Below are positions 1-64,000 of a stretch of 64,000 bases of DNA, piece by piece. A model generated the notes under the pieces. The model was not told where the DNA came from. It saw only the letters and a program-made list of their open reading frames with translations, and did not search any database. The translations under genes were made by a program, and so were the position numbers. Source of the DNA: Plantactinospora alkalitolerans (GTDB lineage Bacteria > Actinomycetota > Actinomycetes > Mycobacteriales > Micromonosporaceae); assembly GCF_015690345.1 (NCBI RefSeq), contig NZ_JADPUN010000205.1:1-64000 (forward strand), written 5' to 3'. Each line of letters begins with the position of its first letter. The stretch's first letter is position 1.

Positions 1-162
1 GGCCGGCCCGCCGCCCACCGCCAGCGCCGCACCGCCCAGCGCCAGTGCCCCGGGGCGGCGGGCCGGCCCACCGCGCTCGGTGCCCGAGTGAATCTGGTCG
101 GTTCGGCCGCTGTTCCCGGCCCGGTCCGGCAGGCTCGATGCCGACGGACGGGGGTGGCGGCA

Positions 163-1404
163 GTGCGGGTGAGACTCGATGTCACGGTGTCCTCCCGGGG
201 CGTCGCGACCCGGGTCGGCATCGCGGCGCTGGCCGCGGTTCCGGCCGTTGCCGTCCGGATGTCCGGCGGTCATCTGCCGCCATTGGTCGGAATCGCGGTC
301 TTCGGGGTGGCCGTGCTGTCGGCGGTGGCGCTGCTGATGTGGGCCTCGGAGGTGGCCCGGGTGGACCTGCCCGGCAGTCTCGCACTGGCGCTGCTCGCCC
401 TGGTGGCGGTGCTACCGGAGTACGCGATCGACATCTACTTCGCGTTCGCCGCCGGTTCCGACCCGGAGTTCGCGGCGTTCGCACTGGCGAACATGACCGG
501 CGCCAACCGTCTGCTGATCGGGGTGGCCTGGCCACTGCTGGTCTTCTTCGCCATCTGGGCCGTACGCCGACGGGGGCGGCCCGGCGACCGCAACGGCGTA
601 CGCCTGTCCCCGCACCGGCGGACCGAGACCGTGTACCTGTTGATGGCGACCGTGTATGCGCTGGTCATCCCGCTGACCGGTCGACTGGCCTGGTACGACA
701 CCGTGGTCCTGGGCGGCCTGTACGCGCTCTACCTGTCCCGGATCGGGCGGAGCGAGCACGCCGAGGAGGGGCTGGTGGGGGTGGCGGCCACCCTCGCCGA
801 CCAGCCCACCGCGCGACGCCGGTTTACCGCTGCGGCACTGTTCGGTACGGCCGCGGTGGTGATCCTGAGTGCGGCCGAGCCCTTTGGCAAGTCCCTCGTC
901 GAGGCCGGATCGACGTTGGGGATCGACGAGTTCCTGCTCGTGCAGTGGTTGGCTCCGGTCGCCTCCGAGGCTCCGGAGGTGATCGTGGCGGTGGCCTTCG
1001 CCCTCCGGGGTCGGGCCGACGACGGGCTGGGGGCCCTGCTGGCGGCGAAGCTCAACCAGTGGACCCTGCTCGTCGCCTGCCTGCCGATCGCCTTCTTCCT
1101 CGGTGGCGGGGAGTTGACCGGGCTGCCGCTGGACGACCGGCAGACCGAGGAGTTGTACCTCACCACCGCGCAGACCCTGCTCGGCGTCGCGGTCCTGCTG
1201 GATCTACGCATCTCCCGGAGCGAGGCGGCGCTGCTGCTTCTGCTGTTCGCCGTGCAGTTCGCCATACCGACACAGATGGTCCGCTACGTGGTCGCCGTCG
1301 CGTACGCGATCCTGGCCGGCATCCTGTTGCTCCGTCATCGGCGGGAAGTGCCCGACCTGGTACGCGCCGCCTGGCCGACCGGTCGGGCCCGGCCCCGCAC
1401 CTGA
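163..1404 (+). CDS. Sodium/calcium exchanger-family membrane protein
   Basis: This is a polytopic membrane protein of about 413 residues that looks like a member of the Ca2+/cation antiporter superfamily. Two related alpha-repeat-like segments are visible. The first, around residues 79-125, holds the acidic stretch VLPEYAID followed by ANMTGANRLLIG. The second, around residues 262-300, holds APVASEAPEVIVA followed by AAKLNQW. In exchangers these repeats carry the ion-binding acidic residues. A short basic loop of about 60 residues separates the two hydrophobic halves. I chose the GTG at 163, which follows a GGGGGTGG stretch; an upstream GTG at 88 is also possible. Substrate (Ca2+, Na+ or H+) cannot be told from sequence alone. 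Confidence 0.8.
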   Translation: MRVRLDVTVSSRGVATRVGIAALAAVPAVAVRMSGGHLPPLVGIAVFGVAVLSAVALLMWASEVARVDLPGSLALALLALVAVLPEYAIDIYFAFAAGSDPEFAAFALANMTGANRLLIGVAWPLLVFFAIWAVRRRGRPGDRNGVRLSPHRRTETVYLLMATVYALVIPLTGRLAWYDTVVLGGLYALYLSRIGRSEHAEEGLVGVAATLADQPTARRRFTAAALFGTAAVVILSAAEPFGKSLVEAGSTLGIDEFLLVQWLAPVASEAPEVIVAVAFALRGRADDGLGALLAAKLNQWTLLVACLPIAFFLGGGELTGLPLDDRQTEELYLTTAQTLLGVAVLLDLRISRSEAALLLLLFAVQFAIPTQMVRYVVAVAYAILAGILLLRHRREVPDLVRAAWPTGRARPRT

Positions 1405-1577
1405 GCCACGGCGTACCGGTCGGGTCCCGGGTCGCCGGGCCCGTCGCCCCGACCCGGTCGCCCGGCTCTCCACGACCGCCGGAGCGAGCCCTTCGACCAC
1501 GTGAACTCATTTGACTTCCGAATGCTCACTCGGGTTTGCTGTGCGCCGCCTTCAACATCAACGGGAGCGGCGCAGAC

Positions 1578-2240
1578 GTGGGCAGACGAATTCGCGTGGC
1601 CGTACTGGCCGCGGTCATCATCGGGATCGCCGCCGGTTGCGGCGATTCCGCCGAGACACCGTCGGCCGGCGGTAAGGCCTCGGCGAGCCCGAGTGCGACG
1701 CCGGTGGCGCCGGGTCCTCCCTGGTACGACGACGTCGCGCCCGCGACGGCGGCCGCCAAGGTCGGTCCGGAGGGTTCGCCCTGCGAGCTGCCGATCACCT
1801 TCGATCTGCCCGCGAAGTGGAAAGCCAAGCCGGTCGTGTTCAACCCGGACTTCGCCGAACTGATCCAGGTGGGCGGATCCACCATGAGCTGTGAGATCGA
1901 CGCGAGGCCGGCCGGCAACATCGGCTTCATGCGGGTCTGGGTCGTCGACCGGGGTGCGGTCATCGGCGCGCGCAAGGGCCTGGAGGAGTTCGTCGCCAAG
2001 TACGGCAAGCTCACGGACGTGCAGTACCGGAACACCAAGGCCGGTCCGCTGATCGCCACCGAGGTGACGTTCATGGAGGAGAGCAAACTGACCGGTGAGG
2101 CCAAGCGGGGTCGGGCGCTGGTGGTGGCGACCCGGTACGGCACGATGCTGCTGACGCTGAGCGGTTCCGATACCGAGGAGTTCGAGGCGGTGTTCCCGGC
2201 GTTCCAACTCGCGAAGCAGACGGTCTCGGTGACCAGGTAG
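1578..2240 (+). CDS. Putative secreted lipoprotein
   Basis: This is a predicted lipoprotein of 220 residues. The N-terminus is basic (GRRIR), followed by a hydrophobic segment and the lipobox IAAGC with the lipidated cysteine at about residue 21. A Ser/Ala/Pro-rich linker follows, then a globular domain of about 165 residues that I do not recognise beyond a loose likeness to mycobacterial Lpq-type lipoproteins. The GTG at 1578 is preferred over an upstream ATG at 1536 because GGAG lies just upstream and because it places the signal peptide at the very N-terminus. It follows the exchanger gene after a gap of about 170 bp, so it is probably transcribed separately. Confidence 0.75.
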   Translation: MGRRIRVAVLAAVIIGIAAGCGDSAETPSAGGKASASPSATPVAPGPPWYDDVAPATAAAKVGPEGSPCELPITFDLPAKWKAKPVVFNPDFAELIQVGGSTMSCEIDARPAGNIGFMRVWVVDRGAVIGARKGLEEFVAKYGKLTDVQYRNTKAGPLIATEVTFMEESKLTGEAKRGRALVVATRYGTMLLTLSGSDTEEFEAVFPAFQLAKQTVSVTR

Positions 2241-2437
2241 CGCGGCGGACCGCGGCTTGGACCAGCGGACCGGAGGCGAGCGGCATTACTCGGTGCGGAA
2301 AGTGGCGTGCCCACGGTGGTCCGGTGTTCCGGCAGCTCGGCGATCTCGCCGCCGACCACACGACCTGGTGGTTTCGGGTGGGGACGGGTAATTTCAGTCA
2401 CCTACCGTCTTCACTACCCGTTGAGGAATTCCGCCAC

Positions 2438-2965
2438 GTGTCGAGTATCGAAAAGGTCACCGGTGAACTGCGTGCCCTGTCGGCGGGCGTCGAGCGGGCG
2501 CAGGGCCAGGCGGCCGCCACCGGCAAACAGGCGCAGGAGGTCGCTGCCCGCGCCGCAGGCGCCGGCTTCCTCGCCGTGGCGGCGGGCATGGCCCGGGTAC
2601 GAGACGCGGTCAGCGGTATCCAGGGCCGCCTCGGCGAACTCGGTGAACTGATCGGAGGGGCGACGAAGAGAACCGCCGCCGTCCCCCAGGTGTCCTCACC
2701 CGACGAGACGATCAGCGGGCTGACACCCACGCAGAACACCCTCGACGACGTCCGTGCCGTGGCGACCCGGACCATCGAGCAGGTCACCGAGACGCAGCAA
2801 CTCGTCACCGTCATCCTGCAGGGCGGCCAGCCCGGACCGATGCTGTCGGCGCTGGAGAGCATCAAACAGGTCCTCGTGCAGGTCACCCAACGCACCGGCA
2901 GCGCCCGGCAGTTCGTCGACGCGGCGATCGCCGAGGCGCGACAACTCGGCTCCTCGGGAAACTGA
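2438..2965 (+). CDS. DUF6244-like coiled-coil protein
   Basis: This is a soluble, Ala/Gln/Glu-rich helical protein of 175 residues that begins SSIEKVTGELRALSAGVERA. It resembles the actinobacterial DUF6244 family, which has no known function. Predicted helices with heptad-like spacing cover residues 1-70 and 100-165; no membrane segment or signal peptide is seen. The GTG at 2438 has TTGAGGAA upstream and fits the family N-terminus, whereas upstream starts add an unrelated arginine/tryptophan-rich stretch. Proteins of this kind often sit beside secretion-related or WXG100-like genes, but none is visible here. Confidence 0.7.
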   Translation: MSSIEKVTGELRALSAGVERAQGQAAATGKQAQEVAARAAGAGFLAVAAGMARVRDAVSGIQGRLGELGELIGGATKRTAAVPQVSSPDETISGLTPTQNTLDDVRAVATRTIEQVTETQQLVTVILQGGQPGPMLSALESIKQVLVQVTQRTGSARQFVDAAIAEARQLGSSGN

Positions 2966-3075
2966 CCCGGTTGAGCCGGTGTCCCTGGCTGCCGAGGACC
3001 AGACCGTCCGTCTCGGAACTACCTCCGGCTGTCGGAGACCCGGACGAGCAGGGCGTGACGATGCGCCCGGGAAGG

Positions 3076-3417
3076 CTACGAGTCCGACCGGGGCGGCCGG
3101 GCGACGACCGGAGGCGAGTCGTCCGGAAGCTGGAAACGCTTCCGCCAGCGGTAGTGGCGCCACACGGCGACTGTGACGGCCACGGCAACGAACAGCGCGA
3201 CGGCGCCCTTCCAGGCGCGCTCGAACCACGATCGGTTGGTGCCGAACGCCGCCTCACCGGCCGCCATCAGCCACAAACCCACCCACGCCCACTGCCAGCC
3301 GCGTGGCCGGGAGAATTCGTCGGGCGGGCCGGAGAAGGCGACGGACGCGGCGACCGCGGCGCAGACGACGACCACCAGCGGTACCCCGATGCGCCAGGCG
3401 GCCTCCCACAGCGACAC
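3076..3417 (-). CDS. Small three-helix membrane protein
   Basis: This 113-residue protein has three hydrophobic segments (about residues 9-29, 42-58 and 67-87) and a basic C-terminal tail rich in Arg and Pro. I do not recognise a family. The start is a GTG without a clear Shine-Dalgarno site. It lies downstream of the transglutaminase-like gene on the same strand with a gap of about 90 bp, so the two could be co-transcribed. Confidence 0.5.
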   Translation of the reverse strand: MSLWEAAWRIGVPLVVVVCAAVAASVAFSGPPDEFSRPRGWQWAWVGLWLMAAGEAAFGTNRSWFERAWKGAVALFVAVAVTVAVWRHYRWRKRFQLPDDSPPVVARPPRSDS

Positions 3418-3510
3418 GAGCCGATCATGGCACCCTGCCAGACTGAATCACCAGAGCCGTTCGTCGCCGAACCTCCGCCCGGTGCGGTAGCAGCGAGCGG
3501 GCGCGTCTCC

Positions 3511-4356
3511 TCAGCGGGCCGGTTCGGGCAGCGGCTCGGGCGGTAGTTCCGTCAGTCGCTCGTCGCCCGCCAGCAGCGCCCCGAGTCGCGGATACCGGGC
3601 CGGCAACGCTGTCAGATCCCGTTCCTTCCGCAGAGCCCGGATCAGGCGGAGCGCATCTGTCGCCAGACCGAGCGCGCCGAGTTTCACGATCGTCCCGGTC
3701 TTCCCCTCCAGAATCGGGTCCATCGACGTCGTCCACTCCGGCAGCAGAACCCAGGACGCGTGCAGGCGGTCATCGAGTTGGACGACCGGCCTGGACCGGA
3801 GAAACTCCTCGCGGTCCGCGGAGACGTCGACGAACACCGGCATCGAATAGACCGGATCAACCTGGGCCGCCGCCAACAGGACCGGGTCCTGCACCAGCGT
3901 GGCGTCGACAAGCCGCGCGAACGACGACGTCCATACGACCATGTGCCCGTTCGTGGTGCCGTCGGGATGTACGACCGGCGGGTGCTTCGACACTCCCACC
4001 TCGGCAACCTCCGAGAACGTGTCGGTGGCCCGGTGGAGCGTGGCGCAGGCAGCCACCGGCTCGGCGTCGAAGCCGAGATGGCGCAACGCCCCACTGATCT
4101 GATAGCTCGTCGGAACGCAGGTCCCCACCGGCATGCCACTCTGTTTCTGGTGCAGCACGGCAAGGGCCGCGAGCAGTGGCACGACCTCCACCGGAGCCTC
4201 GACGAGCTGCCCGAACATCGGACTGAACTCGTACACCGGCATCAGCGCCGGCTCGTTCCGACGGAACCGGCGATCATCCGGACCAGGAGTGGGCGGGATC
4301 ATCCGGCGGATCGGTTCCCGGCGCTGCCGCCGGCTGCTCCGCTTCCGATCGCCCAC
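3511..4356 (-). CDS. Transglutaminase-like cysteine protein
   Basis: This 281-residue protein has the residue order of the transglutaminase-like fold: a cysteine in GTCVPTSYQISGALRHLGF (about residue 78), a histidine in NGHMVVW (about 136) and an aspartate in LVDATLV (about 150). The spacing of His to Asp and the hydrophobic helix after Cys fit the Cys-His-Asp core of transglutaminase and microbial peptidase relatives. No signal peptide is visible, so a cytoplasmic role is likely. The GTG at 4356 is chosen because GGGGAGG lies just upstream; a later ATG at 4302 lacks such a site. It is downstream of a class III aminotransferase on the same strand. The substrate is unknown and the fold call is inference from motif spacing. 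Confidence 0.6.
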   Translation of the reverse strand: MGDRKRSSRRQRREPIRRMIPPTPGPDDRRFRRNEPALMPVYEFSPMFGQLVEAPVEVVPLLAALAVLHQKQSGMPVGTCVPTSYQISGALRHLGFDAEPVAACATLHRATDTFSEVAEVGVSKHPPVVHPDGTTNGHMVVWTSSFARLVDATLVQDPVLLAAAQVDPVYSMPVFVDVSADREEFLRSRPVVQLDDRLHASWVLLPEWTTSMDPILEGKTGTIVKLGALGLATDALRLIRALRKERDLTALPARYPRLGALLAGDERLTELPPEPLPEPAR

Positions 4357-4512
4357 CCGAACCTCCCCAAGCGAGCACCAACAGCGCCGATCGATCGATG
4401 CTCGCACAGAAGCACCGGGACCGGACAGCCGCGTCGATGCGCACTTGGCGGTCAGCTCCGACTCCGATGCCCGGACATCCGGTCCGGCCACCTCCCGTTC
4501 ACCTGCGCCCCG

Positions 4513-5910
4513 CTACGCGGCGTTCCGTTCGTCGAGCCGGTCCAGGGCCGCGTCGAGAGCGTCGAGTCCGATCTCCATCTCCTCGGCGGTGATCCGCAGC
4601 GGGGGCGCGATGGTGACCGTGTTCGGCGCGTAGCTGAACAGCAGGACGTCGCGGCGCAGACATTCGCCCAGCACCAGGCCGGTGGGCTGGAAGCCGGTCG
4701 TCGGGTCGAGACCGGGATTCCGCCACCGGTCGGCCTCGACCCAGCGCTGACCGGTCGCCGGATCCCGGATCAGCTCGACGCCCCAGACCAGGCCCCGGCC
4801 GCTGTAGCCGGCCGCACACCCGTGCCGCGCGACGATGTCCTTGAGCCGGCTCTCCACGACGCCGCCCAGGTCGGCGGCGCGAGACACCAGATCCTCCTCG
4901 ATCATGATCTCCAGCGTCGCGACCACCGCCGCCAGCGCCAGCGGATGGCCGGCGAACGTGCTGCTGTGCCCCCACCAGCCCCGGCCGAAGAAGTCGGCGA
5001 TCTCCGTACTCACCAGGCAGGCCCCGACCGGTACCGCGGAACTACTGAGACCCTTCGCGGCGGTCATGATGTCCGGATGCACGTCGTAATGCTGGAACGC
5101 CCACCAACGACCGGTCCGGCCGACGCCGGAGATCGCCTCGTCGTCGATCCAGAGCACACCCAGCCGCCGGGTCAGCTCGCGGATCTGGCCGACGTACTCG
5201 TCGGGCACCAGGAACGCGCCGGCACCGTGCCAGATCTCGGTGATGAACGCGGCCACCCGGTCGACGCCCGCGGACCGGATCACCCGTTCGGTCGCATTGA
5301 CGCACGCCAACGTGCCGGTCGAATCCTTGCAGCTCGGATAGGTCTGGCCCAGTGGACAGGAGGAGCAGATCGGCGCAGGCGCCGAGGGGTACGGCGGGTG
5401 CGAGGTCGGCACGGGCCGGCTCGACCCGTCTTCGAGCGTGAGTCCGTTGCGCAGGGCGGTGATCCCGGTGACGGCGGCGGCACCGGCGGTCCACCCGTGG
5501 TACGCGAGGTCGCGCGTCACGATCAGCGGGCGGTTCTTGTACAGCTTGGCCACGATCATGGCCAGCTCGGTGGCCTCGGACCCGGACGAGACGAACCGCA
5601 CCCCGCCCACCCAGGCCGACTCGTCCATCGTCTCCTCGACCAGTAGCCTCGCCGCCCGGTCCTTGTCCTGGTGCGGAAAGAAGTCCGCGACGTAGTCGAG
5701 CCGGTCGACGGCGCGGTGCAGCGCGGCGGTCAGCTTCGGATGACGGTGCCCGACGCCGATGCACATGTGCTGACCATGGAAGTCGAGCAGCCGGCGCCCG
5801 TCGGCGAGCTCGATCCAGGAGCCCTCGGCTCCGGTGGCCGTCACGTCGAGCCGGTGGGTCCGGGGCGAGGTGCCCATCAGGTACCGCCGACCCGGATCAC
5901 GGCCGGTCAC
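4513..5910 (-). CDS. Class III PLP-dependent aminotransferase
   Basis: This is a 465-residue fold-type I, class III aminotransferase that would transfer an amino group between an amine or amino acid and a 2-oxo acid using pyridoxal phosphate. Visible landmarks are SSGSEATELAM (cofactor phosphate region), IDDEAISGVGRTG (Asp that contacts the pyridine nitrogen) and the Schiff-base lysine in MTAAKGLSS. A cysteine-rich insertion around residues 180-206 (CSSCPLGQTYPSC) is present in a subset of this family. The length is typical. The amino donor cannot be assigned; relatives act on GABA, taurine, beta-alanine or 2,2-dialkylglycine. It is followed by the transglutaminase-like gene. Confidence 0.85.
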   Translation of the reverse strand: MTGRDPGRRYLMGTSPRTHRLDVTATGAEGSWIELADGRRLLDFHGQHMCIGVGHRHPKLTAALHRAVDRLDYVADFFPHQDKDRAARLLVEETMDESAWVGGVRFVSSGSEATELAMIVAKLYKNRPLIVTRDLAYHGWTAGAAAVTGITALRNGLTLEDGSSRPVPTSHPPYPSAPAPICSSCPLGQTYPSCKDSTGTLACVNATERVIRSAGVDRVAAFITEIWHGAGAFLVPDEYVGQIRELTRRLGVLWIDDEAISGVGRTGRWWAFQHYDVHPDIMTAAKGLSSSAVPVGACLVSTEIADFFGRGWWGHSSTFAGHPLALAAVVATLEIMIEEDLVSRAADLGGVVESRLKDIVARHGCAAGYSGRGLVWGVELIRDPATGQRWVEADRWRNPGLDPTTGFQPTGLVLGECLRRDVLLFSYAPNTVTIAPPLRITAEEMEIGLDALDAALDRLDERNAA

Positions 5911-6083
5911 GTCGACCCCCCGGCCGGTCCAGCAGGTCCGGGCTCGAAATAACGACGCTCAGGAATGGCGGCATGCCGACTCCTTCCTCGGCACCCCAAC
6001 GTATGGACCGAAGCGTGCCGGGGACGAGGCAACCGATGGGCAAAATCGAGCAGCGGACCGGCAAAATAGCGGCAACGCGGACG

Positions 6084-8897
6084 CTAACCGGCAGGCAGCG
6101 TCTCGGAGCGACTCAGCAGGGCGCGTACCGTCCGGGCCTCGGCCGCGCCGATGTCCCGCAACAGCGCCAGCGCCGCATGCCAGTGGGCCCGCCCGGCGAC
6201 CACGTCGCCCGCGCCGGTCAGGGCCCGGCCGAGCACGACGAGCGCGCACCCCTCGCCGAGGCGGTACCCGGTCTCCCGCTGCACGGCGACCGCCAGTTCC
6301 GCGGCGGTGGCGGCCGGACCCGGTTCGCCAGCGTCGAGATGCAGTTCGGCGCGGAGGGACCGGGCGCTGCCCTCCAACACGCGGTACCCGCTACTGGCGG
6401 CGATGTCCAGCGCCGCGGTCACCGCGTCGAGGGCGGACGTGGGCTCGTCGAGCTGCCGCAGGGCGGCGCCCTCCCCGAGCAGTGCGACCGTCATGGCGTA
6501 CCGGTACCCACTCCGACCGGCCAGGTCCCGCGCCTGGCGGTGATGGTCGACCGCCGGCCGGTGCCGGCCAAGGCGCTCCAGGATGGTGCCCAGGGTGTTG
6601 AGCGCGTCGACCCGGTACCGGTTGTGGCTGTCACCGCGCGTCATGTCCAACGCGTCCTCGGCCAGCCGCAGGGCGCCCGCATGGTCACCGGTGTCGCAGT
6701 GCAACGCGGCGAGGCCGCAGAGCGTCCATCCTTCGCTGTCCTGGTCGCCCAGCTGCCGATGTAGCGCCAGCGCCCCTTCGAAACACTCCCTGGCACGGTC
6801 GAACCGTCCCAGCGCATGGCAGGCCTGACCGAGGTTGGCGAGCGTGTTCGCCTCGATGCTCCGCGCGGAGACCAGCCGGGACGCCGCCAGGGCCTTCTCG
6901 GCCTCGTCGGCCGATGCCGCCAGCCGGCCGAGTTCCAGCCAGGCCACTCCGAGGTTGGACCGCGCGGTAGCCTCGATCGGGGCCCGACCGGTACGGCGGG
7001 CGTGCGTCAGCACGTCGGCGAAGTTCACGGCCGCCTCCGCCGCCTGCCCCAGCCGCAGGTACACGTTGCCGAGCGACCCGTGCGCGGCCATCGCGCCGTC
7101 CAGCCAACCGGCACGCCGGGCCAGCGTGATGGTCAGCGAGTATTCGCTCGCGGCGCGTTCCTGGTCGCCGAGCCGGGAGTACAGGGTCGCGAGGCTGAGG
7201 TGGGCAGCCGCCTGACCGGGCAGGTCGTCATCGGCGCGCGCGGCCGCGAGACCCGCGCCGGCGGTGCTCATCCAGTCCACCGTGTCCATCCGGAACATGA
7301 GATGACCGCGGATGCCGTCGGCGAGCCGCCAGGCCGCGGGGCGGGGCCCGTGCACGGCGGCGTGGGTGATCGCGGCCAGGAGGTTCGCGTGCTCCGCGTC
7401 CAGCCATCCGGAGGCCTGGCCGGGGTCGTCGAACCGGGGCACGTCGCTGGCGGCGGGCCCGCCGGGCAGCGGGGCCAGCCGCATGAGCTGGGGATGCAGG
7501 ACGTTGGCGGCGCTGTCGACCATCTCCAGGTAGTAGTCGTAGAACCGCGTGACGACCGCCTGCCGGGCGGGTTCCTCCTCCTCGGCGTGCGCCCGCTCGC
7601 GGGCGTAGAGACACAGCAGATCGTGGTAGCCGAACCGGCGGGGCCCGCGCTGTTCGAGCAGGTGAACGCGGGCCAGCAGGCCAAGCGTGACCGCCGCCTC
7701 GGCGGAGGTCACGTCGCCGATCGCCGCGGCCGACTCGATGTTGACGTCCGGGCACGGCATCAGGCCGAGCCGCCGGAACAGTTGGCGGGCGGACTCCGGA
7801 AGCGCGAAGTACGACTGGTCGATCGCCGCCCGTACCGCGGACTGCACTTCGCCGTGCACCGCCAGTTCGGACAGCCGGTCTGGCCGCAGCGTCGCCGCGT
7901 ACCCGGCAACGGTCTGGTACGGCTGTCCGTGCAGGTTGGCGGCGGCGATCCGCAACGCCATCGGCAGGAACGCGCACAGCCGGGCCAGTTCAGCGGTGGC
8001 CTCCGGCTCCGCCGAGACCCGTGCGTCGCCGAGGATCCGTCCGAGCAGGGCGCGGGCCTCGTCGGGCTGGAGCAGGCCCATGGTGAGCCGGGTGGCGCCC
8101 TCCCTGGCGATCAGACCGCTCAGGTGATCGCGGCTGGTCACCAGGACGAGGTTGTTCGCGCCACCCGGCAGCAGGGGGCGTACCTGATCGGGGTCGCAAC
8201 CGTTGTCCAGCAGCACCAGGACGCGGCGGTCGGCCAGCATCGACCGGTACATGGCCGCGGCGGTCTCAATATCGGTCGGTACCTCCTCCGGCCGCACGCC
8301 CAGGGCCCGGAGAAACTGGGACAGCGCGTCGAGCGGGCGAACCGGCCCCGTGCCCGGCGCGAAGCCACGAAGGTCGACGAACAACTGGCCGTCCGGGAAG
8401 CGGTGGCGTACCCGGTGTGCCCAGCGCACCGCCAGCGCGGTCTTCCCGACCCCGGCCGTGCCGGCGACCGTCAGGAGCGTCACCGGGTTGGCCGGGGCGG
8501 TATCGACGCCATCCTGGCCGGGAAGAGTGGCGGTGCTCGCTTCCAGCAGTGCATCGAGCCGGCGCAACTCGTCGCTCCGCCCCACGAACCCGGCAGTGTC
8601 GACCGGCAGTTGCGCCGGCACGACGGCGACCGCCGAGGAAGCCGCCGCTCGGGACGCCACCGGCGCCGGGGCCGCCCTGGACTCCTCGTGCTCGTCGGCC
8701 CCGAGCGCCGCGACCACCAGCCGCCGGGTCTCCAGCCGGGGCGTACCGGATCGGCCGGCCTCGAGATTACGGACGGTTCGGATGCTCACCCGGGCGCGGG
8801 CCGCCAGTTGCTCCTGACTGAGCATCAGTTCGGTCCGGCGTGCCTTCACCCACCGGCCGAACTCGGCTGCGGCGACCTGCCGCTCGTCCTGGTCCAA
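6084..8897 (-). CDS. XRE-HTH / NB-ARC / TPR STAND regulator
   Basis: This 937-residue protein is a predicted ATP-dependent transcription regulator of the STAND class. An XRE-type helix-turn-helix spans about residues 10-65 (LSQEQLAARARVSIRTVRNLEAG). An NB-ARC ATPase follows at about 110-350 with Walker A GTAGVGKT and a Walker B-like VLVLLDNG. Degenerate TPR repeats cover about 540-920. Such proteins usually couple ligand sensing by the repeats to promoter binding. The start is a TTG at 8897 supported by GGAGGT six bases upstream. No adjacent biosynthetic cluster is visible, so its target is unknown. Confidence 0.85.
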   Translation of the reverse strand: MDQDERQVAAAEFGRWVKARRTELMLSQEQLAARARVSIRTVRNLEAGRSGTPRLETRRLVVAALGADEHEESRAAPAPVASRAAASSAVAVVPAQLPVDTAGFVGRSDELRRLDALLEASTATLPGQDGVDTAPANPVTLLTVAGTAGVGKTALAVRWAHRVRHRFPDGQLFVDLRGFAPGTGPVRPLDALSQFLRALGVRPEEVPTDIETAAAMYRSMLADRRVLVLLDNGCDPDQVRPLLPGGANNLVLVTSRDHLSGLIAREGATRLTMGLLQPDEARALLGRILGDARVSAEPEATAELARLCAFLPMALRIAAANLHGQPYQTVAGYAATLRPDRLSELAVHGEVQSAVRAAIDQSYFALPESARQLFRRLGLMPCPDVNIESAAAIGDVTSAEAAVTLGLLARVHLLEQRGPRRFGYHDLLCLYARERAHAEEEEPARQAVVTRFYDYYLEMVDSAANVLHPQLMRLAPLPGGPAASDVPRFDDPGQASGWLDAEHANLLAAITHAAVHGPRPAAWRLADGIRGHLMFRMDTVDWMSTAGAGLAAARADDDLPGQAAAHLSLATLYSRLGDQERAASEYSLTITLARRAGWLDGAMAAHGSLGNVYLRLGQAAEAAVNFADVLTHARRTGRAPIEATARSNLGVAWLELGRLAASADEAEKALAASRLVSARSIEANTLANLGQACHALGRFDRARECFEGALALHRQLGDQDSEGWTLCGLAALHCDTGDHAGALRLAEDALDMTRGDSHNRYRVDALNTLGTILERLGRHRPAVDHHRQARDLAGRSGYRYAMTVALLGEGAALRQLDEPTSALDAVTAALDIAASSGYRVLEGSARSLRAELHLDAGEPGPAATAAELAVAVQRETGYRLGEGCALVVLGRALTGAGDVVAGRAHWHAALALLRDIGAAEARTVRALLSRSETLPAG

Positions 8898-9088
8898 TCC
8901 GCCACCTCCGCCTTGACGACCGGCCGATACGCAGATCCGCGACCCGATCCCCCCGGTAACCCGTTCGAAGCGATGCCGTCACCGATGTCGTGCGGGTGCC
9001 CCGTACGGATCGCCGATCCCCCGTACCTGGGCGGGACGGTCTCGTCGCGCGGTCCGCGGTCGCGGTCGGTGACCGTGGTGTTGGTCAT
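8846..9088 (-). CDS. Possible small hypothetical protein
   Basis: This 80-codon open frame starts with an ATG preceded by GAAGG and overlaps the first 52 bases of the NB-ARC regulator gene. The product would be hydrophilic, rich in Gly, Arg and Asp, with no recognisable domain, signal peptide or membrane segment. The rest of the 459-bp interval between the regulator and the serine hydrolase (8898-9356) shows nothing else I can identify and is presumably promoter sequence. This may be a chance frame in GC-rich DNA. Confidence 0.2.
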   Translation of the reverse strand: MTNTTVTDRDRGPRDETVPPRYGGSAIRTGHPHDIGDGIASNGLPGGSGRGSAYRPVVKAEVADWTRTSGRSPQPSSAGG

Positions 9089-9356
9089 GATGCGCCTTCG
9101 GCGCACCAGCCGCTGCCCGGCCGCGTTGGGTGCGGCGACCCGGCCACCACGGCGGTCGTCGGCGGACCGGCCCTGTCGGCAGGCCCGGCTCGGCGACCTG
9201 GGAATCCGCGACGGTTTCGGCGCTGTGCACCGTGGAGCGTCACCGCTTCGGCCACCCCAGGTCCGACCACCTTGGACCCGGATCCGTCCTTACGGTGGAT
9301 ACGGCAGTCTCATCCAGTGCCGGCCACAGGCCGGCGATTGGTGGGTGGATGACCCG

Positions 9357-10559
9357 TCATCCGCAGATCAGGTCGTCGAGCAGTGCCAACTGCCGCTGCG
9401 TGACCGCCCATGCCCGGTCCGGGTCGGCCAGCTCGGTGGCCAGGTACAGGACCGTCGAGCGGTGCCCATCCGGGGTGGCCGCGGCGAGCGTGCTCATTCC
9501 GGGCATGGAGCCGACGTGCGCCCAGGAGCCGCCGCACCGGTTGGGTATCCACATGATGCCCAGCCCGTAGCGGATGCCGGGTCGGATCTCCTGAAACCCG
9601 TCGGCCAGCACGGTCTGCTGCAGGTCGGCCAGCTGTCCGGGCCGCAACAGCCGGCCGCGCGCCACCGCCTGCCAGAAGCGGGCCAGATCGGTGGTGGTGC
9701 TGACCAGGCCGCCGGCCGAGGCCGTCACGGTCGGATTGAAGACGGTCGTGTCGACCAGCGGCCCGCCCGGCGCGAACTGCCGGTATCCCTGCGCGTGGGG
9801 CTGGGGGAGGGTCGGCTGGTCGCCCGGGTAGAACGTATGGGACAGGCGCAGCGGCACCAGGATCCGGGAGCGTACCTCGGTGTGCCACAGGTGTCCGGTG
9901 ACCCGTTTGACGAGCATCCCGGCCACCAGGTAGTTGGTGTTCGAGTAGCTCCAGTGCGTGCCGGCGGCGAACAGTGGCGGGTGGCGCATCGCCATCGCCA
10001 CCAGTTGGGCCTCGCTGTAGTGGTCGAGGCGGTGCGCCAGGAACTCGTCGGCCGACCGCAGCGCGGCAAGGTCGTTGGTGGCGTCGTAGAGGCCGCTGGT
10101 GTGCCGCAGGACCTGGCGTACGGTCACGCGCCGGCCGTCGTTGCCGTTGCCGTCGACGACACCGGGCAGCCAGCGTTCGATCGGGTCGTCGAGTCCGATC
10201 CGACCCTCGCCGACGAGTTGGAGCAGCACCACCGACACGAACGTCTTCGTGGTGCTGCCGATCCGGAAGTACCCGTCGACCGGCATCGGCGCGCCGGTGT
10301 CCAGGTCGGCCACGCCGCTGCGGGCCACGGTCATCCGGTGCCCGTCTCGGACCAGGCCCTCCGTCCCGGATACGCCGAGGTCGCGCAGGTCGTCGAGGCC
10401 GTGCTGGAGCATCGTGTCCGTGGACCGGTGACTGGCGGTCGGCGGTGCGGCCGATCCGGCCCCACCGCCGACCGCCGTGGCGAGCACCGTGCCGGCCGTC
10501 ACGGCCGCCAAGACCCTCCGCCACCTCGGCGTCCCCCGTACTGCGGAACGTGCGCTCAT
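9357..10559 (-). CDS. Secreted serine hydrolase, beta-lactamase/DD-carboxypeptidase type
   Basis: This is a 400-residue exported protein of the beta-lactamase-related class C superfamily, likely a D-Ala-D-Ala carboxypeptidase or esterase. A signal peptide covers residues 1-38. The catalytic SxxK motif is in GSTTKTF, the YxN motif in YSNTNY, and the third active-site box is HVG near the C-terminus (AHVGSMPG). The ATG start has AGGAG upstream. It would act outside the membrane, on peptidoglycan stem peptides or small esters. It lies on the same strand as the NB-ARC regulator but 459 bp away. Confidence 0.85.
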   Translation of the reverse strand: MSARSAVRGTPRWRRVLAAVTAGTVLATAVGGGAGSAAPPTASHRSTDTMLQHGLDDLRDLGVSGTEGLVRDGHRMTVARSGVADLDTGAPMPVDGYFRIGSTTKTFVSVVLLQLVGEGRIGLDDPIERWLPGVVDGNGNDGRRVTVRQVLRHTSGLYDATNDLAALRSADEFLAHRLDHYSEAQLVAMAMRHPPLFAAGTHWSYSNTNYLVAGMLVKRVTGHLWHTEVRSRILVPLRLSHTFYPGDQPTLPQPHAQGYRQFAPGGPLVDTTVFNPTVTASAGGLVSTTTDLARFWQAVARGRLLRPGQLADLQQTVLADGFQEIRPGIRYGLGIMWIPNRCGGSWAHVGSMPGMSTLAAATPDGHRSTVLYLATELADPDRAWAVTQRQLALLDDLICG

Positions 10560-10709
10560 ATCGGGCTCCTGTCGTTATCTGTGGTTACGCAAGAGCACGC
10601 TAGGCACGCGGCGGCCCGGCCGGCAGCCGGCTGACGGCCGTCTTCTGCTGGGGGATTTCCCCGGGCAGGGCAGGTCGATCAGGCCCTGACACGGCAGACA
10701 CGCTGGCAG

Positions 10710-11054
10710 CTACAGGGCGGCAGTGGTCTTTCCCAGGATGCTGGCGAGGGCGTCGTAGTCGACGTCCTGCCCTTCCTTGATGTCGACAGTCTTGCGTTCA
10801 CCGTTGCCCATTGCCCGGAGGAATCCCTTGACCTCAGGAATGTCCGTCGCGTTGAAGACCATGAACGAAACCTTGGACTTGGCTACCGCGATGACGGCCG
10901 CGTAGTGGCCGTTCTTGAGGTAATGCGGCTTGCCGTACTGAAGCCGTTCCTCGACACCTGGAATGCTCTGGTCGATCATCGTACGTAGCTTTTCGCATAC
11001 GTCGATCTGCCACGGCTGCGTCTTGTTGATGTACTGGGTGACATCGTCGCTCAC
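10710..11054 (-). CDS. DUF1801 domain protein
   Basis: This 114-residue protein matches the DUF1801 (YdhG-like) fold: the segment VEERLQYGKPHYLKNGHYA followed by KSKVSFMVFNA and a C-terminal helix is characteristic. The function of the family is not established. I chose the GTG at 11054, which follows AAGGAGAAGGCC; an ATG/GTG pair slightly upstream (11069-11072) is possible. Its codon use is less GC-extreme than that of its neighbours, which may point to transfer. Confidence 0.75.
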   Translation of the reverse strand: MSDDVTQYINKTQPWQIDVCEKLRTMIDQSIPGVEERLQYGKPHYLKNGHYAAVIAVAKSKVSFMVFNATDIPEVKGFLRAMGNGERKTVDIKEGQDVDYDALASILGKTTAAL

Positions 11055-11136
11055 GGCCTTCTCCTTCATCACTTTTCGCTGGAAAGCATGGGTCTACGGA
11101 ACGTGTCGTAGCCGAGGGTCGAGCGCCGCCTCGCTC

Positions 11137-11733
11137 CTACCCTTCGCCGCCGGGGGCCTCGGGCTCCTGCCCCCACCCGACGAGCCTGTCCTCGGTGGGG
11201 GCGTAGGTCAGCACGACCACGCCCGAGTCGAACGCCTGCGCGCCGACCAGCCGGAGGACCGACGGCTCTTCCGACTCCTCGAAGAGGCGCACGCCACCGC
11301 CCATCACGACGGGGTAGGTGACCAGGCGCAGTTCGTCGACGAGTTCGTTGCGCAGCAGCCACCTGACCAGTGCGACGCTGCCGTAGATCAGGATGTCGCC
11401 GTTCACCTCGGCCTTCAGCTTGGCGATCGTCTCGGCGACGTTCTCGCTGATGACGGTGGTGTTGTTCCACTCGCCCCGGTCCAGCGTCGTCGAGACGACG
11501 TACTTCGCCATGCTGTTCATCTTGTCGGCGAAGCCCGCCTCGTCGGTCATGTTCGGCCAGGACGCGGCGAACCCCTCGTAGGTGACCCGGCCGAGCAGCA
11601 GCGCGTCGGCGGCCTCCAACTGCGCCAGCCCGGTCCGCATGAAGTCCTCGCTGACGAACTGGAAGGTGAACCGCTGCGGGTCGTCGACGACCCCGTCGGC
11701 GGTGGTGAAGATGGACAGTACGACGCGTCCCAT
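11137..11733 (-). CDS. Dihydrofolate reductase / RibD C-terminal domain protein
   Basis: This 198-residue protein belongs to the RibD-C/DHFR-like family of NADPH-binding reductases. Typical marks are the N-terminal strand MGRVVLSIFTTADGVVDDP, the LLLGRVTYEGFAASWP segment, and the nucleotide-binding region GDILIYGSVALVRWLL followed by PVVMGGGVRLFEE. The ATG has GGGAGA upstream. It is divergent from the LuxR/NB-ARC regulator gene, with about 135 bp between them that probably holds both promoters. The real substrate of stand-alone members is mostly unknown. Confidence 0.8.
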   Translation of the reverse strand: MGRVVLSIFTTADGVVDDPQRFTFQFVSEDFMRTGLAQLEAADALLLGRVTYEGFAASWPNMTDEAGFADKMNSMAKYVVSTTLDRGEWNNTTVISENVAETIAKLKAEVNGDILIYGSVALVRWLLRNELVDELRLVTYPVVMGGGVRLFEESEEPSVLRLVGAQAFDSGVVVLTYAPTEDRLVGWGQEPEAPGGEG

Positions 11734-11869
11734 GATGTCTCCCAGGTGGTTTCGGTGAACTCGGGTAGAGCCTGCCGCGCGGGGGACGGGACGGGCATCG
11801 GCGGCGACCACGCATTCCACCACTCATGTGACTACGCATCCCCGATCCACCGTCGGGCATGATGGCGCG

Positions 11870-14608
11870 ATGGAGGTCACGCATCCCGCCGGAGCGTCGA
11901 AGCGGGAGATCGAGGTGCTGGTGATGCTCGGCTCGCGCCTGTCCAACGCCGACATCGCCGGCCGGCTGCACATCTCCGTGCGGACCGTGGAGAACCACGT
12001 CTCGTCGCTGCTGCGCAAGTACGGCGTCGCCGACCGGAGGGCGCTCGGCGAACTCGCCGTACAGGTGCAGGCGGGGGCGCCGGTACCCGGGCGGCTGGCC
12101 GGCCTGCCGTCGGCGCTCACCACTTTCGTCGGCAGGAGCGCGGAGCGCGAGCACCTGATGGAGACGCTGCGCGGCGCCCGGCTGGTGACCGTGGTGGGAC
12201 CGGGCGGGGTGGGCAAGACGCGGCTGGCGGGCCAGATCGCCGAGGCGGCCGGGCCTCTATTCCCCTCCGGCGGCGCGTTCGTCGATCTCGTTCCGGCTCG
12301 CGGCGGGTACGTCGCACAGGCGGTGGCCGCCACGCTCGGTGTCAGCGAGCGTCCCCAGCAGTCGCTCGAGGATGCCGTGATCGAGCGGCTCGGGGAGGGT
12401 CGATCGCTGCTGGTGCTGGACAACTGCGAGCACGTGATCGACGTGGTGGCACCGTTCGCCGAGCGGGTGCTGTCCGGCTGTCCGGGTACGCGCATCCTGG
12501 CCACCAGCAGGGAACGTCTCGGCGTGCCCGGCGAGCGTGCCGTACCGCTCGGCCCGCTGCCGCTGGAATCCGACGCCGAGCGGCTCTTCATCGACCGCGC
12601 CACCGCCTCGGACCCCGGATTCGCGGCAGACCCCACCGTGGTCGCGAAGCTGTGCGCGCGGCTGGACGGCATGCCGCTGGCGATCGAGTTGGCCGCGGCC
12701 CGCAGTGCCACCCTGGGCGAGAACGGTTTGCTGGCCGCGCTCGACGACCACCTGCGGCTGGTGGCCGGCGGCAGGGGCGCCGACGAGCGACACCGCTCGC
12801 TGCGCGCGGTCATCGGCTGGAGCCACGACCTGCTCGACGACGAGGAACAGGCGCTGTTCCGGCGGCTCGGCGCCTTCGCCGGGGCGTTCGACCTGGACGC
12901 CGTCGCCGCGGTGAGCTCCGCCGGAAGCCCTCGCGGCACGGTCGCGGACGTGCTCGGCAGGCTGGCCGACAAGAGCCTGGTCACCGTGCACCGCCGGGGC
13001 GGCGCGGCCCGGTGGCGGCTGCTGCAGACGGTGCGCGCGTTCGCCACCGAACAGCTGGACGCCTCGGACGAGCGGCCGGAGATCCAGGACCGGCACCTGC
13101 GCTGGGCGGCCGCCGTCGCCACCGAGCTGGAGACGAGGCTGGACGGCGACGAGTGGTACGAGGAGTTCGACGGCGTCGCCGACGATCTCAGAGCCGCCCT
13201 CGCCGCCGCCCCCGAAGGCCCGGGTGAGCTGCCGCACCGGCTGGCCCGGGCACTGGCCCACCTCGCCTACGCACGGCGGTTCCTGATGGAATCGCTGGGC
13301 CACTACCGGACCGCCGCCGAGCGGGCCCCCGCTCCGGGGGATGCCGGGGCGGACCTGTACGCGGCGTCCGCCGTTTCGCATGCGGTCGGCGACGACGGCC
13401 AGCGCCCCTTCGACCTGCTGCTCGCCGCCGCACAGCGGGCCCGGATGGCCGGGGATCGCGGGGCCACGGCCATCGCGCTGGCGCAGGCGGTCACCACCGC
13501 CCGGCGGCACCCGGCAGGTTTCGCCGCCGAGGTTCCGTACGAGCGCCTGCGTGACCTCCTCGACGAGGCGGCGTCGGCAGCCGGAGGGTCGAGCGACGCC
13601 GTGGTGGCGGCCCGCCTGGCCGAGGCGGCGGCCTGGGCCGCGACCTCCGACAGGTACGAGGCCGACCCCGCGCTCGCCGAGGCCGCCGCGGCAGCCGCCC
13701 GGGCCACCGGCGATCCGGTGCTGATCAGCGCGGCTCTGGACGCGGTGGCCACCGCCGACATCGTGGCGGGGCGGGGCGCGGACGTTCGCCGGATCATGGA
13801 CGAGCGGATGACCCTGCTGCCCGCGATGTCCCGGCACGACCCGAACGCCGCTCCGGAGATCGTCGACACGTACCGGATGGCCCACCTGGCCGCCCTCGGC
13901 GTCGGTGACCTGCCGGCCGCCCTGTCGATCGGCCAGCGGACCATTGACGACGACCTCGCCGGCAGCTCCTACTACTCGGCTGCCCTCCTGATCACGCCGC
14001 TGGTGCTCAGCGGGCGCTTCGACGAGGCGCTGCGGATGGCGGGTACCGCGTGGGAGGGTTGGCGGCGGGCCGGCCGTCCGCGCACCGGCACGATGTCGCC
14101 GCCGATGGCCGCGGTCGCCCTCGTCCACGGACTGCGCGGCGACGACGAGGGGTACGCGCTGTGGCGTTCCCGTGCGGTCGAGGTCATCGGGGAGCTGCCC
14201 CCGCACTCCACGTTCGTGACGATGGTGGACGCGCGGCTCGCCGTACACGCCGGGCGGGTCGAGGACGCCGCCGCGCTTGTCCGCCTGACGTTCAATGGCA
14301 TCCGCAGCTGGTCTCCGCCCTACTCGCAGGCGGTGGGCGCCGAGCTGGCCGTCGTCGCCGGACTTCCCGACGCACCGGACCTGCTGTCGGCCGCCGAACG
14401 GCACGAGAGCGCGTGGGCAACCGCCGGCACCGCCCGCGCCCGAGGTCGCCTCTACGGCGACACCGCCGCCCTCACCGCCTCGGTGGCCGGATGGGAGCGC
14501 ATCGGCGCCCGGTTCGAGCGAGCCTGCACGCTCCTGCTGTTACCCGACCGCGCCGCCGAGGGCCGGCGGGACCTCGCCGCCCTCGGTGTCGGGGTGCCGG
14601 CTCATTGA
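11870..14608 (+). CDS. LuxR-HTH / NB-ARC STAND regulator
   Basis: This protein of about 912 residues has an N-terminal LuxR-type helix-turn-helix (residues about 8-60, with LSNADIAGRLHISVRTVENH), followed by an ATPase with Walker A GPGGVGKT and Walker B-like LLVLDNCEH, a winged-helix segment (DLLDDEEQALFRRLGAF) and a long alpha-helical repeat region to the C-terminus. It is likely an ATP-dependent transcription activator. The N-terminal position of the LuxR domain is less usual, since in LAL regulators it is C-terminal. The ATG at 11870 is preferred; a GTG at 11828 is possible. The 3' end abuts a truncated effector remnant on the other strand. Confidence 0.8.
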   Translation: MEVTHPAGASKREIEVLVMLGSRLSNADIAGRLHISVRTVENHVSSLLRKYGVADRRALGELAVQVQAGAPVPGRLAGLPSALTTFVGRSAEREHLMETLRGARLVTVVGPGGVGKTRLAGQIAEAAGPLFPSGGAFVDLVPARGGYVAQAVAATLGVSERPQQSLEDAVIERLGEGRSLLVLDNCEHVIDVVAPFAERVLSGCPGTRILATSRERLGVPGERAVPLGPLPLESDAERLFIDRATASDPGFAADPTVVAKLCARLDGMPLAIELAAARSATLGENGLLAALDDHLRLVAGGRGADERHRSLRAVIGWSHDLLDDEEQALFRRLGAFAGAFDLDAVAAVSSAGSPRGTVADVLGRLADKSLVTVHRRGGAARWRLLQTVRAFATEQLDASDERPEIQDRHLRWAAAVATELETRLDGDEWYEEFDGVADDLRAALAAAPEGPGELPHRLARALAHLAYARRFLMESLGHYRTAAERAPAPGDAGADLYAASAVSHAVGDDGQRPFDLLLAAAQRARMAGDRGATAIALAQAVTTARRHPAGFAAEVPYERLRDLLDEAASAAGGSSDAVVAARLAEAAAWAATSDRYEADPALAEAAAAAARATGDPVLISAALDAVATADIVAGRGADVRRIMDERMTLLPAMSRHDPNAAPEIVDTYRMAHLAALGVGDLPAALSIGQRTIDDDLAGSSYYSAALLITPLVLSGRFDEALRMAGTAWEGWRRAGRPRTGTMSPPMAAVALVHGLRGDDEGYALWRSRAVEVIGELPPHSTFVTMVDARLAVHAGRVEDAAALVRLTFNGIRSWSPPYSQAVGAELAVVAGLPDAPDLLSAAERHESAWATAGTARARGRLYGDTAALTASVAGWERIGARFERACTLLLLPDRAAEGRRDLAALGVGVPAH

Positions 14609-14692
14609 GTCGTCGCCCGGTACGGCGAACGTGCGGCCCAGGTCGTCGAAGGTACCGGAGGCGACCATCAGCGCGTCGTGGATCCCGCCCAT
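14609..14692 (-). pseudogene. Truncated 5' remnant of an EACC1-associated effector (caspase-like)
   Basis: An ATG lies 10 bases after the EACC1 stop codon. The first 28 codons (MGGIHDALMVASGTFDD then LGRTFAVPGDD) resemble the N-terminal strand and loop of caspase-family effectors that are encoded next to EACC1 genes. After this the frame runs into the 3' end of the convergent NB-ARC gene and stops at 14540 without any further domain. I read it as an effector gene that lost nearly all its length by deletion. The match is short, so the family call is tentative. Confidence 0.4.
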
Positions 14693-14702
14693 CGGCGCGC
14701 CC

Positions 14703-15062
14703 TCAGCCGGCGTGGCGCCGTAGGAACGCGTCCACCCGGTGTTGCTGGTTGCGTGACGCCCGGCCCACCGCCAGGACATCATCGTCGATCACCATCCGGA
14801 CGGCGGGCACAGGCCGGTTGGCCAGCCATTCCTGCACCAGCCCGATGACGGCAGGTAGCGCCGTCGGCGCCAGGATGACCAGCAGCGAGCCCATGGCGAA
14901 CGCGTCCACAGGCCTCACAGCGGCCGGTACGTCACCCTGACGCACCGACTCGACACCGTGGACGGCGTGCCCGAGCAACCGGTCACCCAGCGCCATGGCC
15001 TCCTCGGCAAGTTCGACCACGTCGGACGTTTCACCCGGCGCGAGAAACATCGAGAGTTCCAT
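14703..15062 (-). CDS. EACC1-like effector-associated component
   Basis: This 119-residue protein resembles the effector-associated constant component EACC1: a short N-terminal alpha/beta half, a hydrophobic helix (AFAMGSLLVILAPTALPAVIGLVQEWL) and a C-terminal strand-helix half (VRMVIDDDV). EACC1 proteins are predicted partners in actinobacterial conflict systems, encoded beside caspase or other effectors. The ATG has GGAGGAGG upstream. Here the downstream effector is reduced to about 28 codons, so this gene appears orphaned. The family call is by overall pattern. Confidence 0.55.
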   Translation of the reverse strand: MELSMFLAPGETSDVVELAEEAMALGDRLLGHAVHGVESVRQGDVPAAVRPVDAFAMGSLLVILAPTALPAVIGLVQEWLANRPVPAVRMVIDDDVLAVGRASRNQQHRVDAFLRRHAG

Positions 15063-15162
15063 CCACGTCGCCTCCTCCCCAGACGCGCTGGCCACCCTAG
15101 CCGGAGTTCCGGTGTCAGCTACGCCGCGGCCGGGACACACGGGCTGGCTGATCCGTACGGGA

Positions 15163-15819
15163 TCACGGCCGGGTTGCGGTGACCACGAACAGCAGCGGTC
15201 GCTGCCGGCCGGTGGTGACGTCGTGGAATCCGGCGGCCTCGACGGCGGCGAGGACCTCGTCGCTGCCGTCGTACCGCATGGCGGGGCCGGCCACCGCGCC
15301 GAGCAGGTGCCGGGCCGGCCATGCGCGCGGCGGCCGGAAGTCCGCGACCAGCAGCCGTCCGCCGGGGCGCAGCACGCGGTGCATCTCCCGGACGGCGTCG
15401 GCGCGCAGCTCGGGCGGGATGTGGTGGAAGGCCAGGCAGGACACGACCCGGTCGGCGGTGCCGTCGTCGACCGGCAGGCGTTCGCCGCCGGCCTCGGTGA
15501 ACGTGCACGTCGGCGGGGCGTGGCGGCGGGCCAGGGCGAGCATCTGCGGGGACGGGTCGACTCCGGTGACCGTACCCGTGTGCGTGACGGCGACGGCCGC
15601 CCGGCGGGTCAGGTAGCCGGTGCCGCAGCCCACGTCGACGACCCGGTCGCCGGGCTGGGCGCCGGACGCGTGGACCAGGGCGTCGTAGGTGTGGCGGCGG
15701 AACCCGCCGAAGGCCAGCATCGACACGATTTCGTAGCCACGGGCGTGGTGGAGGACGCCACCGTGTGCGTGGTGGAGGACGCCACCGTGGGCGCGGTGGC
15801 GGTCGGAGGAGTGCGGCAT
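15163..15819 (-). CDS. Class I SAM-dependent methyltransferase
   Basis: This 218-residue protein is a Rossmann-fold methyltransferase of the UbiE/MenG-like type. The SAM-binding motif I VVDVGCGTGYLTRRA is at about residues 59-73, followed by an acidic motif II (VTGVDPSPQML) and motif III-IV region (VVSCLAFHHIP). The N-terminus carries two tandem copies of the octapeptide AHGGVLHH from a 24-bp DNA duplication. The ATG is preceded by GAAGGAAG. It is located downstream of an ABC exporter on the same strand with a gap of about 30 bp and may be in its operon. Substrate unknown. Confidence 0.85.
   Translation of the reverse strand: MPHSSDRHRAHGGVLHHAHGGVLHHARGYEIVSMLAFGGFRRHTYDALVHASGAQPGDRVVDVGCGTGYLTRRAAVAVTHTGTVTGVDPSPQMLALARRHAPPTCTFTEAGGERLPVDDGTADRVVSCLAFHHIPPELRADAVREMHRVLRPGGRLLVADFRPPRAWPARHLLGAVAGPAMRYDGSDEVLAAVEAAGFHDVTTGRQRPLLFVVTATRP
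15743..15790. repeat. 24-bp tandem duplication in methyltransferase gene
   Basis: Two nearly identical 24-bp units lie end to end (15743-15766 and 15767-15790; one mismatch). They encode a repeated histidine-rich octapeptide at the N-terminus of the methyltransferase. Confidence 0.85.
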
Positions 15820-15849
15820 CAGGGGCTTCCTTCGGTCTGCGGTGTCCGG

Positions 15850-16581
15850 TCAGGTGATGTCGCGGCGGACGGTGGTGGCGACGCCGGCGACGACGAAAGC
15901 CACGGCGTAGCCGGCGAGGGCGAGCCCGGCCTGCCACTGCGGCGGGCCGTCGGTCGCGGTGGGCAGCCGGTTCAACGCCGAACCGAGGGCGAACGGCAGC
16001 CAATGCTGCGCGTCGCCGACGAGCCGCGCCACCAGCCCTTCGACCAGGGCCAGCCACGCCAGGGAGGCGGCGATCGCACCGATCTGGTTGGTGATGAGCG
16101 CACCGACGCCGACACCGATCGCCGCGAACGCCGCGTTCCAGGCCACCCCGCCGGCCACCGTCAGCCACAGGTCGGTCGATCCGACGTCCAGCGACGAGCC
16201 GCGCCCGGTCAGCCAGATCGCCGCGGCAGCGACGGCGACGAGCGCGGTGACGGCGCCGAAGAGCAGCCCCGCCACGGTGTGCACGACGAGCTTGGCCACG
16301 ACTACCGGGGTACGCCGGGGCACGGTGAGGTAGGTGTCGGTGATCGTGCGGTGCCGGTACTCGCCGGCCATCGCCATGATGCCCAGCACCAGCGTGAACA
16401 GCGAGATCAGGCCGACGTGCGCGATCGCGGCCTGCTGCACCTCGGGTGAGCCGACGTCGTCGCGCGAGCGCATCACCCCGCTGACCCCGACCACGATGAG
16501 CAGTTGCGCGACGGCCAGCAGCAGCCACACGCCGCGCGTGGTGCGCAGCCGCAGCAGTTCGGCACCGAGGAGCGCGGTCAC
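15850..16581 (-). CDS. ABC transporter permease (ABC-2 type)
   Basis: This 243-residue membrane protein has about six hydrophobic segments in the ABC-2 exporter pattern, with the conserved stretch GIMAMAGEYRHRTITDTYL near residue 75 that is typical of these permeases. The GTG at 16581 overlaps the stop codon of the upstream ATPase gene (GTGA) and has AAGGGA upstream, which indicates translational coupling. It would form the membrane part of an exporter with the ATPase at 16578-17303, perhaps for a peptide, drug or lipid. Confidence 0.85.
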   Translation of the reverse strand: MTALLGAELLRLRTTRGVWLLLAVAQLLIVVGVSGVMRSRDDVGSPEVQQAAIAHVGLISLFTLVLGIMAMAGEYRHRTITDTYLTVPRRTPVVVAKLVVHTVAGLLFGAVTALVAVAAAAIWLTGRGSSLDVGSTDLWLTVAGGVAWNAAFAAIGVGVGALITNQIGAIAASLAWLALVEGLVARLVGDAQHWLPFALGSALNRLPTATDGPPQWQAGLALAGYAVAFVVAGVATTVRRDIT

Positions 16582-17303
16582 GGCCGGCTCCCTTCGAGCC
16601 GAGGCTCGGACGTCAGGCGCAGGAACGCGGTCTCCAGTCCGCCCGTTCCGGGGCCGGCCAACTCGTCCAGGGTTCCGGCGAACCGGACAGTCCCGGCGTG
16701 CAGCACGACTACCCGGTCCACGGTCTGCGCCACCTCGGCCAGCACGTGACTGGAGACGATCACCGTCCGGCCCTGGTCGGCCAGGTCCCGCAGCAGCCCT
16801 CGCAACCACGCCATCCCGGCCGGGTCCAGCCCATTGGCCGGTTCGTCGAGGATCAGGACCTGCGGGTCGCCGAGCAGCGCCGCGGCCAGCCCCAGCCGCT
16901 GGCGCATGCCGAGCGAGTAGCCGCCGACTCGGCGGTGTGCGTCGGCGGCCAGACCGACGTCGTCGAGGACCTGGCCGACCCGTGCGACCGGGAGCGCGGC
17001 GAGCCGTGCTGCGATCGTCAGGTGGTCCCGGGCGGTGCGGCCGGGGTGGAACCCGGTGGCCTCGAGCAGCGCGCCGACCACCCGCCGGGGATGCCGCAGG
17101 TCGGCATAGCGGACGCCGTCGATCAGCGCTTCGCCGGCGGTCGGGCGCACCAGTCCCAGCAGGATGCGTAGGACCGTGGTCTTGCCGGCGCCGTTCGGCC
17201 CCAGGAACCCGGTCACGCCGGGCGAGGCGGTGAAGCCGGCGTCGCGTACCGCGGTCACCGGGCCGAACCGTTTCGTCAGGCCGGTGATGGACACGTCGGT
17301 CAT
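16578..17303 (-). CDS. ABC transporter ATP-binding protein
   Basis: This 241-residue ATPase has Walker A GPNGAGKT, the signature-like YSLGMRQRLGLAAALL, Walker B VLILDEPANGLDP and the switch histidine in VIVSSHVLAE. It belongs to the CcmA/DRR-type exporters. It is translationally coupled to the permease that follows. It is divergent from a sensor kinase gene, with about 160 bp between the starts. In actinomycetes such divergent exporter/two-component pairs often respond to a compound that the exporter removes; that is inference here. Confidence 0.9.
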   Translation of the reverse strand: MTDVSITGLTKRFGPVTAVRDAGFTASPGVTGFLGPNGAGKTTVLRILLGLVRPTAGEALIDGVRYADLRHPRRVVGALLEATGFHPGRTARDHLTIAARLAALPVARVGQVLDDVGLAADAHRRVGGYSLGMRQRLGLAAALLGDPQVLILDEPANGLDPAGMAWLRGLLRDLADQGRTVIVSSHVLAEVAQTVDRVVVLHAGTVRFAGTLDELAGPGTGGLETAFLRLTSEPRLEGSRP

Positions 17304-17388
17304 CGTCCCCGCTCTCGTTCGGATTGAGGACCTCACTCTCGCCTGCGCCGGCCCGGGGTGTCGTCGCCCCGCGGCGGCATCCTCGGCG

Positions 17389-17404
17389 TACCGCGTCCGC
17401 GGTA
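17389..17404. promoter_or_regulatory. Inverted repeat, candidate operator
   Basis: TACCGCGTCCGCGGTA lies between the divergent ABC exporter and sensor kinase genes. Its 7-bp arms are perfect with a 2-bp centre. Its place fits a response-regulator site, but short GC-rich palindromes also occur by chance in such DNA. Confidence 0.35.
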
Positions 17405-17465
17405 TCCGCAGAATTCGCCGCAGGGACGACGCGGTCGCCCGGCCACGGCTCGTACGGTGGTCGAC

Positions 17466-18629
17466 GTGCACGTCATCGGCCACCTGCGGTACGCCGTCCG
17501 GGAGTACCGGCATGTCGCGGACCTCACGATCGGGCTGGTGATCCTCGCCGTAACCCTGGTCACCACGAGCGTTCCCGGCCCACTTCCCGACGGTGTCTCC
17601 CTGCTGGCGGCCGTGCTCGCCTGCGGTGCGCTGGTGCTGCGGCGCCGGTGGCCGTACGCCGTCCTCGTGGTCGCGACGATCACCGCCGAGGTGTACCTCG
17701 CCCACAACCACGGTCTCGGTGGCACCCTGCTGTTGGCCGCGCCGCTGTTCGCCCTCTACACCGTCGCCGAGCATTCCGACCGGCGCCGCGCACTGCTGGT
17801 CAGCGGCCTGGTCGTCGTCGCGGTCGGCGTCGCGCACACCTTCGGCGGACCGTCGCGCCGGCTCGGTCCGGAGAACCTGGCGTTGGCCGCGCTCGGCGCG
17901 GTCGCCGTCGCCGCCGGCACGGCCGCCCGGCACCGTCGGGCATACCTCGCCGAGGTGCTCCGCCGGGCGGAGGACGCCGAGCGCGACCGGGACGCCGAGA
18001 CCCGTCGCCGCCTCACTGAGGAGCGCCTTCGGATCGCCCGCGACCTGCACGACAGCGTCGGGCACCACCTCGCCCTGATCAACGTCCAGGCGGGCGTCAC
18101 CGGCCACCTCCTGACCGGCGAGTCCGTCCAGGTCCGTGACACGCTCGCCCAGATCCGGCGGAGCAGTCGCGCCGCCCTGGACGAGCTCCGCGACTCCGTC
18201 GGTCTGCTCCGGCAGCCCGATGACGAGACCGCGCCCCGGGAACCGGCCGTCGGCCTCGCCGCCCTCGGCGATCTGCTGGCGGCCTACCGCCGCAACGGCC
18301 TGCGCCTCACCGCCCACGTCGACAGACCACCCGCGGCGCTCGCCTGGGCCGCCGACCACACCGCGTACCGTGTCGTCCAGGAGGCACTCACCAACGTGTG
18401 CAAGCACGCCGGGCCGGTCGACGTCGCCCTGACCGTGCGCCACGAGACGGACGCCGTCACCGTCACCGTCGACAACGACGGGCCATCCGTCGAACCGGTT
18501 ACCGTCGAGCCGGCGCACGGCATCGTCGGCATGCGCGAACGCGTCACCGCCGTCGGCGGCTCCCTGCGCGCCGGGCCACGCCCGAACGGCGGATGGCGGG
18601 TCACCGCCGTCATCCCGGTGGCACCATGA
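17466..18629 (+). CDS. NarL-type sensor histidine kinase (HisKA_3)
   Basis: This protein of about 387 residues has four to five membrane helices in its first 150 residues with hardly any extracellular loop, then a HisKA_3 dimerisation region with the phospho-accepting histidine in RIARDLHDSVGHHLALI, and an HATPase domain (YRVVQEALTNVCKHAG and a glycine-rich GIVGMRERV). It would sense a membrane or intracellular signal and phosphorylate the response regulator that follows. The GTG at 17466 is chosen to begin before the first membrane helix; a GTG at 17457 and upstream starts are possible. The stop codon overlaps the regulator start (ATGA). Confidence 0.9.
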   Translation: MHVIGHLRYAVREYRHVADLTIGLVILAVTLVTTSVPGPLPDGVSLLAAVLACGALVLRRRWPYAVLVVATITAEVYLAHNHGLGGTLLLAAPLFALYTVAEHSDRRRALLVSGLVVVAVGVAHTFGGPSRRLGPENLALAALGAVAVAAGTAARHRRAYLAEVLRRAEDAERDRDAETRRRLTEERLRIARDLHDSVGHHLALINVQAGVTGHLLTGESVQVRDTLAQIRRSSRAALDELRDSVGLLRQPDDETAPREPAVGLAALGDLLAAYRRNGLRLTAHVDRPPAALAWAADHTAYRVVQEALTNVCKHAGPVDVALTVRHETDAVTVTVDNDGPSVEPVTVEPAHGIVGMRERVTAVGGSLRAGPRPNGGWRVTAVIPVAP

Positions 18630-19309
18630 CCGGCACCGGGCCGATCCGCGTGCTCGTCGCCGACGACCAGCCGCTGCTGCGGGCCAGCTTTGCCAGCCTC
18701 ATCGACTCCGCACCCGACCTGCACGTCGTCGGCGAGGCGGCCAACGGGCACGACGCCGTCGACAACGCTCGCCGCACCGGCGCCGACGTCGTCCTGATGG
18801 ACATCCGCATGCCCGGCCTCGACGGTCTCGCCGCCACCCGCCGCATCACCACCGACGCCGACCTCGCGCACGTGCGGATCCTCATCCTCACCACGTTCGA
18901 GATCGACGAGTACGTCTTCGAAGCGCTGCGCAGCGGCGCCAGCGGCTTCCTCGGCAAGAGCGTCGAACCCGCCGCGCTGCTCGACGCGATCCGGGTCGTG
19001 CACGGCGGCGACGCCCTGCTCACCCCCGCCGCCACCCGCAGCCTCATCAGCCGCTACCTGGCCCGCCCCGACCACGGACTCGACGCGACACCGGCCCGGC
19101 TCGGCTGCCTGACCGACCGGGAGCGCGACATCCTCGCACTTGTAGCCGCCGGGCTGTCCAATGACGACATCGCCGGGCACCTCACGCTCAGCCCGCACAC
19201 CGTCAAGACCCACATCAACCGCACCATGACGAAACTGGGCGCACATGACCGCGCCCAGCTGGTCGTCATCGCGTACGAGACCGGCCTGGTCCGCCCGCCG
19301 GCCCCCTGA
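18626..19309 (+). CDS. NarL/FixJ-family response regulator
   Basis: This 227-residue regulator has a receiver domain with acidic residues DDQ near position 14, the phospho-accepting aspartate in VVLMDIRMPG (about residue 56) and a conserved Thr/Lys region (LTTF, LGKSVEP). A LuxR-type helix-turn-helix follows at about 155-215 (LTDRERDILALVAAGLSNDDIA). The ATG overlaps the kinase stop codon, so the two are coupled. It probably controls the divergent ABC exporter. Confidence 0.92.
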   Translation: MTGTGPIRVLVADDQPLLRASFASLIDSAPDLHVVGEAANGHDAVDNARRTGADVVLMDIRMPGLDGLAATRRITTDADLAHVRILILTTFEIDEYVFEALRSGASGFLGKSVEPAALLDAIRVVHGGDALLTPAATRSLISRYLARPDHGLDATPARLGCLTDRERDILALVAAGLSNDDIAGHLTLSPHTVKTHINRTMTKLGAHDRAQLVVIAYETGLVRPPAP

Positions 19310-19455
19310 CGAGCGGCGGCGTCACGGCCGCCGTACCAGCGCGGGCGCCGCCGAGGATGCCCACCGCGAACGGGCTGATCGGCATCGAGGTCCAGCCGGC
19401 AGGAAAGTCGAGCGGGCGTTGGGCGACACCCGGTCGCCCTGCCCTCTCGGCCACG

Positions 19456-20643
19456 TCACGCCGCCTGGGTTGCCTCCGCGAGCCGGTCCCGGCGGTGGTG
19501 TGAGATGGCGGTGTGCCGCTCGGCGCCGGGCTGGCTGGCGGGATCGACGTGCACGGTCGCCCGGATGAGCCGCGGTACGGAGTGGGTCAGCTGGTGTTCG
19601 GCGTCAGCGGCGATTTCGTGGGCGGCGAGCAGGCTGAGGTGGGCGTCGACGACGATGTCGGCCTCGGCGTGCATGCGGTGTCCGATCCAGCGCAGCCGGA
19701 TCCCGGAGACGTCGCGTACGCCGGGGATGGCGCGCAGGGAGGCTTCGGCCTGGTCGACGAGTTCGGGGTCGACGCGGTCCATCAGTCGTCGGTAGACCTC
19801 GCGGGCGGCGTCCCTGAGCACGAACGCGATCGCGACGGTGATGGCCAGGCCGACGATCGGGTCCGCCCAGTGCCAGCCCAACCACGATCCGCCCGCGGCG
19901 AGGACCACGGCCAGTGAGGCGTACCCGTCGGTGCGGGCGTGGAGGCCGTCGGCGACCAGCGCGGCCGAGCCGATGCGGCGGCCGACGGTGATGCGGTAGC
20001 GGGCGACCAGTTCGTTCCCGATGAAGCCGATCACGCCTGCGGCGAGGACCCAGGGCACGTGCCTCATGTCCTGGGGGTTGAACAGCCGGTTGATGGCGGT
20101 CCAGCCGGCGGCGACGGCGGAGGTGGCGATGAACGCGACGATGACGATGCCGGCGAGGTCCTCGGCGCGGCCGAAGCCGTACGTGTAGGCGCGGGTGGCG
20201 GCGCGGCGGCCGAGCAGGAACGCGATGCCCAGTGGGATGGCGGTCAACGCGTCGGCGAAGTTGTGCAGCGTGTCGCCGAGCAGCGCCACGGAGCCGGAGA
20301 AGACGACGATGACCGCCTGCAGGGCGGCGGTGATGCCGAGCGCGACCAGCGAGATCCACAGGGCGCGAAGGCCCTCGCGGGACGATTCAAGGACGGGGTC
20401 GACCTTGTCTGCGCTGTCGTGCGAGTGCGGCGTGATGTTGTGGCGCAGGCGGTTCCACCAGCCGGCGCCGGGGCTGTGGTCGTGGTCGTGTGCGTGTGCG
20501 TGTGCGTGTGCGTGATCATCGTGGGCGCGGCCGTGGCTCTCACCGTGGCTGTGGTTCTCACCGTGGCCGTGGTTCTCACCGTGGCCGTGATCGGAGCCGG
20601 GTCGAAGCGTGTGCATTCGGCCGTGCTGCTCGCGCTCGGGCAT
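19456..20643 (-). CDS. Cation diffusion facilitator (metal efflux)
   Basis: This 395-residue CDF transporter would export Zn2+, Cd2+, Co2+ or Ni2+ in exchange for protons. The N-terminal 65 residues are histidine-rich, with HGHGEN repeats and an (AH)n run, which likely bind metal. Six hydrophobic segments follow, with metal-site motifs LLGDTLHNFADAL (helix II) and ALVADGLHARTDGYASL (helix V), then a cytoplasmic C-terminal domain (about residues 290-370). GGAGG lies seven bases before the ATG. The gene is divergent from an ArsR-family repressor. Confidence 0.92.
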   Translation of the reverse strand: MPEREQHGRMHTLRPGSDHGHGENHGHGENHSHGESHGRAHDDHAHAHAHAHDHDHSPGAGWWNRLRHNITPHSHDSADKVDPVLESSREGLRALWISLVALGITAALQAVIVVFSGSVALLGDTLHNFADALTAIPLGIAFLLGRRAATRAYTYGFGRAEDLAGIVIVAFIATSAVAAGWTAINRLFNPQDMRHVPWVLAAGVIGFIGNELVARYRITVGRRIGSAALVADGLHARTDGYASLAVVLAAGGSWLGWHWADPIVGLAITVAIAFVLRDAAREVYRRLMDRVDPELVDQAEASLRAIPGVRDVSGIRLRWIGHRMHAEADIVVDAHLSLLAAHEIAADAEHQLTHSVPRLIRATVHVDPASQPGAERHTAISHHRRDRLAEATQAA

Positions 20644-20699
20644 CGGTGGCCTCCGGGCTGGTGGTGTTCGTCTGGGCAACATCCCGATAATATGTGCTC

Positions 20700-21074
20700 A
20701 TGTACGCACGCGACAACGTTGCAGATGCCGAGCATGTGCAGAAACAAGCGATTCGCGATGCCGTGGTGGAGTCGGCCACGGTCACGCTGGGCATGTTGGC
20801 GGATGCGACGAGGTTGCGACTGATGGCGCATCTCCTCGATGGCGAGCAGGACGTCACCGCCCTGACCGGCGCGGTGGGAGCGGCTCGTCCGGCGGTGTCG
20901 CAACACCTGGCGAAACTGCGCCTGACCGGTCTCGTGACGGTCCGCCGGGAGGGTCGTCGGGCGCTGTACGTGGTCGCCGACCCGCACGTGCGCAGGCTTG
21001 TGACGGAGGCACTGCGGATGGCCGAGCACCAGGTCTCCGACCGGCCGGCCCACCATGCTGCGGATCGTCCGTAG
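20700..21074 (+). CDS. ArsR/SmtB-family metal-responsive repressor
   Basis: This 124-residue winged-helix protein has the ArsR recognition region VGAARPAVSQHLAKLRLTGL and the beta wing VTVRREGRRALYVV. Histidines at the N- and C-termini (AEHVQKQ and a tail with H and HH) could form an SmtB/NmtR-type metal site. It is divergent from the CDF pump and the gap is only about 55 bp, so it almost certainly represses that pump until metal binds. The ATG at 20700 is used; an in-frame GTG lies 6 bp upstream. No clear Shine-Dalgarno site precedes either, so the mRNA may be leaderless. Confidence 0.85.
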   Translation: MYARDNVADAEHVQKQAIRDAVVESATVTLGMLADATRLRLMAHLLDGEQDVTALTGAVGAARPAVSQHLAKLRLTGLVTVRREGRRALYVVADPHVRRLVTEALRMAEHQVSDRPAHHAADRP

Positions 21075-21146
21075 ACGCCACAGGAACGCCAGCCTGACCG
21101 GCTGTGCCGACCCTGAACCTGTCACCCGGTCACCCCAGGCATGCGC

Positions 21147-21818
21147 TCAGCCGCCGGCACCCTCCGGTGAGCCATCTGAGGTGAACGCGTCGCTGCCCTG
21201 CTTGGTCTGGAGGTAGACGTGCTGGTGCCCCAGCCCGGCGCTCACATTGATCTGATCCAACTGGGTCGCGGCGACTGACCATGCGGTCGCGGCGGCTGTC
21301 CGGGTCCTCTTCACGATCTCGAGCAACGCGCCGCGCTGCCCTGCGGACGCCTGCTGCGCCGTGGCGAAGAGGTCGACAGCGATGACGAAATCGCTTACCG
21401 AGTCGCGTAATCCGCCCCGGGCCACGTTGGTTGCCGTGCTGCCAGACGGGCTGTCCGCATGCTTTTCCGCGATCTGGCCGAGCGCGGCCTGCCACCCTCG
21501 GATCTTTGATTCGGTGGCCGGTTGGCTGCCGTCAAGCGCCGCGTCGAACTCGACCAGCAGCGGATCGAGCGCGGCCTGCGACTGCCGGGCCAGGGCGGTC
21601 AGGTCCTCGATCTGTCGCAGGTCACGTTTCGCCTCCTCGGCGCGAAGGGCGTCCACGGCCCGGGTGGTGGCATCGGGCCGGCCGACGAGGAACCCGACCA
21701 GACCGCCGAGCAACGCGGCGACCACCACGGAGGCGATCGTCGCGGCGACGCGCATCCGGCGGGAACGGGCCTGTTCGGCCTGTCGAAGGTAGGACGGCTT
21801 ACCGGTCTTACGCGACAT
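21147..21818 (-). CDS. Membrane-anchored hypothetical protein
   Basis: This 223-residue protein has a basic N-terminus (SRKTGKPSYLRQAEQARSRRMR), one membrane helix (about residues 24-46) and an extracytoplasmic helical domain of about 170 residues with many Ala, Gln and Asp. I do not recognise a family. The ATG has CGGGAG upstream. The topology is N-in/C-out, so the helical part would face the wall. Confidence 0.6.
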   Translation of the reverse strand: MSRKTGKPSYLRQAEQARSRRMRVAATIASVVVAALLGGLVGFLVGRPDATTRAVDALRAEEAKRDLRQIEDLTALARQSQAALDPLLVEFDAALDGSQPATESKIRGWQAALGQIAEKHADSPSGSTATNVARGGLRDSVSDFVIAVDLFATAQQASAGQRGALLEIVKRTRTAAATAWSVAATQLDQINVSAGLGHQHVYLQTKQGSDAFTSDGSPEGAGG

Positions 21819-22047
21819 CGCCACTCCCGAGAAGGTGAGACGACGGCACCCGCCGAGAGCCATCGATGATGATGGACGAGGCTAGCGCCGGAACAGCCGA
21901 GAAATCAACCTCCGCCCCGGCTCCACGCTGGCCTGAGCAGCCGGGCCGTCGGAACCGACCGGCAGTCCTTATCGCGAGTCAGGAACCGGCAGAGCGAGCG
22001 CATCGGCCAGCTCGGCCGCCGTGCCGTACCGCCGGCCGTTGGGGCAT

Positions 22048-22500
22048 TCACGCGGCATCGGGGAGGATGCCGATCGAGAAGCCGGCGATCTCGGAGAGCC
22101 GGCCACGCCACAACGTGCTCCCCTGACTTGGCATTACCCGGGAGCCCGAGACATACCGCGCGTTCACGAGGTGGATGTAGCCGTATCGCAGCGTGGCCAC
22201 AACCTGATCGTCGTCGTCATCCGGCTTCGCGATTCCGCTCATCAGTTCCCCGAGGTAATCGGCGAGGCTGCGTGCTTCGGGCGTATCCGTCGAGGCCTCG
22301 ACGAAGTCACCCAGCTCTCGGAACCACCGGTCTCGTCCAATCACCGTGCCCGTGACGATTCCGCCACTGACGTTCAGCGTGACCCCGATCGAGACCTTAT
22401 CTTCCTGGGCGATCCGAGCGAGGATCTGGAGTGCCAGGTCGGGGCGGGTTTTCGTATAGTCGGGGGTCGGATCCTGGTCGGCGTTGGTCGATTCCGTCAT
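22048..22500 (-). CDS. GvpU-like accessory protein
   Basis: This 150-residue soluble protein has the segment [23 protein letters not shown] followed by [12 protein letters not shown], which resembles the gas-vesicle accessory protein GvpU and its stand-alone homologues. The tail is beta-rich and contains an acidic run DDDDD. No structural gas vesicle gene (gvpA) lies nearby, so a gas-vesicle role is doubtful. The family call rests on a short pattern. Confidence 0.45.
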
Positions 22501-22618
22501 GGGGGTGTCCCCTACTCTCGGTTACGAGGATGTCGAGCGTGTTCACCCTATGCCGAGGGTCAACTCTCAAAGGGATGCCTTTGCCGCCGAAGCGCAGCGG
22601 CGCCGCACCCTCCCGACC

Positions 22619-22832
22619 GTGGCGGGTCCGGAAGATCCTCGACGTCGCCACCGCAGAGTGGGGCGTCGTGGTCACCCTGGTCGAGCTCAAGGACATCCAA
22701 CTGCCCGAAAGCATGAAACGGGCCATGGCCCGGCAGGCCGAGGCCGAGCGGGAGAAGCGCGCAAAGATCATCGCAGCCGAAGGTGGGGCTCTCGCCGCCG
22801 ACGCGCTGGGGACCGCCGCGGCCGCAGAGGCT
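22619..22832 (+). pseudogene. Band 7/slipin (SPFH) gene fragment
   Basis: One frame encodes [20 protein letters not shown] followed by [20 protein letters not shown] and KIIAAEGG. This is the C-terminal half of the SPFH domain and the start of the coiled coil of slipin/stomatin proteins. Neither the upstream part of the SPFH domain nor the membrane helix is present, and the frame then becomes unrelated. It is a decayed fragment of about 70 codons. Confidence 0.65.
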
Positions 22833-22958
22833 GACCCGAGCTGTTGCTGGGCTCCGTCGCGATCAAAGTCGCCACCATGCCACCGCCCCGGCGACGCCCG
22901 GTCGCCGTCCACCGGGGCGGCGCCGTCGGGGCGCGGGCGGTTGTGACACGGACTTATG

Positions 22959-23852
22959 TCAACAAGGGAACGGGCGGCTCCGCCTCCTGCGCCGGACCAG
23001 TAGCCAGCCCAACAGCAACGCTACGACGAGTGCCGCTCCGGACCCGATCAGATGCAACGGCAGGACGACGATGGTGGCCGTAGCGTCCCGGGTCACCCCG
23101 TCCGAGCCGACCACCGCCACGGTGACCCGACACACACACGCCAGCGGCGGATCAGCCCAGCGGGCGCTGACCTCCCGGTCGGCGCCGCGAAGCAGGGTGA
23201 AGTCGGGAAACGGGACGCTGTCTCCCGCGACCCGGGCCCGAAGCCTGCCGTCGCCGAGGAAGTCGCGGCGCACGGTCCCCAGGTTGCGTACCGTCGCGGT
23301 GACGGCGAGCGGACCACGCACCGCGAATCCCGGCGCGCGAAGACTGGTGACATCGACCGACTCGACGGCGTGGCCGGGCACCGTGACGTACACCGGTGCG
23401 CCGACACTCCGACGCACGCCGATGCTGGCCCCACCGGGCCGAGGCGGCACCGAGAAGATCACCGCGACCTGGTGCTCGCCGGGTTCGGCAGCGGCCGGCA
23501 GGGCGATGCGCAGGCTCACCTGCCGGGCCGCTCCGCCGTCCAGCCGGAAGCTGTCCGGCCGCGCGGTGACCCACTCGACGGCCGAGTGGGGCGCGTCGGG
23601 CCGGAACCGGAGTTCTCCGTCGCGTCCGGCGGTGAAGCTCGCCTTTCGCACGAGGATGTCGATCGGGGCCCGACCGTGGTTGGTCACCGTGAACTCCCGC
23701 GGCCGTTCGATCTGGTCCGCTGGCACGATCACCCGGGTCGGGCTGACCGTCAGCGCAAAGTCCGAAGGCTCCGTCGGTTGACCCGACGCCGGGGCCGCCG
23801 ATGTCAGCGTGAGCATGACCGGAAGGACGACCCGCGTCACCCTGGTGCGCAT
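22959..23852 (-). CDS. DUF916-like membrane-anchored surface protein
   Basis: This 297-residue protein has a signal peptide (residues 1-24), two beta-sandwich-like halves and a C-terminal membrane helix (about 267-286) followed by a basic tail (RRRRRSRPF). The first half, with FTVTNHGRAPIDILVRKASF and a later LRIALPAAAEPGEHQVAVIF, follows the pattern of DUF916, the peptidoglycan-binding part of WxL-interacting proteins. The ATG overlaps the stop codon of the upstream DUF11 gene (TGATG), so the two are coupled. It is last in the operon with the giant surface protein and could tether that protein to the cell. Fold assignment is inference. Confidence 0.65.
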   Translation of the reverse strand: MRTRVTRVVLPVMLTLTSAAPASGQPTEPSDFALTVSPTRVIVPADQIERPREFTVTNHGRAPIDILVRKASFTAGRDGELRFRPDAPHSAVEWVTARPDSFRLDGGAARQVSLRIALPAAAEPGEHQVAVIFSVPPRPGGASIGVRRSVGAPVYVTVPGHAVESVDVTSLRAPGFAVRGPLAVTATVRNLGTVRRDFLGDGRLRARVAGDSVPFPDFTLLRGADREVSARWADPPLACVCRVTVAVVGSDGVTRDATATIVVLPLHLIGSGAALVVALLLGWLLVRRRRRSRPFPC

Positions 23853-24541
23853 CAGTCGACGGTGGGCGCGCTGGCGACGGGCTCGGCAGGTTCGGCGCGG
23901 GGCGCGGGCACCTCCCGGTGCTCCGGCCGGCGCTGGCGGCGACGCCGGGCGATGGTGACGATCGCGGCCAGCCCACCGACGACGGCCACCGCCCCCGCGG
24001 CGATGCCGTACCGGATTCTGCCGGAGCCCGACCGGTCGACGCGGGTGACGGCGGCACCCGCCGGGAGGAGGTCGGAGTGCGTCGCGCAGACGAGCGGCTT
24101 GGCGCCCCCCTTCACGGTCGCGCAGGCCACGGTGGCCAGTCGAAGCACCTCGTCGGAGGTCTGACCGACCCGGGCGACGGTGGTGAGGGTGGACTCCTTG
24201 CCCGCCTTCAGGTTGACCGACCAGGTGACGCTGCCGGCGCGGGCGGTACCGTCCCGGTCGGCGGAGACGAGGGTGAGGCCGGCAGGCAGGCTCTGGGAGA
24301 TCTGGAGCGCTCTGGTCTCGGTGGTGCCGAGATTGCGGACCCTGACCTTGTACGTCAGTTCGTCGCCGGCCGCGACGGCGGTCCGTCCGTTGTCCACCGC
24401 GATGCTGAGCAGTGGCTGTTTCGGATCGGGCGTCGCCGAAGGTTTCGGCGCCACCTCACCTTTGGGCGGCGACATTGCGGCTACCGGCGCCGCGATCGCC
24501 CAGGCGACGAGCGCGGTCGCAAGGACAGCGATGCTTGGCAT
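23852..24541 (-). CDS. DUF11-domain membrane-anchored protein
   Basis: This 229-residue protein has a signal peptide (residues about 1-22), a Pro-rich linker, one DUF11-like beta domain (about residues 45-150, with DELTYKVRVRNLGTTETRAL and a CATVKGGAKPLVCA pair of cysteines), a membrane helix (about 174-196) and a basic C-terminal tail. The ATG has AAGGAG upstream and lies 17 bases after the giant gene, so they share an operon. It may be a cell-attached partner for the DUF11 repeats of the giant protein. Confidence 0.75.
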   Translation of the reverse strand: MPSIAVLATALVAWAIAAPVAAMSPPKGEVAPKPSATPDPKQPLLSIAVDNGRTAVAAGDELTYKVRVRNLGTTETRALQISQSLPAGLTLVSADRDGTARAGSVTWSVNLKAGKESTLTTVARVGQTSDEVLRLATVACATVKGGAKPLVCATHSDLLPAGAAVTRVDRSGSGRIRYGIAAGAVAVVGGLAAIVTIARRRRQRRPEHREVPAPRAEPAEPVASAPTVD

Positions 24542-24558
24542 GATGCTCCTTATGACGG

Positions 24559-27500
24559 CTACTGGGTGATTGCCACGTACTCCAACGTCGCGGAGTACGA
24601 GTCGGCAACGGCGGACAATGGAATGACGGCCTGGTAGTCGTTGCTGATCGCGTCTCCTCCGGGCGCGGATGGCGTCGACTGACGGTGCACGATGACCGGG
24701 GTCAGCTCCGACAGGGGCTGGAAGACCTGGGCGCCGCTCTCCCGTACCCGTAGGTTCTCGATCGGAATGGTGTAGGGGTTGTCGGGATCGGCCGGCACGA
24801 AAGCGGGCGCCAGTGCCCGGACCGCCACCACATAACCGGTAGGGCTGTTCGTGGTGACCGTCATGGTGACCGCGTCGTCCACGACGATCACGGAGTCGGG
24901 ATGAACCCCGATGGTGAATCCGGGTATCAGCGATGTCAGGGTGAGGAACTGCCCCACCACGGTGGTCTCGGTCGCACACCGCGGGTCGTCGTTGCCGGCC
25001 GGGCAGTTGTTGCCGACCATGCTGGAGGTGACGCTGTTGAGCAGCAACCCGTCACCGGTGACGGGTTCGTTCACGGTGACGGTGTAGACGACCGTGGCTG
25101 TCCCGCCGACGACGAGGTCACCGGTCCAGGTCAGGATGGATCCGGCATAGCTCAGCGTGCCGGTGGTCGCGGTGGCGTCGGCGTTGTAGGCGGCGTCGTC
25201 GAGTACGCCGACGAGCGAGTCGGTCACCGTGGCGCCGGTGTACGTCGTCTGGCCGGCGTTCCTGATCAGGGTGCTGTACTGGACGATCCCGCCGGCCACC
25301 ACCTCGGCGGAGTTGGCGATCTTGGTGAGAAGCAGCGCCGGGACGAGTACGTTGACGGTCACCTCGCAGGCCGGGCCGCCGGGGCAGTTGGCTCCGACGG
25401 TGTCGGAGCTGACGGTGTTGACGAGAGTCGTGTCGCCGGCGGACGGAGAGCCGACCGTGACCGAGTAGGTGATGACGGCCGTGACCCCGACCGGCAGGTT
25501 TCCGGTCCAGGTCAGCACCGGGGCGTCGTAGCTGACCGCGCCGATGGTCGCCTCGGCGTCGTCGTTGAAGTCGGCTTCGTCCAGGACGTCGCTGAGCTGG
25601 TCGTCGAATGTCGCGCCGGTGTACGGCGTCTGCCCGGTGTTGGCCACCGTGACCGTGTAGGTGACCTGGTCCCCGACCGCGGCCGTGGCGGTGTCGGCGG
25701 TCTTGGTGATGCTCAGACCGGGAATCAGGATGGCCACCGTGGCGGCGCAGCGCGGATCCGTACCGCCCGCCGGGCAGTTGTTGCCCTGGGCGGCGGAGGT
25801 GACGACGTTCTCGAGGATCCGTCCGCCGGTCTGGGCGCCGTTGACCGTCACGGTGTAGGAGATCTCGACGGCGGAACCGACCGGCAGGTCACCGCGCCAG
25901 ACCAGGTTGGGGGCCGTGTACAGCAGTGTGCCGGTGGCGGCGGTGGCGTCGGCGTTGTAGGTCGCGTTCGCGAGCAGCCCACTGAGCGAGTCGGTGACGG
26001 TGGTGTCGACGTACGGCGTCTCGCCGGTGTTCGTCGCCGTGATGGTGTAGGTGACGGTGTCACCCGGGGTGGTGTTCGGGCTGTCGGCGGTCTTCACGAT
26101 GGTGAGCCCGGGGACGAGCACGTTGATGGTCAACGTGCAGGCTGGTCCTGGCGAGGCGGGCGGGCAGTTGCTGCCCGGTGCGGTGGTGGTGACGGTGTTG
26201 GTGATGATCCGGTTGCCGAGGTCCGGATTGTTGACGGTCATCGTGCCGGTGATGGTGACGACTCCGCCGATCGGGATGTCACCGGTCCAGGTCACGCTGG
26301 CGCCGACCACGGTGAGGATGCCGGAGCTGGCGACCTGGTCGCCGTTTGGCCGGGCGTCGTCGATGATGCCCAGCAGGCTGCTGTTGATCTGGATTCCGGT
26401 GTAGGCGGTCGGGCCGACGTTGGTGATGGTGCCGGTACGCCGGATCACCTGCCCGGGGACGGCGGTGGTCACGTCGGCTTCGTTGGTGATCGACAGCGCC
26501 GGAATGAGCACGGTGACGGTGACGGCACAGGCCGGGTCTGTGCCGGCGGGTGGACAGTTGTTGCCCACAGTGGTGGAGCTGACCGCGTTGGTCAGGATCT
26601 GGTCGCCAGTGGCGGGACTGTCGATCGCGACCGAGTAGGTGATCACGGCCGAGGCGCCCACGTCGAGGTCCCCGGTCCAGGTCAACACCGGATCGGTGTA
26701 CGACACGACGCCCACGGTCGCGGCGGCGCTCTGGTAGCTGGCGTCGTCGAGTACCTCGGTGAGGTCGTCGGTCAGGCTGGCCCCGGTGTACGGGGTCTGC
26801 CCGCTGTTGGTGACGGTGATCGTGTACCCGAGCGTGCTGCCCGGGGTGGTGGTGCCCGAGTCGGCGTGCTTCGTGATGCTCAGCGCCGGCAGCAGCACGC
26901 TGACGGTCGCCGCGCAGTCGGGGTCGCTGCCACCGGCCGGGCAGTTGCTGCCCGGCGTGCTGGAGGTGACCACGTTGCTGAGGACCCGACCGCCGGTCTG
27001 CGGATCGTCGGCGGTGACCGTGTAGCTGATGGTGGCCGTCGCGCCGATCGCCAGGTCACCGGTCCAGGTGATGACCGGGTCGGCGTAGGAGACGACGCCG
27101 ACGTCCGCGTCCGCGTCACCGTTGTAGGTCGCGTCCGGAAGCAGGCCGGCGAGGTTGTCGGCGACGGTGGCGGCGGTGTACGGGGTTTCGCCGGTGTTGG
27201 TGACCGTGATCGTGTAGCCGACGGTGCCGCCCGGCACCACGGTGGCGGTGTCCGCGGTCTTGAGCACCGCCAGGGCCGGGACGAGAACGGTGACCGTGGC
27301 GGTGCAGGCCGGATTGGTACCGCCCGCCGGGCAGTTGTTGCCGGGTACGGCTGAGCTGACCACCGAGGTCATGATCTTGTTTCCGGTATCCGGATTGTTC
27401 ACCGTGAACGATCCGGTGACGACGAGAACCTCGCCGACCCCGAGGTTGCCGGTCCAACGGATCGAGGCGATGGCCGGAAGCAGGACCAGCGTGCCCACGC

Positions 27501-30500
27501 TGGCTGCGGCATCACCGTTGTAGGTGCCGTCGTCGAGGGCGCCCGCGAAACTGGCGTCGATGACGATGTCGGTGTACGGCGTCGCGCCGGTGTTCTCCAC
27601 CCGGGTGCTGAACCGGACCTGCGCGCCCGGCACCGTGGTGGGACCGTCGACCGAGTTCGCGATGGTCAGTTCCGACACCGTCACGACGGCCGTACAGGCC
27701 GGGTTGGTGCTGCCGGCGGCGCAGGTGTTGCCGGCGGCCGTGGAGCTGACCGTGCTGGTCAGGAGGTGGTTGCCGGCGTCCGGGGTGTCAACGGTGACCG
27801 AGTAGGTGATCGTCGCCGTCGATCCGGGTGTCAGGGAGCCGGTCCAGACCAGGTCGGTGCCGGTCAGCACGACGCTGCCGACGCTCGGGGTCGCATCGCC
27901 GTTGTAGGTCGCGTCGTCCAGGAGGCCGGCCAGCGCGTTCGTCACGGTGACGCCGGACTGGGCGGTCTGCCCGGTGTTGACCATGGTGACGGTGTAGCTC
28001 ACCGTGCCGCCGGCGGTCGTGCTGGCGGTGCCGGCGGTGATGGCGATGCTCAGCGCCGGCGTGAGTACGGGCAGCGTCAGGCCGCAGCCGACGTTGGGAC
28101 TGGCCGGCGGGCAACTGTTGCCGACCTCGGCCGACGAGACTCTGTTCACCAGCAACTTGTCACCCGGGTCGGGCGCCAGCACGGTCATCGGGTAGGTGAT
28201 GACGGCGCTGGCCCCCACCGCGAGATCCCCGGTCCAGGTCAGCGTCGACGCCGCGAACGACAGCGATCCGGTCGTGGCGGTGGCGGTGCCGTCGACATAG
28301 GTCGCGTCGTCCAGCGCACCGGCCAGGTCGTCGGCGACCACCGCACCCAGGTACGGCGCGGTGCCGGTGTTGCTGATCGTGATGGTGTAGTTGACCGTCC
28401 CGCCGGGGACCGTGACCGGGGTGTCAGCCGTCTTGACGATGCTCATGGCGGGCAGCAGGACGTCCACGCTCGCGGTACACCGGGGGTCGGTTCCGCCGGT
28501 CGGGCAGTTGTTGCCGGGGATCGTCGAGCTGGCCGTGCTGACCATCACCTTGTTCCCCGGATCCGGGTTCCTTACCCGGAAGTCCCTCGCAATCGTGATC
28601 GTTCCGCCCACCGGAATATCGCCGCTCCAGACCAGACCGGCGGGGGTGACCACGAGGCTCCCCGAGGACGCCTCGTCCCGGATGGAGTCGGCGTCGTCGA
28701 GCAGGTCACTGCGGGCGAACGTGACGCTGACGCCGAAGAACGGCGTACTGCCGTTGTTGGCCAGAGTCGCCGTGAACCGGACCAGGCCGCCCGGGGTGAC
28801 GGCAGCGCGGTCGGCGGTGTTCACGATGGTCAGTGCCGAAACGGTCACCGTCGCGGTGCACCGCGGGTCGGCGCTTCCGTCGGAGCAGTTACTGTCCGGG
28901 GAGTCGGACACCACGGTGTTGACCAGCACGGCGTTACCGACGAGGGCGGCCACCGTCACGCTGTAGGTGAGCACGACGGACCCGTTCGCCGGAATGTCGC
29001 CCGTCCACTCCAGCAGCGGCTCGTCGTAGCTGAAGGTGCCACCGCCGTTCGACGAGGCGTCGTCGTTGTAGGTGGCATCGCCGAGTACGTCGGACAGATC
29101 GTCGTTGAGTTCCGCGCCCAGGTACGGGGTGCCGCCGGAGTTCGCGACGACGATCGTGTAGGTCACCACCGAGCCGGCGACGGTGGACGCCACATCGGCG
29201 GTCTTGGTGTACGAGAGCGTGCTTTCCCCGACGACCGCGACGGTGACGACGCACCGGGGGTCGGTGCCGCCCGCCGGACAGTTGTTGAGTGCCGCGCCCG
29301 AGGTGATCGTGCTGACCAGTGACGAGTCTCCCTCGACGGGATTGTCGATCGCCACGGTGAAGACGAGCGTGACGGTGGCCCCGACCGCCAGGTCACCGCT
29401 CCAGGTGAGCACCGGCGCGGTGTAGCTCACCGTTCCACCACCGGTGACCACCGTGTCGTTGTTGAATGTCGCGTCGTCGACGACCTGGCTGAGGTCGTCC
29501 GCGACGCTGATCGCGGTGTAGTCGAGCTGGCCGGAGTTGGTGATGGTCACCGTGTAGGTCAGGGTGCTACCGGGCATCCCCGTCGGGGAATCGGCGGTGG
29601 AGACAATGGTCAGCCCGGGCGTCAGGACGACCACCGTCGAGGTGCAGCCGACCGCCTGCCCCGCCGCCGAGCAGGAACTGCCGACCGCGGTGGAACTGAC
29701 CGTACTGACCATGTTCTTGTTGCCGGGATCGGGGTCCCGGACGGTGACCGTGTAATCGATTGTCACCACCGCGCCGACCGCCAGGCTGCCGGTCCAGGTC
29801 AGCGTGGTCCCGGCGAAGCCGACCGAACCGGCACTGGCCACCGCGTCGGCGTTGTAGGTCGCGTCGTCCAACAGCCCCGCCAGATCGTTGGTGACGCTGA
29901 TCGCCGAGTAGGGCGACGTACCCGAGTTGGTCACCGTCACGGTGTAGCCGACGATCTGACCGGGTGCGGCGGCCGAGGTGTCCGCGACGGTGGTGATGTC
30001 GAGTCCCGGGATGAGCACCGCGACGCTTATCGTGCACCGCGGATCCGTGCTGCCGGCGGGGCAGTTGTTGCCCGGTGCCGAGGAGACCGATGTGGCCGTG
30101 AGCAGGCCGTCGCCGCTGTACGGGTCCAGCACGGTCATGCTGCCGGTCAGGTTGACCGTGGCGCCGACGGGGATGTCACCGGTCCAGACCGCGCCGCCGG
30201 TTCCGACCGTCAGGATGCCCGATGTCGCCGTCTGGTCTCCGTTCCCGATGACCTCGTCGGTGAGGCCCGACGTGTCGAAGTCCACGCTGATGTCGTTGTA
30301 GGGCACCTGACCGGTGTTGGTGTAGCTCGCGTTGATCCGCACCACGCCACCCGGCGTGATGGTGGCGACATCGGTGGTGGTAATGATCTCCAGCCTGGCC
30401 ACCGGCACGCTGACAACGCATCGGGTGTCCGTGCCGCCGGCCGGACAGTTGCTGCCGGCGGCCGCCGAGACGACCTGGTTGGTCAGGATCAGGTCGCCCC

Positions 30501-33500
30501 CGACCGGATCGTCCACCGTCACCGAATAGGTGATCGTCACCGTGGCGCCGACCGCCAGCGCACCCGTCCAGCTCAGGTTGGGGCTGCTGAAGCTGGCCGA
30601 GCCGGCCGAGGCCGACACGTCGTTGTTGTAGGCGGCGTCGTCGAGAACCCCGGCGAGCGCGTCGGTGACCGTCAACGCCGGATAGGCGGTCTGACCGGAG
30701 TTGGTGAGGGTGACGGTGTAGCCGACCACGGAGCCCGGCGCGGTGCTGGCGACGCCGGACGTCACCGCGATCACCAGGCCCGGCACCAGGACCAGGACCG
30801 TCGCCGTGCAGCGCGGGTCGGTACCGCCGGTCGGACAGTTGTTGCCGGGGGTGGTGGAGACCACCGTGTTGCTCAGCACCTTGTCGCCGGGATCCGGGTC
30901 CAGAATCGTCATCGAGTAGGTGACGGACACCGCGGCGCCGATGGCCAGGTCACCGACCCAGCTCAGCACCGGAGCCGCATAGGACACGGTGCCGGCGGAT
31001 GCGACCGCGTCGTTGTTGTAGCTGGCGTCGTTCAGCGCATTGGCCAGGGAGTCGGTGAAGTTCGCGCCCACGTACGCGGTCTGGCCGACGTTCGTCACGG
31101 TGATCGTGTAAGTCGCCGTGCCACCGGGTGTCGTGGTGGCCGTGTCGGCGGTCTTCTCGATCGTCAGGCCCGGGGTCAGCACCGTGACGGTGGCCGTACA
31201 CGCCGGGTCGGTACCGCCCGTGGGGCAGTTGTTGTTGGCCGCCGCCGAGCTGACCGTCGAGGTCAGCACCTGGGAACCGGGATCGGGGTTCAGCACCGTC
31301 ACGGACAGCCGGACGGTGGCGGTCGCGCCGACCGCCAGCGCGCCGGTCCAGGTCAGCACCGAACTGGCGACGCCGACCGTGCCGCTGTCCGCCGTCGCGT
31401 CCCCGTTGTAGGTGGCGTCGTCGAACACATCGGCCAGCGATGCGGTGACGGTCGCCGCCGGATAGGCGGCCTCTCCGGTGTTCGAGATCGTGATCGTGTA
31501 ACCGACGGTTCCGCCGGGCGTCGTGGTGGACGCGCTCGGGGTGTTCGTGATGGCCAGTCCGGGCAAGAGCACGCCGACCACCGCCGTACACCGGAGGTCG
31601 GTGCTGCCCGTGGCACAGTTGGCACCTACCGTCGGGGACACCACAGTGTTGGTCAGCGACCGGTCCCCGGTATCGGGACTGGCGACCGTGACCGAGTAGG
31701 TGATGGTCGCGGTCGCACCCACGGCGAGGTTGCCGGTCCAGGTGATGGTCGGGCTGCTGTAGCTGACCACCCCGGAGGTGGCGGTGGCGTTGGCGTCGTA
31801 GACGGCGTCGTCGAGCACCCCGGCCAGCGAGTCGGTGAAGGTCGCCCCGACGTAGGCCGACTGGCCGGTGTTGGTCACCACGATCTGGTAAGTCACCACG
31901 TTCCCGGGCGTCGTACTCGGCGTATCCGCCGTCTTGACCAGGGTCAACCCGGGAATGACGACGGTGACCGCTGCGGTGCACCGCGGGTCGGTGCTGCCGC
32001 TGGCGCAGTTGTTGCCGACGGCCGTGGAGGAGACCACGCTGGTCAGCACCCGGTCTCCGACGGCCGGATCAGCCACGGTCACGCTGAAGGTGATGGTCAC
32101 CGTGCCGCCGACCGCGATGTTCCCGGTCCAGGTCAGCGTCGGGCTGGTGAAGCTGAGCGCGCCGCTGGTGGCGGTCGCGTCATCGTTCCAGACGGCGTCG
32201 TCGAGCACCGCTGCCAACGCGTTGGGCACGCTGATTCCGGTGTACGCCGTCTGCCCGGTGTTGGTGAGAGTGACCGTGTAGCCCACCGTGGAGCCGGGGA
32301 TGGCGGTCGACGCACTCGCGACGTTGGTCAGGACCAGCCCCGGCACCAGGACGGTGACCGTGGCGGTGCAGCGGACGTCGGTGCCACCGGATGGACAGTT
32401 GTTGCCCAGGGTGGTGGAGGCCACCGTGTTCGTCATGGCCCGGTCGCCGGGATCTGGGCGCCGGACGGTCACCGAGTAGCTGACGGTCACGCTCGCGCCC
32501 ACGGCCAGATTGCCGCTCCAGCTCAGGTTGGGCGAGGTGAAGGAGATCGCCCCGGCCGTCGCCGTCGCGTCGGCGTTGTAGGTCGCGTCATCCAGCACGC
32601 TGGTCAGCGCTTCGGTGAAGCCCGCGCCGGTGTACGGGGCCTGACCGGTGTTGGTCACGGTGACGGTGTAACGCACCACGTCACCAGGCGTCGCGGTGGC
32701 GACGTCCGCCGTCTTCACGATGGCCAGGGCGGCGATCGGCACGGTCGTCGTACACCGGACGTCCTGGCTGCCCGACGCACAGTTGGTGCCCAGCGTCGTG
32801 GAGGTCACCGTGTTGGTCAGTAGTTGGTTTCCGGTGACCGTGCCGTTCACGGTTACCGAGTAGGTGATGGTCGCGACCGCGCCGGCGGGCAGGTCACCGG
32901 TCCAGTTCAGGGTCGAGCCGGCGAAAGACACCGATCCGGAGGTCGCCGTCGCATCGCTGTTGTAGGCCGCGTCGTCCAGGACAGCAGCGAGCGGATCGGT
33001 CAGCGCGACGCTGGTGAACGCTACCGACGAGGTGTTGTTGACCGTGATCGAGTAGTGCACGGTCTGCCCGGCCGCCACGCTGGAGACGTCGGCGCTCTTC
33101 GTCACGATCAGCGGTCCGGCCGCGATCACCAGGTTGACGGCCGCGGTCGCCTGCTGACCAGCCGCGTCGACCACTCGTACGGTGAAGGGGTAACTACCTG
33201 CCGTGGTCGGGGTGCCGGAGAGCAGCCCGGTGCTGGCGTCGAGAGTCAGACCTGGCGGCAGGCTGCCTACGGAGACCGACCAGACGAACGGCGCGGTACC
33301 GCCGGTAACCGTCAGCGGCACGCTGTAGGGGACGCCTACCTGGCCCGACGGTGGCGGCGGGAAGTTCAGGGTGGGCGAGGCGGTGATGCCGAGCGCGACG
33401 GTACGGGTGGCGCTCTGCGAGAACGAGTCCATCACCCGAACGGTGAAGGAGTAGTTGCCGCCCAGTGTCGGGGTTCCGGAGAGCTGTCCGGTACCCGGGT

Positions 33501-36237
33501 TGAGGGTCAGACCCGGCGGGAGGCTGCCTGCGGTGACCGACCAGGTGAACGGGGCGGTACCGCCGGTCACGGTGAGCGGGATGCTGTAGCCGATCCCGAC
33601 CTGGCCCTGGGGTGGCGTCGGAAAGGTCAGCGTCGGCGGCGGCGCGATGACCACGCTCAGCGCCTGGGTGGCGGACTGTCCACTGGCGTCGAGCACCCGA
33701 ACGGTGAACCCGAAGGTTCCGGCGGTGGTAGGGGTGCCGGAGAGCAGCCCGGTGCTGGCGTTGAGGGTCACCCCGGCCGGTAGCGTTCCGGCACTGACCG
33801 ACCAGACGAAGGGAGCGGTGCCGCCGTTGACCGTGAGCGGGACACTGTAGGTTGCGCCGACCTCACCGAGCGGCGGTGCCGGGTTCGACAGCGTTGGAGA
33901 AACGTTCGGGATCACCGGCGTGGACTGGGCCGACGGTGGCCCGGTCCCGCCGGCGTTCGTCGCCGCCACCGTGAAGGTGTACGAGGTGCCAGGGGTCAGT
34001 CCGGTCACTGTCCGGGTGGTGCCGGTACCGGTGAAGGTCTGCGGCGTCTGGGCCACGCCCGCGACGTACGGGGTGACCACGTACGAGAGGATCGGGCTCC
34101 CGCCGTTGCTGGGCGCGGTCCAGGTCAGGGTGGCCGCCGAGTCCCCGGCGCTCGCCGCCGTGATCGTCGGTGCGCCGGGCAGCACGAACGGCACCACGGC
34201 GTTCGAGGCGGGGCTGGCCGTACCGGTGCCGATGGCGTTCACCGCCGCGACCGTTAAGGTGTAGGAGGCGCCGACGGTCAGCCCGGTCAACGTACGGGTG
34301 GTGGTGGAGGCATCGTACGAGATCGGGGCCTGGGCCACCCCGTTCCTGGTCGGCGTGACGATGTAGCCGGTGATCGCGCTGCCATTGCTTGACGGCGCCG
34401 ACCAGCTGACGGTGGCGCTGGCAAGGCCGGCTGTCGCGGTCGGCGCGGTCGGGGTGGCCGGCCGGTCCGTGTAGACGTAGCTGGCAGCGGCGGCGACACC
34501 CCGGGTCACCACGGTGACCGTCACGGTGGCCGCGCTGGTCCGCGACGGCATCGACGAGATGGCAAGGGTGCCGTCGCCGTTGACGGTGAAACAACCGGCG
34601 GCCGGCCCGGACTGACACGGCAGCAGCGTGACCGGGGTCCCCGCCTGCTGCTCCGCAGTGGTGCCGATCTCGATGGCCGTCGCTCCGGCGATGTTCGTAC
34701 CACCGACCGTGACGCCGATGCCACCGGCGATGGTGCTCGTCGCCGGAGTGACGGTGATCCCGCTCGGGGTGGCCGGCACCGTCCCGGCGGTCGTCGACGA
34801 CGAGAAGCCGGGATTGGCGTCGCTGGACGAGGCGGTGGCCATGGACTGGGTCTGGATGATCGCGGGTGTAACGCTGGAACCGGTCACGATGCCGACGATC
34901 GTGACCGGGGACAGGGTGCTCCCGTTGGCGAAGGGGGTGTTGCTGTTGGCACAGGTGATCTTCTGGCCCACCGGGGCGGCGCAGACCCAGCCGGAGCCGA
35001 AGGCGCCGACCGGCACCACGCCGGTCGGCAGCGTCTCCGTCACCGAGATCGCATTTGTCTCGTCAGCACCGGCGCTGACGCCGGCCACGACCGAGTAGGT
35101 CACCGGGTCACCGGGCTGGGGCGTCGGGCCGGTGTAACTGGTCTGGGTCACGTTCAGGTCCGGCACCGGGTTGAACGTCAGCACCCGGACGTTGTCGACC
35201 TCGTGGTTGTCCACCACGGAACCGGTCGAACCCACCCAGCCGAACGCGAGTTGCCGTGGAATTCCGTTGCTGTTCAGCCAGCTCGTCGAGGGATACAGGC
35301 CGGCCGGGACCACCGGTAGCGGGCCCTCCAGGGTTCGGGCGGCCTGGCCCACGGGCGTGAACCGCACCAGATACCGACCAGACGCGACTATCAGCCCGGA
35401 GGGGGTGGTGAACGAGGAAGTCGTCGGGTTGATCGCCACCTCCACCGGCACGACCGAGGCAGCCCGGGTCGCCGCACGCAACGGAATCACCGGCGAACTC
35501 CCCGAGGTCGCGGTGCTGTTCACCCCGCAGTATCCAACCGTGTTCCGGCCCGGACCACGGACCAACACCTGGCCGGGGATCTTGGCGGCCGTGATGTACG
35601 GCGGGCTCGGCAGGCAGCCGCTTCCCTCGTAGGTGGTGGTGCTGTAGTTGCCGAAGACGTCGAAGCCGATGCCCATGTAACCGTTTGCCAGCCCGGGCAG
35701 CGTCTTCGTGCTCGAGTAGCCCAGCGCGCCGCCGGTCTGGCCGAGGGTGGCGGGTGCCAACGGCACGGCGGGGTCGACGGCGGCCAGCGAGAAGGTCATC
35801 CCGTCGGCGCTGCCGCCGCCCCACTGGTAGAGGTTGAACGTGACGTCCAGACCAGACACGGTCGGTACGCTCGTCGCCCCGAAGACGCCACCGGTCCGGA
35901 ATGTGGAGGTGTCGGTGAGCTGGAGTTTGCCGGTGCCCGGCGGGGTTGTGCCCGCCGCACAACTGTGCAGGGCTCCGGTGCTCGGATTGCCCGAGGCGGT
36001 CAGGCAGGCGGAGTTCGGTGTCGTGGCAGAACCGCTCGGCAGGGCCGGCAGGGTCACGGCGCCGAGGCCGTCCGGGGTGTTGTTGTGGAACGGCTGGTCG
36101 AACAGGAGGGTGCCGGCCGCCGAGGCGGGGGCCGGACTGAGGACGACCACCAGCGCCGCCAGCAACGCGGCGACGAGGCAGACCGCGAGATCACGTCGCC
36201 GCCGACGCCGGACGGCTGGTGCGATGTCCGCGTTCAC
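24559..36237 (-). CDS. Giant secreted DUF11-repeat surface protein with lectin-like head
   Basis: This 3,892-residue protein is one of the largest adhesin-like proteins one would expect in an actinomycete. Residues 1-41 are a signal peptide ending ASA. Residues about 42-356 look like an L-type lectin-like domain (DGMTFSLAAVDP, GYMGIGFDVFGNYS). A DUF11/CARDB-like domain follows (357-470), then a TIG-like domain (490-590), two FN3-like domains (595-775) and three He_PIG-like Ig domains (783-1036). Residues about 1040-3762 contain 21 DUF11 repeats of about 130 residues. The last 130 residues form a WxL-like beta domain (VTMTVTTNSPTGYVVAV ... YSATLEYVAI). There is no LPXTG or terminal membrane helix. 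The start is a GTG with a weak ribosome site. A role in adhesion or as a surface layer is inferred. Confidence 0.85.
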   Translation of the reverse strand: MNADIAPAVRRRRRRDLAVCLVAALLAALVVVLSPAPASAAGTLLFDQPFHNNTPDGLGAVTLPALPSGSATTPNSACLTASGNPSTGALHSCAAGTTPPGTGKLQLTDTSTFRTGGVFGATSVPTVSGLDVTFNLYQWGGGSADGMTFSLAAVDPAVPLAPATLGQTGGALGYSSTKTLPGLANGYMGIGFDVFGNYSTTTYEGSGCLPSPPYITAAKIPGQVLVRGPGRNTVGYCGVNSTATSGSSPVIPLRAATRAASVVPVEVAINPTTSSFTTPSGLIVASGRYLVRFTPVGQAARTLEGPLPVVPAGLYPSTSWLNSNGIPRQLAFGWVGSTGSVVDNHEVDNVRVLTFNPVPDLNVTQTSYTGPTPQPGDPVTYSVVAGVSAGADETNAISVTETLPTGVVPVGAFGSGWVCAAPVGQKITCANSNTPFANGSTLSPVTIVGIVTGSSVTPAIIQTQSMATASSSDANPGFSSSTTAGTVPATPSGITVTPATSTIAGGIGVTVGGTNIAGATAIEIGTTAEQQAGTPVTLLPCQSGPAAGCFTVNGDGTLAISSMPSRTSAATVTVTVVTRGVAAAASYVYTDRPATPTAPTATAGLASATVSWSAPSSNGSAITGYIVTPTRNGVAQAPISYDASTTTRTLTGLTVGASYTLTVAAVNAIGTGTASPASNAVVPFVLPGAPTITAASAGDSAATLTWTAPSNGGSPILSYVVTPYVAGVAQTPQTFTGTGTTRTVTGLTPGTSYTFTVAATNAGGTGPPSAQSTPVIPNVSPTLSNPAPPLGEVGATYSVPLTVNGGTAPFVWSVSAGTLPAGVTLNASTGLLSGTPTTAGTFGFTVRVLDASGQSATQALSVVIAPPPTLTFPTPPQGQVGIGYSIPLTVTGGTAPFTWSVTAGSLPPGLTLNPGTGQLSGTPTLGGNYSFTVRVMDSFSQSATRTVALGITASPTLNFPPPPSGQVGVPYSVPLTVTGGTAPFVWSVSVGSLPPGLTLDASTGLLSGTPTTAGSYPFTVRVVDAAGQQATAAVNLVIAAGPLIVTKSADVSSVAAGQTVHYSITVNNTSSVAFTSVALTDPLAAVLDDAAYNSDATATSGSVSFAGSTLNWTGDLPAGAVATITYSVTVNGTVTGNQLLTNTVTSTTLGTNCASGSQDVRCTTTVPIAALAIVKTADVATATPGDVVRYTVTVTNTGQAPYTGAGFTEALTSVLDDATYNADATATAGAISFTSPNLSWSGNLAVGASVTVSYSVTVRRPDPGDRAMTNTVASTTLGNNCPSGGTDVRCTATVTVLVPGLVLTNVASASTAIPGSTVGYTVTLTNTGQTAYTGISVPNALAAVLDDAVWNDDATATSGALSFTSPTLTWTGNIAVGGTVTITFSVTVADPAVGDRVLTSVVSSTAVGNNCASGSTDPRCTAAVTVVIPGLTLVKTADTPSTTPGNVVTYQIVVTNTGQSAYVGATFTDSLAGVLDDAVYDANATATSGVVSYSSPTITWTGNLAVGATATITYSVTVASPDTGDRSLTNTVVSPTVGANCATGSTDLRCTAVVGVLLPGLAITNTPSASTTTPGGTVGYTITISNTGEAAYPAATVTASLADVFDDATYNGDATADSGTVGVASSVLTWTGALAVGATATVRLSVTVLNPDPGSQVLTSTVSSAAANNNCPTGGTDPACTATVTVLTPGLTIEKTADTATTTPGGTATYTITVTNVGQTAYVGANFTDSLANALNDASYNNDAVASAGTVSYAAPVLSWVGDLAIGAAVSVTYSMTILDPDPGDKVLSNTVVSTTPGNNCPTGGTDPRCTATVLVLVPGLVIAVTSGVASTAPGSVVGYTVTLTNSGQTAYPALTVTDALAGVLDDAAYNNDVSASAGSASFSSPNLSWTGALAVGATVTITYSVTVDDPVGGDLILTNQVVSAAAGSNCPAGGTDTRCVVSVPVARLEIITTTDVATITPGGVVRINASYTNTGQVPYNDISVDFDTSGLTDEVIGNGDQTATSGILTVGTGGAVWTGDIPVGATVNLTGSMTVLDPYSGDGLLTATSVSSAPGNNCPAGSTDPRCTISVAVLIPGLDITTVADTSAAAPGQIVGYTVTVTNSGTSPYSAISVTNDLAGLLDDATYNADAVASAGSVGFAGTTLTWTGSLAVGAVVTIDYTVTVRDPDPGNKNMVSTVSSTAVGSSCSAAGQAVGCTSTVVVLTPGLTIVSTADSPTGMPGSTLTYTVTITNSGQLDYTAISVADDLSQVVDDATFNNDTVVTGGGTVSYTAPVLTWSGDLAVGATVTLVFTVAIDNPVEGDSSLVSTITSGAALNNCPAGGTDPRCVVTVAVVGESTLSYTKTADVASTVAGSVVTYTIVVANSGGTPYLGAELNDDLSDVLGDATYNDDASSNGGGTFSYDEPLLEWTGDIPANGSVVLTYSVTVAALVGNAVLVNTVVSDSPDSNCSDGSADPRCTATVTVSALTIVNTADRAAVTPGGLVRFTATLANNGSTPFFGVSVTFARSDLLDDADSIRDEASSGSLVVTPAGLVWSGDIPVGGTITIARDFRVRNPDPGNKVMVSTASSTIPGNNCPTGGTDPRCTASVDVLLPAMSIVKTADTPVTVPGGTVNYTITISNTGTAPYLGAVVADDLAGALDDATYVDGTATATTGSLSFAASTLTWTGDLAVGASAVITYPMTVLAPDPGDKLLVNRVSSAEVGNSCPPASPNVGCGLTLPVLTPALSIAITAGTASTTAGGTVSYTVTMVNTGQTAQSGVTVTNALAGLLDDATYNGDATPSVGSVVLTGTDLVWTGSLTPGSTATITYSVTVDTPDAGNHLLTSTVSSTAAGNTCAAGSTNPACTAVVTVSELTIANSVDGPTTVPGAQVRFSTRVENTGATPYTDIVIDASFAGALDDGTYNGDAAASVGTLVLLPAIASIRWTGNLGVGEVLVVTGSFTVNNPDTGNKIMTSVVSSAVPGNNCPAGGTNPACTATVTVLVPALAVLKTADTATVVPGGTVGYTITVTNTGETPYTAATVADNLAGLLPDATYNGDADADVGVVSYADPVITWTGDLAIGATATISYTVTADDPQTGGRVLSNVVTSSTPGSNCPAGGSDPDCAATVSVLLPALSITKHADSGTTTPGSTLGYTITVTNSGQTPYTGASLTDDLTEVLDDASYQSAAATVGVVSYTDPVLTWTGDLDVGASAVITYSVAIDSPATGDQILTNAVSSTTVGNNCPPAGTDPACAVTVTVLIPALSITNEADVTTAVPGQVIRRTGTITNVGPTAYTGIQINSSLLGIIDDARPNGDQVASSGILTVVGASVTWTGDIPIGGVVTITGTMTVNNPDLGNRIITNTVTTTAPGSNCPPASPGPACTLTINVLVPGLTIVKTADSPNTTPGDTVTYTITATNTGETPYVDTTVTDSLSGLLANATYNADATAATGTLLYTAPNLVWRGDLPVGSAVEISYTVTVNGAQTGGRILENVVTSAAQGNNCPAGGTDPRCAATVAILIPGLSITKTADTATAAVGDQVTYTVTVANTGQTPYTGATFDDQLSDVLDEADFNDDAEATIGAVSYDAPVLTWTGNLPVGVTAVITYSVTVGSPSAGDTTLVNTVSSDTVGANCPGGPACEVTVNVLVPALLLTKIANSAEVVAGGIVQYSTLIRNAGQTTYTGATVTDSLVGVLDDAAYNADATATTGTLSYAGSILTWTGDLVVGGTATVVYTVTVNEPVTGDGLLLNSVTSSMVGNNCPAGNDDPRCATETTVVGQFLTLTSLIPGFTIGVHPDSVIVVDDAVTMTVTTNSPTGYVVAVRALAPAFVPADPDNPYTIPIENLRVRESGAQVFQPLSELTPVIVHRQSTPSAPGGDAISNDYQAVIPLSAVADSYSATLEYVAITQ
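24950..33118 (-). repeat. Tandem array of 21 DUF11 coding repeats (~390 bp each)
   Basis: Diverged units of about 389 bp follow one another within the giant gene. Each encodes a DUF11 domain with the landmarks TPGxxVxYTxTVTNTGQ, LDDAxYNxDA, LTWTGxLAVGA and a closing NNCPxGGTDPRC. Units are similar but not identical, which points to old duplications. Most units share a Cys-x8-Cys pair near the end. Confidence 0.85.
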
Positions 36238-36490
36238 CGCGTCGCCCCAGACGACGTCAGTTCAGCGACGCGTTGCACCGCTGTCGCCCTCGTTGTCACG
36301 TTGTCCCCACCCCCGAGTTCGTCACAGGAGGGAGCAAGAGCCGCAACAGACGCCCGATTTCCCTCCAGTCCCAAACCAGGATATGAGTAGGAAACCGACC
36401 ATAAGTGCGTTCTCTGGTGAAAATATGCCCGAAAGGCCCAGATAGTGACAGGCAACGCAGCCGAACGAGACTGAACCGGGGACGGCAGTC

Positions 36491-36619
36491 ATGGAATCCT
36501 TCTCACTTAGACCAACCGTTGCCACGAGGGAAGCCTCGGACAGCAACGGTGTGGTCCGGATCCACGAGGACGGCTCCATCCGGAAGGTCGAGATCGATCC
36601 CACCGGACGGACAACGTGA
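36491..36619 (+). CDS. Small 42-residue open frame, possible peptide
   Basis: This short frame starts MESFSLRPTVATREASD and ends with a polar stretch (VRIHEDGSIRKVEIDPTGR). It has sensible actinobacterial codon use and its stop codon overlaps a GTG start at 36616 (GTGA), the arrangement of a translationally coupled pair. The second frame begins KRPDINSDEAPVRHRP and is lost in an IS630 remnant after about 25 codons. The size and coupling would fit a modified-peptide precursor, but no leader motif is recognised. The ribosome site is weak. Confidence 0.35.
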   Translation: MESFSLRPTVATREASDSNGVVRIHEDGSIRKVEIDPTGRTT

Positions 36620-36690
36620 AACGCCCGGATATCAACAGCGACGAGGCCCCGGTACGGCACCGTCCGGATGCGCTCCGACCGGCGGATCGA

Positions 36691-37040
36691 CCTGGAAGAC
36701 CTCCCGCGATCCCGACTACGCCACGAAGAAGGCCCGGGTCGAGCACCTCTACGCGATCGCCGACCGCGAGGTCATACCCGAGCCCGGCGAGCCGGACGTC
36801 GTCTTCTGCCTGGACGAGTTCGGCACGCTCAACCTCCAGCACCATCCAGGGCGGCAGTGGGCCGGGCGCGGCGGCAAGCACAAGGATCCCAACCGGGAGC
36901 CCTGGCCCCGCCGCCTACACCCGGCCACACGGGATCCGACACCTGTTCGCTGCCTACGACGTGGTCAACGACAAGCTCTACGGTCACATCAAGAAGACCA
37001 AGGACCGCTCGAAGTTCCTCGGGTTCTGCCGCTACCTGCG
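36691..37040 (+). pseudogene. IS630-family transposase remnant
   Basis: Two frames together encode the DDE region of an IS630 transposase. The first gives DYATKKARVEHLYAIADREV and VVFCLDEFGTLNLQ with the catalytic-type Asp, then HPGRQWAGRGGKH. After about 36905 a frame change is needed to continue with HGIRHLFAAYDVVNDKLYGH and KFLGFCRYLRS. The N-terminal HTH and the C-terminal end are missing and no terminal inverted repeats were seen. The remnant touches the 3' end of the DUF916-like gene, whose stop codon (37032-37034) lies within it. Confidence 0.75.
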
Positions 37041-38012
37041 CAGCCGGGCACGACGCAGGCGCCAGCCGAGCAGCCCGGCGATCAGCAGCAGCGCCACGGC
37101 GGCGCCGGGCACGAACAGCAGCAACCCCGGGCCGGCGGATTTCGCCTTCTGGGCCACCCCGGGCAGGACCAGCTCGGCCTCGGCGGTACGTCGTACGGTG
37201 CCGCTGCTCAGGATCAGCTGCGCCGTCCAGGTGCCGGCCGCCAACGGCTGATCCACCGTCGTGCTGACCTGGCCGCGCTGGCCCGGCAGGATGGTCACGC
37301 CGGTGGTGACCCGGAACGGCCCGGCCCGGACCGTCTCGGAGTCGTTCGCCAGGTGCAGGGTTCCGTCCATGTCGAGGGCACGCCGGCCGGTGTTGTGCAC
37401 CCACGCGGTGACCACCGGCCAGCTTCCCGATCCGGACCCGACCGCCATCTGGTCGATCCGGAAGTCGGTCGGCGGCTCCCCGCCCATCCCGATGTCGAGG
37501 TACATCCGTACGCCGACCCGGTGGACCTGGGTGACGCCGCCGTCGCGGGCCGGGCTGGTGACCTGCGCCCAGACCGCCGCGTACCGCTCACCCGCCGACG
37601 CGGTCCCCGGGACCGCGACCGTGACCTGTACCCGCTTCCTGGCTCCGGGCGCCAGTTCGACTCGATCCGAGTCCAGGGTCACCCAGTCGCTGAGTTCGTT
37701 GCCCCCACGACCGTCCGCGGCGGTGAAGATGTTCTTCTCGACGCTGGCGGCGCCGGCGTACAACTCGACCTTGTGGCGCTCGTCCGAGGTGTTGCGGACC
37801 TCGACCCGGCGTTGGATGCTCGTCCCCGGCTCGAGGTGGTCCACGATGTACGCGTTCGCCCTCGGATCCTGGGCCCGGGCGACCGGAATCTCCAGCAGTT
37901 GGAGGCCGATTCCCGACCCCCCGGAGTCCCGCTCGCCCGGCATCGGGCGTCCGGCGGCGGTCGGTGCCGCGGACGCTCCGAGGGCCAGGACGGCGACGGA
38001 GGTCAGCAGCAC
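37032..38012 (-). CDS. DUF916-like membrane-anchored protein (WxL-partner type)
   Basis: This 326-residue protein starts with a short hydrophobic signal sequence, then a domain (about residues 35-170) with YIVDHLEPGTSIQRRVEVRN, VELYAGAASV and VTVAVPGTASAGERYAAVW, which is the DUF916 pattern of WxL-interacting proteins. A second beta domain (about 175-275) corresponds in place to DUF3324. A C-terminal membrane helix (about 295-316) and a basic tail RLRRARLRR follow. The GTG start is 16 bases after the small WxL-like gene, so the two form an operon. The end of the gene overlaps an IS630 remnant, so the native tail may have been altered. Confidence 0.7.
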   Translation of the reverse strand: MLLTSVAVLALGASAAPTAAGRPMPGERDSGGSGIGLQLLEIPVARAQDPRANAYIVDHLEPGTSIQRRVEVRNTSDERHKVELYAGAASVEKNIFTAADGRGGNELSDWVTLDSDRVELAPGARKRVQVTVAVPGTASAGERYAAVWAQVTSPARDGGVTQVHRVGVRMYLDIGMGGEPPTDFRIDQMAVGSGSGSWPVVTAWVHNTGRRALDMDGTLHLANDSETVRAGPFRVTTGVTILPGQRGQVSTTVDQPLAAGTWTAQLILSSGTVRRTAEAELVLPGVAQKAKSAGPGLLLFVPGAAVALLLIAGLLGWRLRRARLRR

Positions 38013-38028
38013 CAGCCGGCGGACGCCG

Positions 38029-38574
38029 TCACAGCACCGAATGTGTCACCGTCCCGGTGTACGTACCGCCGGAGGTGCCGACCGGCACGTCGACCAGCAC
38101 GGTGGGGTTCCAGGTCGCGAAGTTGTTGCCCGAGCCGCCGGTGTGGGTGAACGCGGTCCGGGGGACGTTGATGATCACTGCGTCGGCCGCGGTCGGCTGT
38201 CCCGGCGTGAAGGTCCCCGATCCGGCGGTGCCGGTGGCGGGTCCGGACCAGTAGCGGACGTTGATGACCGGGATCGTCTCCTCCGCCGTGCCGGCGCCGG
38301 TGGTGAAGTCGGTCGCGACGACGGTGGTGACCCAGCTCGCGTTCAGCAGGGCCCGCTGGTCCAGCACGGTGACCGGGCCAAGGTTTCCGGAGACCGTGGC
38401 GCCCTCGGTGCCGTTGCCCAGGTTCGCCGTCGCCGGCACGGTGATGGTGAGGCCGCCGGCGGCGGTGACGTTGAGGGTGACGATGGTGCTCCCCTCGTCG
38501 GCGGAGGCCGGCGCGGCGAGTCCGACCGCCAGGGCTACGCCGGCCAGGCAAGCGGATAGCAGGGTCTTTTTCAT
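38029..38574 (-). CDS. Small WxL-like secreted protein
   Basis: This 181-residue protein has a signal peptide (KKTLLSACLAGVALAVGL, cleavage near ASA) and a beta-rich domain. The layout is that of a WxL domain: GLTITVPATANLGNG, then VLDQRALLNASWVTTVVATD, then near the end a tryptophan (FATWNPTVLVDVPVGTSGG) and a closing strand TYTGTVTHSVL. The two tryptophan sites are WVT and WNP rather than W-x-L, so this is a divergent member. The ATG has GGGAGA upstream. It precedes the DUF916-like gene. In Firmicutes WxL proteins bind peptidoglycan and DUF916 partners. Confidence 0.65.
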   Translation of the reverse strand: MKKTLLSACLAGVALAVGLAAPASADEGSTIVTLNVTAAGGLTITVPATANLGNGTEGATVSGNLGPVTVLDQRALLNASWVTTVVATDFTTGAGTAEETIPVINVRYWSGPATGTAGSGTFTPGQPTAADAVIINVPRTAFTHTGGSGNNFATWNPTVLVDVPVGTSGGTYTGTVTHSVL

Positions 38575-38635
38575 GTGAATCTCCCAGGTGCGGTAAGACA
38601 CGGGTCTTCCTCGGAGATTACTAAGACAAGTTACC

Positions 38636-39018
38636 TCAATACGGACGAAAAGACCATTCGCGTTTGAATGCTGCCTCCAGTGCCCCGTTCAGGTCCGGGT
38701 GCCGGAACTGGAAGCCGGCCCGGTTCAGTAACGCCGGGCAGCACCCGGAGGCTGCGCAGCGCCTCCACCACCATCTCGCCGAGCAGGACCCGCAATGCGA
38801 TCCCGGGCACCGGCATCACGGCCGGCCGGTGCAGGGCCCCGCCGAGCGCCTTGGTGAACTCGGCGTTGGTGGCCGGCCTCGGGCCGACGATGTTGACCGG
38901 GCCGGCGATGTCGTCGCGGTTCAGCAGGAAGGTCACCGCCGCGATCCAGTCGGTCAGCGAGATTCACGGGATCCACTGCCGCCCGTTGCCGAACTTGCCC
39001 GCGATGCCGAACACTGCC
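38636..39018 (-). pseudogene. TIGR01777-type NAD-dependent epimerase fragment
   Basis: The C-terminal half of a TIGR01777 (SDR39U1-like) protein is readable: GKFGNGRQWIP, then an in-frame TGA where the family has Trp, ISLTDWIAAVTFLLNRDD, GPVNIVGPRPATNAEFTKAL and LLGEMVVEALRSLRVLPG. A frameshift follows and the true end (FRHPDLNGALEAAF) lies in another frame. The N-terminal NAD-binding part is absent. A truncation, a stop and a frameshift show that the gene is dead. Confidence 0.75.
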
Positions 39019-39635
39019 GATGCTGGCACCCGACCGACGAGCGACGCGCTCGCCGCACCCCAACCCTCTAAGCCCTAGCCTCATCGCGCCTCAGTCCCCG
39101 GGACCTCAACGCCTGCCTGGCATGGTCCTTTCCAATAGCGAGCTACTGGCGTGCTGACACAGCGTCACCGGAAGAGCGATCCGGCCCTAACCTGCCGGTA
39201 GGAAACCCATTGTGGCGCAGCCAGCGCTGACACGGTCTTCCCCGCCTCACCAATTCCCTCACGTGCTACGACACAGGACCAGGTCACGGCGAGGTGGACA
39301 GGATGCCTGACGCACACTCTCTCCCCGAAGTCCTGACCTCGATGCCCGGCATCGGCGCCAGACCGGTGTCCAGCCCAGGTCGACTCGGTCGAAGCTGTCG
39401 ATCTTGCGTGGAGCATCTGACGGGTAATCAGAGGTGCCGGGCCGCAGCGGTGTTGCCGGTGCGCCACAAGGTAGGGCCGCTACCTGCAGAAACAAGCACA
39501 ATGCCTTCTTGGCGTCCCCGGTTAACGGGACCGTGGGTGCTCCGAGGGTGCTCGCCGTCGAGAGGTCGCTCGAGCGGGAAAAAGCGCCCCTGAGCTGCGC
39601 AAACGTGGGTCACAACCGCGACCCACACGAAAGAA
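39019..39635. other. Gene-poor interval with IS110 fragment
   Basis: This stretch of about 615 bp holds no intact gene that I can support. On the plus strand, around 39305-39365, a frame reads LPEVLTSMPGIGARP, which resembles the C-terminal helix-hairpin region of IS110/IS1111 transposases. The rest shows no domain in any frame. With the adjacent dead epimerase it looks like decayed accessory DNA next to tRNA genes. Confidence 0.45.
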
Positions 39636-39663
39636 GGCAATATAGCCGGTTGGCTATATTGCC
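39636..39663. terminator. Perfect 12-bp inverted repeat after tRNA-Arg
   Basis: GGCAATATAGCC and its exact complement flank a GGTT loop. On the minus strand the hairpin begins 8 bases after the encoded CCA of the tRNA-Arg gene, so it likely ends that transcript, although no T-run follows. The arms are markedly AT-richer than the surroundings. Confidence 0.55.
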
Positions 39664-39674
39664 TGCTCAAGTGG

Positions 39675-39747
39675 CGCGCCCGAAGGGATTCGAACCCCTA
39701 ACCTTCTGATCCGTAGTCAGATGCTCTATCCGTTGAGCTACGGGCGC
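39675..39747 (-). tRNA. tRNA-Arg(ACG)
   Basis: The minus strand folds as a 73-nt tRNA: acceptor GCGCCCG pairs with CGGGCGC, the anticodon loop is CTACGGA within a TCTGA/TCAGA stem (anticodon ACG), and the T-loop is GGTTCGAATCCC. The discriminator is G and CCA is encoded at 39672-39674. Confidence 0.95.
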
Positions 39748-39781
39748 AGCTGCCGGGCCAGTCTACACACCAGCCCCAGCG

Positions 39782-39872
39782 CGGAGACTCCGGGATTCGA
39801 ACCCGGGAGGGGCTTTAAGACCCCAACCGCATTAGCAGTGCGGCGCCATAGACCAGACTAGGCGAAGTCTCC
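39782..39872 (-). tRNA. tRNA-Ser(GCT)
   Basis: The minus strand gives a 91-nt type II tRNA with acceptor GGAGACT/AGTCTCC, anticodon loop CTGCTAA (anticodon GCT), a long variable arm and T-loop GTTCGAATC. CCA is not encoded. It lies 34 bp from tRNA-Arg on the same strand. Confidence 0.95.
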
Positions 39873-40044
39873 CTGGTGGTCAGCGGACCACGTCGGTCGA
39901 GGATACAGGGCAGCTACCCGGAGGGGCAAAACGACTTCCCGGTCGGGCTGGTGAAGCCGTCGGCCACCCCCTGGCCGTCCCGGCCGCAACCTCGGTCGAT
40001 TCCTGTCCGGTGCCGATCCACCAACACGACTAGGCTCGCACGAT

Positions 40045-41826
40045 ATGGAGGAGCAGCCGCCCACCGAGCCCCAACGCCGCCGCCCGGAACCGAAGTCGAC
40101 GCGCGGATCCGGCCGGACCGAGGCCGCCTTCACGTCCCCACCAGAGCCGGACCCGGAGCCAACCGACAAGGCGCCGAGGGCACCGCGCCCCCGTACCCGA
40201 CCGACGCCGCCAGCGGTGCTGTTCCAGCCGCCGACCGAGGCCGAGCTGCCGACGGCGTCGACCAGTTCCGCCATTCGGCCGCCGGCGTTCTCCTCTTCCG
40301 GGCAGGGCGCCACGCCGCAGAACTCCCCGGAACCCGGTCCCGAGCAGGCCGACCAGCCGACCAGGCCGGCGCCGAACGCTCTCGAGACCGGCGCCTCCAC
40401 CCCGACCCGACAGGACGAGACCATCCCGGCCGCCCAGGACGAGACCATCCCGGCCGCCCAGGACGAGTCGATCCCGGTCGCCCAGGACGAGTCGATCCCG
40501 GTCGCCCAGGACGAGTCGATCCCGCCGCGCCAGGGCGCGGCACCGGCCGCCCGGAAGAAGGCCGCCGCCAAGAAGGTGGCCACGCCCGCCGAGAGCACCG
40601 GAATCGCCAAGAAGGTGGCCGCCGCCAAGAAGACCACCGCGACCAAGAAGACCACGGTCGCCAAGACGGCCGCTGCGAAGAAGACCACCGCGAAGAAGAC
40701 CACCGGCAGAACGGCCGCTGTGAGGAAGGCCACGGCCATGCCCGCGTCGACCGAGGCCGCGCCGCAGCCACCGTCCGCAGCGCCGACGACTCCGCCAGCC
40801 GACCCGACGGCAGCGCCGGCAGAGGTGGCGACCGGACCTCGGACAGCTCCGGCCGAGCCCTCGACCGGACCCGCCAGCCCTGAGCCACCGTCGGACGGAT
40901 CGACGGGCACGCCGTCAGCAGCCGGGTCCGCTCCGCCGGACAGCTCCGCAGCGAGCGAGACGATCGAGAGCGACGCCCCCGGGGAGCTGACCGGCACGGC
41001 CGACGGGACCGTCGTACCCGAACGGGCCGCCGCCGTACTCCCGTCAGGCGGTGCCGGGCCGGATCGGGCGGCTGCGGACCGTACCCCTCGGTCAGGGCGG
41101 CAGGGCGCGACGGTGCGGCACATTCTCGACCACCCCGGTTATGCGCCGGAGTTTCTCGCCCTTGCCGCCGTACGCGAACTGGGGCCGGATGCCCTGGCCT
41201 GGGCGACGCGGATCCGTACGAGCTATCCGAACGCCACCCCCGACGGCCTCGCCCGGCTGGCCACCCGGCGGTACGTCCGGCTCTCCGCCGTCGGCGGCGC
41301 CCTGTCGATGGCGACCGGGCTGCTCGCCCCGTTCGCGGAGTTGGCCGTCGTCACCTGGGCGCAGGCCGGCCTGGTGCTGCATCTGGCTGCCGCACACGAT
41401 CATGATCCGACCGCTCCGGACCGGGCCGCCGACCTGCTCGTGCTGACCCGGGTCCATCCGGACGGGCAGAGCGCCCGGGCGGCCCTGGACGCGGCGGAGG
41501 TGGCTCTGCGGGGCGGTCCGGACGGGTCGTCACCGCGGTTGGCGGAGGCGGGCTGGCGGCTCGGCGCGCCGATCGTCGCCCGGAGCGCGAACTGGCTGGC
41601 GCTACGGATGGCCGTACGACGACTGCCCGGGGCGACGACGCTGGTCACCGCTCTGGCGAACGCCGCTGCAATCGAGCGGCTCGCCGCCCGGGCCGCCACG
41701 CTCTACCGGACCACCAGCGGCCCGCGTTCCTCCGGCCCTTCCTCCTCCGCTGGCGAAGGTACGGCGGACGGGCCGTCAGCCTTGCCCTACAACCAGTCGA
41801 ACCAGCTTCGCGGCAGCAGCGCATAA
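40045..41826 (+). CDS. EcsC-like protein with histone-like Lys/Ala tract
   Basis: This 593-residue protein has a long disordered N-terminal part and a compact C-terminal domain. Residues about 123-162 are five copies of an octapeptide (QDETIPAA/QDESIPVA). Residues about 168-240 form a histone H1-like tract (KKAAAKKVA, AAKKTTATKKTTVAK) that could bind nucleic acid. A Pro/Ala/Ser-rich linker follows. Residues about 350-565 are helical and hydrophobic (ALSMATGLLAPFAELAVVTW), resembling EcsC-type proteins. The ATG at 40045 starts the frame. The last 40 bp overlap the convergent CPBP protease gene. Confidence 0.6.
   Translation: MEEQPPTEPQRRRPEPKSTRGSGRTEAAFTSPPEPDPEPTDKAPRAPRPRTRPTPPAVLFQPPTEAELPTASTSSAIRPPAFSSSGQGATPQNSPEPGPEQADQPTRPAPNALETGASTPTRQDETIPAAQDETIPAAQDESIPVAQDESIPVAQDESIPPRQGAAPAARKKAAAKKVATPAESTGIAKKVAAAKKTTATKKTTVAKTAAAKKTTAKKTTGRTAAVRKATAMPASTEAAPQPPSAAPTTPPADPTAAPAEVATGPRTAPAEPSTGPASPEPPSDGSTGTPSAAGSAPPDSSAASETIESDAPGELTGTADGTVVPERAAAVLPSGGAGPDRAAADRTPRSGRQGATVRHILDHPGYAPEFLALAAVRELGPDALAWATRIRTSYPNATPDGLARLATRRYVRLSAVGGALSMATGLLAPFAELAVVTWAQAGLVLHLAAAHDHDPTAPDRAADLLVLTRVHPDGQSARAALDAAEVALRGGPDGSSPRLAEAGWRLGAPIVARSANWLALRMAVRRLPGATTLVTALANAAAIERLAARAATLYRTTSGPRSSGPSSSAGEGTADGPSALPYNQSNQLRGSSA
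40411..40530 (+). repeat. Five 24-bp tandem repeats
   Basis: Five in-frame 24-bp units beginning CAGGACGAG encode the octapeptides QDETIPAA (twice), QDESIPVA (twice) and QDESIPPR in the EcsC-like protein. The pairs are identical at the DNA level, so the duplications are recent. Confidence 0.9.
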
Positions 41827-42629
41827 CCGACGAAGGCCACCACGTCCAGCAGGGTGTGGGCCACCACCAACGGAAGCACCCGCTTGGTACGCAGGAAGAA
41901 CAGCCCGAAGACGACCCCCATCACCGCATTGCCGAGGAACGCGCCGAAGCCCTGGTAGAGGTGGTAGGAGCCGCGCAGCAACGCGCTGGCCGCGATCACG
42001 GCGCCGATCCGCCAGCTCATCTCCCGCAATCGCGTCATCAGGTATCCGACCACCACGACCTCCTCGAGGATCGCGTTCTGCGCGGCGGAGAGGACGAGTA
42101 CCGGCACCGCCCACCAGAGATCGGGCAGGTTCGCCGGTACCACGTTGGCGTTGACGCCGAGGTGCGCGGCGACCCAGAACAGGCCGAGGCCGGGTAGCCC
42201 GATCGCGGCGGCGAGCGCCGCACCCCAGGCGAGATCCCGGCCGGGCCGCCGCCCGTCCAGCCCGAGTGCCCACCGGGCGCCACCCCGGCCCTGGTCGAGC
42301 ACCCCGTTCCGGTCGAGCAGACCCTCGCGATCGAGCAGGCCGTCCCGGTCGAGCGGCCGGTCCCGGTTGAGCAGGTGGATGGCGAGCAGTACCGGCACGA
42401 GGGCGAAGAAGATGCCCAGAAGCTGGTAGGTGAGGTCGAGCCAGGGACGTGCCGACTGGGAGGCGTTCAGGGTGGCGGTCTGCTGGGACAGCGGCCGGTC
42501 GGCGGTCAGCCGGGCGATGATCGTCACCGCCGAGTAGACCGCGGACTGCCCCAGGGACAGGCCCAGAACCAACAGCACCTCGGTGCCCAGCACCCGGCGG
42601 GAAAGTGGTCGGGCGAGATCAACCGTCAC
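41787..42629 (-). CDS. CPBP-family intramembrane metalloprotease
   Basis: This 280-residue protein has about eight hydrophobic segments and the CPBP (Abi/CAAX protease-like) motifs: ILEEVVVVGYLMTRL (EExxxxR-like, here the last position is shifted), a central FxxxH-like YHLYQGFGAFLGN and a C-terminal HTLLDV. Between helices 2 and 3 it carries an Arg/Asp-rich loop with four imperfect copies of LDRDGL. Function of most members is unknown; some process prenylated or peptide substrates. The GTG at 42629 avoids an Arg-rich upstream extension. Confidence 0.75.
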   Translation of the reverse strand: MTVDLARPLSRRVLGTEVLLVLGLSLGQSAVYSAVTIIARLTADRPLSQQTATLNASQSARPWLDLTYQLLGIFFALVPVLLAIHLLNRDRPLDRDGLLDREGLLDRNGVLDQGRGGARWALGLDGRRPGRDLAWGAALAAAIGLPGLGLFWVAAHLGVNANVVPANLPDLWWAVPVLVLSAAQNAILEEVVVVGYLMTRLREMSWRIGAVIAASALLRGSYHLYQGFGAFLGNAVMGVVFGLFFLRTKRVLPLVVAHTLLDVVAFVGYALLPRSWFDWL

Positions 42630-42800
42630 GCGACAACTGTGCCCGATCCGGCGGGCCGCCGTGGTCTCCCGCACCGGGAGCCTCCGAGGGGCCGTAGCCC
42701 GGCGAGCGCCGTTTGGACCCGATCGCACACTCTGTGCGACCCGCACTGACTCTCGGTATTCATTCTTATTCGCGCAGTGGCCCCGACCGAGAAGGTGTCA

Positions 42801-43916
42801 ATGGACAACCTGGCGCAGCTCTTGAAGGAGAGTTGGACCCTGGTCGAAGAGCAGCGGGACAAGGTCGCGGGATACTTCTACGCCCGGTTGTTCCTGACCG
42901 ACCCCGCACTGCGCACGCTGTTTCCGGTCCAGATGGACGGGCAGCGGGACCGGTTGCTCGAGGCGATCGTCACCGCCGTCCAGACCATCGACGATCCGGA
43001 GAACTTCGACGACTACCTCCGCTCCCTCGGTCGCGACCACCGCAAGTACCACGTACGGGCCGAGCACTACGACGTCATGGGCGCCGCGTTGTTGGAGGCG
43101 TTGCGGCAGTCCGCCGGCGAGCGGTGGACCGTCGAGTACGACCAGGCGTGGCGGGACGCGTACCAGGCGATCGGGGAGCGGATGCAGGCCGGAGCGGCCC
43201 TCGATCCGAACCCGCCGTTCTGGCATGCCGAGGTGCTCAGCCACGAACGCCGGGGTTCGGACATCGCCGTGCTGACCTGCCGACCCCTCCAGTATCCGCT
43301 GCCCTACCGCCCGGGTCAGTACGTCAGTGTCGAGGTGCCGCGCTACCAGCCCCGGCTCTGGCGGACCTACTCGATCGCGAACGCCCCGAGGACGGACAAC
43401 ACGCTGGAGTTCCACGTCCGGGCCGTCGGTGCCGGCTGGGTCTCCAGTGCCCTGGTCCGCCGGGTCAGGGTCGGCGACCTGCTGCGGGTGGCCGCACCGA
43501 TGGGTTCCATGACGCTGGATCCGAAATCCACCCGCGACGTCCTCTGCGTGGCCAGCGGCGTCGGGCTCGCCCCGATCAAGGCGCTGGCCGAGGAACTGGC
43601 GGCGCACAACCGCACCCGTTGGATGCACGTCTTCGTCGGCGCCCCGGACCGCGACGGCCTGTACGGGCTGACCGAGCTGTACCAGCTGGCCGCAGAGCAC
43701 CCCTGGTTGTCGATCATCCCCGCGTGCAGTGCCGATCCCGGCTTCCCCGGCGAACAGGGCGAGATCGCCGAGGTCTTCGCCCGGTACGGCCCGTGGACCA
43801 GCCACGACTGTTACGTCTCGGGCTCGGCCTCGCTGGTCCGGTCCGCGTTGCGGACGCTCGCCGCCGACGAGGTGCCGCCGGAGAACATCCGGTACGACGC
43901 GTTCGGCGAACTCTAG
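42801..43916 (+). CDS. Flavohemoglobin-like globin/oxidoreductase
   Basis: This 371-residue protein joins an N-terminal globin domain (about residues 1-135), with the proximal heme histidine region KYHVRAEHYDVMGAALLEAL, to a ferredoxin reductase-like module: FAD-binding RLWRTYSIANAP and NAD-binding VASGVGLAPIKALAEEL, with a C-terminal YVSGSASLVRSAL. It is a flavohemoglobin-type enzyme that may use NAD(P)H to oxidise nitric oxide or reduce oxygen. The ATG at 42801 has AGAAGG upstream; an in-frame GTG at 42777 does not. The length is slightly below typical Hmp (about 400). Confidence 0.88.
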   Translation: MDNLAQLLKESWTLVEEQRDKVAGYFYARLFLTDPALRTLFPVQMDGQRDRLLEAIVTAVQTIDDPENFDDYLRSLGRDHRKYHVRAEHYDVMGAALLEALRQSAGERWTVEYDQAWRDAYQAIGERMQAGAALDPNPPFWHAEVLSHERRGSDIAVLTCRPLQYPLPYRPGQYVSVEVPRYQPRLWRTYSIANAPRTDNTLEFHVRAVGAGWVSSALVRRVRVGDLLRVAAPMGSMTLDPKSTRDVLCVASGVGLAPIKALAEELAAHNRTRWMHVFVGAPDRDGLYGLTELYQLAAEHPWLSIIPACSADPGFPGEQGEIAEVFARYGPWTSHDCYVSGSASLVRSALRTLAADEVPPENIRYDAFGEL

Positions 43917-43933
43917 ACCCCCACTCCCCCCAA

Positions 43934-43976
43934 GGCCGGGTCTCGTGTCCTGTCCCGCAGGACACGAGGCCCGGCC
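43934..43976. terminator. Strong bidirectional hairpin terminator
   Basis: A 19-bp stem with one wobble pair (GGCCGGGTCTCGTGTCCTG against its complement) and a TCCCG loop lies between the convergent flavohemoglobin and deformylase-fusion genes. C-runs flank it. It fits an actinobacterial terminator that works in both directions. Confidence 0.8.
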
Positions 43977-44002
43977 CCCCCACGCGCAGGCGAGGGCCGC
44001 GT

Positions 44003-45529
44003 TCAGTAGCGCCAGGGATTGCCGGTGTCCCGGTACTCCTCGATCGGGACCAGCGGAACGTCCGGGTCCATCCGGTCGACGTACAGCCTGCCTTCGAGAT
44101 GGTCGACCTCGTGGGCGACCAGCCGGGCCATGGCGAGTTCGAACGAGGTGATCACGCGTCCGCCGTCCCAGCGGGCGTGCTCGATGTCGAGCCGGAGCGG
44201 CCGGGCCACCAGGCCCCGCAGGTCGAACAGGGAGAGGCACCCCTCGTACTGTTCGTCGGTTTCCAGGGCCGCGTCGACGACCCTGGGATTGAGCAGCACG
44301 ACCGGCTCCGCGTCCCGGTCCGGCGGCCGGACGACGGCGACGGCCCAGGGCAGCCCGATCTGCGGCGCGGCGAGACCGACCCCCTTGCTGAACGGGTGCA
44401 GCTCGTCGAGCCGTTCCAGCACGGTTCGTAGCCGGCTCACCACGTCGCGGGCGTTGGCCTCGTCGCGGGGCAGGTCGAACTGCCGGGCCGGCTGCCGGAG
44501 CAGGTCCGCTCCGAGCTGCACGATTCCGGCGGCCCGCATGCGGTCGCTGGCCCGGGTCTCCGACTCGGGCTCCGGGGCGGTCGGTGTGGTGGGCGCGGCC
44601 CGGTAGCGCCACTCCAGTCGGTACCGGGCGTTCAACGGCGGGTCGTCGGTCGACCACTCGAAGAGGACCCGTCCGTCTCCGTCGTGCCGGACCAGCGGCG
44701 TACGCAGCGGCCCCTCCTCCGCCGACAGTGACGTTTCCACCCCCCAGACCTGCGGGTCCAGGTCGAGCGGCAGGTCGAGTCGCAGCGCGAGCCGGCGGGT
44801 GGGCAGCCGGACCGCCCGCTGGAACCACTGGCCCCACTTGTCCTGGTTCACCCGGTACGAATACTCGGTGGTGATCCGTTCTCCGGGATAGAGCGGGAAC
44901 CGCCCGTCGGAGTTCTCGAAGAGCAGCCACACCTCCTTGAACGCGTCCCGGTCGTGCTTCTTGCGCCACTCCATCGGCTCGCGGGTGCCCTGGTCGTCGC
45001 AGAACGCCTGGAGGTCCAGTTCCGCGAAGGTCAGCGGGTTCTCCCGGTGGTGCCGGTTCGACCGACCCGGATCGTTGGGATATCGGTCCACGGCCACCCG
45101 GACCAGATAGCGGGTCACCGGCTCGGTGCCGGCGTTGTAGAGGGCCCGGCGGATCACGCACCGGTAGGCGTCGCCGTCGTAGGCGAGGGTGGCCGTCTCC
45201 TGCTCCACGATCAGGCCGGTGCCGGGCGGCATCCACTGCTCGGGTACCGGGGGGTCGCGGTGCGCGACGACGGCGGAGCGCGCCTGCCGGAGTTCGTCGT
45301 ACTCCTGGAAGCGCTGCCAGATCGCTCCGGCCGCGCCCAGCACGGCCTCGGCGCGGCGGGCGAAATCCTCGGTCGGACGGTGCCGACGCCCCTCCACGTG
45401 GCTGACGTAGGAAGGGTCGAACCCCATCCGGGCCGCGAGCTGCTTCTTCGTCATTCCCCGCTCGACCCGCCGGCGGGAAAGCTCGGCCGCGAACGAGTCG
45501 GCAGCCCGCTCGATAGGCGAGGTGGTCAT
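44003..45529 (-). CDS. XRE-HTH / peptide deformylase fusion protein
   Basis: This 508-residue protein has an N-terminal XRE-type helix-turn-helix (about residues 10-70, MTKKQLAARMGFDPSYVSHV), a middle beta-rich region of about 230 residues that I do not recognise, and a C-terminal peptide deformylase domain (about 350-500). All three deformylase motifs are present: GVGLAAPQIG (about residue 384), EGCLSL (about 430) and HEVDHLEG (about 473), which supply the metal-binding Cys and two His and the catalytic Glu. Deformylases remove formyl groups from nascent proteins; fusion to a DNA-binding domain is unusual. The ATG at 45529 has AGAGGA upstream. A perfect palindrome lies 31 bp before it, suggesting self-regulation. 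Confidence 0.85.
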   Translation of the reverse strand: MTTSPIERAADSFAAELSRRRVERGMTKKQLAARMGFDPSYVSHVEGRRHRPTEDFARRAEAVLGAAGAIWQRFQEYDELRQARSAVVAHRDPPVPEQWMPPGTGLIVEQETATLAYDGDAYRCVIRRALYNAGTEPVTRYLVRVAVDRYPNDPGRSNRHHRENPLTFAELDLQAFCDDQGTREPMEWRKKHDRDAFKEVWLLFENSDGRFPLYPGERITTEYSYRVNQDKWGQWFQRAVRLPTRRLALRLDLPLDLDPQVWGVETSLSAEEGPLRTPLVRHDGDGRVLFEWSTDDPPLNARYRLEWRYRAAPTTPTAPEPESETRASDRMRAAGIVQLGADLLRQPARQFDLPRDEANARDVVSRLRTVLERLDELHPFSKGVGLAAPQIGLPWAVAVVRPPDRDAEPVVLLNPRVVDAALETDEQYEGCLSLFDLRGLVARPLRLDIEHARWDGGRVITSFELAMARLVAHEVDHLEGRLYVDRMDPDVPLVPIEEYRDTGNPWRY

Positions 45530-45559
45530 CAGGTTCCTCTGGCCGGGAATCTCAGTTTG

Positions 45560-45576
45560 CTGGCCGAGTCGGCCAG
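45560..45576. promoter_or_regulatory. 17-bp palindrome, candidate operator of the HTH-deformylase gene
   Basis: CTGGCCGAGTCGGCCAG has perfect 8-bp arms around one base and lies 31 bp upstream of the fusion gene start. Similar TCGGCCA half-sites recur near 45617. The position suits autoregulation by the XRE domain. Confidence 0.5.
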
Positions 45577-45723
45577 TCTGACAGAACTGGCGCGTTAACG
45601 ACAATGGCTTGACATTTCGGCCACTCCGGCTGATCCTTGCCGGCCGGCCCTACCCGGCGGGGTCAACTGGCGACGTGTCGGAGAAAACATTGCCCCAGGG
45701 ACTGCGCGATCACCCAACTCTGG

Positions 45724-45742
45724 TTAGCCTAGCCTTAGCAAG
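45724..45742 (+). promoter_or_regulatory. Iron box (IdeR/DmdR-like)
   Basis: TTAGCCTAGCCTTAGCAAG matches the actinobacterial iron-repressor consensus (TTAGGTTAGCCTAACCTAA type) at about 13 of 19 positions. It lies upstream of an FhuF-like ferric reductase gene, which is a typical target. Confidence 0.55.
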
Positions 45743-45880
45743 CTAGGGTGACGATGCAGCCGGCACGAGTGGGGGGTGGGTCCTGGTGGCACTGCTGACG
45801 TCGACGCAGGCCAGTCCGGTTACGGCGACCGTACCGGGCGACAGCCGGCACACCGGAACACCGCGGATCGGCGACCGCGC

Positions 45881-46669
45881 GTGACCGTCCTGATCGGTGA
45901 CCGGGCCGCCGCACCCCTCGCCCCGGTGACCGCCACCCTGCGGGCCACCTTCGGCACCGACGACCTGCCCGGCCTCGCCACCGGCCTGCTGGTTCCCGAC
46001 GAGACGGGCTGGATCCCCGCCACCGAACTGGTGGACGGCACGCGGCTGCCCGAACTCCTCGACGCCACCCGGCAGCGGTGGGGCGCCCAGCCCCATGCCG
46101 CCGCCGCGCTGGCCTGGAAGGCCTACACGTACTGGCTCGCGCTGCCCGTGGTGCTGGGCTGGGCCTCCGCCCGGCGGGTGCCGCTGCTGCGCCCCGAGGA
46201 CGTACTGGTCCAACTGGAGGAGCACCGGCCCCTGGTCAAGCTCGGCCTCCGCCGCTCCACCACGATCGCGGTACTTCCGTCGGACCCGCTGGCCCTGTCC
46301 GGGCTGCCCGAGGTCCGGATCGCCCTGGACGAGGCCGAACTCCTCGGCGCGTTGCGCGCGTCCCTGCTCGACGCACACCTGACCCCGATGCTGGACGCGT
46401 TGCACTCCCAGGTCCGGGTCGGCGCCCGTACGCTGCTCGGCTCGGTCGCGTCAGGGGTCGCGCACGGCGTACTGCGCGCCGCGGACTCGCTGCCCGGTGG
46501 ATCCGCGGCGACGATCGGCACGTTGCTCGACACACTCGGCGTGGCGGACCTGGTGGACCTGGTGCCCGGCCCGACCGGCGAACTGACCGTGCAGCGCAAG
46601 ACCTGCTGCCTGGCCTTCACCCTTCCGCAGCCCAAGGTCTGCGCCGGCTGCTGCATCCGCACCCCCTGA
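45881..46669 (+). CDS. FhuF-like ferric-siderophore reductase
   Basis: This 262-residue protein ends in the 2Fe-2S binding cluster TCCLAFTLPQPKVCAGCC, with the C-C-x10-C-x2-C spacing of FhuF. The FhuF family reduces ferric iron in siderophores in the cytoplasm and so releases it. The rest is a helical domain typical in size for the family. A GTG at 45881 is preferred; an upstream GTG at 45776 would add about 35 unrelated residues. An iron box precedes the gene, which supports derepression under iron limitation. Confidence 0.8.
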   Translation: MTVLIGDRAAAPLAPVTATLRATFGTDDLPGLATGLLVPDETGWIPATELVDGTRLPELLDATRQRWGAQPHAAAALAWKAYTYWLALPVVLGWASARRVPLLRPEDVLVQLEEHRPLVKLGLRRSTTIAVLPSDPLALSGLPEVRIALDEAELLGALRASLLDAHLTPMLDALHSQVRVGARTLLGSVASGVAHGVLRAADSLPGGSAATIGTLLDTLGVADLVDLVPGPTGELTVQRKTCCLAFTLPQPKVCAGCCIRTP

Positions 46670-46809
46670 CGCGTCCGTCCAGGCATCTCCGGGGGCTTCC
46701 GAGGCATCCGCGCGGACGCGTTCGAGAAGCCCTCGGAGAGGGAAGCCCGAGGGGTTGACACCCGACTGTTATCGAGTCGACACACCTGGCCAATGTGATC
46801 AAGATAATC

Positions 46810-46840
46810 TTCGGGTGCTACGTAACAAAACACCCCCGAA
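46810..46840. terminator. Possible hairpin downstream of FhuF-like gene
   Basis: TTCGGGTG and CACCCCCGAA can pair with a small bulge around an AT-rich loop. It sits about 140 bp after the FhuF-like gene and 130 bp before a methyltransferase gene. The remaining gap (46670-46967) shows no gene. Confidence 0.3.
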
Positions 46841-46967
46841 CTGGTCACAACCGAAGTGCGATGCCTGAGTTCGGCTCGCATGAGTGCCCCAATTTCCCTA
46901 CGGTCGTCGTAGATGGTTCACTCTGTCGGTCCAGTGCAGGTCGAGTCAGAGCGTGAGGAATCGACGC

Positions 46968-47678
46968 ATGGCAGAAATAACTGGAGATCAACGGGTTCAG
47001 GAAGAGGTGCTCGAAGGCCTCGCCACCGCCGTCAACCACCGGCGCTGGTTCGTCGAACTGGCCCTGCCGTACCTCGGTGACAACCCGATCGAGATCGGCA
47101 GCGGCCTGGGCGACTACGCCATCGAGTGGGCGCCGTTCCTGGAGCGGTTCACCGCCACCGAGGCGGACCCTGACCGGCTGATCGCCCTCAAGGAACGGCT
47201 CTCCGACGAGCCCTCGATCGAGGTACGGCAGATGTTGCTGCCGACCAACGAGCAGGGCGACTACAGCGCCGCCGTCTCGTACAACGTGCTGGAGCACATC
47301 GAGGACCACGTCGGCGCACTCCGCAGCATGCGCGGCCTGGTCCGCCCGGGCGGGGCGATCGTGCTCATCGTGCCGGCGTTCGAGTTCGCGATGGGCCCGG
47401 CGGACATCGCCACCGGCCATGTCCGGCGCTACACCAAGAAGACCATGCGGGCCGCGCTGGACGAGGCGGGCCTGCAGGTGGAGACCCTGCACTACGCGAA
47501 CGCGCTCGGCCTGATCGGCTACTACATGGCCACCAACGTCTTCCGGCTGATGCCGAAGGAGGGGCCGATGGTCAAGGTGTACGACACCCTCGTGCTGCCG
47601 GTGACCAAGGCCGCCGAGCGGGTCGTACGGCCACCGTTCGGCCAGTCCGTCTTCGCCGTGGCCCGGGTGCCCGCCTGA
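46968..47678 (+). CDS. Class I SAM-dependent methyltransferase
   Basis: This 236-residue protein has a methyltransferase core: motif I PIEIGSGLGDYAIEW (about residues 40-54), an acidic residue at the end of strand 2 (ATEADPDRL), VSYNVLEHIEDH (motif IV-like) and LVRPGGAIVLIVPAF. The C-terminal part contains YTKKTMRAALDEAGL, seen in sugar- or polyketide-linked methyltransferases near glycosyl transfer genes. The ATG has GAGGAA upstream. No neighbour points to the substrate. Confidence 0.85.
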   Translation: MAEITGDQRVQEEVLEGLATAVNHRRWFVELALPYLGDNPIEIGSGLGDYAIEWAPFLERFTATEADPDRLIALKERLSDEPSIEVRQMLLPTNEQGDYSAAVSYNVLEHIEDHVGALRSMRGLVRPGGAIVLIVPAFEFAMGPADIATGHVRRYTKKTMRAALDEAGLQVETLHYANALGLIGYYMATNVFRLMPKEGPMVKVYDTLVLPVTKAAERVVRPPFGQSVFAVARVPA

Positions 47679-47747
47679 GCGGTCCACCGGCCACGGGCCG
47701 GCACCGGGGCCCGAGGAGGGCACACGGATGCCGGCCCGGACCCACCG

Positions 47748-48290
47748 TCAGTCCTTCACCTGGTACGTGGGCCGGATCACCGCCCGCGCCAGGGTGTGGA
47801 ACGTCAGGTTGAAGCCGACGTAGGCCGGACTCGCCTCGGGAGTCAGATCCAACCGCTCCACATCGAGGGCGTGTACGGCGAAGACGTACCGGTGTGGACG
47901 ATCCCCGGCCGGCGGCGCCGCGCCCCCGTACGACTGCTCGCCGTAGTCGTTGCGCACGCTGAACGCGCCCTGGGCGCCGGCCGACGGCGTGCCGCCAGCA
48001 CCCCGGGGCAGCTCGGTCAGCTCGGCCGGGAGGTTGACCAGTACCCAGTGCCAGAAGCCACTGCCGGTGGGCGCGTCCGGGTCGTAGCAGGTGACCGTGA
48101 AGCTTCGGGTCTCGGCGGGGAAGCCCGTCCAGGCAAGGTGCGGCGACAGGTTGCCGCCGCCCACGCTCGGATGCGCGAACTCGACGGCCAGCGGCTCGCC
48201 GTTCTGCACGTCGTTGCTGATCAGCGTGAACGACGGTACGGCCGGCAGCACCTCGTACGGGTCGGGTGGGATCGGTCGGTCAAGAGCCAT
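47748..48290 (-). CDS. YbhB/YbcL-type PEBP (Raf kinase inhibitor-like) protein
   Basis: This 180-residue protein is a bacterial phosphatidylethanolamine-binding protein homologue. Conserved parts are SPHLAWTGFPAETRSFTVTC, DPDAPTGSGFWHWVLVNLP with the anion-pocket residues D-P-D-A-P and H-W, and YGGAAPPAGDRPHRYVF. It has no signal peptide. The family's role in bacteria is not settled. An ATG one codon upstream is equally possible. Confidence 0.9.
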   Translation of the reverse strand: MALDRPIPPDPYEVLPAVPSFTLISNDVQNGEPLAVEFAHPSVGGGNLSPHLAWTGFPAETRSFTVTCYDPDAPTGSGFWHWVLVNLPAELTELPRGAGGTPSAGAQGAFSVRNDYGEQSYGGAAPPAGDRPHRYVFAVHALDVERLDLTPEASPAYVGFNLTFHTLARAVIRPTYQVKD

Positions 48291-48429
48291 CAAGAGATCC
48301 TTTCAGCGCAACAGGTGGCTGGCGTCGGAGCGGAAGCCGCCGTGCCCTTTCTACCCGCTACGCGCGCCGCCACCCGCGACACCTCACCCTCACCCTCCAC
48401 CGCGACTGGCGTGGCCCAGGGCGGCAGGA

Positions 48430-48798
48430 TCAGGGTTGCCGGCGCGGCCGATCGGAGTCGGCGCACTCGTCGTCGTCCGCCCGCCACCCGACGCGGTGGC
48501 GGATCCCGACGTCCCACCGGCCCATCGCGTCCGGCGCCGAACCGGCGGCGATCCGCAACTCGGCGGCGGTGATCCCCGGTGGCGGAACGGCGGCGCGACG
48601 GTGGATCTCGACCGCCACCGGCGGCTCGGGCCGGTCCACCCGGGCCAGATAACCGAAGGCCACGGCGAGCGCCTCGCAGTGCAGTACTCCGCAGATCGGG
48701 CAGATGCCCTCGGCATCGGGAGTGTGGTCGGCGACGATCCGGCGAGCCGCCAGGATCAGTCGGTTGCGAACCTGCACCGGGGACAGCCGCAGCTCCAT
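48430..48798 (-). CDS. Small cysteine-motif protein, unknown function
   Basis: This 122-residue protein has an N-terminal helix and a Cys cluster CPICGVLHCEAL at about residues 33-44, which could bind zinc. The C-terminal half is polar and rich in Arg and Asp. I do not recognise a named family. It lies upstream of the PEBP gene on the same strand (gap about 140 bp). Confidence 0.5.
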   Translation of the reverse strand: MELRLSPVQVRNRLILAARRIVADHTPDAEGICPICGVLHCEALAVAFGYLARVDRPEPPVAVEIHRRAAVPPPGITAAELRIAAGSAPDAMGRWDVGIRHRVGWRADDDECADSDRPRRQP

Positions 48799-49036
48799 GG
48801 CGCCCTCGCTTCACTCCGTACGCCTGTCCGGGCTTCCGCCGTTCGGTGGGCAGCCAGCCCAGCCGATTGCGGCGATCCCAGTTCAGCGATATCTACGTAG
48901 GATCACTGTCTGATTACTATCTGTAGGGTAAGGGATCGCACCGCGTGCCCGTCAACAGGCTATGGGCGACATCCCAGGTGGCGGACCCGGGCGTACCCCC
49001 GCCGCCACGGGTGGCGCCGGCCGTCGTGCTGGGAAG

Positions 49037-49123
49037 CGGAGGGTGTGGGATTCGAACCCACGAAGAGGTTGCCCCCTTACCGGTTTTCAAGACCAGCGCC
49101 ATCGGCCACTAGGCGAACCCTCC
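49037..49123 (-). tRNA. tRNA-Ser(TGA)
   Basis: The minus strand folds as an 87-nt type II tRNA. The acceptor is GGAGGGT paired with ACCCTCC, the anticodon loop CTTGAAA gives TGA, there is a long variable arm, and the T-loop is GTTCGAATC. CCA is not encoded. Confidence 0.95.
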
Positions 49124-49245
49124 CGAAGCGGCGTGGTCGCCCCGCCGGGACGAGCCGCTGCCCGCCACGTAGTGTGCCAGATCGTCGGGCCGGGGCGCAT
49201 CCGCCGGCACGGCCCCGGGAGCGTCCGCTCCCGGGGCGCACCGCG

Positions 49246-50934
49246 TCAGATCCGCGTGATGGTCGGGTAGCCGACCCACTTCCCGGCATGGTCGCCGTCG
49301 GCGAACCGGAGATGCTCGACACCGTTCAGCACCGCCCGGCGGTTGAGGTTGACCGGATCACCCACCTGATAGTTGGTGACCTCCGAGGTCATGTTGCCGG
49401 CCTCGTCGATGGTGTACGCCTTCAGCGGCGAGGTCGCGATCGTCGCCGGACGCAGGATCCGATAGCCGATCGAGGCGGCCTCACCGACCTGGTACGAGTG
49501 CTGCGGCACTTCCTTGAGGTAGTAGCCCGCGAGGGTTCCGGCACTGATCTGGTACCAGATTCCCTCGTTCCGCATAATCTTCAGCCGGGCGGTCGACGGC
49601 GCGTTGCTCCGGCGCTCCAATGTCAGTTTCCGGCTGGCCGTGATGGTGCCGGCACTGTCGAACCGGTATCCGGTGTGAGTTCCCGCCTGGAACATGATTG
49701 TCCCGGTTATGCCGTGCGGCGGAAAATCGGTGTAATACAGTTCCGCGACCTGTGCGAATATCGTGTCACCGGTAATGGCGAAGCACTGGATGTGCTGAGT
49801 GACGTGGGTGGTGTGGTAGTTGCCCGCGTCGTTGGCGTGCCGCAGGCAGTACTTGCTCCGCCAGTGCCGGTTGCGGACGTCGCCGTAGACGTCGCGGGTG
49901 GTGGTCAGGGCACCCTGCAACAGCACCTTCGCGCGCTCGTCCTTGGTCACCACCCAGTAGTCCCACAGCCCGTACGCCGAGAAGGTGTGCCCGTTGTAGG
50001 TCCGGTCACCCTTGACCTCCGTCGGGTTCGGGTACTCCTCCAGCCAGAGGTTCCCGCCCACGACGTACACCCCCCACGGCTTGCCCGCCTGCGGAGGCAC
50101 CAGATAGGACGCGAAGGTGGCATCGGCGGCGGCCTTCCACTCGGCCTCGCCGGTGGCGGTGAACAGCCGGCTGAACACGCTGAGCGCCTGCCCCTGGGCC
50201 ATCATGGAGTACCACGGCGCCTCGTAGACGTCGTTGGACCGGTGCAGCTGGTAGCGGAACGGGTACGGGTAGAACCAGCCGCCGCCGTGCAGCACCCGCC
50301 GGTCGATCAGCCGCTGCGCCTGCTTCTTGGCCCGGTTCAGGTACTCGACGTTCGCGGTGATCCGGTACGCCTCGATCAGGTGCAGGCCGTACTGCGCCTG
50401 GGCGACCGGATGGTCGTAGAGCTTTCCACCCAGCGACGCCATCCGGACGCCTGACGAGTCGTGCACGCCCGGGTCGACCAGCGGCACGGCATAGCTCATG
50501 TGGTACGGCCGGATCCCGTCGGGCAGCTCGCGGATCTCGAAGTCGTGGTACTCGAACTCGAAGGGAACCCCGGGTACGGCGTTCGGGGTTGCCCGGGACG
50601 TGATCCCCGGCTGGGACGGCCGGACCGGGGCGAGCCGCCGCGCGTCGGCGCGGGGAAGGGTGGGCACATCGGAGAGTGCCTCGGGCGGCAGCGGCGGCGA
50701 GATCTCGAAGGCCGGGTCGATGACGGGCCCGGCCGGACCCGGAAGGGTCTTCTCCAGGCCGAGATTCAGGCCGGGATCCAGACCGAAGGGATCGCCGGGA
50801 GCAACGCCGGGGCGGGCGGCGGCCGGATCGGCGAGGAGTCCGAGTCCGCCCACCGCGAGTCCGGCACCGAGCACGGTACGTCGAGACCACCGGCCGGACC
50901 GCGAGCCGCCGTTTGTTGGACCTTGCTGATCCAT
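49246..50934 (-). CDS. Tat-exported D-glucuronyl C5-epimerase-like protein
   Basis: This 562-residue protein has a twin-arginine signal (SRRTVLGAGLAVGG, Arg-Arg at about 18-19) and a Pro-rich linker. The central (alpha/alpha)6-type region (about residues 150-400) carries DHPVAQAQYGLHLIEAYRI, GGGWFYPYPFRYQLHRSNDV and APWYSMMAQGQALSVFSRLF, which is typical of the D-glucuronyl C5-epimerase C-terminal domain. In animals and some bacteria this enzyme turns glucuronate into iduronate in polysaccharides. The C-terminal 170 residues are beta-rich. The substrate here is likely an extracellular glycan. Confidence 0.8.
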   Translation of the reverse strand: MDQQGPTNGGSRSGRWSRRTVLGAGLAVGGLGLLADPAAARPGVAPGDPFGLDPGLNLGLEKTLPGPAGPVIDPAFEISPPLPPEALSDVPTLPRADARRLAPVRPSQPGITSRATPNAVPGVPFEFEYHDFEIRELPDGIRPYHMSYAVPLVDPGVHDSSGVRMASLGGKLYDHPVAQAQYGLHLIEAYRITANVEYLNRAKKQAQRLIDRRVLHGGGWFYPYPFRYQLHRSNDVYEAPWYSMMAQGQALSVFSRLFTATGEAEWKAAADATFASYLVPPQAGKPWGVYVVGGNLWLEEYPNPTEVKGDRTYNGHTFSAYGLWDYWVVTKDERAKVLLQGALTTTRDVYGDVRNRHWRSKYCLRHANDAGNYHTTHVTQHIQCFAITGDTIFAQVAELYYTDFPPHGITGTIMFQAGTHTGYRFDSAGTITASRKLTLERRSNAPSTARLKIMRNEGIWYQISAGTLAGYYLKEVPQHSYQVGEAASIGYRILRPATIATSPLKAYTIDEAGNMTSEVTNYQVGDPVNLNRRAVLNGVEHLRFADGDHAGKWVGYPTITRI

Positions 50935-51272
50935 ACCCACCCCGTTTTGAATCTGTCGGATTGGGAGGCCTTTATAGCACCCGGGGACGGAGGCTCCAAT
51001 ACGTTCTTTTGCCGTTCATCCGTACCGGAAACCCCCTGATGGATTCGCCCGGATTGGTAGCCGGTGAAGGCAATTGAAGGCCGGTGCGGCTACCATTTTC
51101 CACAATTCCTCGGCCATTCGTCCGGAAAGGTCGGCAGGAAGCTCGCCGAATGGTGCGAGAAGTACGCGTCCTGACATGTGTTGACTTGGCGTCGCCCGCG
51201 TCCGACGTTCGTAGGAACGACGGCGAGCCGGGCGGCGCTGCGGGCTGGCGGGACGGCGGTAAGACTGTGTCC
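50935..51272. other. Intergenic region between divergent genes
   Basis: This stretch of 338 bp separates the epimerase-like gene from the oxidoreductase gene. It contains AT-richer parts near 50990-51110 that may hold promoters for both. No gene, hairpin or repeat is evident. Confidence 0.5.
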
Positions 51273-52250
51273 ATGAAGGCGATCATGATCCCGACGCCCG
51301 GTGGCCCCGACGCACTGCTCTGGGCCGACGTGTCCGAGCCGACTCCCGGACCCGACGAAGTGGTGATCGACATTCGGGCCAGTGCGGTGAACCGGGCCGA
51401 CCTGCTGCAACGCCAGGGCCACTACCCGCCGCCGGCCGGCGCGTCACCGTATCCGGGCCTGGAGTGTGCCGGTGTGATCGGCGCGGTCGGCACCGGAGTG
51501 ACCGGCTGGAGCGTCGGCGAACCAGTCTGCGCCCTGCTGAGCGGCGGCGGCTACGCCGAGCAGGTGGCGGTACCGGCCGGGCAGCTCCTGCCGGTGCCGG
51601 CGGGCGTCGAACTGATCGAGGCGGCCGCGCTGCCCGAGGTGGCCTGCACGGTCTGGTCGAACGTGGTCCGGCTGGCCCGGCTGGGCGCCGGGGAGACGCT
51701 GCTCGTCCACGGCGGCGGCAGCGGCATCGGCACCTTCGCCGTCCAGCTCGGTGCCGCGCTCGGCGCGACCGTACTGGCCACCGCCCGGGCCGGTAAGCAC
51801 GACCGGCTACGTGAACTCGGCGCCACCACCGTCATCGACTACACCGGCCAGGACTTCGTCGAAGCGACAATGGCTGCCACGGACGGCAGAGGCGCGGACG
51901 TCATCCTGGACATCGTCGGTGGGTCGTACCTGGGCCGCAACGTCGCGGCGCTGGCCACCGGCGGCCGGCTCGTGGTGATCGGCATGCAGGGCGGGCGCCG
52001 GGGCGAACTCGACCTGGGGGCGCTGCTCGCCAAGCGGGCCTCGGTGGCCGCGACCGCGCTGCGCTCCCGGCCGGCGGCGGAGAAGGCCGCGATCGTCCGG
52101 GGCGTACGCGAGGAGGTGTGGCCACTGATCGTGTCGGGCGCGATCAGGCCCGTGGTCGACCGCAGGCTGCCGATGGCCCGGGCCGCCGAGGCGCACCGGA
52201 TCGTGGAGTCGGGGGCGCACTTCGGCAAGGTGCTGCTCACCGTCGACTGA
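51273..52250 (+). CDS. PIG3-family NAD(P)H quinone oxidoreductase
   Basis: This 325-residue zinc-free medium-chain dehydrogenase matches the PIG3/quinone oxidoreductase family. N-terminal SAVNRADLLQRQGHYPPPAG, central AALPEVACTVWSNV and nucleotide-binding VHGGGSGIGTFAVQLG are all characteristic. It would reduce quinones with NADPH. The ATG at 51273 begins the conserved domain (MKAIMI). It is convergent with the soxR-like gene; quinone reductases are common SoxR targets in actinomycetes, but the orientation here argues against simple shared control. Confidence 0.9.
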   Translation: MKAIMIPTPGGPDALLWADVSEPTPGPDEVVIDIRASAVNRADLLQRQGHYPPPAGASPYPGLECAGVIGAVGTGVTGWSVGEPVCALLSGGGYAEQVAVPAGQLLPVPAGVELIEAAALPEVACTVWSNVVRLARLGAGETLLVHGGGSGIGTFAVQLGAALGATVLATARAGKHDRLRELGATTVIDYTGQDFVEATMAATDGRGADVILDIVGGSYLGRNVAALATGGRLVVIGMQGGRRGELDLGALLAKRASVAATALRSRPAAEKAAIVRGVREEVWPLIVSGAIRPVVDRRLPMARAAEAHRIVESGAHFGKVLLTVD

Positions 52251-52347
52251 TCGGCTCCCCGCCGAGCCGCCGAGCCGCCGAACCGCCGAGCCGCCGAGCC
52301 GTCGACCCGTCAGTCCGTCGGTCCGCCAGTCCGTCGGTCCGTCGGCG
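52251..52347. repeat. Simple repeats between convergent genes
   Basis: Short units of the type GCCGAGCC and then GTCGGTCC recur for about 95 bp between the oxidoreductase stop codon and the soxR-like gene end. Each has diverged slightly. They have no visible coding function. Confidence 0.7.
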
Positions 52348-52354
52348 GGCGCGT

Positions 52355-52792
52355 TCACGGGAGCATCCGGCGCGGGCCCGGCCCCTGCCCGGCCAGTTCG
52401 TCGTCCGGGTTGTAGAGGCTGCAACTGCGCAACGAGAGGCAACCACAACCGATGCAGTTGGTCAGGTCGTCCCGGAGCCGGGTCAGCAGGTCGATCTTCT
52501 CGTCCAACCGGCGCCGCCAGCTCGCGGAGAGCCGCGCCCAGTCGGCCTTGTTCGGGGTACGCGAGTCCGGCAGCGCGTCGAGCGCGGACCTGATGTCCTC
52601 CAGGGAGACTCCGAGCTGCTGCGCGATCCGGATGAACGACACCCGACGCAGCTCGGCCCGGTCGAAGCGCCGCTGGTTGCCGCCGGTACGACCGGCCCGG
52701 ATCAGTCCGAGCCGCTCGTAGTACCGCAACGCCGACGGCGCCACGCCGGACCGGACGGCGAGTTCGCCGATCGTCAGACTCTCCTGCCGCAC
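52355..52792 (-). CDS. soxR: SoxR-type redox-sensing MerR regulator
   Basis: This 145-residue regulator has a MerR winged helix (LTIGELAVRSGVAPSALRYYERLGL) and a dimerisation helix. The C-terminal cluster CIGCGCLSLRSC has the C-x2-C-x-C-x5-C spacing that binds the 2Fe-2S centre of SoxR. Oxidation of this centre by redox-cycling compounds turns the protein into an activator. The GTG start follows GCGGAG. It is divergent from the transketolase genes with a palindrome between them, which suggests it controls its neighbours. Confidence 0.9.
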   Translation of the reverse strand: MRQESLTIGELAVRSGVAPSALRYYERLGLIRAGRTGGNQRRFDRAELRRVSFIRIAQQLGVSLEDIRSALDALPDSRTPNKADWARLSASWRRRLDEKIDLLTRLRDDLTNCIGCGCLSLRSCSLYNPDDELAGQGPGPRRMLP

Positions 52793-52819
52793 GTCAATCT
52801 CCGCTGTCCGGGGCCTTGA

Positions 52820-52837
52820 GTTGAAGTGCACTTTAAC
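52820..52837. promoter_or_regulatory. Palindrome between soxR and transketolase genes
   Basis: GTTGAAGTGCACTTTAAC is an 18-bp near-perfect inverted repeat centred on GTGCAC. It lies 15 bp before the transketolase start and 28 bp before soxR. MerR-type operators usually sit between promoter elements with long spacing, and this placement fits. Confidence 0.55.
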
Positions 52838-52852
52838 TTGCAAGCTGGGTTC

Positions 52853-53590
52853 ATGACCACGACCGCCACTGCTCCCGACCTGATGGTCACCCCCGCGACC
52901 CGGAACCGGCGTGCTGGACGGCCAGCCCGGCTCGGGCCGTTGCTCCGCCGGTTGACCGGTGACGAGAAACACGCACCCAGCGCCCATTCGACCCTCGACG
53001 TGCTCTGGGTGCTCTACGACCGGATCCTGCGGGTCTCGCCGGAGACCGCCGACTCGCCCGACCGGGATCGCTTCCTGCTCTCCAAGGGCCACGGACCGGC
53101 CGCCTACTACGCCGTACTCGCCGCCAAGGGATTCTTCCCGGAGGACTGGCTCGACGACCTCGCCGGGCCGGAGAGCCGGCTCGGGCACCATCCCGACCGG
53201 ACCCTGGTGCCCGGAGTCGAGATCGGCACCGGCTCACTCGGCCACGGCCTCGGACTGGGCGTCGGCACCGCGCTCGGGTTGCGGGCCCAGGGCCTGGACC
53301 TGCCCCGGGTGTACGTCCTGCTCGGCGACGCCGAACTCGACGAGGGCTCGAACCACGAGGCGATCGCGTACGCCGGTGCGACCGGGCTCGCCACGATCAG
53401 CGCGATCGTGATCGACAACCAGTCCGCCAGTCACGGCTGGCCCGGCGGGATCGCGAGCCGGTTCACCGTGCACGGCTGGACCGCCCACACCGTCGACGGC
53501 CGGAACCACGACGCGATCGAGACCGCCCTCACCAGCCGCCGACCGGACCGGCCGCACGTGGTCGTCGCGGTCGTCGAACCGAAGGAGTGA
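52853..53590 (+). CDS. Transketolase, N-terminal (TPP-binding) subunit
   Basis: This 245-residue protein is the N-terminal half of a split transketolase. Landmarks are HSTLDVLWVLY, LLSKGHGPAAYYAVLA (substrate and TPP region), LGHGLGLGVGTALG and the TPP/Mg motif GDAELDEGSNHEA followed by IVIDNQS. Together with the next gene it would transfer two-carbon units between sugar phosphates. The ATG at 52853 follows a MerR-type promoter. Split transketolases occur in many actinobacteria and in modified-sugar pathways. Confidence 0.88.
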   Translation: MTTTATAPDLMVTPATRNRRAGRPARLGPLLRRLTGDEKHAPSAHSTLDVLWVLYDRILRVSPETADSPDRDRFLLSKGHGPAAYYAVLAAKGFFPEDWLDDLAGPESRLGHHPDRTLVPGVEIGTGSLGHGLGLGVGTALGLRAQGLDLPRVYVLLGDAELDEGSNHEAIAYAGATGLATISAIVIDNQSASHGWPGGIASRFTVHGWTAHTVDGRNHDAIETALTSRRPDRPHVVVAVVEPKE

Positions 53591-53595
53591 ACGAG

Positions 53596-54492
53596 ATGCG
53601 GGACACCTTCACCGAGACCGCCACCGCCCTGCTGGACGACGATCCGCGCACCGCGCTCGTCCTCGCCGACATCTCCGCGTCCTCCTTCGCCCCCGCCGCC
53701 GGGCGGCATCCCGACCGGGTGCTCAACGTCGGAATCCGCGAACAGCTGATGGTCGGCGTCGCCGGCGGACTCGCCCTGACCGGACTGCGCCCGATCGTGC
53801 ACTCGTACGCCACCTTCGCCGTCGACCGGGTCTACGAGCAGCTCAAACTCGACCTGGACCACCAGGGGGTGGGCGCCGTCGTGGTCAGCGTCGGCGCGTC
53901 GTACGACGGGTCGAGCATGGGCCGTACGCACATGTCGCCGGGAGACGTGGCGCTACTGGACACGCTCACCGACTGGACGGTGCACGTACCCGGACATCCG
54001 GACGAGGTGCCGGCGCTGCTGCGGGCGGCGGCGAACCACGACGACCGGGTCTACCTGCGACTCTCCACCGCGACCAACGACCTGCCCCGGCCCGCCGCCG
54101 GCCGGCTGATGGTGGTCCACCGGGGCACCGTCGGCGCACCCCTGGTGCTGGCGGTCGGCCCGATGCTCGACCCGGTACTGCACGCCGTCACCGGGCTGGA
54201 CGTCACGGTCGCGTACACGCACACTCCCCGGCCGTTCGACGCCGCCGGTCTGCGGGAGCTGGTCGGCACCCCGTCACCGGCCGCCCCGGCGGTGGTGCTG
54301 GTGGAGCCGTACCTCGCCGGCACGTCGAGCGCGGAGGTGAGCGGGGCCCTGGCCGGCGTACCGCATCGGTTGCTGGCGCTCGGCGTCGGCCGCACCGACC
54401 TGCGCCGGTACGGCAGTCCGGCCGACCACGCCCGCTGGCACGGCCTGGACGCGCCGGGACTGCGCCGGTCGATCAGCGCCTTCCTCGACTGA
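53596..54492 (+). CDS. Transketolase, C-terminal subunit
   Basis: This 298-residue partner has the pyrimidine-binding domain (VLNVGIREQLMVGVAGGLAL with the catalytic-type Glu, then RPIVHSYATFAVDRVYEQ) and a C-terminal domain. AAGGAG ends nine bases before the ATG at 53596. The gene starts five bases after the stop of the N-terminal subunit, so the two are co-translated and form the heteromeric enzyme. An in-frame GTG at 53587 overlaps the upstream stop codon. Confidence 0.88.
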   Translation: MRDTFTETATALLDDDPRTALVLADISASSFAPAAGRHPDRVLNVGIREQLMVGVAGGLALTGLRPIVHSYATFAVDRVYEQLKLDLDHQGVGAVVVSVGASYDGSSMGRTHMSPGDVALLDTLTDWTVHVPGHPDEVPALLRAAANHDDRVYLRLSTATNDLPRPAAGRLMVVHRGTVGAPLVLAVGPMLDPVLHAVTGLDVTVAYTHTPRPFDAAGLRELVGTPSPAAPAVVLVEPYLAGTSSAEVSGALAGVPHRLLALGVGRTDLRRYGSPADHARWHGLDAPGLRRSISAFLD

Positions 54493-54499
54493 TCCCGGG

Positions 54500-54538
54500 G
54501 CCGAGCAGTGCCGCCGAGCAGTGCCGCCGAGCAGTGCG
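54500..54538. repeat. Three 13-bp tandem repeats
   Basis: GCCGAGCAGTGCC recurs three times between the transketolase stop codon and the convergent glycosyltransferase gene. No coding role is seen. Confidence 0.7.
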
Positions 54539-54553
54539 GCCGGCTCCGGCCGG

Positions 54554-55258
54554 TCAGCGCTCGCCGGAAACGGCTCGGCGACGGGTGCGCTCCCGTCCGA
54601 GGATGAACAGCGCCTCGACGCCGTCCTTCCAGGTGATCTTCTTGCCCTCTTCCCGGCCCCGGGCCCGGTAGCTGATCGGCACCTCGTACGGACGGATCCG
54701 GCGGCGCAGCAGCTTGCCGGTCACCTCCGCCTCCATGCCGAACCCACGGGAGCGGACGTCCAGGGAGCGGTACAGCGCGACCGGCATCAGCTTGAAGCAG
54801 GTCTCCAGATCACCGATGTACGAGTTGAACAGCACGTTGGCGGCCGTGGTGACGGCCTTGTTGCCGATCACGTACCAGAAGCTGTAGGCGCTGTGGCTGC
54901 CAAATGTTCGATTTCCGTAGACCACCGTCGCCCGGCCGTCGAGCACCGGCGCGAGGAGCCTGGGGATGTCCTGCGGGTCGTACTCCAGGTCGGCGTCGAG
55001 GATCACCATGTACTCGCCCTCGGCGTTGTCGACCGCGCTCCTGATCGCGGCACCCTTTCCCGCATTACGCGGATGGGTGATCACCCGGAGCCGGGTGTCG
55101 TCGGCCCGTCCGAGGATCTCTCCGGTACCATCACGGCTACCGTCGTCGACCACCACAAGTTCGACCTCGCACGGATAGTCGACCGCGAGTGCCTGCTTGA
55201 GGGCGTCCGCTATGCGTTCTTCCTCGTTGTAGACCGGCATGAGGATCGAGAGCTTCAC
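54554..55258 (-). CDS. Family 2 glycosyltransferase
   Basis: This 234-residue GT-A enzyme has the nucleotide-binding start LSILMPVYNEEERIADAL, the VVDDGSRDGTG motif and DADLEYDP as DxD-type metal site. The helix region NVLFNSYIGDLETCFKLMP and RRIRPYEVPISYRARGREEGKKITW is typical of dolichol/polyprenol phosphate sugar transferases and their relatives. No membrane helix is present. GTG at 55258 has GGAG six bases upstream; an upstream GTG at 55270 is possible. It may make a polyprenyl-linked sugar donor. Confidence 0.85.
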   Translation of the reverse strand: MKLSILMPVYNEEERIADALKQALAVDYPCEVELVVVDDGSRDGTGEILGRADDTRLRVITHPRNAGKGAAIRSAVDNAEGEYMVILDADLEYDPQDIPRLLAPVLDGRATVVYGNRTFGSHSAYSFWYVIGNKAVTTAANVLFNSYIGDLETCFKLMPVALYRSLDVRSRGFGMEAEVTGKLLRRRIRPYEVPISYRARGREEGKKITWKDGVEALFILGRERTRRRAVSGER

Positions 55259-55395
55259 GGGGATCTCCACGGTGCCGACGACGAATCGGGACTAGCCTAG
55301 CCTGATCGGCGCCCTTCGCCGTCCCTGGCATGGGCACGGCCCCTGGTCAGATCTTCGCGACCCGAGCTCGCAGCCGTCGCCGGCCGGGGCCACGG

Positions 55396-56835
55396 TCAGC
55401 CCGTCCGGTACGTAACCGTCCCGTCGGCCGGTAGCCAGACGGTGAACCGGGCGCCACCCTCCGGGGCGTGACCCGCGCTGATCCGGCCGCCCAGCCGGCG
55501 GACCAGTCCGGCGGCCAGCGCCAGGCCCAGGCCGCTCCCGACCTTGCGGACACCCTGGTAGCGCTGCCGTAACGCACCGCGTTCGAAAGCCACCGCGAGG
55601 TCGTCGTCGGCCAGCCCCGGCCCACCGTCCCGGACCTCCAGCACGCCACCCCCGGGTTCGCCCGGACCCGGCGGCCGTACCGCGAGCACGATCGTCGCCC
55701 CCGGCGGCACCACCCGGAGCGCGTTCTCCAGCAGCCCGTCGATGACCTGCCGGATCCGCCCGGGATCGGTGTGGACCCAGGTCGGTACCTCCGGAATCTC
55801 GGCCCGCATCACGACGCCGAGGGCGGCGCAGCGGGCCGACCAGGTCTGCGCGGCATCACCACCCAACCGGCCGAGGTCGACCGGCACCGGCTCCAACGCG
55901 AAGTCGGCCGCCTCGAGCCGGGCCAGCGACAGCAGGTCACTGACCAGCCGATCGAGGTGTTCCGCCTCGGTCAACATGATCTGACCGGCCCGCTGGCCCC
56001 CGTCCGGGCCGACCACCCCGTCGGCCAGGGCCTCCGCGTAGCCACGGATCGCGGTCAACGGCGTACGCAACTCGTGCGAGACGGAGAGCAGGAACTCCCG
56101 CTGCCGTCCCTCACTCTGGGCGAGCGCGGCGGCCAGGTCGTTGAGCGCGTACGCCAGGTCGGCAGCCTCCTCCGGCGGCTCCACCGGTACCCGGACCGCC
56201 CGGTCGCCGGCGCGGAGCCGGGCCGCCGCCGTCGCCGCGTTGCTGATCGGCCGGGCCAACCGGCGGGCGAGCAACGCTCCCGCCACGACTCCGGCCGCGA
56301 GCCCGGCGAGCAGCGGCAGCCAGAGCCACCCGACGATCTCCTCCAACAGGCCGGTGGTCACCGGACGCGCCAGTACGACGCCGTTGCCGCCCGGCAACCA
56401 GCGACCCTCGATCATCGTCGGTTGGCCGGAGAGTTGTCGGCGTCCGGAGAAGTTCCGGCCCGCGGCCACCCGGTCCACCACCTCGGTCGGCAGTCCGGGC
56501 CGGTCGGCCCGGCCGGCCCGGATCAGGTACGCGTTGATCCCCTGGTTGCGAAGTTGCCGGACGATCCGCTCCTCGTCGGCCGTCCGTCCCCGGTCGATCC
56601 GTGGGCGCAGCGCCTCGGCGGCCAGCCGGGCCTGTGCCGTCAACGCGCTCCGGGCCTGCCGCTCCGCCGAGCGGGCGGCGAGCGGGACCGCGACCACGGC
56701 GGTCACGAAGACCGACACCAGGGCCACCGCGCAACTGACCCCGACCGCGCGGACCGTCAGGGTACGACCGAACCGGCGCCGCCGCCGGCCGGGCGGCTCG
56801 GTGCCGCCCGGCGGCCCGGCGGGGTCAGTCGGCAC
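55396..56835 (-). CDS. Sensor histidine kinase (HisKA type)
   Basis: This 479-residue kinase has a Pro/Arg-rich N-terminus, a membrane helix (about residues 29-52), an extracytoplasmic sensor region (about 53-165), a second helix (about 170-190), a HAMP domain and then the H-box LLSVSHELRTPLTAIRGYAEAL and an HATPase domain (GLLENALRV, VRDGGPGLADDDL, GSGLGLALAAGLV). It overlaps the upstream response regulator gene by about 11 bp, so it is in one operon with it. The signal is unknown. Confidence 0.93.
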   Translation of the reverse strand: MPTDPAGPPGGTEPPGRRRRRFGRTLTVRAVGVSCAVALVSVFVTAVVAVPLAARSAERQARSALTAQARLAAEALRPRIDRGRTADEERIVRQLRNQGINAYLIRAGRADRPGLPTEVVDRVAAGRNFSGRRQLSGQPTMIEGRWLPGGNGVVLARPVTTGLLEEIVGWLWLPLLAGLAAGVVAGALLARRLARPISNAATAAARLRAGDRAVRVPVEPPEEAADLAYALNDLAAALAQSEGRQREFLLSVSHELRTPLTAIRGYAEALADGVVGPDGGQRAGQIMLTEAEHLDRLVSDLLSLARLEAADFALEPVPVDLGRLGGDAAQTWSARCAALGVVMRAEIPEVPTWVHTDPGRIRQVIDGLLENALRVVPPGATIVLAVRPPGPGEPGGGVLEVRDGGPGLADDDLAVAFERGALRQRYQGVRKVGSGLGLALAAGLVRRLGGRISAGHAPEGGARFTVWLPADGTVTYRTG

Positions 56836-57520
56836 AGGCGTACCCGACGCCCCGATGGGTCCGGATCACCTCGGCGGCGCGGCCCAGCTTGCCCCGTACC
56901 TGTGCCACGTGCACGTCGACCGTGCGGGTGCCCGTGTGCGCCGCGTAGCCCCAGACGCCGGCCAGCAGTTCCTCCCGGGTGAACACCCGCCCCGGACGGC
57001 CCATCAGATGTGCCAGCAGGTCGAACTCGGTGGAGGTGAGCTGTACCGGGACACCGTCCACGGTCACCAGTCGCCGTACCGGGTCGAGCGTGACCGGGCC
57101 GACGACCCGGGGCCGCTCCGCGCCCTCCGGGCTTCCGCCGGTCCGGCGCAGCACCGCCCGGATCCGGGCCACCAGTTCCCGAGGGCTGAACGGCTTGGTC
57201 ACGTAGTCGTCGGCGCCGAGTTCCAGGCCGACGACGCGGTCCACCTCGTCGTCCCGGGCGGTGAGGAAGATTACCGGGGTCCAGTCGCCGGCGGCACGCA
57301 TCCGGCGACAGACCTCGGTACCGGCCATGCCGGGCAGCGCGATGTCCAGCACGCAGGCGACCGGACGCATCCGGCGGGCGGCGTCGAGCCCGGCGGTGCC
57401 GTCGTGCTCGACGTGCACCCCGAACCCGTCCCGGGACAGGTAGAGGCGGACCAGGTCGGCGATGGACCGCTCGTCCTCGACGACGAGGACGAGCCCTCGC
57501 GGGTACGCGTCGACGGCCAC
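56825..57520 (-). CDS. OmpR/PhoB-family response regulator
   Basis: This 231-residue regulator has a receiver domain (VVEDERSIADL, phospho-accepting Asp in CVLDIALPG at about residue 56, Lys in YVTKPFSPREL at about 105) and a winged helix at the C-terminus (VQLTSTEFDLLAHLMGRPG and THRGVGYACA). The GTG at 57520 begins before the first acidic cluster. It is coupled to the kinase that follows. The upstream gap carries 18-bp repeats. Confidence 0.93.
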   Translation of the reverse strand: MAVDAYPRGLVLVVEDERSIADLVRLYLSRDGFGVHVEHDGTAGLDAARRMRPVACVLDIALPGMAGTEVCRRMRAAGDWTPVIFLTARDDEVDRVVGLELGADDYVTKPFSPRELVARIRAVLRRTGGSPEGAERPRVVGPVTLDPVRRLVTVDGVPVQLTSTEFDLLAHLMGRPGRVFTREELLAGVWGYAAHTGTRTVDVHVAQVRGKLGRAAEVIRTHRGVGYACAD

Positions 57521-57573
57521 CCGACAATGATGTCCGACGGGCGGCCCGGGCGCCCGGGCCGGAACGTTCGGAT

Positions 57574-57627
57574 CGGGTACGGAGTCGTGGTCGGGTACCG
57601 GGTCGTGGTCGTTACGGAGTCGTGGTC
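57574..57627. repeat. Three ~18-bp tandem repeats upstream of response regulator
   Basis: Units of the type CGGGTACGGAGTCGTGGT occur three times, with a few changes, about 50 bp before the regulator start. As direct repeats in a promoter region they could be binding sites, but similar repeats fill other gaps of this window. Confidence 0.6.
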
Positions 57628-57663
57628 GGGGGACGGGGTCGGCCGCGCGGTGCCGGCGAGGAC

Positions 57664-58263
57664 TCAGACGGCGAGGACGGGGCGCAACCTCGGCGTACGG
57701 CTGACGCCGGCCGGGGCCACCCCGGCGGGCCGGACCACCGGCGACACCGCGGCACGACTGCCCTGCACGGCCGTGGCGTCGGCCGGCGTGCCGGCGCCGG
57801 GTACCGCGACGGCCCGCGGGGGGAAGCCGGCCCGCGCCGTCATCTTCGGGCGGAACACGTGGCTGAACAGGGCGTCGAGTTCCCACACCTGACTCGGACG
57901 GTCGGCCCGGATCAGGAAGCGCTCGCGGACGCCGTCGACCGCGGTCGCGGCCAGTTCGAGCAGCAGTTCCCGGGGATCCGGCGTCCAGGTGACGTTGCCG
58001 AGGTGACGCAGGTCGGCATTGAGGTGCAGCCGGAGCCGGTGCAGAACCCGGGTCTGTTCGGTGACCACCAGCCGCCGGGTGGTCACCAGCAGCAGGTAGC
58101 TGTGATGTGTCGACCGTTCCGGCCGGATGCACCGGGTCACCAGGACCGTGGGATCTCCGGCGTCCACACAGTTGCGCAGGATCGGCAGGTGCCGACTCAC
58201 CGTCGGGCTGGCCACCCCGGTCTGTGCGGCGGCCGGCAGGAACGTTCGACAGAACACATCCAT
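57664..58263 (-). CDS. Conserved hypothetical protein (possible PH-like fold)
   Basis: This 199-residue protein has a first half with strands (TVLVTRCIRP, SYLLLVTTRRLVVTEQ, RLHLNADLRHLGNVTWTPD, ELLLELAATAVDG, ERFLIRA) that follow the order of a PH-like membrane or protein binding fold, then a helix (QVWELDALFSHVFRP). The C-terminal 50 residues are disordered and rich in Ala, Pro and Val. I do not recognise a named family. The ATG at 58263 lacks a strong ribosome site. Confidence 0.5.
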   Translation of the reverse strand: MDVFCRTFLPAAAQTGVASPTVSRHLPILRNCVDAGDPTVLVTRCIRPERSTHHSYLLLVTTRRLVVTEQTRVLHRLRLHLNADLRHLGNVTWTPDPRELLLELAATAVDGVRERFLIRADRPSQVWELDALFSHVFRPKMTARAGFPPRAVAVPGAGTPADATAVQGSRAAVSPVVRPAGVAPAGVSRTPRLRPVLAV

Positions 58264-58322
58264 GTCCGTTTCAACGAGATTCTGCCGACGATGACGCGGC
58301 AGGGACATGGACGAAAATGAAA

Positions 58323-59522
58323 CTATAGAAGTTCCACGATGGTTGCGTTGGCCATGCCACCGCCCTCGCACATGGTCTGCAGGCCGTACCGGATGCCGTT
58401 GTCGCGCATGTGCTGGAGCATCGTGGTCATGATCCGAGCGCCCGAGCCGCCCAACGGATGCCCCAGGGCGATCGCCCCGCCCCGGGGGTTGAGCCGGGCC
58501 GGATCGGCCTCGGTCTCGGCCAGCCAGGCCAGCGGTACCGGGGCGAACGCCTCGTTCACCTCGTACACCCCGATCTCCTCGATTCCCAGTCCGGCCCGGC
58601 GCAGTGCCTTCGCGGTGGCCGGGATCGGCGCGGTGAGCATCAGCACCGGATCGTCGGCGGCGACCACGGCGGTGTGGATCCGGGCCAGCGGTCGCAGCCC
58701 TCGCTCCCGGGCCCAGTCCGAACTGGTCACGGCGAGTGCCGCGGCACCGTCGGAGATCTGCGAGGCGGATCCGGCGGTGACCATGCCGTCCGTCCGGAAC
58801 GGGGTCGGCAGCTCGGCCAGCCGGGCCAGCGTGGTGTCCCGGCGGATCCCCTCGTCGGCGGCGACCTTCGCCCCGTCGGGTACGGCGATCGGAACGATCT
58901 CCGGCTCGAACGCGCCGGCGTCCTGCGCGGCGGCCGCCTTCTGGTGGCTGGCCAGCGCGTACTCGTCGAGTTGGGTCCGGGACAGCCGCCACCGTTGCGC
59001 GATCATCTCCGCGCCGACGCCCTGGTTGAACGGCACCGGATCGTCGGCAGCGAAGCCCGGTCGACCCCGGTAGCGGTCCCGCAGTTGCCCACCGTAGGGC
59101 AGTCCGGTGCCGGCCGGGGCGCCCTCGACCGGAGGCTGGATGCTGCTGCCCATCGGTACCCGGGTCATCGACTCCACGCCACCGGCGACCACCAGGTCCG
59201 CCTGTCCGGAGCTGACCGCGGCGGCGGCGAAGTGCAGTGCCTGCTGGCTCGATCCGCACTGCCGGTCCAGCGTGGTACCGGGCACCGACTCCGGCCAGCC
59301 GGCCGCGAGTACGGCGTTCCGACCGACGTTCCACGCCTGCTCGCCGACCTGGGACACGCATCCCCAGATCACGTCGTCCACGTCGGCCGGGTCCATCCCG
59401 GCACGCTCGGCCAGCGCGGTCAGCACCCGCGCCGACAGGTCGACCGGATGCACCGGGGCGAGTCCGCCTCGGCGCCGTCCGACCGGGGTCCGTACCGCAC
59501 CGACGATGACCGCGTCCGCCAT
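58323..59522 (-). CDS. Acetyl-CoA C-acyltransferase (thiolase)
   Basis: This 399-residue thiolase has the nucleophile Cys in LDRQCGSSQQAL (about residue 89), the NEAFAPV motif, the catalytic His in GAIALGHPLGGSGAR and the second Cys in CEGGGMANATI near the C-terminus. It would cleave or form beta-ketoacyl-CoA in fatty acid degradation or biosynthesis. The ATG has GGGGAG upstream. Other beta-oxidation genes are not adjacent. Confidence 0.93.
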   Translation of the reverse strand: MADAVIVGAVRTPVGRRRGGLAPVHPVDLSARVLTALAERAGMDPADVDDVIWGCVSQVGEQAWNVGRNAVLAAGWPESVPGTTLDRQCGSSQQALHFAAAAVSSGQADLVVAGGVESMTRVPMGSSIQPPVEGAPAGTGLPYGGQLRDRYRGRPGFAADDPVPFNQGVGAEMIAQRWRLSRTQLDEYALASHQKAAAAQDAGAFEPEIVPIAVPDGAKVAADEGIRRDTTLARLAELPTPFRTDGMVTAGSASQISDGAAALAVTSSDWARERGLRPLARIHTAVVAADDPVLMLTAPIPATAKALRRAGLGIEEIGVYEVNEAFAPVPLAWLAETEADPARLNPRGGAIALGHPLGGSGARIMTTMLQHMRDNGIRYGLQTMCEGGGMANATIVELL

Positions 59523-59635
59523 ATCTACTCCCCAGTAACTTGCCTGCTCCGATCCTACGTCGTCATCGGCGGAAGCCGGGCGCCGGCTCGGGCCGGGTAC
59601 GGCGGCCCGATCGCCGACGGTGGCATCCTGGACCC

Positions 59636-60100
59636 GTGCATCCCGACCCGGACAATCCACCGCTCCGCTGGCGCGTCAACCGGGCGCTGCCCGTACTCAA
59701 GCTGACCGGCGCGGTGCTCTTCGTCGCGCTGGGCGCGGCCTTCGCCGACGGCGACCCGGTACGGCTCGGCATCGCCTCGCTCGCCGCGCTCGGCCTGCTC
59801 GGCTGGGCGGTACGGGATCTCGTCGCCCCGGTCCGGCTCGCGGCCGATGCCGGCGGCATCACCGTGCCCAGAGGATTCGCCGGGCGGCGGCACATCCCCT
59901 GGACCGAGGTGGAACAGATAAGCGTCGACAGCCGGCCCCGCCTCGGGCTGCGCACCGAGACGCTGGAGATCGACACCGGGGCCTCGATCCATCTGCTCAG
60001 CCAGTACGACCTCGGCGTCCCGCCGACGGACGTCGCCGCCGCACTCCAGACGGCACGCCCGACCCGGCCGACGGGCCGCCCCGGCGACCCGTCCCACTGA
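59636..60100 (+). CDS. PH-domain membrane protein
   Basis: This 154-residue protein has two hydrophobic segments (about residues 18-34 and 44-62) followed by a bacterial PH-like domain (RLAADAGGITVPRGFAGRR, IPWTEVEQISVDSR, LEIDTGASIHLLS). This is the layout of small actinobacterial PH proteins at the cytoplasmic membrane. The GTG at 59636 is chosen because it directly precedes the first basic and hydrophobic stretch. Function unknown. Confidence 0.75.
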   Translation: MHPDPDNPPLRWRVNRALPVLKLTGAVLFVALGAAFADGDPVRLGIASLAALGLLGWAVRDLVAPVRLAADAGGITVPRGFAGRRHIPWTEVEQISVDSRPRLGLRTETLEIDTGASIHLLSQYDLGVPPTDVAAALQTARPTRPTGRPGDPSH

Positions 60101-60177
60101 AGCCGTCAGCTTCAGCAGGGAGCCGTCAGCTTCAGCAGGAACCGTCAGCTTTCAGCAGGAGCCGTCAGCTCAGCAGG
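60101..60177. repeat. Four 20-bp tandem repeats between convergent genes
   Basis: AGCCGTCAGCTTCAGCAGG-type units repeat four times between the PH-domain gene and the rhomboid gene. The last copy includes the rhomboid stop codon (60165-60167), so the repeat has spread into the end of that gene. Confidence 0.85.
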
Positions 60178-61070
60178 GCGGCCGTCTGCATCAGGGTCAG
60201 CCCGGTCAGCACCAGCCCGATCACCGCGCCGCCACCGACCTGGAAGAGCGTGCGCCGGGACCGCGGGGCGTACGCCAGCACCAGGGCCATGGCGGCGCCG
60301 GCCGTCATGCCGCCCAGATGACCGGCGATGGAGATACCGGGTACGGCGAAGGTGAAGACCAGGTTGATCACGAGGATCGGGATCACCGACGAGGTGTCCC
60401 GACCCATCCGCCGCATGATCACGAACAGCGCGGCGAAGAGTCCGAAGATCGCGGTCGAGGCGCCGACGGTCTCCGCGAACGGATTGCTGAACAGATAGGC
60501 CGCGACGTTGCCGCCCACCCCGGCGACCAGGTACAACGCCAGGAACCGCAGTGGGCCGAGGGTGGTCTCCAGGGACCGGCCCAGCACCCAGAGGGCCCAC
60601 ATGTTCATGAGCAGGTGCAGCGGGCCGTAGTGCAGGAACATCGCGGTGAACAGCCGGTAGTACTCGCCGGTCGCGACCCCCTCCGGCGGGAAGAACCGGG
60701 GGTCGAACCCGAGTACCGCGCCCCAGCTGGTCAGCGGGGTCGATCCGCCGAGCAGCCCGCCGAAACCGGCCCCGCCGAGGGAGTCACCACCCCGGGCCGA
60801 GTAGATGGACAGCAACATCACCAGGACGTTGACCGCGATGAGCGCCTTGGTGACGTAGCCCTGACGACCGGCGGTACCGCCTCCGAAGACGGTACGCGCC
60901 GGCCGTGACGTCCGGCGGCCCTCCGCCACGCACTCCGGGCACTGGTGCCCGACCGAGGCGTCCCGCATGCAGTCCGGGCAGATCGACCGCTCACACCTCG
61001 TACACCGGACGTAGGTCTCCCGGGACGGGTGGCGATAGCAGACCGGTGTCGTCGGCGGGGACTCGCTCAT
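60165..61070 (-). CDS. Rhomboid-family intramembrane serine protease with B-box zinc finger
   Basis: This 301-residue protein has an N-terminal B-box-like zinc finger (CYRHPSRETYVRCTRCERSI followed by CPDCMRD and HQCPECV) and a six-helix rhomboid core. The catalytic Ser is in VGASTAIFG and the catalytic His in AGHLGGM; HLLMNMWALW is the conserved helix-2 motif. It would cut membrane proteins within the bilayer. GGAGG lies before the ATG at 61070, and a copy of this start region is duplicated upstream. Confidence 0.9.
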   Translation of the reverse strand: MSESPPTTPVCYRHPSRETYVRCTRCERSICPDCMRDASVGHQCPECVAEGRRTSRPARTVFGGGTAGRQGYVTKALIAVNVLVMLLSIYSARGGDSLGGAGFGGLLGGSTPLTSWGAVLGFDPRFFPPEGVATGEYYRLFTAMFLHYGPLHLLMNMWALWVLGRSLETTLGPLRFLALYLVAGVGGNVAAYLFSNPFAETVGASTAIFGLFAALFVIMRRMGRDTSSVIPILVINLVFTFAVPGISIAGHLGGMTAGAAMALVLAYAPRSRRTLFQVGGGAVIGLVLTGLTLMQTAALLS

Positions 61071-61108
61071 GCCCGTCCTCCGCCGCGCTCGCTCATGCCC
61101 GTCCTCCG
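61064..61108. repeat. Direct repeat of the rhomboid start region
   Basis: CGCTCATGCCCGTCCTCCG occurs at 61064-61082 and again at 61090-61108. Each copy contains a ribosome site and an ATG on the minus strand; only the copy at 61070 is in frame with the protease. Confidence 0.8.
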
Positions 61109-61154
61109 GGCTCGCCGCGCTCACTCATGCCGGCAAAGGTACCCGGGATCGACG

Positions 61155-61685
<531 letters not shown>

Positions 61686-61876
61686 GAGTGCTCCTCGATC
61701 GACATGCCGCCGGCCGGGAGGTACCGGCCGGCGGGACTCCTCCGCCGGCCGGGAGGCCCAGACCGGCGCTGGGTAGGTGGTTCTATGCGGATCCTCCCAT
61801 GTGCCCGTTCTGGCAGTGCGGGCGCATCCGAGGGTGCAGGATGACGGAGGAACAACACCCAAGGAGGTGGGGACCG

Positions 61877-62587
61877 GTGTTTGGATTCGGGGGGCGCAGA
61901 TCCCGCAGGAAGCTCGCCAAGGCCGAACTGGGCGAGAGTCTCGATCACCTGATGCGGGCGGCCACCCACGCCGCGTCGGGGGTCGGGGCGGCGGTGGGGC
62001 CACGGGCGGACGCCGCCCGTGCGTACCTCTCGCCGACGGCGAACATGGTGCGGCAGACGGCGTCGGACGGTTGGGAGTCGACGATGACCCGGTTCGCACC
62101 GCTGGCCGTGGCCGCCGCAGCCGCTGCGGACGGCGCCCGCCAGGCAGGCTCGGTCGCCCTTAAGGCGAGGTCGAAGAAGATGAAAGCGATGCGGAAGAAG
62201 AACTCGATGATGCGTCGACGTTGGCCGATGCTGACCGGACTGCTCGTCGCCGGAGCGGTGGCCGGCGCCATGGGCGCGGCCGCCATGCGACGGCGGGGAC
62301 GACAACCGTGGGACGAGTACGACCCGGCGGCCACCCTGGACGCGGTACGCGACGACGCTGCCTCGATCATGGGCAGTTCCGCGGGCGGTTCCGGGCGCGA
62401 ACCCGCCTCGCCGAAGTCCTCCCCGACGGAGCGGGCCAAGGATCGCACCGCGGCGGCCGGGGAGAAACTCGCCACGACCACCGCGCCGATCAGCGAGAGC
62501 ACCAAGAAGGTCGGAACGAAGAACGGCGACAGGTCGGACGGCCTGCTCGGTGCCGCCGCCACGCCGTCGCGGAACAGCGGCAGCTGA
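61877..62587 (+). CDS. Conserved hypothetical protein with one membrane segment
   Basis: This 236-residue protein begins FGFGGRRSRRKLAKAELGES. It has a helical Ala-rich N-terminal half, a basic stretch (KKMKAMRKKNSMMRRR), a membrane-like segment (LTGLLVAGAVAGAMGAAAM, about residues 118-136) and a polar C-terminal tail. The GTG at 61877 is preceded by AAGGAGGTGG, an almost perfect ribosome site, and is preferred over an ATG at 61841. Similar proteins are common in Micromonosporaceae but their role is unknown. Confidence 0.65.
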   Translation: MFGFGGRRSRRKLAKAELGESLDHLMRAATHAASGVGAAVGPRADAARAYLSPTANMVRQTASDGWESTMTRFAPLAVAAAAAADGARQAGSVALKARSKKMKAMRKKNSMMRRRWPMLTGLLVAGAVAGAMGAAAMRRRGRQPWDEYDPAATLDAVRDDAASIMGSSAGGSGREPASPKSSPTERAKDRTAAAGEKLATTTAPISESTKKVGTKNGDRSDGLLGAAATPSRNSGS

Positions 62588-62590
62588 GCA

Positions 62591-62676
62591 CCGGACACGG
62601 GTGGGCGGTACCGGGTCGAAACGACCGCCGAGGCCGGACACCGGTGGGCGGTACCGGGTCGGAACGACCGCCGAGG
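62591..62676. repeat. 43-bp tandem duplication
   Basis: Two copies of a 43-bp unit (62591-62633 and 62634-62676) differ at only two positions. They lie after the hypothetical membrane gene and before a strong terminator. Confidence 0.9.
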
Positions 62677-62706
62677 GCGGAGCGGACCAGGTACCGGCGA
62701 GACGAT

Positions 62707-62739
62707 CGTGGCGTGGGGCGAGGTTCGCCCCACGCCACG
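62707..62739. terminator. Strong hairpin terminator between convergent genes
   Basis: CGTGGCGTGGGGCGA and its exact complement form a 15-bp stem around a 3-base loop. It lies between the membrane protein gene and the convergent corA-like gene. Confidence 0.85.
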
Positions 62740-62800
62740 TCTCATCCCGGGGCGTCCCCGGCCGAGGTCGCCCTACCTGCCGTGCCGGCGGCGGAGCTGG

Positions 62801-63946
62801 TCAGAGCCAGCGGTTGCGCCGGAACCAGCGGTAGAGACCCAGGGAGATCGCCAGCATCAGGGCAAGGACGACCGGATAGCCGTACTTCCAGTTCGTCTCC
62901 GGCATGAAGTCGAAGTTCATCCCGTAGATCCCGGCTATCGCGGTCCAGACCGCCGCGATGGCGGCCCATGCCGCGATCTTGCGCATGTCGTTGTTCTGCT
63001 CGACCGTCACCTGGGCCAGTCGGGCCTGCAGGATCGAGTTCAGCAGGTCGTCGTACGCGCTGACCTGCTCGACCGTCCGGGTCACGTGGTCCTGCACGTC
63101 CCGGAAGTACCGCCGGATCTCCTTCGGCACGCTCCGGTTCACCTGGGCGGTCAACGACATCAGCGGCCGTTGCAACGGAACCACGGCGCGCTTGAACTCG
63201 ACCAGTTCCCGTTTCATCTGGTAGATCCGCTGGATCCGGCCGTGCGCCTGGCGGGCGAACACCTCGCCCTCGAGGATGTCCAGATCGTCGCCGACCCGGT
63301 CGGCCACCTCCAGGTAGACGTCGACCACCCGGTCCATCACGGCGTACGCCACCGCCCAGGGCCCCTGGCCCAGGATCTCCCGCCGGCCTTCCAGGTCCGA
63401 CCGGACCGGAGCGAGCCGGCAGGCGTCGCCGTGCCGCACACTCACCACGAAGTCCGGCCCGATGAAGAGCATCACCTGGCCGGTCTCGATCACGTCGGAG
63501 TTCTCGGTCAGTTCGCCGTGCCGGACGTAGCGGACGGTACGCAGCACCAGGAACGTGACCTCGCCGAACCGTTCCAGCTTGGGGCGCTGCTCCGCCTTGA
63601 CCGCGTCCTCGACGGCCAGCTCGTGCAGCCCGTACGTCTCCGCGATGCCGGCCATCTCCGCCGAGCTCGGCTCGTGCACGCCGAGCCAGACGAAGGCGCC
63701 GGGCTGCGCGCGAGCGGCCTCCAGGGCGTCGGCGTGGCTCCACTCGCCCGGCTGGCGTACCCCGTCGACGTAGAGGCCGCAGTCGACCACGCCGCCGTGC
63801 TCGGCACGGCTGTCCTGGGTCTGCTGCGGGCCAACCTCGGTGTTCAGCATGCGGGTCACCGCGCGCACCGGAGCGGTCCAGGCCCGGGGTCTCGGCCTGC
63901 CGCTCCCGTTGAGGTCAACTCGATCGTGATCAACTCGATCCGGCAT
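62801..63946 (-). CDS. corA: CorA-family magnesium/cobalt transport protein
   Basis: This 381-residue protein has the soluble CorA domain (about residues 50-315), a long helix and two C-terminal membrane helices. The selectivity motif GMN is present in IAGIYGMNFDFMPE, followed by a second helix and a basic tail RWFRRNRWL. The protein would form a pentameric channel for Mg2+. The first 45 residues are Arg-rich and not conserved, so the true start may be a little later (for example the Met at about residue 33). Confidence 0.92.
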   Translation of the reverse strand: MPDRVDHDRVDLNGSGRPRPRAWTAPVRAVTRMLNTEVGPQQTQDSRAEHGGVVDCGLYVDGVRQPGEWSHADALEAARAQPGAFVWLGVHEPSSAEMAGIAETYGLHELAVEDAVKAEQRPKLERFGEVTFLVLRTVRYVRHGELTENSDVIETGQVMLFIGPDFVVSVRHGDACRLAPVRSDLEGRREILGQGPWAVAYAVMDRVVDVYLEVADRVGDDLDILEGEVFARQAHGRIQRIYQMKRELVEFKRAVVPLQRPLMSLTAQVNRSVPKEIRRYFRDVQDHVTRTVEQVSAYDDLLNSILQARLAQVTVEQNNDMRKIAAWAAIAAVWTAIAGIYGMNFDFMPETNWKYGYPVVLALMLAISLGLYRWFRRNRWL

Positions 63947-64000
63947 CGCCGCCCCCCTTTCGGCCAGAGTTGGGTGCGGATTGCAGGGTACGCCGACCCC

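Follow-up and report, generated by a model that had tools for sequence, protein, structure and literature searches.

Two neighbouring gene modules of a probable WxL/WxLIP-type surface system in the actinomycete Plantactinospora alkalitolerans

WxL proteins and their DUF916/DUF3324 partners are encoded in clusters in Firmicutes (Lactobacillus, Enterococcus), and published descriptions place the WxL system almost purely in Firmicutes, as a gut-commensal and virulence-linked trait. A 64,000-nucleotide stretch of DNA from the soil actinomycete Plantactinospora alkalitolerans (the window) holds five minus-strand genes, one of them encoding a protein of 3892 aa, which an initial annotation had likened to such a cluster and taken as one unit. 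The locus therefore raises the questions of whether these proteins are relatives of the WxL system, and whether the five genes belong together.

Genes of the window

All five of the ORFs claimed were confirmed in the window, and the features of the region, with the abbreviations used below, are as follows:

38029..38574, minus strand: small secreted WxL-like protein (W; P0005), 181 aa, with a signal peptide and one beta-sandwich domain
37032..38012, minus strand: WxLIP/DUF916-like protein (I; P0004), with an Ig-like region and a C-terminal TM helix, and with a rearrangement junction at its 3' end
36700..37058, plus strand: frame-broken remnant resembling a DDE/IS630-type transposase, identified by eye; abuts the 3' end of I and marks the module join
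24559..36237, minus strand: giant surface protein, 3892 aa
35158..36168, minus strand: L-type-lectin-like N-terminal region of the giant (aa 24-360), common to the large W proteins of ~1000 aa
24973..33102, minus strand: DUF11/DUF7927 stalk of the giant (aa ~1046-3755), about 21 repeats of ~130 aa with one Cys pair each
24562..24966, minus strand: C-terminal pilin-like domain of the giant (CT), predicted, with motifs YxV/YxA; in other actinomycetes it also makes up small proteins of its own
23852..24541, minus strand: membrane-anchored single-DUF11 protein (DM), 229 aa, with homologs beside the giant in other genomes
22959..23852, minus strand: second WxLIP/DUF916-like protein (I2; P0001), the partner gene of the giant module

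Third-position GC is high for the giant, for 37032-38012 and for 38029-38601. Hydrophobic N-termini were seen in W, I, the giant and DM, and C-terminal TM helices in I (aa 292-319), DM (aa 176-199) and I2 (aa 257-287); the termini of the window proteins showed no LPxTG motif. DM starts at the ATG at 24541, preceded by AAGGAG; there is no overlap between DM and the giant, and DM and I2 overlap by one base (TGATG). Pfam scans in three frames gave no match in the stretch upstream of W or in the interval between the modules.

The small protein, its WxLIP-like neighbours and their pairing

In Pfam and NCBIfam scans of single sequences, the parts at issue in the five proteins scored mostly below threshold. 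W gave no relevant Pfam match; five of 27 members of the W family matched PF13731 singly (best 6.9e-5). W keeps motif 1 as DxR..W and has W-V-T and H-S-V in place of W-x-L; two canonical W-x-L motifs are absent from the family, in which the motifs are mostly WxA/HxV. Profiles were compared locally, after removal of signal peptides and of contaminated DUF11 rows; a global-mode comparison was set aside, as its W-versus-I score was misleading and its CT scores did not rise above those of controls. The W family profile matched annotated Bacillaceae WxL proteins (probability 95.8, E 6.6e-9; with signal peptides removed, probability 91, E 9.8e-7) far above its controls. It also matched actinobacterial proteins that themselves lie over the Pfam WxL cut-off (L098, 3.8e-42; L093, 1.5e-10; L094, 1e-13), and genes near these bridging proteins were matched by the I profile. 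WxL domains have a conserved Asp and Arg before motif 1, at W1-8 and W1-6 (PMC9772566), and the W family has both: D-x-R..W is present in 146 of 150 members, with a D-to-W distance of 8 or 9 in 143, a spacing that in most members exceeds that of Firmicutes by one residue. The match to Bacillaceae WxL and the bridging proteins support the annotation of W as WxL-like, and W is probably a divergent relative of these proteins. By sequence, no convincing resemblance of W or I to solved structures was found.

The I protein matches PF06030 (WxLIP_PGBD) at 8.3e-5 and 23.0 bits, below the 27.3-bit cut-off, and the Pfam scan of I2 gave no PF06030 match. Across the I family, 16 of 28 members match PF06030 (best 4.2e-8), and the family profile matches annotated Bacillaceae DUF916 with probability 73 and E 3.2e-5 over 193 columns. 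Among the controls, one Ig-like pair, I against DUF11, came to a comparable profile score (4.8e-4). An I profile built without I2 recovered I2 at 1.7e-14. DUF3324 (PF11797, HBD) was not matched in the window proteins; one bridging homolog scored 0.051. The Firmicutes WxLIP motif NQIDKxxxYFDLK is missing, with DPRAxxYIVDHLxPG in its place. Both genes thus appear homologous to WxLIP/DUF916, which the PF06030 matches and profile comparisons support, in agreement with the initial annotation. That annotation also knew of no described equivalent in actinomycetes; no paper on WxL in these bacteria was found in the searchable literature, yet in NCBI the label "DUF916 domain-containing protein" is already attached to some actinobacterial homologs.

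W shares with WxL proteins (PF13731; CscB/CscC, Swp/Lwp; Lactiplantibacillus, Enterococcus, Listeria) the small, secreted single-domain form and an adjacent DUF916-type gene, besides motif 1 and the profile match, and W-type domains also occur, as WxL domains do, at the C-terminus of large adhesin-like proteins; unlike the Firmicutes proteins, which have two WxL motifs, W has WxA/HxV and CT has YxV/YxA, the hosts are high-GC actinomycetes and most members fall below the Pfam cut-off. I resembles WxLIP (DUF916 PF06030 + DUF3324 PF11797, CscA) in its hydrophobic N-terminus, Ig-like region and length (about 300-340 aa) and in adjoining a small WxL gene, and both I and I2 do so in their C-terminal TM helix; the I family differs in the exchanged motif, in the unrecognised DUF3324 and in a basic tail after the TM helix.

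Co-occurrence was examined in related loci, for which the full A1 alignment gave no conserved stretch and a closer subset was used. W lies directly upstream of I in 80/80 actinomycete loci (76 by the strict rule and four with longer ORFs); this set, the best 80 of 225 loci collected for their similarity to I, is a biased sample. The conserved co-occurrence expected in related genomes is supported. A large W-ended protein is encoded within 10 kb in 21 of the 80, and those read have a lectin, two fn3, He_PIG and the W domain. Clusters with small, large and WxLIP genes (at least one WxLIP and two WxL) that carry W-type domains were found in Micromonospora, Catellatospora, Lentzea and Actinokineospora; whether the window itself is such a cluster depends on whether CT counts as WxL-like. 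Variants of ice-binding or laminin-G type also occur in actinomycetes.

The giant protein and the division into two modules

The giant consists of a lectin-like N-terminus, two fn3 and three He_PIG domains, about 21 DUF11/DUF7927 repeats (mean identity 0.46) and a C-terminal domain of ~133 aa, and its lectin and fn3/He_PIG N-half is common to the large W-ended proteins. Large WxL adhesins of Firmicutes are about 500-1000 aa (PMC9772566); the giant resembles them in having N-terminal adhesin/lectin domains and a putative C-terminal anchor domain, and departs from them in its 3,892 aa, its repeats, its divergent CT and the extra DUF11 membrane protein beside it.

The C-terminus of the giant gave no relevant Pfam match. 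Phosphotransferase-like genes (L222-L224), onto which an iterated profile of the C-terminus drifted, and weak matches of single sequences (L225, L226) were dropped; the profile was rebuilt from the five true giants. CT scored E 7.6e-4 (probability 25%) against W and 0.019 against Bacillaceae WxL, both marginal. The predicted fold of CT is pilin-like, with fold neighbours common to the W model, and both models fall among donor-strand pilins at Z about 7-10, many of these scores being in the range that the tool calls unspecific. They resemble TasA/TapA and chaperone-usher pilins in predicted fold, with no detectable sequence relation and no usher. The proposed WxL-like end of the giant is thus suggestive only, on the profile score and the shared fold neighbours.

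Among 201 Micromonosporaceae genomes the giant was detected in 5, every time with an I-like gene beside it. A DM-like gene was read in four of the five and is implied in the fifth (G004) by 91% DNA identity in a DNA-level alignment only; G603, G613 and G488 carry a DM homolog next to the giant. The giant clusters vary in the small WxL-type gene next to I2. The CT domain occurs in 19 sampled genomes, 14 of them outside Micromonosporaceae, where a small stand-alone CT protein is encoded together with I and DM in most of the clusters that were read.

The five genes are two modules, module 1 (38574-37032) with W and I, and module 2 (36237-22959) with the giant, DM and I2. In the same-genus genome G004 the giant operon is located at 0.42 Mb, far from the W-I pair at 9.30 Mb, and the alignment blocks to it end at 37058 and 36218, with the transposase-like fragment between them. 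With the modules far apart in G004 and this fragment at the junction in the window, the assumption that the five genes form one conserved unit is not supported.

Proposed working and meaning of the system

The region is best read as two neighbouring modules of an actinomycete WxL/WxLIP surface system in which the giant is docked through a WxLIP-like protein with its lectin facing outward, and we regard this as likely. It builds on the demonstrated homology of W and of I and I2, the gene pairing, the domain architecture and the hydrophobic signals and anchors. If the Firmicutes system is taken as a guide, the pilin-like domains at the C-termini would dock on the WxLIP-like proteins, which may complete the beta-sandwich of the docked domain, and CT would take the role of a WxL domain. 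Docking would keep the large protein attached to the wall or the membrane, with the lectin reaching outward, where it could bind glycans carried by surfaces, by other microbes, by plants or by polymers.

One stable five-part complex encoded by all five genes would agree with their common strand and order in the window and with the W gene that flanks the giant-DM-I cluster in G603 and G613, but the separation in G004 and the junction speak against it, as does P. endophytica (G006), which has the pair while the giant C-terminus was not found, and we consider it unlikely. That the proteins are unrelated secreted beta-sandwich adhesins, with the WxL/DUF916 likeness a convergence of Ala/Thr-rich beta proteins, would suit the sub-threshold single-protein Pfam scores, the diverged motifs and the level reached by the Ig-like control; the W-WxL profile match far above controls, the transitive bridge, the retention of D-x-R..W and the paired synteny of W and I make this highly improbable.

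A further reading takes the locus as a membrane-anchored donor-strand system, with the WxLIP-like proteins as PapD/TapA-like chaperones, W and CT polymerising into thin fibres and the large lectin protein at the tip. Donor-strand pilins and TLP-1 fibres are matched by the models of both CT and W, hydrophobic residues alternate in the mature N-terminus of W, where model confidence is low, completion of the WxL sandwich by a WxLIP hairpin has been predicted (PMC10599100), and TapA is reported to act on TasA via strand complementation (PMC10151520). No usher gene was seen, however, the Z-scores may reflect only a common sandwich, and a single membrane-anchored WxLIP-like protein at each locus would suit simple anchoring as well, so that we hold this reading to be improbable. 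We give about as little credence, if marginally more, to the broader proposal that in Gram-positive bacteria WxL-type domains act as pilin-like acceptors of a donor strand, supplied by DUF916/WxLIP proteins as membrane-tethered chaperones, with which actinomycetes build lectin-tipped fibres or stalks of about 100 nm; if true, WxL clusters would be the Gram-positive counterpart of chaperone-usher adhesins.

Under the favoured reading of a docked, lectin-bearing surface system, the W-I gene pair of many actinomycetes, hitherto largely unnamed or hypothetical, now gets names, environmental model organisms are offered for WxL-type systems, and a concrete, testable idea of what WxL domains may do follows from the predicted pilin-like fold. 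Because the small protein and DUF916 pair is conserved, with lectin-bearing large partners and the ice-binding or laminin-G-type variants, across many actinomycete genera, this divergent WxL counterpart suggests a general Gram-positive surface-display platform and not a host-virulence device.

The five genes and their WxL relatives

The five minus-strand open reading frames called in the initial annotation are all present:

38029-38574, minus strand, W, small secreted WxL-like protein (181 aa)
37032-38012, minus strand, I, WxLIP/DUF916-like protein
24559-36237, minus strand, giant, surface protein of 3,892 aa, with a C-terminal pilin-like domain (CT, 24562-24966)
23852-24541, minus strand, DM, membrane-anchored single-DUF11 protein
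22959-23852, minus strand, I2, second WxLIP/DUF916-like protein

DM starts at 24541, preceded by AAGGAG, and shares one base with the next gene. It does not overlap the giant, which has its stop codon at 24559-24561. From N- to C-terminus the giant has a lectin-like part, two fn3, three He_PIG and about 21 DUF11/DUF7927 repeats (~130 residues, one Cys pair apiece), and a C-terminal domain for which Pfam gave no relevant match. Hydrophobic signals, membrane anchors and this domain order can be read directly in the window proteins. Elsewhere in the window, 49246-50940 encodes a protein with a D-glucuronyl C5-epimerase C-terminal domain, here in an actinomycete, and 44003-45604 is a single ORF with a helix-turn-helix domain followed by a peptide deformylase domain.

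W homologs from relatives were aligned (A2) and compared with annotated WxL proteins from Pontibacillus, Virgibacillus and Terribacillus. The profile comparison with these Bacillaceae proteins gave a probability of 95.8 (E 6.6e-9), and 91 (E 9.8e-7) after removal of signal peptides. Pfam WxL was matched by 5 of 27 W homologs searched singly (best 6.9e-5). Across 396 genomes sampled from the whole phylum, PF13731 matched in 14 (above cut-off in 8) and the W profile in 25; several of the PF13731 proteins were strongly matched by the W profile, including the bridging protein L098 (above the WxL cut-off) at 3.8e-42, and genes near these proteins were matched by a WxLIP-like profile. D-x-R..W of motif 1 is kept in 146 of 150 W-family proteins, 120 have Ala at the third position of that motif, and in motif 2 HxV predominates; the window W reads W-V-T and H-S-V. 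On the profile matches and these WxA/HxV-type motifs, the W family is judged at the sequence level to be homologous to WxL proteins, yet to lack the name-giving motifs, and the WxL-like character proposed for the small protein is upheld.

The proposal of two DUF916-like proteins also stands. I matches WxLIP_PGBD with a score under the cut-off, 16 of 28 I homologs match it (best 4.2e-8), and the I-family profile aligned over 193 columns with Bacillaceae proteins annotated as DUF916 (probability 73, E 3.2e-5). I2 was found at 1.7e-14 by an I profile lacking I2 and its ortholog in a same-genus genome (G004), and by this profile match belongs to the I family. The window's own genome (G000) has a second W-I pair (L087, G000:C188, 2151-3729) and further WxLIP-like genes on G000:C48 and G000:C164, two of them above the PF06030 cut-off.

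W-I pairs across actinomycetes

GTDB species genomes yielded 225 relatives of I (37032-38012), and the best 80 of 225 were taken for neighbourhoods. Among their genera are Micromonospora, Plantactinospora, Catellatospora, Asanoa, Nonomuraea, Microbispora, Streptosporangium, Streptomyces, Kitasatospora, Lentzea, Actinokineospora and Thermobifida. Immediately upstream of I, 76 of these 80 loci have a small W gene under a strict rule, as do the other 4 when longer ORFs are admitted, so that W and I stand together in all 80; because the loci were chosen by similarity to I, they show that the I family travels with W and do not measure how common the pair is. The homology of W and of I/I2 is shown, as is the W-I pairing.

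A large W-ended protein is encoded within 10 kb in 21 of the best 80 loci, and the loci follow the small/large/WxLIP logic known for Firmicutes clusters (PMC10599100, PMC9772566). Proteins of Micromonospora (L111) and P. endophytica (L066) combine an L-type-lectin-like domain, fn3 and He_PIG with a C-terminal W domain, and large Lentzea proteins combine laminin-G/DUF2341 with one; the latter (L140, 4112-8818; L178, 5343-10034) are ~1,565 aa long and each contain three stretches of laminin-G and three of DUF2341. Other proteins have an ice-binding-like domain (PF11999) and then a C-terminal W domain:

L063, 10485-11657, ice-binding-like and W domains
L073, 10107-11348, ice-binding-like and W domains
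L136, 11540-12760, ice-binding-like and W domains
L180, 11614-12786, ice-binding-like and W domains

Several actinomycetes thus apparently display ice-binding-type proteins via the same WxL-like platform. The statement that no equivalent is described in actinomycetes holds for the literature searched, which contained no description of an actinomycete WxL system, but in NCBI annotation some Arthrobacter homologs carry the DUF916 name and the small gene is called hypothetical. Pfam counts cited in PMC9772566 place 91% of WxL sequences in Firmicutes, and therefore some elsewhere.

The giant and its C-terminal domain

Of 201 Micromonosporaceae genomes, 5, belonging to three genera, encode the giant, each with an I-like gene beside it. 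A DM-like gene was read beside it in the window, G603, G613 and G488, and is implied in G004 by DNA alignment (91% through the DM stretch); in G603 and G613, W is in the same locus. The CT profile finds 14 more genomes, all in two families other than Micromonosporaceae. Several giants there have ~3,000-3,200 residues, and the same clusters encode a stand-alone CT protein (~175-182 residues), I and DM. In locus L267 the small-CT gene is followed by I, the giant and DM, all in the same orientation; the order differs in other clusters. CT therefore follows the same small/large scheme as W.

For the WxL-like end proposed for the giant the evidence is suggestive: fold neighbours are shared with W, but the sequence link is weak (probability 25, E 7.6e-4, against 0.014-0.85 for W/CT controls and 4.8e-4 for another Ig-like control pair). 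The predicted models (CT, m45ccf8659bf7, pLDDT 91.5; W, mb0e6bade6362, pLDDT 87.8) have donor-strand pilins, TLP-1 fibres and GH123 N-terminal domains as common neighbours; the CT match to TLP-1a is modest (Z 9.7) and the remaining Z scores are near the unspecific range. Both models match the GH123-type glycosidase N-terminal domain at Z about 8.

Two modules and a putative surface stalk

The initial view of the five genes as one conserved unit is not supported by G004, where W-I and the giant operon are far apart: window 37058-39010 aligns (85%) at 9.30 Mb, and 22884-35008 (91%), extending to 36218, at 0.42 Mb. P. endophytica (G006) has the W-I pair, and a search of it did not find the giant's C-terminus. 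Between the modules, 36700-37058 holds two plus-strand frames that by eye read like DDE/IS630-type transposase pieces (Pfam gave no match for this interval). This interval runs up to the 3' end of the I gene, whose 326-aa product is shorter than its G004 counterpart (~340 aa). The separate G004 positions and the transposase-like remnant at the junction make it probable that an element-linked rearrangement joined W-I to giant-DM-I2, and no five-protein complex is claimed. The G004 alignment over 22884-36218 ends almost at the giant-operon edges, which would fit an operon that moves as an island. Upstream of W, a remnant at 38631-39010 resembles by eye the end of an epimerase gene and is conserved (82-85%) in G004 and P. 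endophytica, within the moved block.

According to Brinster et al. 2007 (cited in PMC9772566), the WxL domains of E. faecalis bind to cell wall; PMC10599100 predicts that the WxL sandwich is completed by a strand from WxLIP. I proteins would hold W or CT domains, and DM could, as a guess, hold the stalk base via its DUF11 domain. An Ig-like domain is ~4 nm long, and about 27 of them would form a stalk of ~100 nm. The large proteins would present lectins away from the cell.
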